Shown here: one piece after another, positions 1 through 45,204 of the stretch
How positions within the stretch are numbered: the stretch's first letter is position 1
Layout: each line of letters starts with the position of its first letter
DNA from: Clostridium sp.
GTDB lineage: Bacteria; Bacillota; Clostridia; Clostridiales; Clostridiaceae
Length of the DNA: 45,204 nucleotides
Reading direction: 5' to 3'
Assembly (NCBI GenBank): GCA_031292145.1
Contig: JARLHR010000098.1
Coordinates: 1 to 45,204, forward strand
Made by a program: the position numbers and the translations under genes
Notes under the pieces: model-generated
The model's database searches: none
What the model was told of the DNA's origin: nothing
The model's input: the letters and a program-made list of their open reading frames with translations, nothing else

Positions 1-579
1 GTTGCAGATGGAAAGATTTACGAATATACAAATGGTTCTATGACTAAAACTTATACTTGTGATTCTTCAATAGATTCAATAAGTGTTTATGACGCTAACA
101 ATTTAGTAGCTTGGGCAAATAACGGTGATGTATACACAACTGTTAATGGCGGAGCAGCACAAGCATCAACAGATAGTTCAGCAACTACAACTACAGCTGC
201 AGCTACAACTGCAACTACAGCAGGCTGGGTTAAGAATGCAGATGGAACTTGGGCATATAACAAAGCAGATGGAACTAAAGCTACAGGATGGGTTCAAGAT
301 GGAGCTTGGTATTACTTAAATGCTAATGGAATCATGCAAACAGGTTGGGTAAATGACAACGGAACTTGGTACTTCTTAAATGCATCAGGTGCAATGAAGA
401 CAGGTTGGACAAATGATAACGGAACTTGGTACTTCTTAAAATCATCAGGAGCTATGGCTACAGGATGGGTACAAGACGGTGGAGCTTGGTACTACTTAAA
501 TGCATCAGGTGCTATGCTTGCTAACACAACAACTCCAGATGGATACTTTGTAGGAGCAAATGGAGCTTGGGTGAAGTAA
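1..579 (+). CDS. secreted cell-wall (choline) binding repeat protein, C-terminal part only
   Basis: The reading frame is open from base 1, so the gene begins outside the window and only about 192 codons are visible. The first ~50 residues (ADGKIYEYTNGSMTKTYTCD...) match the same region of the minus-strand protein at 15309-17366 almost residue for residue. A Thr/Ala linker follows, then about five GW-type repeats (TGWVNDNGTWYFLNASGAMK type), ending in DGYFVGANGAWVK. Such repeats bind choline on teichoic acids in other Gram-positives, which fits the lic genes further right. The N-terminal domain cannot be seen; by homology it should be a ~500-residue domain of unknown function behind a signal peptide. 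The stop is TAA. Confidence 0.88.
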   Translation, partial: VADGKIYEYTNGSMTKTYTCDSSIDSISVYDANNLVAWANNGDVYTTVNGGAAQASTDSSATTTTAAATTATTAGWVKNADGTWAYNKADGTKATGWVQDGAWYYLNANGIMQTGWVNDNGTWYFLNASGAMKTGWTNDNGTWYFLKSSGAMATGWVQDGGAWYYLNASGAMLANTTTPDGYFVGANGAWVK

Positions 580-650
580 GATTTCCAATCTACGATTTGG
601 TTATTCGAACTTACTCAGCGAGCGAATGCGAGTAGAGAGTTTCTGCTAAT
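580..650 (+). repeat. dispersed 3'-flank repeat
   Basis: This starts right after the stop codon. It contains CCAATCTACGATTTGG, an inverted repeat, and CTTACTCAGCGAGCGAATGC. The same two blocks recur near 43274-43335, and the first recurs after the paralogous minus-strand gene (about 15285-15305). It looks like a mobile or duplicated intergenic unit; function unknown. Confidence 0.55.
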
Positions 651-668
651 AATTTAATTTATAAATTC

Positions 669-702
669 AAAAGGAGACAGGGCATAGCCTTGTCTCCTTT
701 TA
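669..702 (+). terminator. intrinsic terminator of the partial wall-binding gene
   Basis: The inverted repeat AAAAGGAGACAGGG / CCTTGTCTCCTTTT has a short CATAG-like loop and ends in a T run. A near-identical hairpin sits after the paralogue at 15309 on the opposite strand. Confidence 0.75.
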
Positions 703-747
703 AGTAAAAATTAATATAAAATTAAGAAAAACTAAAGAACACATAAG

Positions 748-776
748 TTTACAGCAAAGTATTATAATGATAATAT
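748..776 (+). promoter_or_regulatory. candidate sigma-A promoter for the gene at 896
   Basis: TTTACA at 748-753, a 17-base spacer and TAATAT at 771-776. Each box has one or two mismatches from consensus. It lies about 120 bases before the start codon. Confidence 0.4.
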
Positions 777-895
777 AAAATTGAGAATTATATGCGGAGA
801 TTTAGGCATTAAATAATACATCTAAAATTCATGAATTTTAGTATTTTTTTATTTTATAGATGAAAATGCTTAAGGTTTAGATAAAGAGGTGAAAT

Positions 896-2344
896 ATGAG
901 TAAGATAGCTAGAAACATAATTATAGCGGCTGTTATTAGTGGATTTTCTATAATAGGACCAAATTGTTTAAGTTTATCAAATAAAGCAGTATATGCAAGT
1001 GAAGATAAGCCTTCTTTGAGAAGTATCTATTTGAGTGAGGGAGATAACATTAGATTTAAAGAAGATGTATATTCTTATATTGTAGACGTAGATAAAGATG
1101 CAGAAACTGCATATATTAAAGCAAAACCGGAGGATCCTTCATATACAGTTAAAATTAATGGTCAAGTTGTAACTGAAAATGATAATTATAAAAAAATGTT
1201 AAATCTAAATAAAGGTAAAAATATTGTAGAAATAGAGGTAGAAGATAGTAAAACGCAAAGTACATCTAAATATAATGTTTATGTATATAGAGGTGGGAAA
1301 GAAGCTGTTTATTTAAATGACATTGATATAAATGGAAGCACTATTGGATTTGGCTACAGCAGTAATTTATATAATGTAGAATTAGATGAGGGGACTGATC
1401 TAGTAGAGCTTGAAACAGTACCTCAAGAGGGTAATTTTTCAATTACTGTTAATGGAAAAGAGTTAGGTGATACAAATTCAATTAAGTTAAGGTTTAATGG
1501 AATAGGTAAATATACATTAAATATAGGGCTTAAAGATAAGGATACAGGAAGAGTAGGAAGTTATACTTTAGATATTTATTTGGGAATTCCAGTAACACCA
1601 AATGTTTCTGATGCTATTAATTCAGTATTAAAACCTAACCAATGGGTAATGGTAAATGGAAGATGGCGATATAATGATGTTCTGGGAAAGCCATTAAAAA
1701 ATGCATGGTTTTATGATGATAAGTATAATAGTTATTTTCATTTTAATGGTTTGGGAAATATGCAGGCAGGGTGGATATATGATGGTGGCAATTGGTATTA
1801 TCTAAATCAAAATGGTGAAATGCAGACAGGATGGATGTATTATGAAAACAAATGGTATTTTTTAGATAGTAATGGAGTAATGAGGACGGATTGGATTGAA
1901 GAAGATGGTGAATGGTATTTCTTAAGAAAAAATGGGGCAATGGCAACAGGGTGGGTACTTAATAATGATAGATGGTATTTTTTAAATTCTAGTGGTGTCA
2001 TGGAAACAGGTTGGTTATATTACGGAAAGAAATGGTATCTACTAAATTTTGATGGGGCTATGGAAACAGGCTGGATTCAAATTGGTGACGATTGGTATTA
2101 TTTAAATGATGATGGGAGTATGAAATCTGGAGAATGGCTTTATTATAATGGGAATTGGTACTATTTAAATTATGCGGGAAATATGCGACATGATAACGTT
2201 AATGATATAAAGCGTGGATGGTTTTCTGACAAAGATGATAATATTTATTATTTTAATGAAGATGGAACAATGAGGACAAGTCCGATAACCTTTGATGGCT
2301 ACACATATAATTTTAATAAAGATGGATCAGTTAATTTTAATTAA
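896..2344 (+). CDS. secreted cadherin-like / choline-binding repeat protein
   Basis: 482 residues, ATG start behind AGAGGTG. A signal peptide covers residues 1-35 (charged start, hydrophobic IIIAAVISGFSIIG, then YASED). Residues about 40-230 hold two cadherin-like beta-sandwich domains (Pfam Cadherin-like type), with the usual 'L..I.L..G' opening, 'YTVKINGQ' centre and 'YNVYVYRG' end. Residues about 250-482 are roughly nine to ten GW-type wall-binding repeats (TGWMYYENKWYFLDSNGVM). No catalytic motif is visible, so this is probably an adhesin or structural surface protein held non-covalently to choline-bearing teichoic acid. Its domain set is shared with the gene at 2840. The start and family are clear; the biological role is inferred. 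Confidence 0.9.
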   Translation: MSKIARNIIIAAVISGFSIIGPNCLSLSNKAVYASEDKPSLRSIYLSEGDNIRFKEDVYSYIVDVDKDAETAYIKAKPEDPSYTVKINGQVVTENDNYKKMLNLNKGKNIVEIEVEDSKTQSTSKYNVYVYRGGKEAVYLNDIDINGSTIGFGYSSNLYNVELDEGTDLVELETVPQEGNFSITVNGKELGDTNSIKLRFNGIGKYTLNIGLKDKDTGRVGSYTLDIYLGIPVTPNVSDAINSVLKPNQWVMVNGRWRYNDVLGKPLKNAWFYDDKYNSYFHFNGLGNMQAGWIYDGGNWYYLNQNGEMQTGWMYYENKWYFLDSNGVMRTDWIEEDGEWYFLRKNGAMATGWVLNNDRWYFLNSSGVMETGWLYYGKKWYLLNFDGAMETGWIQIGDDWYYLNDDGSMKSGEWLYYNGNWYYLNYAGNMRHDNVNDIKRGWFSDKDDNIYYFNEDGTMRTSPITFDGYTYNFNKDGSVNFN

Positions 2345-2839
2345 AATTGTAGAAAAATTAGAATGTGTTAGAAAAATAACTTAAAAGGACCCAATAATAA
2401 TAAAATAATTTGTATTATATAGTAGAAAAAGATCTAAATTATATGATTATAACCAATTTATTAATTAAGATCCAACTTTGCAAGGATTTTAATTGAAACT
2501 AAGGAATTTAATTATTGCATATAACAATAAAAAGTGTATAAGAGTGTAACCTTTTGATATGATTGTAAAAGTTCTTGGAAGGTAAATTATAATCGTGGTA
2601 TTATATAGGTATAAGTTTTGTTGACTCAATATAATATATATGGTAATTTAACTTCTGGTTGTTAACTGAAATATATATATTATTTAATTTGTACATTACT
2701 TTAAATGTAAGTTGGATTTTATACTTATATCATAAATCACCAATTATATAATAAAAAGGGGACATTATACATTGGTATTTTTAATATACATATAATTAAA
2801 TATTACACACATATGAGGCGAATAATGGGGGGACTTTAA
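2345..2839. other. AT-rich intergenic region, about 495 bases
   Basis: No ORF or RNA gene was recognised. A weak promoter pair (TTGACT at 2621-2626, 17 bases, TAATTT at 2644-2649) may drive the next gene. The ribosome site GGGGGG at 2827-2832 lies just before its start. Confidence 0.4.
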
Positions 2840-5062
2840 ATGAGAGTTAAAAAAATTAATTTAAAAAAGATCATATCTTATTTATTAATTTTTAGTGTAT
2901 TTTTTACTTGTGTGCAGATTGGAAGTCTAAAGAAGGCTAATGCAGCTGAAGTAACACAAGTAACAGGATTGATATTTCATCTAGGGGATTCATCAGGCAC
3001 TGAAAAAATTATTGATAAAGATGCCACAGGAGGATATGTTGCTGATAATCTTTCACTTGGACAGATGTTTACTCTAGAACCTGCAACTGGTTATAACATT
3101 ACAAGTGTTACAAGCAGTAATCAAAGTAAAATGAGCATTAATCCACAATCGACTGCTTCTGGAAATTTATACAAGATCACATCTATAACGGATTATAGTG
3201 ATTTTATACTTACAGTTACTATTACGGATAGTAGTGGGAATTCTGTAGCTTATCCAATAAAGATGAAATTTGCATCTGACTCAAATCTCGAATTTTCGAA
3301 CTTAAGTATTGCTTACGATAACCAAACTCCTTTTACAGTGGGTTATTCTGAAACTGATAGTAATGGTGATTATGTTCTTGGACCTGTTGACTCATCCGTT
3401 AGTAAAGCTACAATTAAAATGCTTGATTCAAGTGGTACCCAAATGACATGCACAATTAATGGCTCAAGTAATAATGTAGTAACTCTAGTAGGAGGACAAA
3501 ATACAATAACTATAACTAGAACATATCTTGGTATATCTAAGAATTATACATTGATAATAAATAAAAAAGGTGTGGCAAGTTTACAGTCATTGGTACCATC
3601 TGCAGGAACTTTAGCACCAGCTTTTGCTTCAGATACATATGACTATACAATGACAGTGCCAACAACCCAAACAACTATAGCATTTACGCCTACTTCCGTA
3701 GACAGTGATTCTACTATTAAAGTAAATGGAAGCACTGTTAAAAGTGGAAACAAGAGTAAAGCATTTAATTTAGATGAGGGTGACAATGAAATCAGCATTG
3801 TTGTTACGACTAGTGAAGGTGATACGAATACATATACTGTTACTGTAACTCGCACAGCACAATTTCGAAGTTCGCAGCTTACAGGATTAAGCTTGACATC
3901 AGGAACTTTATCACCAAGTTTTAATAAAGGTATATTTCAATATACAGCAACTGTAGCTAATAATGTTACTTCTGTAGGTGTAACACCTACAGCAGAAGAT
4001 GTAAATGCAACTATTACTGTTAATGGAACTACAGTGCCAAGTGGCGCTACATCACCTAATATCAGTTTAGATGAAGGTGGAAATGTCATTGATGTAGTAG
4101 TTACTGATACTAAGGGAAATACGAATACTTATATTCTAAATGTTACAAGGAGATATCCTAAAGATAATGTTAATTTATCTAGTCTTTCAGTAACAGATGG
4201 TACAATGTCTCCAGTATTTGATCCGGAAACTTATCTCTATAGTGTAAAAGTAACCAGAAATATTGATAAAGTTAAAGTATCATATACTTCACAGAATGAT
4301 AAATCAACAATTAAAATAAACGGCAAGACATATACAAATGGTCAATCTGATTATATAAATCTTGACATAGGAGCAAATCTTGTAAATGTGGATGTTATTG
4401 CAGAAGATGGTAAAACAACTACCACTTATAAGTTGAGTATAATTAGAGGTGATATTGAAGGAACTGACCAATGGGTACTTGTTGCAGGAGAATGGACATT
4501 CTATAATGCAGCAGGCATACAAGTTAAGAATGACTGGGTTAAATATGATAACCAATGGTACTTCATGGATATTAATGGATATATGCAAACTGGTTGGATA
4601 AATCAAAATGGCAATTGGTACTATTTAAATAGTGATGGTATCATGCAAACAGGTTGGTTCTACGATAAAGGATATTGGTATTACCTTCAAGGAGACGGTT
4701 CTATGAGGGTAAATGTTTGGGCTGCTTATAATGGACAATGGTATTTCTTCAATAGTTATGGCCAATTGCAAACAGGCTGGACATTATATTTAGGAAACTG
4801 GTATTACCTAGATGATCATGGAGTAATGCAAAAAGGCTGGGCAACATATGATAAAAATAAATATTATTTAAATGATGATGGTACTATGAGAACAGGCTGG
4901 TTATATAATGGAAGAGTATGGTACTATTTAGATAGTACTGGTAAGATGGTAACAGGCTGGCAAACAATAGATGATAAAAAATATTATTTTGATGCAAGTG
5001 GAGCTATGAAAACAGGGATGATGTTTCTTGACGGTCAATGGATAAATTTGAATAATGTTTAA
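2840..5062 (+). CDS. large secreted cadherin-like / choline-binding repeat protein
   Basis: 740 residues, ATG start 7 bases after GGGGGG. A signal peptide (ISYLLIFSVFFTCVQIG...ANAAE) ends near residue 36. Residues about 40-535 contain a series of cadherin-like beta-sandwich domains. At least three are clear, each opening 'LxxLxxSxGTLxPxF', with 'I.VNG..V.SG' in the middle and closing 'TYTVTVTR'; two earlier ones are more divergent. Residues about 545-740 hold roughly nine GW-type wall-binding repeats (TGWINQNGNWYYLNSDGIMQ). This looks like an extended stalk with a choline-binding anchor. It follows the related gene at 896 but is separated by about 500 bases and has its own terminator, so it is probably transcribed alone. 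Confidence 0.9.
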   Translation: MRVKKINLKKIISYLLIFSVFFTCVQIGSLKKANAAEVTQVTGLIFHLGDSSGTEKIIDKDATGGYVADNLSLGQMFTLEPATGYNITSVTSSNQSKMSINPQSTASGNLYKITSITDYSDFILTVTITDSSGNSVAYPIKMKFASDSNLEFSNLSIAYDNQTPFTVGYSETDSNGDYVLGPVDSSVSKATIKMLDSSGTQMTCTINGSSNNVVTLVGGQNTITITRTYLGISKNYTLIINKKGVASLQSLVPSAGTLAPAFASDTYDYTMTVPTTQTTIAFTPTSVDSDSTIKVNGSTVKSGNKSKAFNLDEGDNEISIVVTTSEGDTNTYTVTVTRTAQFRSSQLTGLSLTSGTLSPSFNKGIFQYTATVANNVTSVGVTPTAEDVNATITVNGTTVPSGATSPNISLDEGGNVIDVVVTDTKGNTNTYILNVTRRYPKDNVNLSSLSVTDGTMSPVFDPETYLYSVKVTRNIDKVKVSYTSQNDKSTIKINGKTYTNGQSDYINLDIGANLVNVDVIAEDGKTTTTYKLSIIRGDIEGTDQWVLVAGEWTFYNAAGIQVKNDWVKYDNQWYFMDINGYMQTGWINQNGNWYYLNSDGIMQTGWFYDKGYWYYLQGDGSMRVNVWAAYNGQWYFFNSYGQLQTGWTLYLGNWYYLDDHGVMQKGWATYDKNKYYLNDDGTMRTGWLYNGRVWYYLDSTGKMVTGWQTIDDKKYYFDASGAMKTGMMFLDGQWINLNNV

Positions 5063-5088
5063 TTAATGGTTAAATTATAATTAAATGG

Positions 5089-5158
5089 TAGGTTATTTTC
5101 TTCTATGTTTTTAAATGTGTATTTGATTAATATGGAAGAGATAACCTATTATTTTTTT
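5089..5158 (+). terminator. intrinsic terminator after the cadherin-like protein
   Basis: TAGGTTATTTTCTTCTAT pairs with ATGGAAGAGATAACCTA (long stem, AT-rich loop), followed by TTATTTTTTT. Confidence 0.7.
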
Positions 5159-5225
5159 ATTCATGTGGTTTAAATCTGTTCATTTTAATAAGTTAGTAGT
5201 TTAATAAAATTGATTTGAAAGAAGC

Positions 5226-5254
5226 TTGAATATGAAGTGAAAAAATAGTATTAT
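5226..5254 (+). promoter_or_regulatory. candidate sigma-A promoter for the LRR protein
   Basis: TTGAAT at 5226-5231, a 17-base spacer and TATTAT at 5249-5254. It lies 46 bases before the start codon. Confidence 0.5.
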
Positions 5255-5299
5255 ATATAAAAAGGTAAAATAAAGTAAAATTAGAAGGAGATAATAAAA

Positions 5300-6430
5300 A
5301 TGTTTAAAATAAGAAAGAATTTGATTAGTAAATTATTAATGTTTACTATGTGTACAACCTTAGTGACACCAATAGTAGCATTATTAGGGGGCGGAACTGC
5401 AATATATGCATCAGCGGCAACAGCAACTGATGCATCATATTTTAATTTTGATGCAAGAACAGGAACAATACTACACTATAATGGTAATGATCCTATGGTA
5501 GTTATACCAAGCACAATTAATGGGGTTGCTGTAAAACGGATAGGAGAATTGGCATTTTTACTAAAACAGAATTTAATGAGCATAACTATTCCAAGTAGTG
5601 TGACCCAAATAGATAATTCTGCATTTGGGAACTGTAGTAGCTTAAAAAGCATAACTATTCCAAATAGTGTAATAAGTATAGGAGAGAATGTATTTTCAGG
5701 ATGCTTTAGTCTGCAAAATATAATTATAGATAATAATTATTACACAAATGTTAATGGGGTATTATTTAATAAATCAAAAACTAAATTAATGGAATATCCT
5801 GAAGGAAAAGTAGATAAGAGTTACATAATTCCCAATGGTGTAGCGAGCATAGCAAATGGTGCATTTCAAGATTGCAATTTAACAAGTATAACTATTCCAA
5901 GTAGTGTAATAAGTATAGGAGATTCTGCATTTTTTTATTGCAGGAATTTAACAAGTGTAAACATTCCTAATAGTGTAACAAGTATAGGAGCAAATGCATT
6001 TGAGACCTGTACTAGTTTAATAAGTATGACCATTCCAAGTAGTATAACAAGTATAGGAAAATATGCATTTAATGATTTGAATAATAATTTTATAGTTTAT
6101 GTAGATAGTGAAAAAGTAAGACAGCTTTTAATTAATTCAGCTTTACCTGAAAATAAAATCAGATTGAGAGCAGTACAAGTAACAAGCATAAAATTAGATA
6201 CTATAAACTTACAATTAAGTAAAAGATATTCTACAATGTTGACACCAACAATATTGCCTACAAATGCAACAAACAAAGCAGTAACATGGAGCAGCAGTAA
6301 TAACCAAGTAGCAACAGTATCTAGCAATGGAAATATTACAGGAGTAGGGGTAGGAATAGCTATTATTACATGCTCGGCTGCTGATGGAAGTGGAAAGAGC
6401 GCAACATGTAAAGTAACAGTAACTAAATAG
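5300..6430 (+). CDS. secreted BspA-type leucine-rich-repeat protein with Ig-like domain
   Basis: 376 residues; ATG preceded by AAGGAG. An N-terminal signal peptide ends near residue 38 (IYASAA). Residues about 45-285 are BspA/LRR_5 repeats of ~23 residues, recognisable by 'L.SITIPSSVTSIG..AF..C'. The C-terminus (about 290-376) is a bacterial Ig-like domain (Big_2) with 'TNKAVTWSSSNNQVATVSSNGNITGV'. BspA-type LRR proteins usually mediate adhesion or protein binding. Unlike almost all secreted neighbours it has no GW wall-binding repeats and no sortase motif, so how it stays on the surface, if it does, is unclear. It is flanked by its own promoter and terminator. Confidence 0.88.
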   Translation: MFKIRKNLISKLLMFTMCTTLVTPIVALLGGGTAIYASAATATDASYFNFDARTGTILHYNGNDPMVVIPSTINGVAVKRIGELAFLLKQNLMSITIPSSVTQIDNSAFGNCSSLKSITIPNSVISIGENVFSGCFSLQNIIIDNNYYTNVNGVLFNKSKTKLMEYPEGKVDKSYIIPNGVASIANGAFQDCNLTSITIPSSVISIGDSAFFYCRNLTSVNIPNSVTSIGANAFETCTSLISMTIPSSITSIGKYAFNDLNNNFIVYVDSEKVRQLLINSALPENKIRLRAVQVTSIKLDTINLQLSKRYSTMLTPTILPTNATNKAVTWSSSNNQVATVSSNGNITGVGVGIAIITCSAADGSGKSATCKVTVTK

Positions 6431-6438
6431 AAAGTTTT

Positions 6439-6475
6439 ATAGGGTAGTGTAAAAACTACTCTATTTTGCTTTTTC
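6439..6475 (+). terminator. intrinsic terminator of the LRR gene
   Basis: ATAGGGTAGT / ACTACTCTAT stem with a 6-base loop, then TTTGCTTTTT. Confidence 0.75.
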
Positions 6476-6758
6476 AGCATTGTTGCTAATATGATGAAAA
6501 AAGCGCCTGTGTTGCCGTAATAACAGGAAGGCAAATGCATTGGTCGTAGTTTTAGGGCATATAAGGAAGTAAAGAGGAAATAAATATTTATATTTCTAGA
6601 TTGGTTAGTGAATCTAATTATAGTGTCTATCTGTTGAATATATAGGAAGAAAATGATATTATTAATATTATAGTGACGGATTATGTAATTTAGATAATTA
6701 ATGTATTTTTATAGAACTATATTATTGCTCTATCATGAGAATTTAAGGGGGAAGAAAA
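6476..6758. other. intergenic region before the chemoreceptor
   Basis: It contains a small inverted repeat CCTGT...ACAGG near 6506-6526 and AT-rich DNA. No gene was recognised and no convincing promoter was found. The ribosome site AAGGGGGAAG precedes the next start. Confidence 0.35.
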
Positions 6759-8066
6759 ATGAATGAAAAGAAAAAAAATATATCATTAAAGGCTAAACTT
6801 ATAATAACATATGTTATTATGAGTATTTTAGTACTTATATCAGCAGTTATAAATTTTAAACAGCTTGCAGATATAAGAGATGGATTGTCAAATGCAGATA
6901 CGATAGGCAGAGATATTACAACAACAATAGTATTGTGTGTAATAAGTGTTATAGTAGCAGTTGGTGCAGCAATATATATTAATAAAAATATAATTAAAAG
7001 ATTACAGGTAGCTCAAAATTTTGCAAAGAAATTAGCTGATTATGATTTTGCTGAAGAATGTGAAGTGACTAAGAATGATGAAATCGGAGCTATTGGAACG
7101 GCATTAAATACTGCACAAAAGAATATAAGGGATCTTATTTCAACTATTCTAAATGAATCTTCAAATATGAGTGCATTAAGTCAAGAGTTGTCAGCAAATA
7201 TTGAGGAAGTTTCAGCTAAACTTCAAGAAGTTGATAATTCTTCAAGGAATATAAACATAACTATGACTGAAACAAGTGCTACAGCTGAAGAAATTGCAGC
7301 TTCTATTGAAGAGGTTAATTCAAGTATGGAAAGTTTAGCAAATAAAGCAGAAGAAGGAAGCACGAATGCCGAAAAAATTAAGAGAAGAGCTGAAAATGTA
7401 AAGGATGGCAGCAGCGCTGCTATAAAAAATACAGCTCAAATTAGAGCACAAAAAGAAAAGAATATAACAAAAGCTATTGAAGATGCGAGAGTTGTTGAAG
7501 AAGTTAAAGTTATGGCAGGAGCAATAGCTGATATTGCAGAACAAACTAATTTATTAGCCTTAAATGCAGCAATTGAAGCAGCAAGAGCTGGTGAATCTGG
7601 AAAAGGCTTTGCAGTTGTAGCAGAGGAAATAAGAACGCTTGCTGAGGAGTCGTCTCAAACTGTTATAACAATTCAAGACACAATAGGAAAAATACAAGAT
7701 GCGGTTAAAAATCTTTCTGAAAACAGCAGTGATATACTTAATTTTATGTCAATTGAAGTTGATAAACAATTACAGGATTATGCTAAGGTTGGAGAGAAAT
7801 ACAGCAGTGATGGTGAATTTGTAAGTTCAATGTCAGAGGAATTAGTTTCAATGGCACAGGAAGTTGAAGCTACTGTTGAACAAATAAATGAAGCTCTTCA
7901 AAGTACAGCAGCAGAAGTTCAAAAATCTTCATTAAATAGTGAAAAGATACAAGATCAAATAGAAAAGAGTTCTCATTCAATGGAGCAAGTATCGAATGCT
8001 GCAGCAGAACAAGCCCAAATAGCAATGCGTTTAAATGAATTAGTTCAAAAATTTAAATTGCAATAA
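6759..8066 (+). CDS. methyl-accepting chemotaxis protein with minimal sensor loop
   Basis: 435 residues, ATG after GGGGGAAG. Membrane segment 1 spans about residues 12-30 and segment 2 about 48-72. Only ~18-20 residues lie between them, so there is no extracellular 4HB, Cache or other ligand domain. A HAMP domain (about 73-125) leads to the coiled-coil signalling domain. Its hairpin tip, [20 protein letters not shown], is intact and flanked by Glu/Gln-rich methylation helices. The protein would form dimers/trimers at the membrane with CheA and CheW. With so little outside, it probably senses a membrane or cytoplasmic signal, or a partner protein. The next gene is a c-di-GMP protein, so both may tie surface behaviour to motility. 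Confidence 0.92.
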
Positions 8067-8091
8067 TAAAAGTCCATTAATATAATATTAG

Positions 8092-8145
8092 AGGCCATCA
8101 AGCTAATTTGTATTTATAATTTGCAAATAGTATGATGGCTATTTA
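8092..8145 (+). terminator. probable terminator after the chemoreceptor
   Basis: GCCATCA (8094-8100) pairs with TGATGGC (8133-8139) across a ~32-base loop that can fold further. The T tract after it is weak. Confidence 0.45.
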
Positions 8146-8258
8146 TAAATATATACAATTTACTAATGATTAAACAACTTAAATAAATTTATCAATTGAT
8201 AAATTGTTAATTGAAATAAATTTTAATTTATATTTAAGGGTTAAGGGGATGAGATTTT

Positions 8259-10316
8259 ATGAGCATTAAATATAAAACACTATTAATTGGGTTGTTAAGT
8301 GTACTGGCGATAATAGGAATAACCATTTTAATCTTTTATTTTTCTTATTTTGGGTATATAGATAAGGATAAGGAGACTAGTGTAAAAAGAGATTTTGAAG
8401 TTACAGATTATATAGTTAAAAAAGAAGAGGATAATATGCAGAGGCTTATTGTTGATTGGGGACAATGGGATGATACTTATAAGTTTATAAATGAACAAAA
8501 CCAAGAATACATTGATTCCAATTTACAAAATTATATGATAGAAAATTTAAATTTAAATAGTATAATTTATTTGGATAATAATAAAAATATAGTTTGCTCT
8601 AGGGAAATTAATTCCACAAAGGATTTTAGCCAGGCTTTCGTGAATAAGCTATTACAGAACGACAAGAATTTTGATAAAAATATTAATAATGGGAATATTG
8701 GATTATTATCTTTGAATGGTAATGTTTATATGGTTGGGGTATTACCCACTACATCGTCAGATAGAAAAGCAGAGAGTAATGGATTTTTGATAATGATTCG
8801 TGAAATTGATAAAAATCTAATAAATTATATAGAACAAATTGCTCCAATTAAATTGACTTTTAAAGAAGCTCAGCAAGAACAATATAAACGTAATAATGAT
8901 ATATCATATATAAGCTCAGATAATAACATAATTCTTTATAATAAAAAATATTCAGAAGCGGATAGAATGGAAGAAGATATCAACGGTCAAAATTCAATTG
9001 AAATTAGTATTGTTGATAAAGATTATAGTAATGAACAAGGAATCCATTTTTTTAATAATTTTATTCTTCAATTTTTGAGCTTAATAGCTATAGTTATAGT
9101 TTTGGATATTGTTATTATTAATAGATGTATACTAAAAAGACTTTTAAAAGTAACAAAGTTTATAGAAAAGGTTGGTAAAACCAAAGATACATCATTGGTT
9201 ATTGATATCTCAGGAAAAGATGAAATTAATAAATTGGCTGATACAACCAATAAAATGCTTTCAGCTCTTAATTCGGCAAATGAAGAGATTCTTCTTTTAA
9301 GCTATTATGATAAACTTACAAAATTGAATAATAGAGCATATATGGAGAAATTGCTTAATGAACTGGATAATAATAAAGAGGATAATTACTTTATTATTGT
9401 GGGCGACGTTAATGGCTTGAAATTAATTAATGATGCCTTAGGCCGCTTGGAAGGAGATAAATTACTTTCTATTGTAGGGAAAATACTTAAAGAAATTTGT
9501 GATAAAGAAGATGTGATTTCAAGATGGAGCGGGGATGAATTTGTAATATTAATTAAAAATAAGGATTCAGTATATGTATCTAATTTAATAGATAAAATAA
9601 AAGAAAAATGTGCTAAAGAACTAGAATTTCATTTTAAAATAAGTATAGCTTGGGGATATGCGGGATGTTATGAGGAGATTTTAAATGCAGAAGCTGTCAT
9701 GAATTTAGCGGAAAAGAGAATGTATAGGAATAAACTTATGGAAGACAAAAGTACTAGAAGTGCAGCTATAAGTTCACTTTTAAAAACTCTACATGAAAAG
9801 CATAGTGAGACAGAGGAACATACCATAAGAATTAAAAATTTGAGTGTAAAGCTAGGTAAAAAGATTGGATTAACAAAAGAAAAATTAGATGAGTTAGAGT
9901 TACTGTCTTCGTTGCATGATATAGGTAAAATAGGCATACCGGAGCATATTCTCATGAAACCGGGTAAACTTACTGAGGAAGAATGGAGGATTATGAAAAC
10001 ACATTCTGATATAGGTTATAGAATAGCATCTTCAACTCCAGAGTTAGCTCACATTGCAAATAATATATTAGCTCATCATGAAAGATATGATGGGACAGGT
10101 TATCCTAACAATCTTAAAAGGGAAGAAATACCATTGTTATCAAGAATAATAAGTATTGTAGATTCCTTTGATGTAATGACCCATAGAAGAGTTTATAAAG
10201 AAGCTTTTGATAAGGAATATGTTATTGAAGAACTTAAAAGATGTTCAGGGACTCAATTTGATCCATTCCTTGTGAAAGAATTTATTTCATTACTAGAAGA
10301 AAAACAGATTTATTAA
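8259..10316 (+). CDS. CHASE4-HAMP-GGDEF-HD-GYP c-di-GMP signalling protein
   Basis: 685 residues, ATG after AAGGGG. Membrane segment 1 (about 7-29) is followed by an extracellular CHASE4 domain marked by DWGQWDDTYKF (about residues 68-78). Segment 2 is near 268-290, then HAMP. The GGDEF domain (about 350-500) has DKLTKLNNR and GDVNGLKLINDA, but its signature reads RWSGDEF, with Ser for the first Gly. The upstream inhibitory RxxD site is DKED, so it lacks the Arg. The HD-GYP domain (about 510-680) is intact, with HDIGKIGIPEHIL and HHERYDGTGYP. The most likely role is c-di-GMP hydrolysis gated by an outside signal, with a GGDEF domain that is weak or regulatory. Some SGDEF-type domains remain active, so synthesis is not excluded. 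Confidence 0.92.
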   Translation: MSIKYKTLLIGLLSVLAIIGITILIFYFSYFGYIDKDKETSVKRDFEVTDYIVKKEEDNMQRLIVDWGQWDDTYKFINEQNQEYIDSNLQNYMIENLNLNSIIYLDNNKNIVCSREINSTKDFSQAFVNKLLQNDKNFDKNINNGNIGLLSLNGNVYMVGVLPTTSSDRKAESNGFLIMIREIDKNLINYIEQIAPIKLTFKEAQQEQYKRNNDISYISSDNNIILYNKKYSEADRMEEDINGQNSIEISIVDKDYSNEQGIHFFNNFILQFLSLIAIVIVLDIVIINRCILKRLLKVTKFIEKVGKTKDTSLVIDISGKDEINKLADTTNKMLSALNSANEEILLLSYYDKLTKLNNRAYMEKLLNELDNNKEDNYFIIVGDVNGLKLINDALGRLEGDKLLSIVGKILKEICDKEDVISRWSGDEFVILIKNKDSVYVSNLIDKIKEKCAKELEFHFKISIAWGYAGCYEEILNAEAVMNLAEKRMYRNKLMEDKSTRSAAISSLLKTLHEKHSETEEHTIRIKNLSVKLGKKIGLTKEKLDELELLSSLHDIGKIGIPEHILMKPGKLTEEEWRIMKTHSDIGYRIASSTPELAHIANNILAHHERYDGTGYPNNLKREEIPLLSRIISIVDSFDVMTHRRVYKEAFDKEYVIEELKRCSGTQFDPFLVKEFISLLEEKQIY

Positions 10317-10318
10317 AC

Positions 10319-10380
10319 AATTCACAATGCACAATTTACAATTAACAATTGTTCATTGATAAGTGTAAATTGTTAATTGA
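10319..10380. repeat. AT-rich dispersed inverted repeat
   Basis: ACAATTTACAATTAACAATTG is followed by TAAATTGTTAATTG in inverse orientation. The same words form the ends of the MITE-like elements at 15060, 17875 and 20231, so this is probably an end-to-end remnant. Confidence 0.5.
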
Positions 10381-10437
10381 AGCGTGACTCAACCACTTTG
10401 TTCTCATTAATAATTAATTATGCCTCATTAATAATAT

Positions 10438-10465
10438 TTGAACTACTCAGTATAAATGATATAAT
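10438..10465 (+). promoter_or_regulatory. candidate sigma-A promoter for the gene at 10556
   Basis: TTGAAC at 10438-10443, a 16-base spacer and a perfect TATAAT at 10460-10465. Confidence 0.6.
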
Positions 10466-10477
10466 ATAAATAGATAG

Positions 10478-10541
10478 TAGGCACGATCAAGAAAATAATA
10501 GGCAAGCATGCTTGTTTGTTATTTTCTTTCATGTGCCTTAT
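10478..10541 (+). repeat. long palindrome in the 5' leader, just before the ribosome site
   Basis: Nested arms AGGCAC / GTGCCT, AAGAAAATAA / TTATTTTCTT and the core CAAGCATGCTTG form one near-continuous hairpin. It ends one base before the ribosome site GGAGGCG at 10542. It could stabilise the mRNA or shield translation. Its AGGCAC/GTGCCT ends recur at other intergenic sites in the window. Confidence 0.6.
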
Positions 10542-10555
10542 GGAGGCGATTTGTT

Positions 10556-12631
10556 ATGATAAGGAAAATTAATAAAATAATGGCATTAATATTGATTGCT
10601 ACAACTGTTAGCGCAATAGCTCCTATGGGAATAGCAAGTATAAATGCAAGTGCAGCGGTTAGTGATAATTCGAATGCAAGTAGTAGTGCTGATCAAGAAG
10701 CTGCTTTAGCAACTGTTGACGCAGCAATGATACCTACTAAATTAAATGCAATATATAGCAATGTTTTGGCAAGTGATACAGTTTCTCAGTTTGAGGAGTG
10801 CGGAAGTCTTTCATATACTTTAGATGATGCTGCAGCAGGCCAAATTGCTACAAATTTAAAAAGCAGCATGCCTCAAATAGTGCTTGGAGTAAAAGCGGTA
10901 GAAATAGCAGGAACTCAGTTAATAGCTTATGGGAATATGACAGGCTCTCAGGAATTGGTAAAAAAAGGAACTGTGTTAAAACAATCTGCAGAAACGGTAT
11001 TGTCTGAGTTATATTCAATGGAAGGTTTATCGGATGCGCAGCTTACGGAATTAATTGAAACAGAAGCAAAAGATATACCTGTGTATAAGTATACTGTTAC
11101 AAGAGGAACAAGTACAGTTGCACAGGGGTTTGCAGTAGGAGGAATTTTTGGCTTAGCAGCAAATCCATCAGATACTTACAACGGCATTGAAGAAACTGCC
11201 ACATATAGCAGCAGTGCTGTAATTCCAAACTTGCCTCTTTCAGGCAGTTCGGCTTATAATAATACAATTGATTTAACTGCGTCAGGTATTAGTATTATTT
11301 GCGATGGACTTGATATAAATATAATGGATTCTGTTAATGATAAAGTTTATGCGATAAATAACCCTGTTTATAATATGTTCCAAGTTAATGCAGGAGTTAA
11401 AACTTCTACTACAAAGGATACATTAAACGTGATTGATTTTTCAGGAGTTACTAATTTAAAAGGTTTTACTTCTGATATAAATTTTAGTTCTCAAGGAATA
11501 AGTACAACAGTATTAGGGATATCATTAACTACGAGTGATTCAAAGAGTAAAAATTATAAGTATGCACTTCCTGTTACATCATATGTGGGAACTATGTTGG
11601 GAAATGCTATTGATAGTATGAACTTAGGCACAGCTGGAGATGTCATAAAAGGAGCAATCCAAAGTGGACATTATGTGATGATTCCAGATATAAAATCAGA
11701 TCTAATAAATTTAATAGATGAATTAATACAGAAGAGTGGTATACCGGCTGCTATTAATGATATTACTAGTGCACTTAATGATTTAAGTGATTCGCTAAAT
11801 GATTTGACTGATGCTCTTAATGATAAAAATGATGATGTTAATAATGCATGGGATAAGGTGTTTAATAGATTTGATAATGAACCAGGCTGGGGTAAAAAGG
11901 ATGGATATGTCTACTATTATGACAAAGATGGCGTAAGCGAAAAAGGTGTTCAAAAAATCGATGGAAAGACCTATTATTTCAACGAAGTAGATGGAGCCAT
12001 GGAAACAGGGTGGCAAATAGTAGATGGTAAGAGATGCTATTTTGATAAGAAGAAGGGATATGAATTATTTAATCAATGGATTCAAGATGGTGATGATTAT
12101 TACTTTATTGGAATTGATGGACCAGTAAAAAAAATGGAGTGGGTGAATGATGGTGGTAAGAATTATTATTTAAAAGCTGATGGTAAAATGACACGAGATT
12201 GGCTTAAAATTGATGATTACTGGTATTGTTTTAATAAGAATGGCTCTATGATAACTTCCAATTGGGAATGGTCTGATGGAAAATGGTATTATTTGAAAGA
12301 TAACGGACAGGCAGCTACAGATTGGACCCAAATCGGAGAAGAGTGGTACTATTTTAAGGATCCTTCAGGAGAAATGCAAACTGGATGGTTTAGAGCTGAT
12401 GGAAACTGGTATTGTACAAATGACGATGGTTCGATGAAAACTGGATGGGCATCTTCTAAAGATGGTTTGTGCTACTTAGATGATACTACCGGTATAATGA
12501 AAAAGAATGAATGGGTCACAATTAATGGACAAACTTATTATTTTAATATCGATGGAGAAATGGTTACTGGTTCAAGATATATAGACGGAACAAAACACAT
12601 TTTCAACTCAGATGGTACTTTAAGTGAATAA
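10556..12631 (+). CDS. secreted choline-binding repeat protein with large N-terminal domain of unknown function
   Basis: 691 residues. The start is set at ATG 10556, eight bases after GGAGGCG; the frame extends upstream but without a ribosome site and across the leader palindrome. Signal peptide: MIRKINKIMALILIATTVSA...INASAAV. Residues ~35-385 form a domain I do not recognise, rich in Ser/Thr/Asn/Ala and without catalytic motifs. Residues ~385-440 are a heptad-like stretch (INDITSALNDLSDSLNDLTD) that may be coiled coil. About ten GW-type repeats (TGWFRADGNWYCTNDDGSMK) fill the C-terminus to residue 691, several with non-standard spacing. This is likely a surface protein attached to choline; the function of its outer domain is unknown. 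Confidence 0.86.
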   Translation: MIRKINKIMALILIATTVSAIAPMGIASINASAAVSDNSNASSSADQEAALATVDAAMIPTKLNAIYSNVLASDTVSQFEECGSLSYTLDDAAAGQIATNLKSSMPQIVLGVKAVEIAGTQLIAYGNMTGSQELVKKGTVLKQSAETVLSELYSMEGLSDAQLTELIETEAKDIPVYKYTVTRGTSTVAQGFAVGGIFGLAANPSDTYNGIEETATYSSSAVIPNLPLSGSSAYNNTIDLTASGISIICDGLDINIMDSVNDKVYAINNPVYNMFQVNAGVKTSTTKDTLNVIDFSGVTNLKGFTSDINFSSQGISTTVLGISLTTSDSKSKNYKYALPVTSYVGTMLGNAIDSMNLGTAGDVIKGAIQSGHYVMIPDIKSDLINLIDELIQKSGIPAAINDITSALNDLSDSLNDLTDALNDKNDDVNNAWDKVFNRFDNEPGWGKKDGYVYYYDKDGVSEKGVQKIDGKTYYFNEVDGAMETGWQIVDGKRCYFDKKKGYELFNQWIQDGDDYYFIGIDGPVKKMEWVNDGGKNYYLKADGKMTRDWLKIDDYWYCFNKNGSMITSNWEWSDGKWYYLKDNGQAATDWTQIGEEWYYFKDPSGEMQTGWFRADGNWYCTNDDGSMKTGWASSKDGLCYLDDTTGIMKKNEWVTINGQTYYFNIDGEMVTGSRYIDGTKHIFNSDGTLSE

Positions 12632-12655
12632 GGCATAATAGAAAAATAATAGAGT

Positions 12656-12706
12656 TAAAGATTCAATAGGTATTATAAGAAATCTATTGAGTCTTTTACT
12701 TTATTT
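12656..12706 (+). terminator. intrinsic terminator
   Basis: AAAGATTCAATAG / CTATTGAGTCTTTT stem with a ~14-base loop, then a TTACTTTATTT tract. Confidence 0.7.
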
Positions 12707-12844
12707 AGATATATTTTTAGAATAATGTGATATTATGTATATAGTTATTAAAATACATAACGATTATATATAATATAAAAGTACGTGGGATGTAAACATT
12801 ATAAGAAAGTGATGTTTGTTAAACGATAATATGGAGGAATAGCT

Positions 12845-13915
12845 GTGATGAGAAGTAAATATATAAGTAAAGCACTTGCAGGAACTGTTATCTTATCAAT
12901 GATGGGTACATTATTTCCAACTATGGCTTCGGCTGAATGGGAAAAGGATTCTCAAGGGAATTTATATTATACCCAAGATAATCAAAAGTTGACTGGTTGG
13001 AAAAGAATTGATGGACAAGTGTATTATTTTGATGATAATGGAAAAATGCAAACTGGGTGGATTCAAGCAGAAAATTCATGGTATTTCTTGCAGGTTAATG
13101 GAGTATTAGGGACAGGTTGGGTAAAGTATAATGGAAATACATATTATACTGATTCAAGTGGTGTAATGCAAACTGGAGTTATTAATATAGCGGGAAAAAT
13201 TTATATTTTTGATAATAATGGAGTTATGAAAACTAGCGATACTATTAGTGATGGGCAATTTTATACTATAGGTTTAGATGGAGAAGTTGTGGGTTCTACG
13301 TTGCCAACACCTGATAAGGAATTTGATGCTTCCGGAAAATGTATAAATGTTTTAAATAATACTGAAAGTGATGTGGTTGCTTCACCGGTTAGTTCAAAAT
13401 TTGATACTATTATTGAAGATCAAAGTGATTCTGGGAATGATGATATAGAATATGTTGTTCAATACAAAGATACGGATGGAGAGAACCTTAAAACGAAGAC
13501 CGTAATGGATGGTGAATCTATAGATTTATATGAACCAACTAAAGATGGATATGGTTTTGTAGAGTGGAATACTAGGAGTGATGATTCGGGAACAAGTTAT
13601 GATGAAGGAGATAGTGTAAATATTAATAAAAATTTAACTTTATATGCTCAATGGACTCTAGATGTAGATAGCATTAGTATAATTGGCAGTTCAACTGTTG
13701 CTGTAAATAGTACAACTCAAATGGCTGTAAGTGTATCACCAAGTAATGCAGGTAATACAGCTGTTACATGGTCTGTTACTTCAGGAACAGGAAATGCGAC
13801 AATTGATAGCAGCAGTGGATTATTAACAGGGGTAACAATTGGAACAGTGACAGTAAAAGCGACAGCTAAAGATGGATCAGGGGTAAGTGGAACTAAGGTA
13901 GTAGCAGTAGGATAA
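12845..13915 (+). CDS. secreted wall-binding protein with Flg_new and Ig-like domains (copy 1)
   Basis: 356 residues from GTG 12845, seven bases after GGAGG; the ATG at 12848 is an alternative one codon later. The signal peptide ends at ASA-EW near residue 30. GW-type repeats come first (about residues 33-155), directly after the signal peptide, which is the reverse of most neighbours. Then come a linker, a Flg_new/InlB-B-like repeat (about 215-270: VQYKDTDGENLKTKTV...GYGFVEWNTRSDDSGTSY...LYAQW) and a C-terminal Ig-like Big_2 domain (AVTWSVTSGTGNATIDSSSG). It is a close paralogue of the next gene, 68 bases downstream with no terminator between, so the two are probably co-transcribed. No enzyme motif is present. 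Confidence 0.88.
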   Translation: MMRSKYISKALAGTVILSMMGTLFPTMASAEWEKDSQGNLYYTQDNQKLTGWKRIDGQVYYFDDNGKMQTGWIQAENSWYFLQVNGVLGTGWVKYNGNTYYTDSSGVMQTGVINIAGKIYIFDNNGVMKTSDTISDGQFYTIGLDGEVVGSTLPTPDKEFDASGKCINVLNNTESDVVASPVSSKFDTIIEDQSDSGNDDIEYVVQYKDTDGENLKTKTVMDGESIDLYEPTKDGYGFVEWNTRSDDSGTSYDEGDSVNINKNLTLYAQWTLDVDSISIIGSSTVAVNSTTQMAVSVSPSNAGNTAVTWSVTSGTGNATIDSSSGLLTGVTIGTVTVKATAKDGSGVSGTKVVAVG

Positions 13916-13983
13916 TCCACAATTTGCTGAGCATGGTGTAGCTACTTTTTACTTACGATTAAGATAAAACGGGGGGAACTAAA

Positions 13984-15048
13984 ATGAGAATGAAGCAGAA
14001 ATATTTAAAAAAACTGATTGCAAGCAATGTTGCTGTTTTAACCTTACTTACATTAGTGCCTATGAAGGCTTCAGCTGAATGGATTAAAAATTATAATGGT
14101 GCTTGGAGTTATACAGAAGGGTACAGTTATGCTACTGGTTGGAGCCAAATAAATAATACCTGGTATTATTTTGATGGCCTTGGACAAATGCAGACTGGAT
14201 GGATTCAAAGTGGTGGTGAATGGTATTATGCGGATTTAAGTGGAGCAATGCAAACAGGCGTTATTCAAATTGAAGGAAAAATTTATTTGTTTTCAGCAAG
14301 TGGAGCAATGCAGACAGGGAATTGCATAATAAATGGAAGTTTGTATGATTTTAATGATAAGGGGGTATTGGTAGGAGATAGTGCACCAGTTCCAACTAAG
14401 GCATTTGATTATTATGGAAATAGCACTATTCCTTATGTTCCGAACCAGATAATCGATCAAAATGCTACAATGTCAAGTGATATTCCATCAGATGGTAAAC
14501 CACAAGTAACACAATATAATGTTAAGTTTAAAGATCCTGATGATGATAATGCGTTACTTCAATCAAATACTGTTGATGATGGAACAGTATTAACTTTATA
14601 TAAACCTGCGAAGAGTGGCTATACTTTTGTTGAATGGAATACTAGGAGCGATGGAAGTGGCACAAGTTATGAATATGATGATACAATAAGAGTCAATAAA
14701 GATTATACATTATATGCACAATGGGAGGAAGACTCATCCAGCACTTCATCATCTAGTACTTCGACAGATAGTACTGTAAAGGTTACAGGAATCGCAGTAT
14801 CTGCAGTAAATGGAGCAACTACAATATCTTCTAAGGGTGGAAGTTTACAAATGACCAAGATAGTGTCGCCAAGTACTGCAACAATGCAGACAGTTACATG
14901 GTCAGTTACAAATGTTACAGGACAGGCAGCTATAAGTACTACTGGTAAGTTAACAGCAGTAGCAAATGGAACAGTAACAGTAACAGCAACTGCTAGTGAT
15001 GGTTCAGCAGTTGTTGGAACACTTACTATAACAATAAGTGGTCAGTAA
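13984..15048 (+). CDS. secreted wall-binding protein with Flg_new and Ig-like domains (copy 2)
   Basis: 354 residues, ATG after a strong GGGGGG. The domain order matches the preceding gene: signal peptide (to about residue 31, KASAEW), GW-type repeats (about 33-150), Flg_new repeat (VKFKDPDDDNALLQS...YTFVEWNTRSDGSGTSYEY...LYAQW), Ser-rich linker (SSSTSSSSTSTDS) and Big_2-like domain (TVTWSVTNVTGQAAISTTGK). The shared order and matching blocks point to a tandem duplication followed by divergence, mainly in the linker. The presumed role is a choline-held adhesin or wall spacer. A terminator follows at 15163. Confidence 0.88.
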   Translation: MRMKQKYLKKLIASNVAVLTLLTLVPMKASAEWIKNYNGAWSYTEGYSYATGWSQINNTWYYFDGLGQMQTGWIQSGGEWYYADLSGAMQTGVIQIEGKIYLFSASGAMQTGNCIINGSLYDFNDKGVLVGDSAPVPTKAFDYYGNSTIPYVPNQIIDQNATMSSDIPSDGKPQVTQYNVKFKDPDDDNALLQSNTVDDGTVLTLYKPAKSGYTFVEWNTRSDGSGTSYEYDDTIRVNKDYTLYAQWEEDSSSTSSSSTSTDSTVKVTGIAVSAVNGATTISSKGGSLQMTKIVSPSTATMQTVTWSVTNVTGQAAISTTGKLTAVANGTVTVTATASDGSAVVGTLTITISGQ

Positions 15049-15059
15049 AATAATGAATA

Positions 15060-15151
15060 ATTGACAATGTACAATTAATTAGGAAAAGCCTCTAAAAATA
15101 TAATTAGAAATTACGAAGTGATTTTAGCCTAAATTGATAATTGTTAATTGA
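15060..15151. repeat. MITE-like element, family 2 (two internal hairpins)
   Basis: Ends ACAATGTACAATTAATTAGG and CCTAAATTGATAATTGTTAA are inverted relative to each other. Inside are GAAAAGCC and a GAAATTACGAAGTGATTT hairpin. Related copies lie at 17875, 20231, 30829 and 45090. Confidence 0.6.
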
Positions 15152-15162
15152 AAGAAAATGGA

Positions 15163-15218
15163 AAGGAGATGCTCCAATAATAAAGAATTATATTGGACAT
15201 CTCCTATATTTTTTTATG
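15163..15218 (+). terminator. intrinsic terminator of the Flg_new gene pair
   Basis: GGAGATGCTCCAATA / TATTGGACATCTCC stem followed by TATATTTTTTT. Confidence 0.8.
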
Positions 15219-15228
15219 TGCCTTAATC

Positions 15229-15263
15229 AAAAGGAGACAAGGCTATACCTTGTCTCCCTTTGA
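15229..15263 (-). terminator. intrinsic terminator of the minus-strand wall-binding gene
   Basis: AAGGGAGACAAGG / CCTTGTCTCCTT read on the minus strand, ending in TTTT. Almost identical to the hairpin at 669-702 after its paralogue. Confidence 0.75.
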
Positions 15264-15308
15264 GCTTATTAGATGAAACTCGACTGGCCAAATCATAGAT
15301 TTGGAGTC

Positions 15309-17366
15309 TTACTTAACCCAAGCTCCGTTTGCTCCTACAAAGTATCCATCTGGAGTTGTAGTGCTAGCTAGCATAGCGCCTGATGCATTTAAGTAGTACC
15401 AAGTTCCATTGTCATTTAACCAACCAGTTGCCATAGCTCCAGATGAGTTTAGGTAATACCAAGTACCATTATCATTTATCCAACCAGTCTTCATAGCACC
15501 TTTAGTACCATCAGAAACTGGATTTAAATAATACCATGAACCGTTTATCATTTTCCAACCAGTCGCCATAGCTCCATTTGTATCTAAGAAATACCAAATA
15601 CCACCAACATTAACCCAATTGTTAACAACTTTAGTACCCGTTGCATCAAAGAAATTCCAGCTTCCATCAGCTGATTGACTCCAACCAACTTTAGCAGGTG
15701 TAGTTGTTGTAGCGGGAGCTGGAGCTTCCGAATCAGTTTCGGCCTTTCCTTCATTAACAGTTGTGTAGATATTTCCACCATCTTCCCAAATAACCATGCT
15801 GTTTTCATCATAAACATTTATTGAATCTAATCCAGAATCGCAAGTATAAACTTTAGTCATAGAAGCGTTTTTGTATTCGTAGATTTTTCCGTCTGCAATT
15901 ACCCAAACATTTCCATTAACATCGATATCATATGCTTCGTATGGCGATTTAGCGTCACTATTTAAATCAACACTGTCATCAGAATCTTTTTCTACGAAGT
16001 AAGCGTCAACTTTATTGCTTAAATCAAAGCTTGTAACTGAAGCTGAAGTGGTAGTTGTGCTAGCAGTTTTATATCCTGGTTGTATTTGGAATTTTAATTT
16101 ATCTTTCTTGAATTTCAAAGTTACTGCGTCTACACTGTCAGTAGTTGCTTTAATAGCAACTAAGTTACCATTGCTTATGGTAAATATTGGTTTAACTATT
16201 CCGTTATTACTTACTGATCCTATAACATCTTTTTGTGTTACGTTTGTTAAATCAGTTACACTAGCATTTGTATCGTTAATTGCTGCTAAAATTGCATCAT
16301 ATGCATCATGGGCATCTCCACAATTATATTCAGTTTTACCATTAGAACTGTTGTAATAATTTCCGATTTCATAAGATTCTACAGTTTTTGGAGTATATGC
16401 TCCATCTTTTTGATCTCCTTGTGCTTTAGAAATCTTTTGAATATAGGTACGTAAAGTTGTAGTTGCTGTATCTGTTGCAGCAGCATCAGTATAAACACTT
16501 GCTTGTGTAGTAGCTGTAGTTGCTCCAGTAGCTACAGCATTTGAAGAAGTGTCAGTTATAGCAACTGTTACTAAAGCATAAATATAATCATTATCTTGTG
16601 TTAAAGCAACTGGTTGTTGAACTAAAGTAGCTAATAAACCACTATCAGTATCTACATCATCATAACTATTACTATAGTCTTCTATTTTAACTGTTCTACC
16701 TTCTTTTGTGCTGTAAGCATATATATTTGCTGTAGAAGAAGCATCTATATATTTACCTGAACCATCAGTAAATCCATATAAATTACCACTCTTATCTACA
16801 TATTTTGTTGCATCTGAAGCACTTGTTTGAACACCATATGAATACCAAGTATCACCAAATTTATTTCCTGGAATAGCTAATATTGTATTATCAGCACTAG
16901 TTTGACCAGCATATAAGTCAGCAGCTGGCACAGTAATACTTGAGCTTCCTTTATATCTATCGGCTTTGTTTAGCTTAGTTTGTAATTTTGTTGCAGCAGT
17001 GTCTATATCATCTGCTGGAGTTGAATCGTCAGTTACTGAACCATTTGTTAAATCAACTAAATATTGATCTGATCCATCATTAGTAAATGCATATTTATCT
17101 TCATATGTTGTATTAAGATCTGCACTTGAAAGATCATCTAATGATTTGTCCTTATTTCCATCATTGTAGTATATAGCATCAGTATCATCATCACTCTTAT
17201 ATCCTTGATATACATATTTACCATCTTTGTATGCTATTGCATTTTCTATAGTACCATCTTTAGTTCCTAATCTTGAACTTGAATCTGCAGCCATAGCAGG
17301 CATTAATGTCATAATTGAAGTAGCTGCTACTAATAAAGCAGTAATTTTATTCTTTCTTTTAATCAT
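15309..17366 (-). CDS. secreted choline-binding repeat protein, unknown N-terminal domain
   Basis: 685 residues. The start is placed at the ATG at 17366 (MIKRKNKITALL), six bases after AGGAGG; the frame continues upstream without a ribosome site. Signal peptide: ALLVAATSIMTLMPAMAADSS. Residues ~30-540 are a Thr/Ala/Asp-rich region. Its last part repeats short 'VWVIADGKIYEY...IYTTVNE' units that may form beta-propeller-like blades. No catalytic motif was recognised. About five GW-type repeats end in the same DGYFVGANGAWVK as the partial gene at 1-579, its clear homologue in opposite orientation. The upstream region carries three direct repeats of TTGGTAC. Probably an abundant surface protein; function unknown. 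Confidence 0.88.
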   Translation of the reverse strand: MIKRKNKITALLVAATSIMTLMPAMAADSSSRLGTKDGTIENAIAYKDGKYVYQGYKSDDDTDAIYYNDGNKDKSLDDLSSADLNTTYEDKYAFTNDGSDQYLVDLTNGSVTDDSTPADDIDTAATKLQTKLNKADRYKGSSSITVPAADLYAGQTSADNTILAIPGNKFGDTWYSYGVQTSASDATKYVDKSGNLYGFTDGSGKYIDASSTANIYAYSTKEGRTVKIEDYSNSYDDVDTDSGLLATLVQQPVALTQDNDYIYALVTVAITDTSSNAVATGATTATTQASVYTDAAATDTATTTLRTYIQKISKAQGDQKDGAYTPKTVESYEIGNYYNSSNGKTEYNCGDAHDAYDAILAAINDTNASVTDLTNVTQKDVIGSVSNNGIVKPIFTISNGNLVAIKATTDSVDAVTLKFKKDKLKFQIQPGYKTASTTTTSASVTSFDLSNKVDAYFVEKDSDDSVDLNSDAKSPYEAYDIDVNGNVWVIADGKIYEYKNASMTKVYTCDSGLDSINVYDENSMVIWEDGGNIYTTVNEGKAETDSEAPAPATTTTPAKVGWSQSADGSWNFFDATGTKVVNNWVNVGGIWYFLDTNGAMATGWKMINGSWYYLNPVSDGTKGAMKTGWINDNGTWYYLNSSGAMATGWLNDNGTWYYLNASGAMLASTTTPDGYFVGANGAWVK

Positions 17367-17472
17367 AATCATCCTCCTCTTTTTAGATAAAATATAAATA
17401 ATAATAGTGTTAAACAAATTAAAAGAAAAATTTAACTTGTACACCATAGTATACAATTAAATAAATCTTATT

Positions 17473-17611
17473 TTGGTACTTTTTCTAAAAAAAGTATTAT
17501 AAAATTGGTACTTGTTCTTAAGGAATATTATAGTAAGGATATTTGAGGATATAAATGGTTATTTATCCATTAAAATATTATACACTTTAAAAAAAATTAT
17601 TTGGTACCTTT
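17473..17611 (-). promoter_or_regulatory. three TTGGTAC(C/T)TT direct repeats upstream of the surface-protein gene
   Basis: Copies start at 17473, 17505 and 17601, so the intervals are 32 and 96 bases (3 x 32). All have the same orientation and are followed by T-rich DNA. A TATAAT on the minus strand (17496-17501) lies between the first two. They may be helically phased operators for the gene at 15309-17366; the regulator is unknown. Confidence 0.4.
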
Positions 17612-17874
17612 TTTTTAATCTTTAAAGTTATATAAAGATATATATGTTCAAATTAACAATTATTGTGTTGAAATTATTTCAGAATTTCTTAAGTTCAAAA
17701 TAAATAATTATTATTACAATATATATAATAATTACATTTAAATCTTATAAATCAATTAGACTAAATCTTATAAAGAGGGGAGATAAAGTATACACATAAC
17801 AAAGTGGATATGATATAATAATTTAGTTAATAATGAATGAAATTAAAATTTATACATATTAGTTCAAGTGATAA

Positions 17875-17981
17875 GTTATAATTTACAAGTTAAGGAAGAA
17901 AAGTTTTTGATCTTTATATAAAATATATTGAAGAAATTACGAAGTAATTTCAACCTTAACTGTTAATTGTAAATTGTTAAC
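17875..17981. repeat. MITE-like element, family 2
   Basis: The terminal inverted repeat TTATAATTTACAAGTTAAGG / CCTTAACTGTTAATTGTAAA encloses the hairpin GAAATTACGAAGTAATTTC. It ends ten bases before the ribosome site of prfC. Confidence 0.65.
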
Positions 17982-18004
17982 TGACTTAATTAGGAGGTTT
18001 AGCG

Positions 18005-19600
18005 TTGGCTGATTATATAAAAGAAATTGAAAAGAGAAGAACCTTTGCAATTATTTCTCACCCTGATGCAGGTAAAACTACGCTTACAGAAAAGTTATTG
18101 CTTTATGGAGGAGCTATAAGACTTGCGGGTTCTGTTAAGGCTAGAAAAGCTTCAAAGCATGCAGTTTCCGACTGGATGGAAATTGAAAAGCAAAGAGGTA
18201 TCTCGGTTACTTCTTCAGTTATGCAATTTAATTATGATGGATATTGCATAAACATATTAGATACTCCAGGGCACCAAGACTTCTCAGAAGATACATATAG
18301 AACACTTATGGCAGCAGATAGTGCTGTAATGGTTATTGATGCTGCTAAGGGTATAGAGGATCAAACAAGAAAGTTGTTCCACGTTTGTGCACTTAGAGGG
18401 ATTCCAATATTTACATTTGTTAATAAGATGGATAGAGAAGCAAAAGATCCATTTACTTTACTTGATGATATTGAAAATGAACTTGGAATTAAAACTTATC
18501 CAATAAATTGGCCAATAGGTTCTGGTAAGGAATTTAAGGGTGTTTATGAAAGACAAAAAAAGAGAGTTTTAGCTTTTAATGGTGGAAATCATGGGCAAAC
18601 TGAAGTTCAAGCTACAGAAGGTGATGTTAATGATGAAATATTTAAAGATTTACTTGGAGCACCACTTCACGACAAGCTTATGGAAGATATCGAACTTTTA
18701 GATATAGCAGGAGATGAGCTTGATTTAGATAAAGTGAGACAGGGGGATTTAACACCAGTATTTTTTGGATCTGCGTTAACTAACTTTGGAGTTGAGCCAT
18801 TTTTAGCTCATTTCTTAGAAATGACGTCATCACCACTTCCAAGAAACTCAAGTATAGGAGAAATTGATCCTATGAGTAAGGAATTTACAGCTTTTGTATT
18901 TAAGATTCAAGCAAATATGAACAAGGCTCATAGAGATAGAATAGCATTTATGAGAATTTGTTCTGGAGAATTTAAAAAAGGAATGGAAGTTATGCATATG
19001 CAAGGGGGCAAAAAAATTAAGCTTGCTCAACCTCAACAATTCCTGGCTCAAGATAGAGAAATTGTTGATGAAGCTTATGCAGGAGATATAATTGGTGTAT
19101 TTGATCCGGGTATGTTCTCAATTGGTGACACTTTATGTGATTCATCCAATAAATTTAAATTTGAAGGAATTCCAACCTTTGCACCTGAACATTTTGCAAG
19201 GGTAAGACCAGTAGATACTATGAAGAGAAAGCAATTTGTAAAAGGTGTTACTCAAATTGCTCAAGAAGGAGCAATTCAAGTATTTAAGGAAACGCATATT
19301 GGTATGGAAGAAATCATAGTTGGAGTTGTTGGTGTACTTCAATTTGAAGTATTAGAATATAGATTAAATAGTGAATATAATGTTGATATTAAAATGGATA
19401 GGTTATCTTATAGATATGTAAGATGGATAGAAAATAAAGATGTTGATATGGATTCCTTAAATTTAACTTCTGATACTAAAAAGGTTAAGGATCTAAAAGG
19501 TAGAAATTTACTTATATTCCAAAATGACTGGGGTATCAATTGGGCTTTAGAGCATAATAAAGGATTAATTTTATCATCAGTTGGAAAGAGTGAGGAATAG
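18005..19600 (+). CDS. prfC: peptide chain release factor 3 (RF3 GTPase)
   Basis: 531 residues, the usual RF3 length. The start is TTG at 18005, seven bases after AGGAGG; the protein opens ADYIKEIEKRRTFAIISHPD. The GTPase motifs are intact: P-loop SHPDAGKTTLTEKLL (about residues 18-32), DTPGHQDFSEDTYR (G3) and NKMDRE (G4), followed by domain 2 and the RF3-specific C-terminal domain. RF3 uses GTP to recycle RF1 and RF2 from the ribosome after peptide release and affects stop-codon readthrough. It stands alone between repeat elements. It is notable that the window also contains two in-frame TGA interruptions, but no functional link is shown. Confidence 0.97.
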   Translation: MADYIKEIEKRRTFAIISHPDAGKTTLTEKLLLYGGAIRLAGSVKARKASKHAVSDWMEIEKQRGISVTSSVMQFNYDGYCINILDTPGHQDFSEDTYRTLMAADSAVMVIDAAKGIEDQTRKLFHVCALRGIPIFTFVNKMDREAKDPFTLLDDIENELGIKTYPINWPIGSGKEFKGVYERQKKRVLAFNGGNHGQTEVQATEGDVNDEIFKDLLGAPLHDKLMEDIELLDIAGDELDLDKVRQGDLTPVFFGSALTNFGVEPFLAHFLEMTSSPLPRNSSIGEIDPMSKEFTAFVFKIQANMNKAHRDRIAFMRICSGEFKKGMEVMHMQGGKKIKLAQPQQFLAQDREIVDEAYAGDIIGVFDPGMFSIGDTLCDSSNKFKFEGIPTFAPEHFARVRPVDTMKRKQFVKGVTQIAQEGAIQVFKETHIGMEEIIVGVVGVLQFEVLEYRLNSEYNVDIKMDRLSYRYVRWIENKDVDMDSLNLTSDTKKVKDLKGRNLLIFQNDWGINWALEHNKGLILSSVGKSEE

Positions 19601-19604
19601 GATT

Positions 19605-19732
19605 AGTCTACGTCGACAAAATACCATAATAGGCCCGCTATGATGGAACTTTGCCTCCTTGCCTGATGAAAAATATTCATGCCAGATTTGGACTCGTTAT
19701 TTTATTTCGTGTGCCTAATGATTTTAAACTAA
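19605..19732. repeat. dispersed intergenic repeat, family 3
   Basis: It contains TGCCTCCTTGCCTGATGAAA, TTTGGACTCGTTATTTTAT and the terminal GTGTGCCTAA. The reverse complements of the first two recur at about 43199-43225 and 43076-43093. No coding potential. Confidence 0.5.
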
Positions 19733-19823
19733 ATAATTTTCATTGTCATTTATAAGTAACCAAAAAGAAAGATCAGTCATATTATTATTATATATAACAT
19801 TTTCATACATGGAGATGAGGAGA

Positions 19824-20138
19824 ATGAGCAACTTCAACTGTAATGAGTGTGGATTCAATACTTTAGGAGCAGCTAATAATGAACCAATAAGTGACTTGAC
19901 CTTATCTACAATGGTTGTAGGTAATCAAGAAGCCCTATTAAGTAGGTTGATAATGGTGCTGTTATTTTTATATGCTTATACTAATCAAAATTTTATTTGT
20001 TATTTGATGAGTGTAAATGAGAAAGTAATGTGCCACCAAATGTGTCTTACAGACAAATTAGTAGACAACATGATGGATAATCTTGCTAATTGCCAGGGTA
20101 ATCTTGACGATTGTAGGAGAAAATGCCGTAGTCACTAA
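19824..20138 (+). CDS. small Cys-rich membrane-associated protein of unknown function
   Basis: 104 residues from ATG 19824, with GGAG nine bases upstream; the frame could extend to a TTG at 19743 but no ribosome site supports that. A CNECGF pair lies near the N-terminus. A hydrophobic stretch LLSRLIMVLLFLYAYT (about residues 40-55) could span or touch the membrane. The C-terminal half has further Cys (FICYL, MCHQMC) and ends CQGNLDDCRRKCRSH. Eight Cys suggest metal binding or disulfides. I do not recognise the family. It is followed at once by a strong terminator whose stem includes the stop region, so it is likely a short monocistronic transcript. Confidence 0.7.
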   Translation: MSNFNCNECGFNTLGAANNEPISDLTLSTMVVGNQEALLSRLIMVLLFLYAYTNQNFICYLMSVNEKVMCHQMCLTDKLVDNMMDNLANCQGNLDDCRRKCRSH

Positions 20139-20174
20139 AAGAGAGCATATAAGAGGCTCTCTTTTTGTGACTAT
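20130..20174 (+). terminator. intrinsic terminator of the small Cys-rich gene
   Basis: TAGTCAC..AAAAGAGAGC pairs with GCTCTCTTTTTGTGACTA, a stem long enough to include the stop codon, then TTTTTTT. Confidence 0.85.
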
Positions 20175-20230
20175 TTTTTTTATGTAGGAAAGTATAAAAT
20201 TTAAAAAGGAAGAAAGGTTTATGAAATCTA

Positions 20231-20327
20231 GTGTATAATGTACAATGAATGATGAAAAGCCTATAGGCTTTTTTTATAAAATTATAATAAGAAATTACAA
20301 AGTAATTTCATCCTAAATTGTTTATTG
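20231..20327. repeat. MITE-like element, family 2 (most complete copy)
   Basis: It has AATGTACAATGAATGATG and CATCCTAAATTGTTTATTG ends with both internal hairpins: AAAAGCCTATAGGCTTTT plus a T run, and GAAATTACAAAGTAATTTC. Confidence 0.65.
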
Positions 20328-20457
20328 GAGCGTGGCGTAGCGAATTTTTTTCATGCACATTAGTGAATGGTGTAGAAAAATACAATTTTTTTAAATTTTA
20401 TCTTTAATGACATGATGTTTTTTGTTAGAATTTAATGTAGGGAGGTGGCAGGCGGTT

Positions 20458-22704
20458 TTGAATATTAAAAGAAAATTTATTACATTTGTTTTATCGTTTG
20501 CAATGTTATTAAGTTTGATTCCAACATTAAGTGTACAAGCAGTAACTACTGATTTTAAAATAATATCAGATACTAAGGTTACTGCAAAACAAGCAGGAGA
20601 TTGGGCTAAATCTAAGGGAGCAACAAAAACTTTCATAAGTTTGGCAGATCTTTATTTTAAGTATGCACCAGATCATGGTAATGTTAATCCAGCTATTGCA
20701 TATGTACAAGCTGCGAAAGAAACTGGATATGGAAATTTTGGAGGAGTATTAGATGATAGTTATCACAATCCATGTGGCTTGAAGACAGCATCAGGTGGTG
20801 GTGATACTGATCCAAATGCTCACCAAAGATTTGATAGTTGGGATGAAGGTGTACAAGCACACTTAGATCATTTGGCTTTATATGCAGGAGCAGATGGATA
20901 TCCAAGAAGTGATACTTATGATCAAAGACAATTTGTAACAATTAAAGGCATTGCAGCTACAGTAAATTCTTTAAGTACTAAATGGGCTCCAAGTGCTACA
21001 TACGGTGAGGAAATAAATCAATTATATGAAAATTTAATGGATTTTGCTGGAGTAGATTATCCTAAAGATGTAAACAATAATACTAATACAAATAACACTC
21101 AATCATCAAATGGAGTTCCGAATCCAGGAAATCCAGAGACGAAACCAAGTGCACCAAGTGTAGCAGACGTTATTCCGGATAGTAAACCTCAAGTTGTAAA
21201 TAATCAACAAGAGGACAAACCTAGTATAACATCTACTATTGGCTGGAAAAATGAAAATGGAACTTGGTATTACTATAAATCTGATAATACAAAGGCAATT
21301 GGTTGGATTAAACCTGATAGTAGCTGGTATTATTTAAAAGATGATGGAAGAATGGCAACAGGTTGGTTAAGTGATAATGGTAAATGGTACTATTTTGATA
21401 ATTCTGGAGCTATGATTAAAGGATGGAAGCTCATAGATGGAGCTTGGTATTTCTTATCTGATTCAGGAGCTATGGCGACTGGAGTTCAATTTGATGGTTT
21501 AGGCCTATATTATTTAAATGATTCAGGAACTATGGTTTCTTATAGTGGTTGGAAGAAAATTAACAATAATTGGTACTTTTTTGATAAAAGTGGAAAAATA
21601 AAAACTGGTTGGCTTAAAGACAGTAATAATTGGTACTATCTTCAAGGTGATGGAAGTATGGTAACTGGTCTTAAAAAGATAGACAATAATAATTATATGT
21701 TAAATGCAGATGGTACTATGGGAACAGGATGGATACAGTTAAATAATTATTGGTATTACTTTAACGCTGATGGAAGTATGGCAACAGGTTGGATATTAGA
21801 TAATGGAAATTATTATTATCTATATGATACTGGAGCTATGGCTAAGGGATGGATTAATGTTAATGGAACATGGTATGACTTAGGGAATGATGGAACTATG
21901 ACAACTGGATGGGTTACATCTAATGGGGATTCATATTATTTGGATACAACTACAGGAAGATTACTTACTAATACTACAATAGATGGATATAATATTGGCT
22001 CAGATGGAAAGAGACAAAATGCATCTAGTACAAACAGTCAAGATAATAGCCCAAGTAACAGTCCTATAAGTAATCCGACAAATAATAATCCTTCAACAGG
22101 TAAGAAGACAATAGTAATAGATCCGGGACATGATTATGGAAGTGATTATGGTGCAGAAAGTACTATTGATGGTGTAACTTATAGCGAAACTGTTTTAAAT
22201 ATGCAGGTTGCAGATAAATTAAAAACAGAACTACAAAATAGAGGCTATAATGTAATAATGACAAGAAATCTTGGTGAACAGCCATCATATGGTTCATTAA
22301 TGGCAAGTCTTACACATAGAGTTAATGTTGCTAACCAATCTAATGCTGACTTCTATATAAGCATACATCATAATTCGGCGGGTGAGACAGCACAAGGGGT
22401 ATTGTCACTTTATAGTCAAGAAGCACAAGATGATAGTTTTGGTGGAAAATTAGATAGTGCTAGAATACAAAAAAGCAAACAAATGGCTAGCCTTATAAAT
22501 AACAATATTGCTAATAAACTTAACTTAAATAATAGAGGCGGGCAAGAGCAAAATTTATTTGTATGCAGAAATACAAACATGCCTGCAGTATTAGTTGAAG
22601 TAGGATTTATAACAAATAAGGAAGAAGCAATAAGATGTTCAGATCCAGCTAGTCAACAAAAAGTAGCCCAAGCAATAGCAGAAGTTATTGCAGGAAATAT
22701 TTAG
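20458..22704 (+). CDS. autolysin: glucosaminidase + choline-binding repeats + N-acetylmuramoyl-L-alanine amidase
   Basis: 748 residues from TTG 20458, nine bases after GGAGGTGG; upstream in-frame codons lack a ribosome site and would spoil the signal peptide (MNIKRKFITFVLSFAMLLS...VQA). Residues ~33-205 are a glucosaminidase-type domain: AYVQAAKETGYGNFGG with the likely catalytic Glu, and NPCGLK. About eleven GW-type repeats follow (residues ~260-520). Residues ~548-748 are Amidase_3: the zinc ligands lie in DPGHD, the SET Glu and SIHHN, and the catalytic Glu in VEVGF. The enzyme would cut both glycan strand and stem-peptide bond of peptidoglycan at choline-bearing wall sites. Its neighbour at 23437 is a close paralogue. 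A 200-base palindromic element follows. Confidence 0.94.
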   Translation: MNIKRKFITFVLSFAMLLSLIPTLSVQAVTTDFKIISDTKVTAKQAGDWAKSKGATKTFISLADLYFKYAPDHGNVNPAIAYVQAAKETGYGNFGGVLDDSYHNPCGLKTASGGGDTDPNAHQRFDSWDEGVQAHLDHLALYAGADGYPRSDTYDQRQFVTIKGIAATVNSLSTKWAPSATYGEEINQLYENLMDFAGVDYPKDVNNNTNTNNTQSSNGVPNPGNPETKPSAPSVADVIPDSKPQVVNNQQEDKPSITSTIGWKNENGTWYYYKSDNTKAIGWIKPDSSWYYLKDDGRMATGWLSDNGKWYYFDNSGAMIKGWKLIDGAWYFLSDSGAMATGVQFDGLGLYYLNDSGTMVSYSGWKKINNNWYFFDKSGKIKTGWLKDSNNWYYLQGDGSMVTGLKKIDNNNYMLNADGTMGTGWIQLNNYWYYFNADGSMATGWILDNGNYYYLYDTGAMAKGWINVNGTWYDLGNDGTMTTGWVTSNGDSYYLDTTTGRLLTNTTIDGYNIGSDGKRQNASSTNSQDNSPSNSPISNPTNNNPSTGKKTIVIDPGHDYGSDYGAESTIDGVTYSETVLNMQVADKLKTELQNRGYNVIMTRNLGEQPSYGSLMASLTHRVNVANQSNADFYISIHHNSAGETAQGVLSLYSQEAQDDSFGGKLDSARIQKSKQMASLINNNIANKLNLNNRGGQEQNLFVCRNTNMPAVLVEVGFITNKEEAIRCSDPASQQKVAQAIAEVIAGNI

Positions 22705-22708
22705 AATT

Positions 22709-22936
22709 AAGTAATAACTTACCGAAAACAGAAAGATTTTTGTTACGTAGGACTGTGAAAACTCGCTGAAGGTTCTAAATCGCAGGTTGTACCCATTTAC
22801 GCTTGCTCCAACTATTCAGTTGGACAAGCGTAAATAGAACAACCTTCAATTAAGAACCTTTTACAGCTCATTTTCAAATGCCTACTACACAAAAATCTTT
22901 CTGTTTTCTGGAGAATATATGTACTTAAAGTATAGT
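22709..22936. repeat. palindromic element, family 1
   Basis: Outer arms ACCGAAAACAGAAAGATTTT and AAAATCTTTCTGTTTTCTGG are followed inwards by GAAGGTT / AACCTTC and the core ACGCTTGCTCCAAC / GTTGGACAAGCGT. The whole element can fold into one long imperfect hairpin. It begins five bases after the stop of the first autolysin gene. Confidence 0.8.
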
Positions 22937-23009
22937 AATAAGTATAAATTAGATATAGATCGCTCAATTCTATGTTGAACTTATAGATGTAAATATATAT
23001 TAAAATTTA

Positions 23010-23272
23010 ACTATGCTTAAATGTGCATATCCAAACAAAGAACTTAGATACATCTGTGTGAAATAGGCATTTGAAAATAAGCTGCTAAAAGCACTTGATG
23101 GAAGGTTGTTCCACTTTAGCTTGTCAAAATGAATATTTGGAGCAAGCCAAAGTGGGTGCAACCTTCCATCTAGTGCTTTCAGCGAAATTTTCATAGTCCT
23201 ATGGAACACAGATGTATCTAAGTTCGGTTGGTTTCCACAAAAGTCTAAAATGCACGTTATTTATCTATATAT
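23010..23272. repeat. palindromic element, family 1, opposite orientation
   Basis: Arms GAACTTAGATACATCTGTGT and ACACAGATGTATCTAAGTTC enclose AAGCACTTGATGGAAGGTTG / CAACCTTCCATCTAGTGCTT. It ends with AAGTCTAAAATGCAC and TTATCTATAT, matching the family's outer terminus. With the previous copy it fills most of the gap between the two autolysin genes. Confidence 0.8.
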
Positions 23273-23436
23273 AAATATTCGACAATTTTTATTGTGATAT
23301 ATTGGTATATGACATATTGGTACCTAAAGCAAATTATATATTTGTATTATATAGTGGACAAATATCTTTTAGTGAGATGTTTAATTTTGTTATTTTATTT
23401 TATATGCTTAAAACTAAAGATAAGGGGGAAGATATT

Positions 23437-25491
23437 TTGAAGGCTACTAAGAGATTGACCACATTTATATTTGCATTTCTGATGGCTTTAGTATTAATAC
23501 CAATAGGTAATGCAAAAGCAGATGTGACTGATATGAAAATAATATCAGATACAAAAGTAACAGCAAAACAGGCAGGAGAATGGGCGAAATCAAATGGAGC
23601 AACAGATACGTTTGTTGAATTAGCTGATTTATATTGGAAATATGCGCCAACGCATGGAAATGTAAATACGGCTATTGCTTATGTACAAGCTGCTAAAGAA
23701 ACAGGTTATGGTAATTTTGGTGGAGTATTAAATGATAGTTATCATAATCCATGTGGAATGAAGACGAGTGTTGGTGGAGCTGATAATGATCCAAATGCAC
23801 ATCAAAAGTTTAATACATGGGATGAAGGAGTACAAGCTCATTTAGATCATTTAGCATTATATGCAGGAGCTGGCGGGTATCCAAGAAGCAGTACATATGA
23901 TCCAAGGCACTTTGTTACTATAAAAGGAACTGTAGTAACAGTAAATGCATTGGGTGGAAAGTGGGCTCCAAGCATTACATATGGTCAAGAGATTAATAAA
24001 ATGTATAGCGATTTATTATTATCTGCAGGAATTACATCTCAACCACAAACTAGTGATTCACAAGTAACTAGTAATAATGGAAAAACCTCAGACGGAACGA
24101 TTACAGAATTAAACACAGGAACGAATTTAAAATCAAACACAAATCCGAGCACAAGTACAGGAACAATTTCTGGGTCAAGCTCAAGTGGAAGTTCATTAGG
24201 TCCAGTAGGTGTGGAAGCGACTTCGCCAATACAAATGTCAAGCGGTAATAGTGCAAATATCTCATCATCGATTGGTTGGAAGTTAGAAGATGGGAAATGG
24301 TATTACTATAGATCAAATGGAGCTAAGGCAACTGGATGGATTAAGCCAGACAGTAATTGGTACTATTTATACAGTGATGGTAGCATGGCCAAGGGATGGA
24401 TTATTCTTGGAGGAAAGTGGTATTACCTTAAATCTGGTGGAGCAATGCAGTTTGGTTGGTTGAATGATGGAGGCAAATGGTATTACCTTCAAGGAGATGG
24501 AAGCATGACCACTGGTCTTAAGCTCGTGGATGGCAAAAAGTATTTCTTAGATTCAAGTGGAGATATGAGGACAGGATGGGCTTCAATTAGTGGACAATGG
24601 TATTACTTTAATACTGATGGAAATATGTTAACAGGTTGGATTAAACCAAATGGAAGTTGGTATTACTTATATTCAAATGGAATAATGGCAACTGGATGGC
24701 TTAAGCTTAATGAAAATTGGTATTATTTAAGAAGTAGTGGTAACATGGCAACAGGTTGGATAATGGATGGAAAAGATTATTATTATTTAAATCCTAATAC
24801 AGGTATAATGAGTAAGGATGCAACTGTGAATGGATGAAAAATAGGCTCAGATGGAAGACGTGGAAGCAGAATTCCAGGTAGTACTTCAGGAAAAGTAATA
24901 GTTTTAGATCCGGGTCACAATTTTGGTGGTGACGATGGTGCTTATGCAACTAGTAATGGTGTTACATATGTGGAAAGAGATTTAAATATGCAAGTGGCCG
25001 TTAAGTTAAAATCAAAACTTGAAGCTCAAGGATATACAGTAATTTTAACAAGAGATGAAGCGGACAGGGAAAAGGCAGGAGTCACTGAAAGTCTGACTAA
25101 TAGAGTAAATATTGCTAATAATTCCGGGGCTGCCTTATTTGTAAGTTTACATCATAATTCAGCAGATTCAGAAACAGCAACAGGAGTGGGAGTATATTAT
25201 AGTTCAAAACCACAAGATTCTAATTTTGGTGGTAATTATAGTGATTATAGACTTTCACAAAGTATGAATATAGCCTCGGTTATAGCAACATCAATATCAA
25301 ATAGCACTGGTGCAGTAAATAGAGGTGCAAGTGATAGTAATTATTTTGTTTGCAGAAATACAACTATGCCAGCAGTATTAATTGAATTTGGATTTATAAC
25401 AAATCCGAATGAAGCTCAAAAATGTGCAAATTCATCTTATCAAGATTTAGAAGCGACAGCAGCTGCAAATGCAATTGCAATGGCAGTTTAA
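23437..25491 (+). pseudogene. second autolysin, interrupted by an in-frame TGA before the amidase domain
   Basis: The start is TTG 23437 after GGGGGAAG, then a signal peptide (MKATKRLTTFIFAFLMALVL...AKA). A glucosaminidase-type domain (VQAAKETGYGNFGG, NPCGMK), a Ser/Thr linker and about nine GW-type repeats run to codon 466. Codon 467 (24835-24837) is TGA. The same frame then stays open for 217 codons to TAA at 25491. It encodes an Amidase_3 domain with DPGHN, VERD Glu, SLHHN and the catalytic Glu in IEFGF all intact. The aligned site in the paralogue is Tyr (DGYNIGSDG, here NG-stop-KIGSDG). Either a recent nonsense mutation leaves a secreted glucosaminidase with wall-binding repeats, or the TGA is read through. 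I found no ribosome site for a separate amidase. Confidence 0.85.
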
Positions 25492-25501
25492 ATTATAAAT
25501 A

Positions 25502-25546
25502 AGGCACCTAAAAATGGGAAGCCAATCATTTTTAGGTGCATTTTTA
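25502..25546 (+). terminator. intrinsic terminator after the second autolysin
   Basis: GCACCTAAAAATG / CATTTTTAGGTGC perfect 13-base stem, 10-base loop, then ATTTTTATG. Confidence 0.85.
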
Positions 25547-25563
25547 TGTACGTACTTTATTCT

Positions 25564-25591
25564 TTCAAGTGTATAGTTTATAGGTTATAAT
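25564..25591 (+). promoter_or_regulatory. candidate promoter of the Rpn-like gene
   Basis: TTCAAG at 25564-25569, a 16-base spacer and a perfect TATAAT at 25586-25591. Confidence 0.45.
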
Positions 25592-25663
25592 ATTAATTAG
25601 TATCAATGGTTGATTGATAATTGTGAATTACAAGGAAAATATTTAGTACGAGGAGTGATCCAC

Positions 25664-26641
25664 ATGTGTAAATTGAACCCAAAAGTTGATTTTGCATTTA
25701 AAAAGCTATTTGGAAGTGAAGAGAATAAGGATATTTTAATAGCATTTATAAATTCAATATTATCAGAAGATCAGCAGATAAAGGATATAGAACTTAAAAA
25801 TCCTTATAATTTAGCAAATTATAAGCAAGATAAAATGAGTATACTTGACATAAAAGCAGTAGATGAAAAAGGAACCTGGTATGATATAGAAATGCAGCTG
25901 TCAGAGCAGATTTTCTACGAAAAAAGAGCATTTTATTATTGGGCAAAGGTATACTCGGATCAGCTAGAAAGTAAATATAAATATGATAAATTAAGAAAAA
26001 CAATATCCATAAATATATTAAATTTTGATTATATAGATGAAGAAGATTTTCATAATGTATATAAAGTTTATAATGAAAAAAGCAAAAAAGAATTATCCAG
26101 TGTATTTGAAATGCATTTTATAGAATTAAATAAGTTTAAAAAGGATTTTAAAGATGTAAAGACAGCACTAGATAGATGGATAGTATTTTTAAATAGGGCT
26201 TATGAACTTGAAAAAGATAAGATTCCACAAGAGCTTGCAGCTGATGAGATTTTAAAGAAAGCTGTGGAGAGGCTGGATGTTATGTATCTAAATAAAGAAG
26301 AGAGAGAAATATATGAAAATGACTTGAAAAGTATTAGAGATGAGATGGCTAGAATTATGACAGCTGAAATCAGAGGACTTGAAAAAGGTATGGAAAAGGG
26401 AATGAAAAAAGGTATGGAAAGAGGTATGGAAAAGGGTATAGAAAAAGGTATAGAGCAAGAGAAAGAACAGTCTAGGTTAAAGGATGTGGAAAGAGTTTTA
26501 AAGTTTCTTATGAAGAAATTTAAAGTTTTAAATGATGATTTAAAGGATAAAATAAAAAGTTTAGATAGTGATAAATTAAATTTAATAATTGAAGATATTT
26601 TAGATATAGAAAGCTTTAAGGATTTAGAAAAATATTTTTAA
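25664..26641 (+). CDS. Rpn / PD-(D/E)XK nuclease family protein (transposase-like)
   Basis: 325 residues from ATG 25664, eight bases after AGGAG; the frame reaches 25610 without a ribosome site. The N-terminal half (MCKLNPKVDFAFKKLFGSEENKDILIAFINSIL) is characteristic of the Rpn / PDDEXK_2 family. The active-site strand pair reads ILDIKAVDEKGTWYDIEMQL: the Asp and the E-x-Q variant usual in this family. A helical C-terminal part carries a tandem GMEKGMKKGMERGMEKG run (about residues 240-262) and then a charged coil. Rpn proteins are DNA endonucleases that stimulate recombination and are often called putative transposases. No inverted repeats or target duplication mark it as an insertion sequence. 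Confidence 0.9.
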   Translation: MCKLNPKVDFAFKKLFGSEENKDILIAFINSILSEDQQIKDIELKNPYNLANYKQDKMSILDIKAVDEKGTWYDIEMQLSEQIFYEKRAFYYWAKVYSDQLESKYKYDKLRKTISINILNFDYIDEEDFHNVYKVYNEKSKKELSSVFEMHFIELNKFKKDFKDVKTALDRWIVFLNRAYELEKDKIPQELAADEILKKAVERLDVMYLNKEEREIYENDLKSIRDEMARIMTAEIRGLEKGMEKGMKKGMERGMEKGIEKGIEQEKEQSRLKDVERVLKFLMKKFKVLNDDLKDKIKSLDSDKLNLIIEDILDIESFKDLEKYF

Positions 26642-26698
26642 TAATTATTAACTGTTGATTGTAAATTGATTATTTATTAATTTAAATGAGGTGAAAAA

Positions 26699-27097
26699 AT
26701 GGAATGGTTTAAAAAAGTTATGTATGGAAGATATGGAGGAGACAATTTAGCTAGGGCGTTACTGGTTCTATCTTTTATATTACTAATAGTATCAAGTATT
26801 TTGCCTAAATCTTTATGGTTTTTAGTAATAATAGCATATGTTCCAACCTTTATTTGTATTTTTAGAATTTTTTCAAGAAATATCTATAAACGTCAAATGG
26901 AGAATTATAAGTATTTAACAATAAGAAACAAAATGATGGGTTTATTTAAACGTAAATCAAATAGATTAAAGGATTTAAAGACACATAAATATTTTACATG
27001 TTCAAATTGTAAGCAAAGTTTACGTGTTCCAAGAGGACAGGGGAAGATTTCAATTACGTGCCCTAAATGTAAAAATACATTTAAAGCAAAATCATAG
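26699..27097 (+). CDS. small membrane protein with C-terminal zinc ribbon
   Basis: 132 residues, ATG after GAGGTG. Two adjacent hydrophobic segments (ALLVLSFILLIVSSIL and LWFLVIIAYVPTFICIF, about residues 16-60) are followed by a basic cytoplasmic stretch. The C-terminal zinc ribbon is CSNCKQSLRVPRGQGKISIT-CPKC (two CxxC pairs about 20 residues apart). Proteins of this layout are common in clostridia but have no assigned function that I know. It lies 57 bases after the Rpn gene with no terminator between, so co-transcription is possible. A terminator follows at 27167. Confidence 0.82.
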   Translation: MEWFKKVMYGRYGGDNLARALLVLSFILLIVSSILPKSLWFLVIIAYVPTFICIFRIFSRNIYKRQMENYKYLTIRNKMMGLFKRKSNRLKDLKTHKYFTCSNCKQSLRVPRGQGKISITCPKCKNTFKAKS

Positions 27098-27166
27098 GAT
27101 AAAATATTAATTCTATTCTTCCATGTGCCTAAAAATAAGATAAAAGTATTATAGAAAATAAAAGAA

Positions 27167-27219
27167 AAAGTCCTTCCTTAATATATAATTATTGTATTAT
27201 GTTATGGAAGGATTTTTTA
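27167..27219 (+). terminator. intrinsic terminator
   Basis: TCCTTCC / GGAAGGA stem with a long AT-rich loop that can pair further, followed by TTTTTT. The rest of the 27098-27401 gap shows only AT-rich DNA and a CATGTGCCTA repeat word at 27122. Confidence 0.55.
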
Positions 27220-27401
27220 TGTTATTTTCGAGTAAAGAATTGGGAGGAATTTTATCTAATAAGTGAGATGGATAAGAGTTATAAATGCATATAATAAATT
27301 CACTTAATGCATTTAAATGTATAAAGATAAAAATAAATGGTTCGATATTTAAAATATAGTATAATTAAGTTTCGATTTTACAATTTAGGAGGGGAACAAT
27401 A

Positions 27402-30400
27402 ATGAATAAAATGGGAAAAAAGGTAATGGCATTATTAGTTGTATTGACAAGTATAATATCATTTTTTCCAGCTGAATTTATAGGACAGGCAGTAAATGCA
27501 GCTACAACAACTTCAGATCCAACTGCAATTTATGTGTATAATGCTAATGCTACAACGCCAATAACAGCTACAACAGACACTACAACAAATAAAGCAGTTT
27601 ATTCAAGTCAAATGGCAGAGAATGAAGCAGGAAAATTTGATGTAGTAGTTAATGATGTTAGAACAGATGATAAAACACTTGAAAATGAGGCAAATACTAA
27701 TGTGTTGTCAGGATCAGGAATGGTATCAGGAATTGTTGGTCAACAAGTGAAAATAATGGCTGTTAATGGTATAAATTGTGATACAGATGCTGAAAGAGCT
27801 ACATTGAATACTATGCTAGGTATAAGTATTGGAACAACTCCAGCTACTTCGGGAAGGGTATCGGTAATAGGTGAAACAATAAGTGGATTACCATATGGTG
27901 TTAATAGGATATCATATCAAGTAACAACAACAACAGAATCTATAAATTATACGGCAGCAATAACTAGTGGAACAACAACAACAGCTGCAACTGTAGGGGC
28001 ACCAACTACAAACTCGATAACATATTCCACTAATGATGTAACAATTTACTATGCTTCTAATTATGTTACAAGTAAGATAACTTCCATGCTTTTTAAAGCT
28101 TATATTGGAGGAACAACATATTTTGATGATAATGATAATATAGATGCGAGTAAGTATTCTACTATAATACAAAATAATTCAAAGCCATTTCTATATTCAA
28201 CACAAGCACAACCAGATTCAGATATGCCACTAAAATATACTTTTAAAGTTCCTGATTCAACTGATGTATTGAAATATATTATGACTTTTGATCAAAGTTT
28301 TACTGGTGCCACAATATTTAAGAATGGTATAGAAGCAAATGAAAATTCAGATTTTACTATTACTCAAAATTATGATAGTTATGGTAATGTTAAGTCTTCT
28401 AATTTGAGTGGCAACCTAGGAAAACCTGGAAGTTCTGATTTAATTGTAATTAAGCTCTCATCATCTGCAACTCAGGTTGAAAAAACTTATTCCATAGAAA
28501 TTAGTTACACATATCCAAATGCAACTGATGATTATAGTTTAAAAACCGCTGGAATAACAAAGTATAATTATGATTCTGATAATACTGTAAATGCGTATAT
28601 TGGAAAAAAATTTGATGTTACCACAGATGCAACAAATGGCTTTCAAATTTATACAGGTAATATATATATAGACAAAAAAGCTACTATGATAAGTATAGAT
28701 CCTACTCTGGTAAGAAATGCAAATTCAGATAATGTAGCATTTGTAGTGACGAATAATTATTATGATCCTACTCTTAAAAAGACTATATCAAAGAGCTCTG
28801 AACTTAAGAATGGAAAGCAATTCATTAATTTTATGGCTAGTACAACTAGTAATCAATTACAAGTTGATGTATATTCGGGATCAAATGGAAATCAAACATC
28901 GTCTTCAACATTGTTGGCAAGATATCTTTTAAATGTTACTTTGTTATCATCTGATAATTTTTCTATGGGCATGGCCTTTGGAAATAGCGATGGCAGTTCT
29001 GGTGGAGTTTATTTAACACAACCAGGTGTAAGCCAAAATACCATAAATTTTAGCACTAGTAGGCTTACTTATGATTTATATTCTTCAGACATAGTTAAGG
29101 TACTGTTTACTGGAGTTAGAAGCAATAAAAATGAATATTTAAGGGTTTGGCTTGCAAGTAGCTTAAATGGTAACAATTTTAAGGAAGCACAGGGATCTAT
29201 AGATAATACTAGCAGGAGCACTAGTTTTGATGTAAATGTACAAAGTGATGCAAATCTTGGGGCTAAAGCTAAAAAAATGTTAGTTCAAGCTTATTACGAT
29301 GTAACTACCGGAGGAGCTGTTACTGCAAGTTATCCTGTAGGAGATCAATACGTATTCGATTTGCCTAATAACTACGACTCATCAGATACTTCATCAGATA
29401 CAGGAAATACGTCAGGCAATGCTTTATTAAACAATTTGCAAGTTACGAATGCAACTTTAAAAGATAGTGGTGGAAATACTACATTCTCAAGCAGCGTATA
29501 CAATTATACCACTACTGTTGATAAAAGTAGTACAACTGCAACAATAACTGCAACAACTCAAGATGATAATGTTCAATCAATTGCTGCAACTGTTCAAGAG
29601 ACTGGAACATCTTATGATTTAACTTCAGGTGAAGCAAGTGATATCACTTTAAGTACAACTGGTACAACAACAGTTAAGATAGTTGTTACTGCGCAGGATG
29701 GAACTACTACGAAGGCATATACTGTTGTAATTAGCAATAATACAAAAAGTAGTACTGCTACTTTGAAGAATGTAATTCTTAATGCAGGAGATTATACCTT
29801 TGATCCTACAGCAGACACAACTAAGGTTCATGAAAGTCAAAATGCAACTAGTGTTACTGTAACCCCTGTACCAACAGATGCTAGTTCAACAGTTACTGTA
29901 AATGGTCAAACATATTCTTCAAGTCCAATAACTGTTAGTATTAGAGGATCACAAACAACTGATATAGAAATAGTAGTTACATCACAGGATGGAACAGCTA
30001 GTAAAACTTATACATTAGAAGTTTATAGAACAGATTCTACAGATACTAATACAAGCAACAGTTCAAATAGCTCAACTCAGGATGACCAATATTATGATCA
30101 ATATAATGATTGTTGGGTTGATACTACTAAATATGATGAATGGGGTACTGTGAATGGAAATCCAGTTTATTTTGATAAGCATAATAGGCAAGTTAAAAAT
30201 GCTTGGATATCTACTGGTGGAAAGTATTATTTCTTAAATAATTCAGGCTATAGAGCATCAGGCTGGAAAGTTGATGACGCTGATGGAAAAGCTTATTATT
30301 TAGATCCGACAACCGGAGAAATGAAAACTGGATGGATTAATTTAAGTAATAGCTGGTATTACTTGGGTCTTAATGGTGTAATGCACAAAGGCTGGTTATA

Positions 30401-30512
30401 CTTAAATGGAAAATGGTATTACTTTACTCCAAATGGACAAATGGTAATTAATCAAAGCATGTTTGTAGAGGATAAAGTATATAACTTCGGACAAGATGGA
30501 GCGGTTATATAG
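27402..30512 (+). CDS. very large secreted cadherin-like / choline-binding repeat protein
   Basis: 1036 residues, ATG after AGGAGGGG. The signal peptide (VMALLVVLTSIISFFPAEF...VNAA) ends near residue 34. Residues ~35-660 are Thr/Ser/Asn-rich and probably all-beta, without a family I recognise. Two cadherin-like beta-sandwich domains follow: about 670-775, starting LLNNLQVTNATLKD, and about 780-885, with STVTVNGQTYSSSPITV and TYTLEVYR. About five GW-type repeats close the protein (TGWINLSNSWYYLGLNGVMH). Together these suggest a long surface adhesin or matrix protein anchored to choline. It directly precedes the lic locus but is separated by a palindromic element and a new promoter. Its TAG stop lies inside the TATAGATA terminus of that element. 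Confidence 0.9.
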   Translation: MNKMGKKVMALLVVLTSIISFFPAEFIGQAVNAATTTSDPTAIYVYNANATTPITATTDTTTNKAVYSSQMAENEAGKFDVVVNDVRTDDKTLENEANTNVLSGSGMVSGIVGQQVKIMAVNGINCDTDAERATLNTMLGISIGTTPATSGRVSVIGETISGLPYGVNRISYQVTTTTESINYTAAITSGTTTTAATVGAPTTNSITYSTNDVTIYYASNYVTSKITSMLFKAYIGGTTYFDDNDNIDASKYSTIIQNNSKPFLYSTQAQPDSDMPLKYTFKVPDSTDVLKYIMTFDQSFTGATIFKNGIEANENSDFTITQNYDSYGNVKSSNLSGNLGKPGSSDLIVIKLSSSATQVEKTYSIEISYTYPNATDDYSLKTAGITKYNYDSDNTVNAYIGKKFDVTTDATNGFQIYTGNIYIDKKATMISIDPTLVRNANSDNVAFVVTNNYYDPTLKKTISKSSELKNGKQFINFMASTTSNQLQVDVYSGSNGNQTSSSTLLARYLLNVTLLSSDNFSMGMAFGNSDGSSGGVYLTQPGVSQNTINFSTSRLTYDLYSSDIVKVLFTGVRSNKNEYLRVWLASSLNGNNFKEAQGSIDNTSRSTSFDVNVQSDANLGAKAKKMLVQAYYDVTTGGAVTASYPVGDQYVFDLPNNYDSSDTSSDTGNTSGNALLNNLQVTNATLKDSGGNTTFSSSVYNYTTTVDKSSTTATITATTQDDNVQSIAATVQETGTSYDLTSGEASDITLSTTGTTTVKIVVTAQDGTTTKAYTVVISNNTKSSTATLKNVILNAGDYTFDPTADTTKVHESQNATSVTVTPVPTDASSTVTVNGQTYSSSPITVSIRGSQTTDIEIVVTSQDGTASKTYTLEVYRTDSTDTNTSNSSNSSTQDDQYYDQYNDCWVDTTKYDEWGTVNGNPVYFDKHNRQVKNAWISTGGKYYFLNNSGYRASGWKVDDADGKAYYLDPTTGEMKTGWINLSNSWYYLGLNGVMHKGWLYLNGKWYYFTPNGQMVINQSMFVEDKVYNFGQDGAVI

Positions 30513-30775
30513 ATAACCAACATGTATTCTAGACTTATGAGATAACTAACCGAAATCAAATACATTTGTGTTCCACAGGACTATGAAAATTTCACTGAAA
30601 GCACTAAGAGGCAGGTTGCACCCACTTTAGCTTGCTCCAATCGAATGACTGGACAAGCAACAGTGGAACAACCTACCTCTAAGTGCTTTTTGCATCCAAA
30701 TTTTCAAATGCCTGTTTCACACAAATGTATTTGATTTCTGGTGTAGATGTTCACTCGAAGTCTTGTAAATATGTA
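30509..30775. repeat. palindromic element, family 1 (complete)
   Basis: The left terminus TATAGATAACCAACATGTAT, then TCTAGACTTATGAGATAACT, leads to arms CCGAAATCAAATACATTTGT and ACAAATGTATTTGATTTCTG. Inside are GAAAGCACTAAGAGGCAGGT and its inverse. The first bases provide the stop codon of the preceding gene. Confidence 0.8.
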
Positions 30776-30828
30776 AATATAATATACTAAGCCTTTGAAA
30801 AGAGCACGAGGTGCATATAAGAACATTT

Positions 30829-30888
30829 GAAGAAATTGCTAAGTAATTTCATCCTTAATTTTCAATTGTTAATTGTATATTGCCAATT
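30829..30888. repeat. MITE-like element, family 2, right half
   Basis: GAAGAAATTGCTAAGTAATTTC hairpin, then CCTTAATTTTCAATTGTTAA and an AATTG-rich end, as in the other family-2 copies. The left half is missing or unrecognisable. Confidence 0.5.
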
Positions 30889-30894
30889 GTTCTA

Positions 30895-30923
30895 TTGACA
30901 CAGATAATTTAGAATAATATAAT
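30895..30923 (+). promoter_or_regulatory. consensus sigma-A promoter of the lic locus
   Basis: Perfect TTGACA (30895-30900), a 17-base spacer and a perfect TATAAT (30918-30923). This is the strongest promoter match in the window. It predicts transcription from about 30930, leaving a ~115-base leader before the kinase-fusion gene. Confidence 0.8.
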
Positions 30924-30934
30924 TAATATAGTTC

Positions 30935-30954
30935 ATATTTCGAACATGAAATAT
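30935..30954 (+). promoter_or_regulatory. candidate operator at the lic transcription start
   Basis: ATATTTCGAACATGAAATAT: perfect 7-base inverted arms (ATATTTC / GAAATAT) around GAACAT, just downstream of the predicted start. The first gene of the locus carries its own N-terminal HTH domain, so autoregulation here is plausible. The overlapping GTTCAT resembles the palindrome before the licB-like gene at 37710. Confidence 0.5.
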
Positions 30955-31044
30955 ATATGTATTTTGCATATAAATATTAGGGAGTAATTTTAGTTAAACT
31001 AAATTGTAATAATCAAGTTTCTTAAAAGGGGAGTTAAGCGCAAT

Positions 31045-32895
31045 ATGTTAGATGATAGAATAAAAATATTAAAAACATTAAATGATAACTTTAATATTAA
31101 TCAAAGGGAACTAGCCAAGAGGACTAATATATCTTTGGGCAAAGTCAATGCTGTTTTAAAAGAATTTACTACGGAAGAGTATATAGACAGAATAACTAAT
31201 AATAGAGGAACTTTATACAAGGTTACTGAAAAAGGAATGAAGTATTTAGAGGAAAATATTGCTTCTGCAAAGAGCACTAGATTGAAGCTTCATGAAGAAG
31301 AAAAGAAAATTGTAAAACAAGCTGTTATACTTGCGGCAGGCAGGACTGAGGAGTTTGGAAAACCAGTGGGGATGCTTGAAATTGAAGATTTTAAGCTAAT
31401 TGATAGAACTCTAAATATTTTAAAAGAAAATGGAATAACCAAAATTGTAATTGTTACAGGGTATGAAAGCCAATATTTTGAAGAATACTTTAAAAATAGT
31501 AAAAACATAACTTTAGTAAAAAGTGATAAGTATAAGTGGACAGGAACTATGCATTCTTTATCTTTAGCCAAAGATTATATTGATGATGACTTCTTGCTTA
31601 TTGAAAATGATTTGATTTTTGAAAAAAGGGCTATCAAGGAACTAGCAGAAAGTGAAAATCGAGATTGTATACTTTTTACTAATGAAAGTGGATCTGGTGA
31701 TGAGGCTTTTGTAGAAATAAGAGATAATCATTTATATAAAATGTCTAAAGATATTCACCAATTTAATAGGATTGATGGAGAAATGATTGGAATTACAAAG
31801 ATTTCTTATAAACTTTATACAATGATGCTTGAAGAATTTAAAGGAAATGTTAATCCTTATTTAAATTATGAATATGTATTATTAGATGTTGCTCGAAATT
31901 ATAATATTGGATTTGTTAAAATAGATGACCTTGCTTGGGGGGATGCAGATGCTCCAAAAGAATATGAAAAAATTAAAAATTATCTTTATCCAACAATAAG
32001 AAGAAGAGAGCTTAGTTATGAAATTAATAATATAAAGATTATAATCCGCGAGTCATTAAAAGTGAAGGATGAAGATATTACAGAAATAGAACCAGCAGGT
32101 GGTATGACAAATAAAAATTATAGAATTTGTGTTAAAGATGAAAAATATATCTTAAGGGTTGCAGGGGTTGGAACTGAACAAATGATTAATAGACATACAG
32201 AAATGTTTAATTCTGCAATCGCATCTGAAAAAGGTTATAATGTAGAAGTACCATACTTTAATCTTGAAACTGGTGTTAAAATATCTAAATTTATAGAAAA
32301 TGCAGAAACTTTAACTCATAGAAGTATTAAAAAAGAAGAGAACTTAAAGCAAGTTACAACTATTTTGAGAAATTTACATGAATGTACTGATTTCCATATG
32401 GATAATGAATTTAATATGTTTAGAGAACTTGAAAAATATGAAAATATTTTAAAGAAAGATGGCGGAAATTTCTTTGAAGATTATGAAATAGTAAGGGAAA
32501 AGGTCATGGCCCTTGAAGAAGAGTTGAAAGTTTGCAACAGGGTGTTTGTACCATCTCATAATGATTTAGTTTCTGAAAATTTTGTTAAGGACACACAAGG
32601 TTGAATTTATTTAATTGATTGGGAATATAGTGGTATTAATGATGATATATGGGATTTAGCAGCCCTTTCTTTAGAAAATGAATTCTCAGAAGATGATATT
32701 GAGTTAATGTTTAGATTATACTTTAATGGAAAAGAAGCTGATAAGGATTCAAGAAGAAGATTGTTAATTCATCAAATATGTCAAGATATGTTGTGGGCTG
32801 TTTGGACGCTAATTAAAGAAGCCGAAGGAGACGATTTTGGTACTTATGGAATAGATAGATACAACAGAGCTAAAGAGTATTTAAACAAACTTTAA
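31045..32895 (+). pseudogene. HTH + nucleotidyltransferase + LicA choline kinase fusion, interrupted by an in-frame TGA
   Basis: The frame has 616 codons, with ATG 31045 after AAGGGGAG. Residues 1-72 are a winged-helix domain (NQRELAKRTNISLGKVNAVL). Residues ~86-320 are a nucleotidyltransferase of the LicC/RmlA fold, but its loop reads LAAGRTEEFGKPVGML instead of G-x-G-T-R. Residues ~325-616 are LicA-type choline kinase: GGMTNKNY, the Brenner motif HNDLVSENF, IDWEYSG with the Mg-binding Asp, and WDLAAL. Codon 520 (32602-32604) is TGA, between the two kinase motifs. The frame stays open and conserved to TAA at 32895. In pneumococcal LicA this site is Arg (recalled QGRLYLIDWEY). Terminated, the kinase would be dead; read through, it would make phosphocholine. 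LicCA fusions are known in Treponema. Confidence 0.88.
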
Positions 32896-32901
32896 AATAA
32901 T

Positions 32902-33030
32902 GTAGATACCCACATTGAAAATCGTACTTATGCGTATAGTCAAGCGAAATTGAATACACATCTGTACCAAAAATATTTCTGATTTCGGTAAGTTAGCTCA
33001 TAAGTCTAGAATATGTGTTGGATATCTATA
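32902..33030. repeat. palindromic element, family 1, deletion derivative
   Basis: The right end is a good terminus: GATTTCGGTAAGTTAGCTCA, TAAGTCTAGAATATGTGTTG, GATATCTATA. The left end is degenerate (TAGATACCCACAT) and the central nested arms are missing. Confidence 0.65.
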
Positions 33031-33099
33031 TAAAAATAAAATTGAAATAATTTCTTTGAATGAGAGGTGATTTCAATTAGCTGTGAGGAGAAGAAAGTT

Positions 33100-33795
33100 A
33101 TGAGAGCAATTTTAATGGCTGCGGGAATGGGGACTAGATTAAGACCATTAACTGAAAATACACCAAAATCTTTAATAGAAGTTAATGGAATGTCTTTGCT
33201 TGAAAGACAAATAATAAATTTAAAAGAAGTTGGAATTGATGAAATTATAGTCTTAACAGGTTATTTACATGAAAAGTTTGATGATATAGTTAAAAAGTAT
33301 AATTTAATCAAGGTCATTAATGATAAATATGATGTATATAATAATATATATACTATGTATCTGGTTAGACAATACCTTAAAGATGCATTTGTTATAGATG
33401 CTGATAATTATATCACAAGAAACTTCTTGCCAAAAACTAAGCCGACAACATCGCTATATTATTCAGCCTGCAAGGATAATATAGTAGGTGAATGGATTTT
33501 GAGATATGATAGTGATGGGAGAATATTTGGAGTTGATATTGGAAAAGATGGTGATGAACCAAATTACATAATGTCCGGAGCTTCTTTTTGGACGGCAAAA
33601 GATGGAGAGCTTATTGCTAAGAAGGTTGAGGAAACAATAGATAAAGGAGATTTTAGAGATATGTATTGGGATAGCATTGCCGTAGATAATCTTAAAGAGA
33701 TGGATGTTTATATTGAGAAGATACAGTCTAATGATATATTTGAGATAGATTCTCTGCAGGATTTAGAATATTTAAAAAGAACATTAAATTTATAA
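33100..33795 (+). CDS. licC: phosphocholine cytidylyltransferase LicC
   Basis: 231 residues; ATG 33100 nine bases after GAGGAG (the frame extends to 33067 without support). It matches the LicC family along its length, pneumococcal LicC being ~229 residues. The nucleotide loop is MAAGMGTRLRPLTENTPKSL with the catalytic Lys. Further family blocks are INDKYDVYNNIYTMYLV, VIDADNYI with metal-binding Asp, and SGASFW...DMYWD...IFEIDSLQDL. It should convert CTP and phosphocholine to CDP-choline and pyrophosphate in the cytoplasm. That is the step after the LicA kinase encoded just upstream. Two palindromic elements flank it, so expression may depend on readthrough from the 30895 promoter or on an unseen one. 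Confidence 0.93.
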   Translation: MRAILMAAGMGTRLRPLTENTPKSLIEVNGMSLLERQIINLKEVGIDEIIVLTGYLHEKFDDIVKKYNLIKVINDKYDVYNNIYTMYLVRQYLKDAFVIDADNYITRNFLPKTKPTTSLYYSACKDNIVGEWILRYDSDGRIFGVDIGKDGDEPNYIMSGASFWTAKDGELIAKKVEETIDKGDFRDMYWDSIAVDNLKEMDVYIEKIQSNDIFEIDSLQDLEYLKRTLNL

Positions 33796-33801
33796 AATAA
33801 C

Positions 33802-34075
33802 TATAGATATCTAATACGAAACTTAGACTTAACCGCAATCAACCGAAATTAGATACATGTTTATTTCGCAAGACTATGAAAATTGCGCTGAAAGCACTAA
33901 GCAAAAGGTTGCACCCACTTACGCTTGTTCCAAATATTCATTTAGACAAGCATAAGTGGAACAACCTTCAGCTAAGTGCTTTTTGCAGCTCATTTTCATA
34001 GTCCTGTGTAACACAAATGTATTTAATTTCGGTAGATTATCGCATAAGTCTAGAATATGTGCTGGATATCTATAT
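33802..34075. repeat. palindromic element, family 1 (complete, both termini)
   Basis: It begins TATAGATATC and ends GATATCTATA. Inside come CGAAATTAGATACATGTTTA / CACAAATGTATTTAATTTCG, GAAAGCACTAAGCAAAAGGT / ACCTTCAGCTAAGTGCTTTT and TACGCTTGTTCC / TTTAGACAAGCATA. It sits between licC and the convergent flavodoxin-fold gene, where it could end transcription in both directions. Confidence 0.8.
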
Positions 34076-34083
34076 AGCAATTT

Positions 34084-34761
34084 TTACTGAATATATCTTT
34101 TTTTATGATGACTAAAATTATAAACAGGGGACGGAATCGCTTTCGTAGCACCTGATGTAAAAACCTGTGGTTTTATTAATTGAGTTTTATTATGTAACGA
34201 TAGTATTTTATAGGATAAGTTAAGAATTTTTTGTGCTATTTGCCTTTTTGTTCTTAAGTTTATGTATTCCCAGTCGCCTTCATAAATGTTTTGCGAAAAA
34301 TGAAATATATTATGTATTCCCCAAAAGTTCAAATTCTTTTTAATTATTCTATTAACATGAAAAAGTCCAGCACCCGAGGCTGTTGAAATTATTAAACCTA
34401 TCTTATTGTTTCCTAAATTATGTTCCTTATTTTTCATATAATAACAGGACAAATTGTCTAAAAGGTTTTTCATTTCACTACTAAGATCGCACGTAAATGT
34501 AGTGCAAGCAATGATGATTAAGTCTGCTTTGTATAATGATTTAGCAATGAATTTAATATTACTTTCATCATATAAGTTGTTGCTAATTCTAGTATTAATG
34601 CTAGAGCAGCGTCTATTATAAGAGTATGATACATTATTAGATGAAAAAACTTCTGTAATATTTAAATTTATATTAGATTTAAGATTATCAAGTAAGAGCT
34701 GAATGCAATTATAATAAGCATTAGCTTTATTCATACTCCCATAAATAATAGTTACATTCAC
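34084..34761 (-). CDS. flavodoxin-fold NAD(P)H-dependent oxidoreductase
   Basis: 225 residues from GTG 34761 (MNVTIIYGSMNKANAYY), nine bases after AAAGG. An ATG at 34770 is the alternative; it overlaps the TGA of the upstream regulator as ATGA but has no spaced ribosome site. The FMN-phosphate loop IIYGSMNKANAY and the strand ADLIIIACTTFTCDLSSEMKNLLDNLS mark the FMN-reductase / flavodoxin_2 family. The usual Cys-rich region is reduced to RRCSSINTR. The ~40-residue C-terminus is unusual and basic. It is the second gene after a TetR-family regulator in the same direction and probably its target. Substrate unknown. Confidence 0.82.
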   Translation of the reverse strand: MNVTIIYGSMNKANAYYNCIQLLLDNLKSNINLNITEVFSSNNVSYSYNRRCSSINTRISNNLYDESNIKFIAKSLYKADLIIIACTTFTCDLSSEMKNLLDNLSCYYMKNKEHNLGNNKIGLIISTASGAGLFHVNRIIKKNLNFWGIHNIFHFSQNIYEGDWEYINLRTKRQIAQKILNLSYKILSLHNKTQLIKPQVFTSGATKAIPSPVYNFSHHKKRYIQ

Positions 34762-34766
34762 AATTA

Positions 34767-35375
34767 TCATCCTTTCAACGTATAGGCATGTTTAAATTCA
34801 TTAATGTGGTTTTCTAAAGATGTCAATTCTTTATTAGTTAAATTATCATCCTTATAAAATAGGAGAAAAGCTGGAGAATAAAATTGAAGAGCTAATATAT
34901 AAGGATCCTTTTTTACAAAAATATCTGCATTCATAAGTAATTCGAAAATTTTAGAATGAAACTCTAATATATCATCAACAAATATTTTATTATATAAAGC
35001 TGCTATTTTAGAATTAGTAAATTGCTCTATTGTAAGTAATTTTCTAAATTTAATTACATATTCATCTTCTAAATAAAACTTAAAAATATAGATACTTTTC
35101 TTAAAAAAATATTCATTAGAAAACCACTTAAGTTTATTAACTATAATTTCATTAATATCATAATTTGTTATTATATGATCAAAAAATTTAGTTATGTAAT
35201 TTGAATACTGATTTATTATGGTGTCTAAAATGTCTTGTTTATTCTTAAAGTGATTATAAAGGGAACTTGCCTTGATTCCAACTGCTTTAGCAATGTCTCT
35301 AACAGATATTGCATCAAATCCTCTTTTTGAAAAAAGGTTTAGGGATTCATAGATAATTTTATCTCGCGTATTCAT
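34767..35375 (-). CDS. TetR-family transcriptional regulator
   Basis: 202 residues, ATG 35375 after AAGGAG. The N-terminal TetR HTH is clear: RDKIIYESLNLFSKRGFDAISVRDIAKAVGIKASSLYNHFKNKQDILD. The C-terminal ligand domain is divergent, as usual. Its TGA stop is the only TGA that ends an otherwise complete gene in the window. The flavodoxin-fold gene starts within ten bases, so the pair is translationally coupled. A perfect 20-base palindrome 180 bases upstream is a likely binding site. The pair interrupts the lic locus and may be unrelated to it. Confidence 0.92.
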   Translation of the reverse strand: MNTRDKIIYESLNLFSKRGFDAISVRDIAKAVGIKASSLYNHFKNKQDILDTIINQYSNYITKFFDHIITNYDINEIIVNKLKWFSNEYFFKKSIYIFKFYLEDEYVIKFRKLLTIEQFTNSKIAALYNKIFVDDILEFHSKIFELLMNADIFVKKDPYILALQFYSPAFLLFYKDDNLTNKELTSLENHINEFKHAYTLKG

Positions 35376-35555
35376 AAAATCTCCTTACAAAAAAATTAAA
35401 CTTTACAATTAATAATTATTGAAAAGTTAAACACAATAAATATAGAAGGAAAGTCTTAGGGCTTTCCGCAAATTAATCCAAACACAAATACGAAAAATAC
35501 GCCATAGAGTTTCAAAAAATAGAAAATAATATCACAATAAAATAATAATATCTTC

Positions 35556-35575
35556 AAACTAACAATTGTTAGTTT
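35556..35575. promoter_or_regulatory. perfect 20-base palindrome, probable TetR operator
   Basis: AAACTAACAATTGTTAGTTT reads the same on both strands. On the minus strand its TTGTTA can serve as a -35 box, with TTTTAT 17 bases on, so binding would block the regulator's own promoter. Confidence 0.65.
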
Positions 35576-35642
35576 AATTATACACTATAAAAAGGAAGAA
35601 GTCCATTAAATTTCAATAAAATATACATAATTGGTACTTAAA

Positions 35643-35671
35643 TTGACAATAAATTTTGTTAAATGTACAAT
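35643..35671 (+). promoter_or_regulatory. sigma-A promoter of the flippase gene
   Basis: Perfect TTGACA (35643-35648), a 17-base spacer and TACAAT (35666-35671). The predicted start is about 35678, so the 36-base repeats lie in the leader. Confidence 0.65.
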
Positions 35672-35696
35672 TGAAAAAGTGAAAATTATACACATA

Positions 35697-35815
35697 TAAA
35701 AAAAGCAGCTATGCTGCAATTAAGATCATAAATAAAAAAAGCAGCTATGCTGCAATTAAAATCATAAATAAAAAAAGCAGCTATGCTGCAATACGGAACT
35801 TTTCTGCAATTAAGA
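35697..35815. repeat. 36-base tandem repeat (three units) with GCAGC...GCTGC hairpins
   Basis: GCAGCTATGCTGC occurs at 35705, 35741 and 35777, exactly 36 bases apart, each preceded by a run of seven A and followed by AATTAAGATCATAAAT-like DNA. Read on the minus strand each unit is GCAGCATAGCTGC + TTTTTTT, an intrinsic-terminator shape. The tail (ACGGAACTTTTCTGCA) matches, inverted, the unit at 43131-43190. Confidence 0.75.
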
Positions 35816-35892
35816 ATTTAAATCAGTTTACAGTTAACAGACCATAAATAATAAATTATTAATTAAAATATATGTATATGGAGGTTCAATTA

Positions 35893-37356
35893 ATGGCTAA
35901 ATCAATTTCTAAAAATGCAATCTTTAAAGCAATGCTTAATTTATTTAATATAATTTTGCCTATTTTAGTAATACCTTTAGTTACTAGATCAGTTGGAAAA
36001 GAACTATATGGTTATATGGGATATGGAGACTCTTTAAATCAATATTTTCTGATATTTGCCAGCTTTGGAATTTATCAATATGGTTTAAGAGAAATAAGTA
36101 AAGTTCGTGATAATAAAGTTAAACTTAGACAAACTTTTACTAGTCTATTTGTTTTTGGATGTTTAACAAATATTGTAACGTCAGCAGCATATATGGGATT
36201 TGTAGGATTTTATTATAAAAATGAACCATATTTTTATACATGTGTAATCATGGGATTTAATTTAGTATTTAACCTTTTTTATGTGGAATGGATTAATGAG
36301 GCGTTGGAAAATTATGATTTTATTGCTATTAAAACAATGATAGTCAGAATTGTATATTCAGCACTAATATTACTATTTGTCAGAAATCAAGGAGATTATT
36401 TATTTTATTTATACATACTTGTAGGGTTTAATTTTATAAATAACATAATAAGTTTTGTTTATGTAAAGAGAAGATTAAGTTTTGATTTTTCTAATTTAGA
36501 ATTTATGAAACATATAAAACCTATGTTTTATGTTGTAATTCTTTCTAATACAGGAGTTTTATATACTCAGCTTGATAAAATCATGTTAAAGGATAGTATT
36601 GGAGGGACCACGGCTGTTGGATATTATTATATGGCGCAAAGAATAATGCTTATAATAAACACATTACTTTTAACTGTTATTCAAGTGACTATGCCAAGGC
36701 TTTCTAATTACCTGGGAAATAAGTCGAATGGTGAATATTTAATATTATTAAAGAAGGTAATTAAGATATATTTCTTGATTTTGTTTCCAGCATCCATTGG
36801 TCTGTTATGTCTTTCAAAGGAAGCGATATTTATTTTTGGTGGATCAGAGTTTTTAGCAGCAGTTCCTGTAATGATAGTATTTTCAATATATATGCTAAGT
36901 ATTGGAGTTGAAGGGGTAATAGCTAATCAAATGATATATTTGCATAGAAAAGAAAAAGAAGATGCCATGCTAGTATTAGCTGGAGGAGTACTTAACTTAA
37001 TATTTAAATTTGCATTAATTTATGCAGGAATTTTTAACATGGTAAGTGCTATAATAACTACTTTGATCGCAAACTTAATTGTAATAGTACTTGAGTATTG
37101 GTTAGTTAAGAAAATAATAAAATTAGACATACATTTATTTGCTTATGAAAATATAAAATACTTCTTTTATTCACTTATATTTATTCCTATAACATTTGGG
37201 ATAAAATTATTTATACATAATATACTAATAGCATGTGTGTTAGAAGGGGCAGCATGTGGATTAGTATATATGGGTATTCTTGTAATTACTAAAGATGCAG
37301 TATTCTTTGAATTGTTCAACAAAATACTTGTGAAGTTTAAGATTAGAAAAATATAA
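35893..37356 (+). CDS. teichoic-acid / polysaccharide flippase, TacF-like
   Basis: 487 residues from ATG 35893, eight bases after GGAGG; an upstream in-frame ATG (35872) has no ribosome site. It is a polytopic membrane protein of the polysaccharide-export (MOP) family with about 14 hydrophobic segments. The N-terminal block GKELYGYMGYGDSLNQYFLIFASFGIYQYGLREISKVRD closely resembles the pneumococcal TacF/Wzx type. TacF exports choline-bearing teichoic acid precursors across the membrane and in pneumococcus sets the choline requirement. Placed between licC and two licB-like genes, this protein is best read as the flippase for choline-decorated chains, though a general O-unit flippase cannot be excluded. 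It has its own promoter and terminator. Confidence 0.88.
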   Translation: MAKSISKNAIFKAMLNLFNIILPILVIPLVTRSVGKELYGYMGYGDSLNQYFLIFASFGIYQYGLREISKVRDNKVKLRQTFTSLFVFGCLTNIVTSAAYMGFVGFYYKNEPYFYTCVIMGFNLVFNLFYVEWINEALENYDFIAIKTMIVRIVYSALILLFVRNQGDYLFYLYILVGFNFINNIISFVYVKRRLSFDFSNLEFMKHIKPMFYVVILSNTGVLYTQLDKIMLKDSIGGTTAVGYYYMAQRIMLIINTLLLTVIQVTMPRLSNYLGNKSNGEYLILLKKVIKIYFLILFPASIGLLCLSKEAIFIFGGSEFLAAVPVMIVFSIYMLSIGVEGVIANQMIYLHRKEKEDAMLVLAGGVLNLIFKFALIYAGIFNMVSAIITTLIANLIVIVLEYWLVKKIIKLDIHLFAYENIKYFFYSLIFIPITFGIKLFIHNILIACVLEGAACGLVYMGILVITKDAVFFELFNKILVKFKIRKI

Positions 37357-37383
37357 GGTGTATTCTTTTAGGGTGCCAGATAA

Positions 37384-37433
37384 TAGGCGATTGCTAAATA
37401 AGTTTTACTTACTTTAAGCAACGCCTTTTTTAT
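37384..37433 (+). terminator. intrinsic terminator of the flippase gene
   Basis: AGGCGATTGCT / AGCAACGCCT stem extended by AATAAGT / ACTTACTT, then TTTTTTATT. Confidence 0.8.
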
Positions 37434-37487
37434 TATTTTTTATCTGAACATATTGCTTTGAACATTGAACAATGATAATATAAAGTT

Positions 37488-37534
37488 GTTCATAAAATGA
37501 ACCTAGGATGTGGACAAAATATGATTGATATAAT
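37488..37534 (+). promoter_or_regulatory. palindrome and extended -10 promoter before the first licB-like gene
   Basis: GTTCATAAAATGAAC (37488-37502) has perfect 6-base arms. TGATATAAT (37526-37534) is an extended -10 box without a good -35. The palindrome would sit just upstream of or on the -35 region. The remainder of the 37357-37709 gap shows nothing further. Confidence 0.5.
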
Positions 37535-37709
37535 GTATAGTTAATCTTTTAAAGTACAAAATATGTATGAATTAAATTAACAAGATTAGGTATTAATTTG
37601 CAGATGATGAAATTTTAAGAGCTAGGGAAGATAAAATTTAACTGGAAGATAAATTTGACGTTGAGTATTAAGAATAGAAATAAGTAATTAAATTCAAGGG
37701 GGATTTTTA

Positions 37710-38684
37710 ATGGAAAGCAATAAAAACGATTATAAGATAGGTGTGTTCACTGGAATAGGCTCGGCAGTAACTTGGGGAATAGACACAGTTTTGATGGCAA
37801 TAGTACTTGCTATGAGTCCATTTTCATCAGAAGGTGCAATAATTTTAGCTCCAATTATAACAGCATGTTTTCATGATGCATTTTCAGCAGTATGGACATT
37901 CATATATCTTGTATTAAAAAAACAATTAAAACCATTAGTTAAAGCTATGAAAACTAAGAGTGGGTTAGTGGTTGCATTAGCAGCAATTATGGGTGGTCCA
38001 GTTGGGATGACAGGATATGTAATGGCAATTCAATATATTGGACCATCTTATACAGCTATAATCTCATCATTATATCCAGCGTTTGGAGCAGTTTTAGCAT
38101 ACTTAATATTAAAGGAAAAAATGAATAAAAAAGGCTGGGCTGGATTGTTTGTTGCAATTTTAGGGATATTATTAATTGGATATTCACCAAATGAATCTGG
38201 GATTAGTATTGTAGGATTTATATGGGCTATAGTGTGTGTAATAGGATGGGGAAGTGAATCTGTTATATGTGCAATTGGAATGAAAGCTGATGAAGTATCT
38301 GCAGAGTCTGCACTTCAAATAAGACAATTAACATCAGGTATTGCTTATTCTGCTTTAATAGTTCCTATGATAGGTGGAATTGGAATGAGTTTTGAAGTCT
38401 TAAGAACAAGTTCAGTTTGGTGGCTTATAGCAGTTGCCTTATCAGGAACGGCATCATATTTATTCTATTATCAATCAATTGATAAAATTGGAGCAACAAA
38501 AGCTATGGGGTTAAACTCAACAAATACTGTTTTTGCAATAATATTCGATGTATTAATAAATGGAACTCAATTAAGTTTAAAAACAATTCTATGCAGCATA
38601 ATGGTTATGGGCGGAGTTTATTTTATGGCAAAAGTCTCAGAAGAAGAAAGTGAAGAAACTACGGAGCTTTTAGAAGCTGAATAA
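37710..38684 (+). CDS. licB: LicB-like choline transporter (EamA/DMT family), copy 1
   Basis: 324 residues, ATG after GGGGG. About ten membrane segments in two EamA repeats. LicB-type blocks are present: GGPVGMTGYVMAIQYIGPSYTAIISSLYPA, WGSESVICAIGMK, ESALQIRQLTS, SYLFYYQSIDKIGATKAMGLN and IMVMGGVYFMAK. These line up with the pneumococcal LicB layout, to which a charged C-terminal tail is added here. LicB imports choline by proton or ion coupling, supplying the kinase encoded upstream. It is followed by its own terminator and by a close paralogue. Choline is the inferred substrate; related DMT carriers can move other small amines. Confidence 0.88.
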   Translation: MESNKNDYKIGVFTGIGSAVTWGIDTVLMAIVLAMSPFSSEGAIILAPIITACFHDAFSAVWTFIYLVLKKQLKPLVKAMKTKSGLVVALAAIMGGPVGMTGYVMAIQYIGPSYTAIISSLYPAFGAVLAYLILKEKMNKKGWAGLFVAILGILLIGYSPNESGISIVGFIWAIVCVIGWGSESVICAIGMKADEVSAESALQIRQLTSGIAYSALIVPMIGGIGMSFEVLRTSSVWWLIAVALSGTASYLFYYQSIDKIGATKAMGLNSTNTVFAIIFDVLINGTQLSLKTILCSIMVMGGVYFMAKVSEEESEETTELLEAE

Positions 38685-38705
38685 TGAAAGGCATATTCTA
38701 AAGAT

Positions 38706-38755
38706 AAAGGTGTTAAGCAATTTATTTTAAAAATAAGTTGTTTAATACCTTTTTA
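38706..38755 (+). terminator. intrinsic terminator between the two licB-like genes
   Basis: AAAGGTGTTAAGCAATTTATT pairs with AATAAGTTGTTTAATACCTT, then TTTTT. Confidence 0.8.
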
Positions 38756-38961
38756 TTTATTATTCTTATAATATATAATTTGCTTATAAATGATATATTA
38801 ATAAGGCAAGAACTTGAATTAAAGCAGACAGTTTTACGTTTTTTTATTATTAGAGTAGTAATTTAAGCAATTCATTTAAAATTCTAACGCTAGAAATGTA
38901 GACTTGATTAAGTGAAAAGTAAAACACTCTATAAGAAATTAATTTTAAAGGAGGATTAATT

Positions 38962-39930
38962 GTGAAAAATAAAAATAATTATAAAGCTGGAGTTTTTAGT
39001 GGGATAACTTCAGCAGCCACTTGGGGATTGGATACAGTATTGATAGCAATAGTCCTTGGTATGAGCCCATTTTTACCAGAGGGAGCAGTATTTTTAGCAC
39101 CATTTATAACTGCATTTTTTCATGATACTTTCTCAGCAATATGGACATTTGTATATCTTGCAAGTAAAAGGCAATTAGGAAGTTTATTTAAAGCCATGAA
39201 AACTAAAAGTGCATTATTTGTTGTACTTGCAGCACTTATGGGGGGACCTATTGGGATGACTGGCTATTTACTTGCAGTTAAACTTATTGGACCATCTTAT
39301 ACTGCAATAATCTCATCATTATATCCAGCAGTTGGAGCAATTTTAGCATATATTATATTGAAAGAAAAAATAAATAAGAAAGCATGGATTGGTTTAATAT
39401 TTGCAATTATAGGTGTATCAGTAATTGGTTATTCAGCAGGTGAAAATGGGATTAGTATAACTGGTTTCTTATGTGCATTATTATGTGTATTTGGATGGGG
39501 AAGCGAATGCGTTATATGTGCATATGGAATGAAGGGTGACGAAGTATCATCAGAATTAGCGCTTCAAATAAGGCAAATGACATCGGCTATTGTTTATGGA
39601 GTTCTTATAGTTCCTATTGTTGGTGGGATAGGACTTGGTTTTGAAATCCTAAGGACAAGTGTAATTTGGTGGGTTGGAGCTACTGCATTATCAGGAACAG
39701 TATCCTACTTATTCTATTACAACGCAATTTATAAAATTGGTGCAACTAGAGCTATGGGGTTAAATATTACATATGTTGTTTGGTCAATTGTATTTGATGT
39801 ATTAATCAATGGTCGTAAAATAGATTTAATGACAATTATATGCAGTTTAATGGTTATAGGTGGAGTTTACTTTGTGGCAAAAGCACCAGAGGTAGAAGAA
39901 GAGAGTTCAAAACTTTTAGAAGCAAAGTAA
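38962..39930 (+). CDS. licB: LicB-like choline transporter (EamA/DMT family), copy 2
   Basis: 322 residues; the GTG start at 38962 is seven bases after AAAGGAGG. It aligns over its whole length with the preceding gene (same GGPIGMTGY, WGSECVICAYGMKGDE, ALQIRQMTS, SYLFYYNAIYKIGATRAMGLN blocks) and ends in the same charged tail, SSKLLEA. This copy keeps NITYVVWSIVFDVL, the stretch usual in LicB proteins, where copy 1 has NSTNTVFAIIFDVL. The pair is a tandem duplication, each with its own terminator, suggesting different regulation or affinity. The role is inferred to be choline (or related amine) uptake. Confidence 0.88.
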   Translation: MKNKNNYKAGVFSGITSAATWGLDTVLIAIVLGMSPFLPEGAVFLAPFITAFFHDTFSAIWTFVYLASKRQLGSLFKAMKTKSALFVVLAALMGGPIGMTGYLLAVKLIGPSYTAIISSLYPAVGAILAYIILKEKINKKAWIGLIFAIIGVSVIGYSAGENGISITGFLCALLCVFGWGSECVICAYGMKGDEVSSELALQIRQMTSAIVYGVLIVPIVGGIGLGFEILRTSVIWWVGATALSGTVSYLFYYNAIYKIGATRAMGLNITYVVWSIVFDVLINGRKIDLMTIICSLMVIGGVYFVAKAPEVEEESSKLLEAK

Positions 39931-39946
39931 TTCTAGATTATTGATG

Positions 39947-39999
39947 AACTCAAATTTTATGGTCACTATAAAAGGAAACCTAAAATTTGAGTTTATTTT
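39947..39999 (+). terminator. intrinsic terminator after the second licB-like gene
   Basis: AACTCAAATTTTA / TAAAATTTGAGTT perfect 13-base stem, 21-base loop, then TATTTTATTT. Confidence 0.8.
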
Positions 40000-40000
40000 A

Positions 40001-40048
40001 TTTCGGTTAGTTATCGCATAAGTCTAGTTTCTGCTTTGTTTATCTATA
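40001..40048. repeat. palindromic element, family 1, solo terminus
   Basis: TTTCGGTTAGTTATCGCATA, AGTCTAG and TTTATCTATA form one conserved end with no partner end. The outermost TATAGATAA supplies the last codons and stop of the minus-strand araC-type gene. Confidence 0.65.
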
Positions 40049-40804
40049 AGATTTAGGTGTTTTTTCAGTGATTTTTAGAAAATTTCTATTAAAAGAACGT
40101 ATACTTGAGTAACCGCAGGTATAGGCTATATCTGTAATTGTAGCTTGACTGTTTTTTAATAAATATAAAGCATAATTTATTCTATTTTCGTTAATAAAAT
40201 CAACCAATGATGTGCCTAAAATGTTGTTTAGATATTTAGAAAGATAGGTATAACTATAACCAAATTCGGCAGAAATACTTTTTAACGAAATATCTTTAGT
40301 GAAATTTTCTTGAATATAGGTAAGGATTTTATGTAATAATTCATAATCAGGTTTTATACTATCTAATAATTTAGTACTCTCAATAATTTCTGAGCATAAA
40401 AGATATAAGCAGCCTTTCATTTGAAGAAGATTTAAATTATCTTTAAAAATTTTGTCTAGAACTAAGGCTTCAGTACTTGTAGGTAAATTAAATACTGGAT
40501 TTTCTAAAATTTTCCCATCAATCATATTATGAAAGGTCTTGACGTATTCCGGTGGAAATACACAAATATTTGCATCTGAATATTTTTTTGTTGTAATGGA
40601 ATGGACTTCATAGGGTAATATTAATATACAGTTATTTTGGGGAATGTTAAAGGTCCTGTTATTAACGGAGACTTCAAGATTGCCATTAGTAACATATATA
40701 AATTCAAAGCTGCGATGTAAATGTTTTGTCCAATTAAGATTATGAGGGTTATAGTAAGAAAAAAGATTATTTTCACCAAAGTGGTAAGACTCATATTTTA
40801 GCAT
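40040..40804 (-). CDS. AraC-family transcriptional regulator
   Basis: 254 residues from ATG 40804, four bases after GGAGGAG; the frame reaches 40960 but would overlap the divergent gene's leader. Residues ~15-140 form a cupin sugar-sensing domain (HRSFEFIYVTNGNLEVSVNNRTF, then PYEVHSI). The C-terminal double HTH is typical: ISAEFGYSYTYLSKYLNNILGTSLVDFINENRINYA and ITDIAYTCGYSSIRSFNRNFLKITEKTPKSYR. It is divergent from the GH3 gene, whose sugar product probably activates it. The final YR and TAA are contributed by a repeat-element terminus. Confidence 0.93.
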   Translation of the reverse strand: MLKYESYHFGENNLFSYYNPHNLNWTKHLHRSFEFIYVTNGNLEVSVNNRTFNIPQNNCILILPYEVHSITTKKYSDANICVFPPEYVKTFHNMIDGKILENPVFNLPTSTEALVLDKIFKDNLNLLQMKGCLYLLCSEIIESTKLLDSIKPDYELLHKILTYIQENFTKDISLKSISAEFGYSYTYLSKYLNNILGTSLVDFINENRINYALYLLKNSQATITDIAYTCGYSSIRSFNRNFLKITEKTPKSYR

Positions 40805-40837
40805 AAAACTCCTCCAGAAGGATAAATTTTGTCTATA

Positions 40838-40866
40838 ATTATATAAGTAATTTCTTGTTGAGTCAA
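40838..40866 (-). promoter_or_regulatory. promoter of the araC-type gene
   Basis: On the minus strand TTGACT (40861-40866), a 17-base spacer and a perfect TATAAT (40838-40843). Confidence 0.65.
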
Positions 40867-40868
40867 CA
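40856..40868. promoter_or_regulatory. palindrome over the divergent promoters
   Basis: TGTTGAGTCAACA: 6-base arms around one G. It overlaps the -35 box of the regulator gene and a possible TTGTTG -35 of the GH3 gene (TATGAT 18 bases on), so a bound regulator could act on both. Confidence 0.45.
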
Positions 40869-40933
40869 TAAAATTGTATATGATTAAGGCAAAAGGAAAA
40901 GCATAGGTAAATACAATTTTGGAGGGAGATATT

Positions 40934-43060
40934 ATGGATAATAATAAGAGAATAACTCATGAATATGCATTAGAAAAAGCAAAAGAATTGGTTTCTAAAA
41001 TGACACTACAAGAAAGAGCAGAGCAATTAACTTATAACGCGCCAGCCATAAAGCATTTAAATATACCAAGATATAATTGGTGGAGTGAAGGGCTTCATGG
41101 CGTAGCAAGAGCTGGTACAGCAACAGTATTTCCACAAGCTATTGGGCTCGCAGCTATGTTTGATGATGAATTCCTAGAGGAAATTGCTAAAATTATTGCA
41201 ATTGAAGGACGTGCAAAGTACAATGAGAATTCTAAAAAAGATGATAGAGATATATATAAAGGATTAACATTTTGGTCACCAAATGTAAACATTTTTCGTG
41301 ATCCTAGATGGGGACGCGGTCATGAAACTTATGGAGAAGATCCATACTTGACTTCTAGATTGGGAGTTGCTTTTGTTAAAGGCTTGCAAGGTGACGGAAA
41401 ATATTTAAAAATAGCAGCATGTGCTAAGCATTTTGCAGTACATAGTGGGCCGGAAGCTTTAAGGCATGAATTTAATGCTGTTGTAAGCAAGAAGGATTTA
41501 TATGAAACTTATTTACCAGCTTTTGAAGCTTGTGTAAAAGAAGCTGATGTAGAAGCTGTAATGGGAGCTTATAATCGTACAAATGGTGAACCTTGCTGCG
41601 GAAGTGAGCTGTTATTAAAAGATATATTAAGAGGAAAATGGCAATTTAAAGGACATGTAGTATCTGATTGCTGGGCTATTGGAGATTTTCATTTACATCA
41701 TAATGTTACAAGTACTGCTACTGAGTCAGCAGCACTTGCATTAAAAAATGGCTGTGATTTAAATTGTGGTCATATATATCTTCAAATGTTATTAGCATAT
41801 AAGGAAGGTTTAGTAACAGAAGAAGATATAACTAGAGCCACAGAAAGACTAATGGCAACTAGAATTAGATTAGGTATGTTTGATGAAGAATGTGAATATA
41901 ACGAGATACCTTATGAATTAAATGATTGCAAGGAACATAATGAAGCTTCTTTAATGGCTTCAAGAAAATCCATAGTAATGCTAAGAAACAATGGACTACT
42001 TCCATTAGATAAATCTAAATTAAAATCTATTGGAGTTATTGGACCAAATGCAAATAGTGAATTAATGTTAAAAGGAAACTATTTTGGCACAGCTTCTAAA
42101 TACACTACAATATTACAAGGAATTCATGATGCGGTAGATGGAGAAGGTATAAGAGTATTTTATTCAGAAGGCTGTCACTTATATAAAGATAGCATAACAG
42201 GTGGTACTAATGATAGATTAGCAGAAGCTATTACAGTTGCAGAACATAGTGATGTGGTGGTTATGTGTCTAGGTTTAGATTCTATGCTTGAAGGTGAACA
42301 AGGTGATGCTGGTAATAGTGATGGTGCTGGTGATAAACTAAGTTTAAATTTACCAGGAAAGCAACAAGAATTACTTGAAAAGGTACTAGCAGTAGGCAAA
42401 CCAGTTATAGTTGTTCTTGGAGCTGGAAGTGCATTAACGCTGCAAGGACAAGAAGAAAAATGTGCTGCTATTTTAAATGCATGGTATCCAGGTAGTCATG
42501 GAGGCAGAGCAGTAGCGGACTTAATATTTGGTAAATGTTCACCAAGTGGGAAATTGCCTGTGACTTTCTATAGAACTACTGAAGAGTTACCAGAATTCAC
42601 TGATTACTCTATGAAAGGCAGAACTTATCGTTACATGAAAGAAGAAAGTTTATATCCATTCGGTTATGGCTTAACTTATTCAACTGTAGAATTAGCGGAT
42701 TTAGCGGTATCTGATATTATCAAAGATTTTGATGATGTCAATGTAAGCATTAAAATTTCTAATACAGGAAATTGCGATATAGAGGAAGTAGTTCAATGTT
42801 ATGTAAAGGATCTTGAATCAAAATATGCAGTAGATAATTATAGCTTAGCAGGATTTAAACGTATTGCACTAAAAAAAGGTGAAAGTAAAACTGTATCAAT
42901 GACAATAGATAAAAGATCTTTTGAAATTGTAAATGATGAAGGTGAAAGAATACTTGACAGCAAGAAATTTAAGTTGTTTGTAGGTATATCACAACCGGAT
43001 AGTAGAAGTATACAACTTACAGGAATTAATCCACTAGAATCTAATATTCAGTTAATATAA
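40934..43060 (+). CDS. glycoside hydrolase family 3, probable beta-xylosidase / beta-glucosidase
   Basis: 708 residues from ATG 40934 after GGAGGGAG (an in-frame ATG at 40919 precedes the ribosome site). No signal peptide, so cytoplasmic. The (alpha/beta)8 domain carries NWWSEGLHGVAR, FWSPNVNIFRDPRWGRGHETYGEDP and AACAKHFAVHSG. The nucleophile Asp is in VVSDCWAI. The second domain holds GEQGDAG...LPGKQQELLE and PSGKLPVTFYR, and a fibronectin-type III-like domain closes the chain (about 600-700). The WWSEGLHGVAR form is usual for GH3 beta-xylosidases and relatives. Together with the GH43 gene and the AraC regulator it points to intracellular cleavage of xylo-oligosaccharides; exact substrate unproven. 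Confidence 0.93.
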   Translation: MDNNKRITHEYALEKAKELVSKMTLQERAEQLTYNAPAIKHLNIPRYNWWSEGLHGVARAGTATVFPQAIGLAAMFDDEFLEEIAKIIAIEGRAKYNENSKKDDRDIYKGLTFWSPNVNIFRDPRWGRGHETYGEDPYLTSRLGVAFVKGLQGDGKYLKIAACAKHFAVHSGPEALRHEFNAVVSKKDLYETYLPAFEACVKEADVEAVMGAYNRTNGEPCCGSELLLKDILRGKWQFKGHVVSDCWAIGDFHLHHNVTSTATESAALALKNGCDLNCGHIYLQMLLAYKEGLVTEEDITRATERLMATRIRLGMFDEECEYNEIPYELNDCKEHNEASLMASRKSIVMLRNNGLLPLDKSKLKSIGVIGPNANSELMLKGNYFGTASKYTTILQGIHDAVDGEGIRVFYSEGCHLYKDSITGGTNDRLAEAITVAEHSDVVVMCLGLDSMLEGEQGDAGNSDGAGDKLSLNLPGKQQELLEKVLAVGKPVIVVLGAGSALTLQGQEEKCAAILNAWYPGSHGGRAVADLIFGKCSPSGKLPVTFYRTTEELPEFTDYSMKGRTYRYMKEESLYPFGYGLTYSTVELADLAVSDIIKDFDDVNVSIKISNTGNCDIEEVVQCYVKDLESKYAVDNYSLAGFKRIALKKGESKTVSMTIDKRSFEIVNDEGERILDSKKFKLFVGISQPDSRSIQLTGINPLESNIQLI

Positions 43061-43130
43061 GGATACATTAAAATAAATAACAAGTCCAAAGTTGCTATGG
43101 GATGATTTTTTTATCCTTAAGTTCTTATAT

Positions 43131-43190
43131 GCAGAAAAGTTCAGTATTGCAGCATAGCTGCTCTTTTCATAGGTGCATAGCTGCTTTTTT
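43131..43190 (+). terminator. GCAGCATAGCTGC terminator-like units after the GH3 gene
   Basis: TGCAGAAAAGTTCAGTATTG precedes GCAGCATAGCTGCTCTTTT and then GTGCATAGCTGCTTTTTT. This is the plus-strand version of the tandem repeat at 35697-35815. Confidence 0.55.
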
Positions 43191-43198
43191 CTAAGGTG

Positions 43199-43392
43199 TA
43201 TATTTTTCATCAGGCAAGGAGGCAGATTGTCTCGTAGTAGGTCTATTAGGTGAATCTGCCGACGTGAGCAGTGAACCAAAATCTATGATTTTGTGTGAAT
43301 CACTTACTCAGCGAGCGTATGCAAGTCGAGCTTCACATGGGGGAAATAAGCTGGTAAATTGACTTGTTGTTTTTTTGAATGTGCCTAACAAT
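43199..43392. repeat. dispersed intergenic repeat, family 3
   Basis: TTTTTCATCAGGCAAGGAGG (inverse of 19665-19690), CCAAAATCTATGATTTTG and CTTACTCAGCGAGCGTATGC (compare 590-630) and the terminal AATGTGCCTAA. Apparently a composite of units found separately elsewhere. Confidence 0.5.
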
Positions 43393-43427
43393 CGCATGCC
43401 ATGAAATTTAAGAAAGGAGACATTGAT

Positions 43428-44960
43428 ATGAATAACAATCCTATTATCTGGGCTGATTATCCTGATCTTGATCCAATTCGAGTGGATGATACTTACTATA
43501 TGGTTAGTACTACAATGCATTTTATGCCAGGTTGCGTTATATTACGTTCATATGATCTTATCCATTGGGAAGTGGCAACTTATGTGTATGATGTTTTGGA
43601 TGGTACACCAGCTCAAAAATTGGAAGGTGAGAAACAAATCTATGGAAAGGGTATGTGGGCAGCATCACTACGTTACCATAAAGGTAAATTCTATGTATGT
43701 TTTGTAGCAAATGATACACATAAAACTTATTTGTATACAGCTACAAATATTACAGGACCGTGGACAAAACAAATCATTGAAGGATTCTATCATGATTGTT
43801 CGCTGCTTTTTGATGATGACAGAGTTTATATTATTTATGGTAATAATGAGATTCATATTACGGAATTGAAGGACGATCTTTCAGGCCCTAAACCAGATGG
43901 ATTGAATCGAATCATCATAAGAGAAACGGAAGAGTTTTATCTTGGTTATGAGGGTGCTCATTTATATAAAATTAAAGGCAAATATTATGTGTTTTTTATT
44001 CACATGTTGAAGGCTAAACATGGTCGTAGAACACAAGCATGTTTTGTAGCTGATTCACTAGAAGGTAAATTTGTTGGAGGAGATGTCTTTGATGATGATA
44101 TGGAATTTCACAATTCAGGTGTAGCACAAGGAGGAATAGTAGATACTCCAGATGGCAAATGGTATGCGATGCTATTTCAAGATCGTGGTGCTGTTGGACG
44201 TATACCTGTTATTGTACCAATGCACTTTGAAAAAGATTTTCCAGTGTTTGATAAAAAGGCACCTAAATATATAGAGATTCCAAGTACAAGACCCCAATAT
44301 ATTTACAAACCAATGGTTGGAAATGATGACTTTATTTATGAGCAGGACCAGAATGGAACAGTGCGTTTAAAACATATCTGGCAGTGGAATCATATTCCTG
44401 ATAATAATTTGTGGTCAGTAACAGAGAAGCCTGGAACATATCGTATCCAATCTGAGAAAATTTGTCCTAATATAAATTATGCAGTAAACACATTAACACA
44501 GCGTGCTTTTGGACCTGCATGTGAAGCAAGTGTAACTTTAGATGGAAGTGAGCTTAAAGATGGTGATTATGCAGGATTATGTTTTTTAATTAGCTCATAT
44601 GGCTTGATTGCGCTTACCAAAGAAGATGGAAAATATTTTTTGGTAATGTTGGCAAGGAACACTGATGATAAATCCATATTTGGAAATCTAGTAGACAATG
44701 AGCCTGGAGTCGAGTATGCTAGAATGCCTGTAAGCGAAGCCAGAATTACACTGAAGGCATATGGCTGTTTCGTAGATAAAAGAGATGAATGTGAATTTTA
44801 CTATCAAGATGGAGAAGAATGGCGAAAGCTTGGGATTACACACAATATGGTATGGAAGATGGATCATTTTGTGGGCTGCCGCTTTGGTTTGTTTCTGTAC
44901 TCTGCAAAAGAGATTGGTGGAACTGCTGAATTTTCAAAGTTTAAATATAATATTCTATAG
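43428..44960 (+). CDS. glycoside hydrolase family 43, probable beta-xylosidase / arabinofuranosidase
   Basis: 510 residues from ATG 43428, eight bases after AAAGGAG (an in-frame ATG at 43401 precedes the ribosome site). No signal peptide. The five-bladed propeller domain starts NPIIWADYPDLDPIRVDDTYYMVSTT, with the catalytic base Asp. HDCSLLFDDD carries the second conserved Asp, and the acid Glu is in GYEGAHLYKI. The C-terminal ~190 residues form the beta-sandwich (GH43_C2-like) typical of GH43 beta-xylosidases. It probably removes xylose or arabinose from short xylan fragments in the cytoplasm alongside the GH3 enzyme. The TAG stop lies within the TATAGATA end of a repeat element. Confidence 0.92.
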   Translation: MNNNPIIWADYPDLDPIRVDDTYYMVSTTMHFMPGCVILRSYDLIHWEVATYVYDVLDGTPAQKLEGEKQIYGKGMWAASLRYHKGKFYVCFVANDTHKTYLYTATNITGPWTKQIIEGFYHDCSLLFDDDRVYIIYGNNEIHITELKDDLSGPKPDGLNRIIIRETEEFYLGYEGAHLYKIKGKYYVFFIHMLKAKHGRRTQACFVADSLEGKFVGGDVFDDDMEFHNSGVAQGGIVDTPDGKWYAMLFQDRGAVGRIPVIVPMHFEKDFPVFDKKAPKYIEIPSTRPQYIYKPMVGNDDFIYEQDQNGTVRLKHIWQWNHIPDNNLWSVTEKPGTYRIQSEKICPNINYAVNTLTQRAFGPACEASVTLDGSELKDGDYAGLCFLISSYGLIALTKEDGKYFLVMLARNTDDKSIFGNLVDNEPGVEYARMPVSEARITLKAYGCFVDKRDECEFYYQDGEEWRKLGITHNMVWKMDHFVGCRFGLFLYSAKEIGGTAEFSKFKYNIL

Positions 44961-45012
44961 ATATTCAATTTAAGACTCAGACTTATGCAATAACTTACCG
45001 AAATCATAAATA
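44955..45012. repeat. palindromic element, family 1, solo terminus
   Basis: TATAGATATTCAATTTAAGA, then CTCAGACTTATGCAATAACT and TACCGAAATC. Only this end is present; it begins inside the stop codon of the GH43 gene. Confidence 0.65.
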
Positions 45013-45089
45013 TAGGGTTCAACATTGAAAATTATATTTATAACCTGTAATTTTTGTAATAACTGTATCTAAGAAAAAAACTTTGTACA

Positions 45090-45204
45090 GGTAAAAAGTA
45101 AGAAGTAAGAGGTAAAAGTTAAGGAAGAAAAGCCACTGGCTTTTCAATAAAAATATTTTTTTAGAAATCCCGTTAGGGATTTCATCATTAACTCTTAGTT
45201 TTTA
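45090..45204. repeat. MITE-like element, family 2 (runs to window end)
   Basis: AAAAGTTAAGGAAG, the hairpin GAAAAGCCACTGGCTTTTC, the hairpin GAAATCCCGTTAGGGATTTC, then CATTAACTCTTAG. The layout matches the copies at 17875 and 20231, with the hairpin sequences changed but still paired. Confidence 0.6.

Follow-up and report, generated by a model that had tools for sequence, protein, structure and literature searches.

A Clostridium lic locus encoding a choline kinase fused to a winged helix-turn-helix domain and a PntC-like domain, with putative operators

Gene content of the lic locus

The window, the whole 45,204-nucleotide stretch of Clostridium sp. DNA analysed here, carries a choline pathway to the right of a series of surface protein genes. 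The features are as follows (profile matches unless another basis is given).

40..579, + strand, choline-binding repeat protein (frame open to the window's left end)
896..2344, + strand, choline-binding repeats and Cadherin-like
2840..5062, + strand, choline-binding repeats and three Cadherin-like stretches
10508..12631, + strand, choline-binding repeat protein
12845..13915, + strand, choline-binding repeats, Flg_new and Big_2
13984..15048, + strand, choline-binding repeats, Flg_new and Big_2
15309..17456, - strand, choline-binding repeat protein
20422..22704, + strand, autolysin with glucosaminidase, choline-binding repeats and Amidase_3
23302..24837, + strand, autolysin paralogue with glucosaminidase and choline-binding repeats, ended by TGA
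24970..25491, + strand, amidase part beyond the TGA, same frame as the autolysin paralogue
27402..30512, + strand, large Cadherin-like surface protein, choline-binding repeats at its C-terminus
31045..32604, + strand, licCA: winged helix-turn-helix (wHTH), PntC-like pseudo-nucleotidyltransferase and LicA-type choline kinase, cut by TGA
33067..33795, + strand, licC, CTP:phosphocholine cytidylyltransferase with canonical signature (PDB 1jyk, 213.6 bits; likely start near 33100)
34084..34770, - strand, flavodoxin/FMN reductase-like protein, a recurring passenger (also locus comparison)
34767..35375, - strand, TetR-family regulator, a recurring passenger in part of the clade (also locus comparison)
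35872..37356, + strand, TacF-like teichoic acid flippase (PDB 9xzn, "Teichoic acid subunit flippase", 209 bits)
37710..38684, + strand, LicB-like choline importer, EamA (PDB 7b0k, 126 bits)
38962..39930, + strand, second LicB-like EamA protein

The first-pass annotation had recognised a kinase/nucleotidyltransferase fusion, LicC, a TacF-like flippase and two LicB-like carriers, and profile and PDB matches place all of these genes at the positions above. It also reported LicD as absent, which holds for the window only: licD sits away from the locus on contig C194 (158.8 bits, cut-off 22.6, profile search of the genome). The genome thereby holds the complete pneumococcal-type lic set (licB, licA, licC, licD and tacF), with the kinase truncated. 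The kinase is of the LicA choline kinase type, with a kinase fold, a GGMTNKNY loop, and HND...N and IDWE motifs. The TetR/flavodoxin pair, described earlier as an unrelated-looking split of the locus, recurs in relatives, at the identical place in 6 of 73 named loci (L079, L080, L081, L083, L089 and L093), and is therefore no chance intruder.

Ten ORFs left of the lic genes carry choline-binding repeats (PF01473/PF19127) above cut-off. The earlier count of ten repeat proteins, two of them autolysins, is thus upheld, but its label "GW repeats" was rejected because these profiles show choline-binding repeats rather than GW modules. In the genome, at least about 80 open frames with such repeats were found among the matches listed (hand count of distinct contig/frame pairs).

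Domains of LicCA and the palindrome at its promoter

The domain limits of LicCA, based on a model of the C. beijerinckii protein, are:

residues about 1-75, wHTH
residues about 90-320, PntC-like domain
residues about 325 onward, kinase

Profile searches matched the N-terminus to HTH_24 (36.6 bits, cut-off 21.9), the middle domain to NTP_transf_3 and the C-terminal part to Choline_kinase (50.1 bits, cut-off 29), while no NCBIfam model scored over cut-off for LicCA. The structure model agrees with a DNA-binding domain in the enzyme, with the HTH secondary structure H-H-H-E-E-H. Some LicCA, such as those of loci L110 and L144, have no HTH.

The middle domain keeps the LicC/PntC cytidylyltransferase fold and is closer to PntC (106.7 bits) than to LicC (38 bits). 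GxG(T/S)Rx4-8PK was taken as the consensus needed for cytidylyltransferase activity. The GxG(T/S)R...PK loop is absent from the middle domain in all 61 LicCA parsed, out of 73 loci, and likewise from the LicCA of L117, L125 and L140, which were inspected by eye. The separate LicC of the same loci has the canonical signature in 52 of 59 cases, the other 7 carrying HK for PK. Compared with PntC (6PD1/6PD2; PMC6697681), LicCA lacks the loop and the equivalents of Arg15 and Lys25. Its pocket residues E187 and E276 match PntC Glu104 and Glu196, which could point to a 2-aminoethylphosphonate (AEP) ligand. A non-standard catalytic loop would be an alternative to loss of activity.

Upstream of licCA and licB lie the following elements.

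30895..30923, + strand, licCA promoter, TTGACA-17-TATAAT (12/12 match, unique among the 57 promoter-like sites of 30500-40000)
30931..30945, + strand, putative operator 1, GTTCATATTTCGAAC, at the expected licCA transcription start (exact GTTC-N7-GAAC)
37446..37463, + strand, upstream half-site element GAACATATTGCTTTGAAC of the licB promoter (sequence comparison)
37488..37502, + strand, putative operator 2, GTTCATAAAATGAAC, in the licB promoter (exact GTTC-N7-GAAC)

The 57 promoter-like sites do not exceed the number in shuffles (mean 66.8). The exact palindrome occurs twice in the window, where shuffles predict 0.19, and one copy sits behind the licCA -10. Neither lies before a choline-binding protein gene of the window. 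Outside frames, the palindrome is present in this genome only at licCA, licB and an AEP operon, so that, judged by sequence, an operator-like site stands at licCA's own promoter and at pathway promoters. Genome-wide, the palindrome is not over-represented: its counts were 6 and 5, as against 15 and 21 for a reversed-pattern control, and the control was also equal or higher in five of six relatives. For the palindrome as a putative operator, the evidence is position and gene context, not genome-wide count.

Across the named loci, the exact palindrome is found in 43 of 60 with an HTH versus 1 of 13 without; 10 further HTH-bearing loci have a copy with one mismatch, and 7 of the 60 have none within one mismatch. 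The locus with a palindrome yet no HTH is L133, and another LicCA of the same organism (L122) has the HTH. The palindrome is spread from Clostridium to Neobacillus, Abiotrophia and Streptococcus anginosus. This association bears on a plainer account, in which LicCA is an ordinary bifunctional or kinase-only lic enzyme with a vestigial HTH, and another regulator, such as the neighbouring TetR protein, binds the palindrome. The kinase and LicC are clearly of lic type, a TetR gene does sit in the locus, and the 7 HTH-bearing loci without palindrome fit as well. We nevertheless consider this account improbable: the palindrome tracks the HTH, HTH positions Q20, S30, G32 and N35 are invariant in a 24-member alignment (A2), and HTH-nucleotidyltransferase proteins also exist without a kinase. 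TetR itself was rejected as the binder: among the 44 named loci that have an exact site, just 7 contain its ortholog, and for loci longer than 20 kb the figure is 6 of 32.

The palindrome could instead be an RNA element, a 5' transcript hairpin controlling stability or translation, since its position matches the expected 5' end and a 4-5 bp stem is possible. This is very unlikely, and the hairpin was rejected on its uncompensated mismatches, its mispairing at position 11 (where 9 of 47 exact-pattern sites have C facing A) and an Rfam search of the window that gave no match. At the 10 one-mismatch loci a pair is lost with the opposite side unchanged, the start codon follows the palindrome at distances between about 25 and about 200 nt, and the palindrome goes with the HTH.

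One-mismatch matches to the upstream licB element in this genome were judged noise on checking. An upstream GAAC pair was also rejected as a marker common to every target other than licCA; it is missing at three further targets, two in C. cadaveris (L106) and one in Fonticella (L140), and is therefore a feature of the close clade.

The AEP operon, located elsewhere in the genome, encodes PntC, PEP mutase, phosphonopyruvate decarboxylase and AEP transaminase. TIGR02320, TIGR03297 and TIGR03301 score over cut-off; PntC, for which no curated model exists, was assigned because it is 40% identical to the LicCA domain and has the canonical signature. The palindrome is present at 21 of 22 AEP operons from relatives and this genome. 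Stand-alone PntC-like matches were confined to 21 genomes, each of which also encodes a close LicCA (at least 71%), and many LicCA carriers therefore seem to be without AEP activation. Among other targets in relatives, a methyltransferase has no NCBIfam model over cut-off and was not found in this assembly (best match 29%), a 365-aa EamA-like protein of two relatives matches nothing in Pfam or NCBIfam, and UgpB-like proteins score under the UgpB cut-off.

The first-pass annotation had predicted a phosphorylcholine-bearing wall that docks the surface-protein family. The gene set and the repeat proteins fit, although the kinase TGA and the regulator features were missed. Because choline in teichoic acid and 66 choline-binding proteins (CBPs) are already stated for C. 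saccharoperbutylacetonicum (PMC3593318, citing Podvin 1988 for the choline), this is mostly known biology, and the partly supported prediction appears correct yet not new. That the locus amounts to such a pneumococcus-like wall with CBPs and nothing more agrees with this precedent and with the presence of every lic part, licD included. It is nonetheless quite improbable, as it does not account for the HTH, for the conserved absence of the catalytic loop or for the palindrome at the AEP operon.

Proposed regulation and comparison with known systems

The domains, the loop loss, and the positions and conservation of the putative operator are direct observations. We favor the reading that LicCA is probably a NadR-like choline kinase and transcription regulator of choline/phosphonate headgroup supply, and infer its binder, ligand, sign of control and switch as follows. 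The winged HTH would bind GTTCA-N5-(T/C)GAAC at the start point of licCA, and also the promoters of licB and the CMP-2-aminoethylphosphonate operon. Since the pyrophosphate-binding loop and catalytic lysine are lost, the middle domain probably binds an activated headgroup (CDP-choline, possibly CMP-AEP) without making any, and would pass that signal on to the HTH. Most plausibly, the targets are repressed while activated headgroup abounds and derepressed once choline runs short, derepression increasing both choline import and the substitute, AEP. From there on, LicC, TacF, LicD and the choline-binding proteins would act as in pneumococcus, and the bacterium probably tunes its wall decoration according to how much choline it is supplied with.

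A further step is tentative, and we think it somewhat doubtful. LicCA may represent a new regulator class, in which a catalytically dead cytidylyltransferase senses CMP-activated headgroups and, fused to a choline kinase, runs a choline/phosphonate switch. With choline gone, choline sources would be imported and teichoic acid would receive 2-aminoethylphosphonate (perhaps N-methylated to a choline mimic by the relatives' co-regulated methyltransferase), setting how many of the cell's dozens of choline-binding proteins the wall retains.

NadR of enterobacteria combines an HTH, an NMN adenylyltransferase and a ribosylnicotinamide kinase, and regulates its own pathway. NadR and LicCA share the order DNA-binding domain, nucleotidyltransferase fold and kinase. 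They differ in pathway (NAD versus choline/phosphonate) and in the missing catalytic loop of the LicCA nucleotidyltransferase, and their domains are presumably unrelated. Treponema denticola LicCA is likewise a fusion of cytidylyltransferase and choline kinase, reportedly described by Kent in 2004 for phosphatidylcholine synthesis. Pneumococcal lic/tac has a related importer, kinase, cytidylyltransferase, flippase and LicD, and choline-binding repeats on autolysins. In contrast to pneumococcus, the Clostridium kinase is fused to an HTH and a loop-less PntC-like domain, licD lies elsewhere, and the AEP operon has the common putative operator.

In A. rimae and O. uli, lic genes lie fairly near pnt genes, and the passages on these genes name no shared regulator (PMC6697681). 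The near relative C. saccharoperbutylacetonicum is alike in its choline wall and CBPs, and its account describes no regulator or phosphonate link (PMC3593318). Literature searches of open-licence PMC papers found no choline-responsive regulator of the LicCA kind. The new part is the fusion of winged HTH, PntC-like nucleotidyltransferase and choline kinase, with its own putative operator and linked phosphonate pathway. In bacteria that have it, choline decoration governs autolysis and choline-binding protein retention; LicCA offers a candidate choline-responsive regulator whose 15-bp site is defined, and the finding suggests joint control of decoration with phosphocholine and with phosphonate.

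The in-frame TGA of the kinase frame

In this genome, a TGA truncates the kinase but leaves the regulator half intact.

32602..32604, + strand, in-frame TGA ahead of the kinase IDWE motif (sequence)
32605..32892, + strand, the last 96 codons of the kinase frame, without another stop (sequence; comparison with relative G038)

The frame stops after 519 codons and stays open for 96 more. The earlier reading had missed this stop, which truncates the genome's best choline-kinase match (77.1 bits). Whether the TGA makes choline decoration defective here, with the kinase lost and the regulator kept, is a side question compatible with the other readings. We regard this as a real possibility, if somewhat short of an even chance. 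The TGA stands before the nearly invariant IDWE motif, the seven remaining Choline_kinase matches of the genome all score 41.6 bits or less, and relatives carry intact copies. However, the second autolysin is also interrupted by an in-frame TGA (24835-24837, ahead of its amidase), and the kinase frame beyond the stop is strongly constrained, with 5 nonsynonymous and 31 synonymous differences from relative G038 (ratio 0.017); the stop is therefore very recent, a draft error, or read through.

Choline pathway and choline-binding proteins

The genes named in the first-pass annotation all lie at the positions it claimed. LicC, LicB and TacF of the window were recognisable against PDB entries 1jyk (213.6 bits), 7b0k (126 bits) and 9xzn (209 bits), and the LicA kinase domain against 4r77 (97.7 bits); the latter belongs to LicCA (window 31045-32604), which joins a winged helix-turn-helix (HTH) domain, a PntC-like nucleotidyltransferase and a LicA-type choline kinase. 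Ten ORFs left of the lic genes carry choline-binding repeats above the Pfam cut-off. A search of the rest of the genome (6.34 Mb, 282 contigs) for licD, the check that the annotation had proposed, found one LicD on a different contig (C194), with a glycosyltransferase family 2 gene on either side. The genome also encodes a further TacF-like protein (58%). Choline-binding repeats gave at least 155 matches in at least about 80 frames genome-wide, a lower bound with 150 of 331 candidates scored and frames tallied by hand. Choline in the teichoic acid and 66 choline-binding proteins have been published for C. saccharoperbutylacetonicum (PMC3593318, citing Podvin 1988, Garcia 1988), and the predicted choline wall is therefore sound and mostly known already. 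In the excerpts available of a 2026 TacF paper, Bacillus and Clostridium sequences form a cluster of their own, without functional information (PMC13385700). Amid the surface-protein genes lies a PD-(D/E)XK nuclease family transposase (PF12784, window 25610-26641), and AraC regulator, GH3 and GH43 xylosidase-type genes form a separate sugar-use cluster at 40040-44960.

A putative operator at licCA and licB

In the licCA upstream sequences from the window and 13 close relatives, little aligns well beyond the promoter and a palindrome, GTTC-N7-GAAC, which lies directly behind the -10 element and has identical arms in 14 of 14. The window holds two exact copies, where shuffles predict 0.19:

30931-30945, operator 1 (licCA), behind a promoter with a 12/12 match
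37488-37502, operator 2 (licB promoter), second copy of GTTC-N7-GAAC in the window

The exact site was sought within 300 nt upstream of 73 named loci. In counts that exceed the true number of events, because related loci are not independent, the 60 loci with an HTH comprised 43 with an exact site (0.09 of 60 expected by mononucleotide shuffles), 10 with one mismatch and 7 with none; the 13 without an HTH comprised one exact site (L133, whose organism has another LicCA, L122, with an HTH) and one near site (L144). An unbiased ranking of 4+4 palindromes was led by TTCA-N5-TGAA (49 loci) and GTTC-N7-GAAC (43), the next reaching 16. Among the carriers are S. anginosus and loci of Clostridium, Romboutsia, Neobacillus, Abiotrophia, Lacrimispora and Fusicatenibacter.

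The DNA-binding domain seen in the carriers is the LicCA HTH; the occurrence of the operator follows that of this domain, which is its putative binder. The TetR regulator of the locus (window 34767-35375, minus strand) would be another candidate, but it was found in only 7 of the 44 loci with an exact site; the palindrome is also unlikely to be an RNA hairpin. A tandem array of three identical GCAGCATAGCTGC hairpins, each with a T tail, precedes the TetR gene (35705-35789, minus strand). HTH-nucleotidyltransferase proteins of 323-334 aa that lack the kinase domain occur at L131, L140 and L142.

LicCA resembles NadR in architecture and in its proposed logic. Its kinase and the lic pathway are members of known families; judged by its catalytic motif, the middle domain does not qualify as a cytidylyltransferase. 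No description of LicCA as a regulator was found in the open-licence papers searched; excerpts of one paper already place lic genes in the vicinity of pnt genes for two oral bacteria (PMC6697681).

Putative operator targets and proposed control

GTTCANNNNNYGAAC occurs at six places in the window's genome: three lie within open frames, and the others are at licCA, at licB and in an operon promoter on contig C198. The C198 operon encodes PntC, the CTP:2-aminoethylphosphonate (AEP) cytidylyltransferase, with its canonical signature, together with PEP mutase (408.5 bits, cut-off 319.55), phosphonopyruvate decarboxylase (514.7 bits, cut-off 312.5) and AEP transaminase (391.2 bits, cut-off 360.8). 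An exact operator precedes pntC at 21 of 22 loci (21 genomes, including the window's own); the sole exception, L163, is a diverged second copy, and the first pntC of that genome does have the site.

All 52 sites in six relatives were placed, 31 before target genes, 20 inside frames and one left unassigned. The targets are licCA, licB or a distant licB-like protein, pntC, a SAM methyltransferase, solute-binding proteins akin to UgpB (two were scanned and scored 82-89 bits, under the cut-off of 411) or PhnD (PF12974, 126.6 bits), and ABC permeases. The licB-like protein (361-366 aa) replaces licB behind the operator in L188, L217, L081 and L089; its 365-366-aa forms share 29-30% with LicB by tblastn, and the L188 protein, the one scanned, had no Pfam or NCBIfam match. 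The methyltransferase (185-188 aa) has the operator in six of six relatives (L180, L181, L182, L193, L199, L212) and no ortholog in the window's assembly. The proteins to which it is weakly similar include phosphoethanolamine methyltransferases. It could methylate AEP or phosphoethanolamine. In C. cadaveris (L106), one operator stands before a LicC-like gene and another before an AEP transaminase gene (467.1 bits, cut-off 360.8); Fonticella (L140) has separate HTH-nucleotidyltransferase and choline kinase genes with the operator at both.

A pair of GAAC half-sites lies upstream of the operator at 52 of 52 listed target loci of the close clade and at none of 48 licCA sites; the L106 and L140 targets, three in all, lack it. 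Within the window's genome, only pntC and licB carry the exact upstream element. The composite TGAACnTaTTGtnnTGAACanTGAAnnaTGnTAatATaanntTGTTCAnaAAaTGAAC, with fixed spacing, is seen at licB (window 37446-37502), pntC and other close-clade target promoters and is absent from licCA promoters.

Because the operator overlies the expected start point, repression of licCA is predicted. Since the targets serve uptake, activation and a substitute headgroup, derepression under choline shortage would be the economical reading, while the upstream half-sites at non-licCA promoters could serve activation instead. UgpB-type transporters are known for glycerophosphodiesters, import of which would supply choline. 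CDP-choline would be the likeliest signal, with CMP-AEP as an alternative because the pocket is PntC-like.

In-frame TGA codons

The licCA frame of the window meets an in-frame TGA after 519 codons, beyond which 96 further codons are open in frame; the IDWE motif, which hardly varies across the family, is part of what is lost. Against the closest LicCA in a search of 118 genomes (G038, 94%), there are 43.5 nonsynonymous and 152.5 synonymous changes before the TGA (ratio 0.041) and 5 and 31 after it (ratio 0.017). The low ratio past the TGA indicates, at the level of sequence, a tail selected until very recently or still. Uninterrupted copies (at least 71% identity, open frames of 617-654 aa) were found in 21 other genomes of the same search. 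The TGA may be a draft error, a recent mutation or a site of read-through. The second autolysin (glucosaminidase/choline-binding/amidase) also has a TGA, at window 24835-24837 before the amidase domain, with the frame open afterwards; it is the second in-frame TGA within 45 kb.
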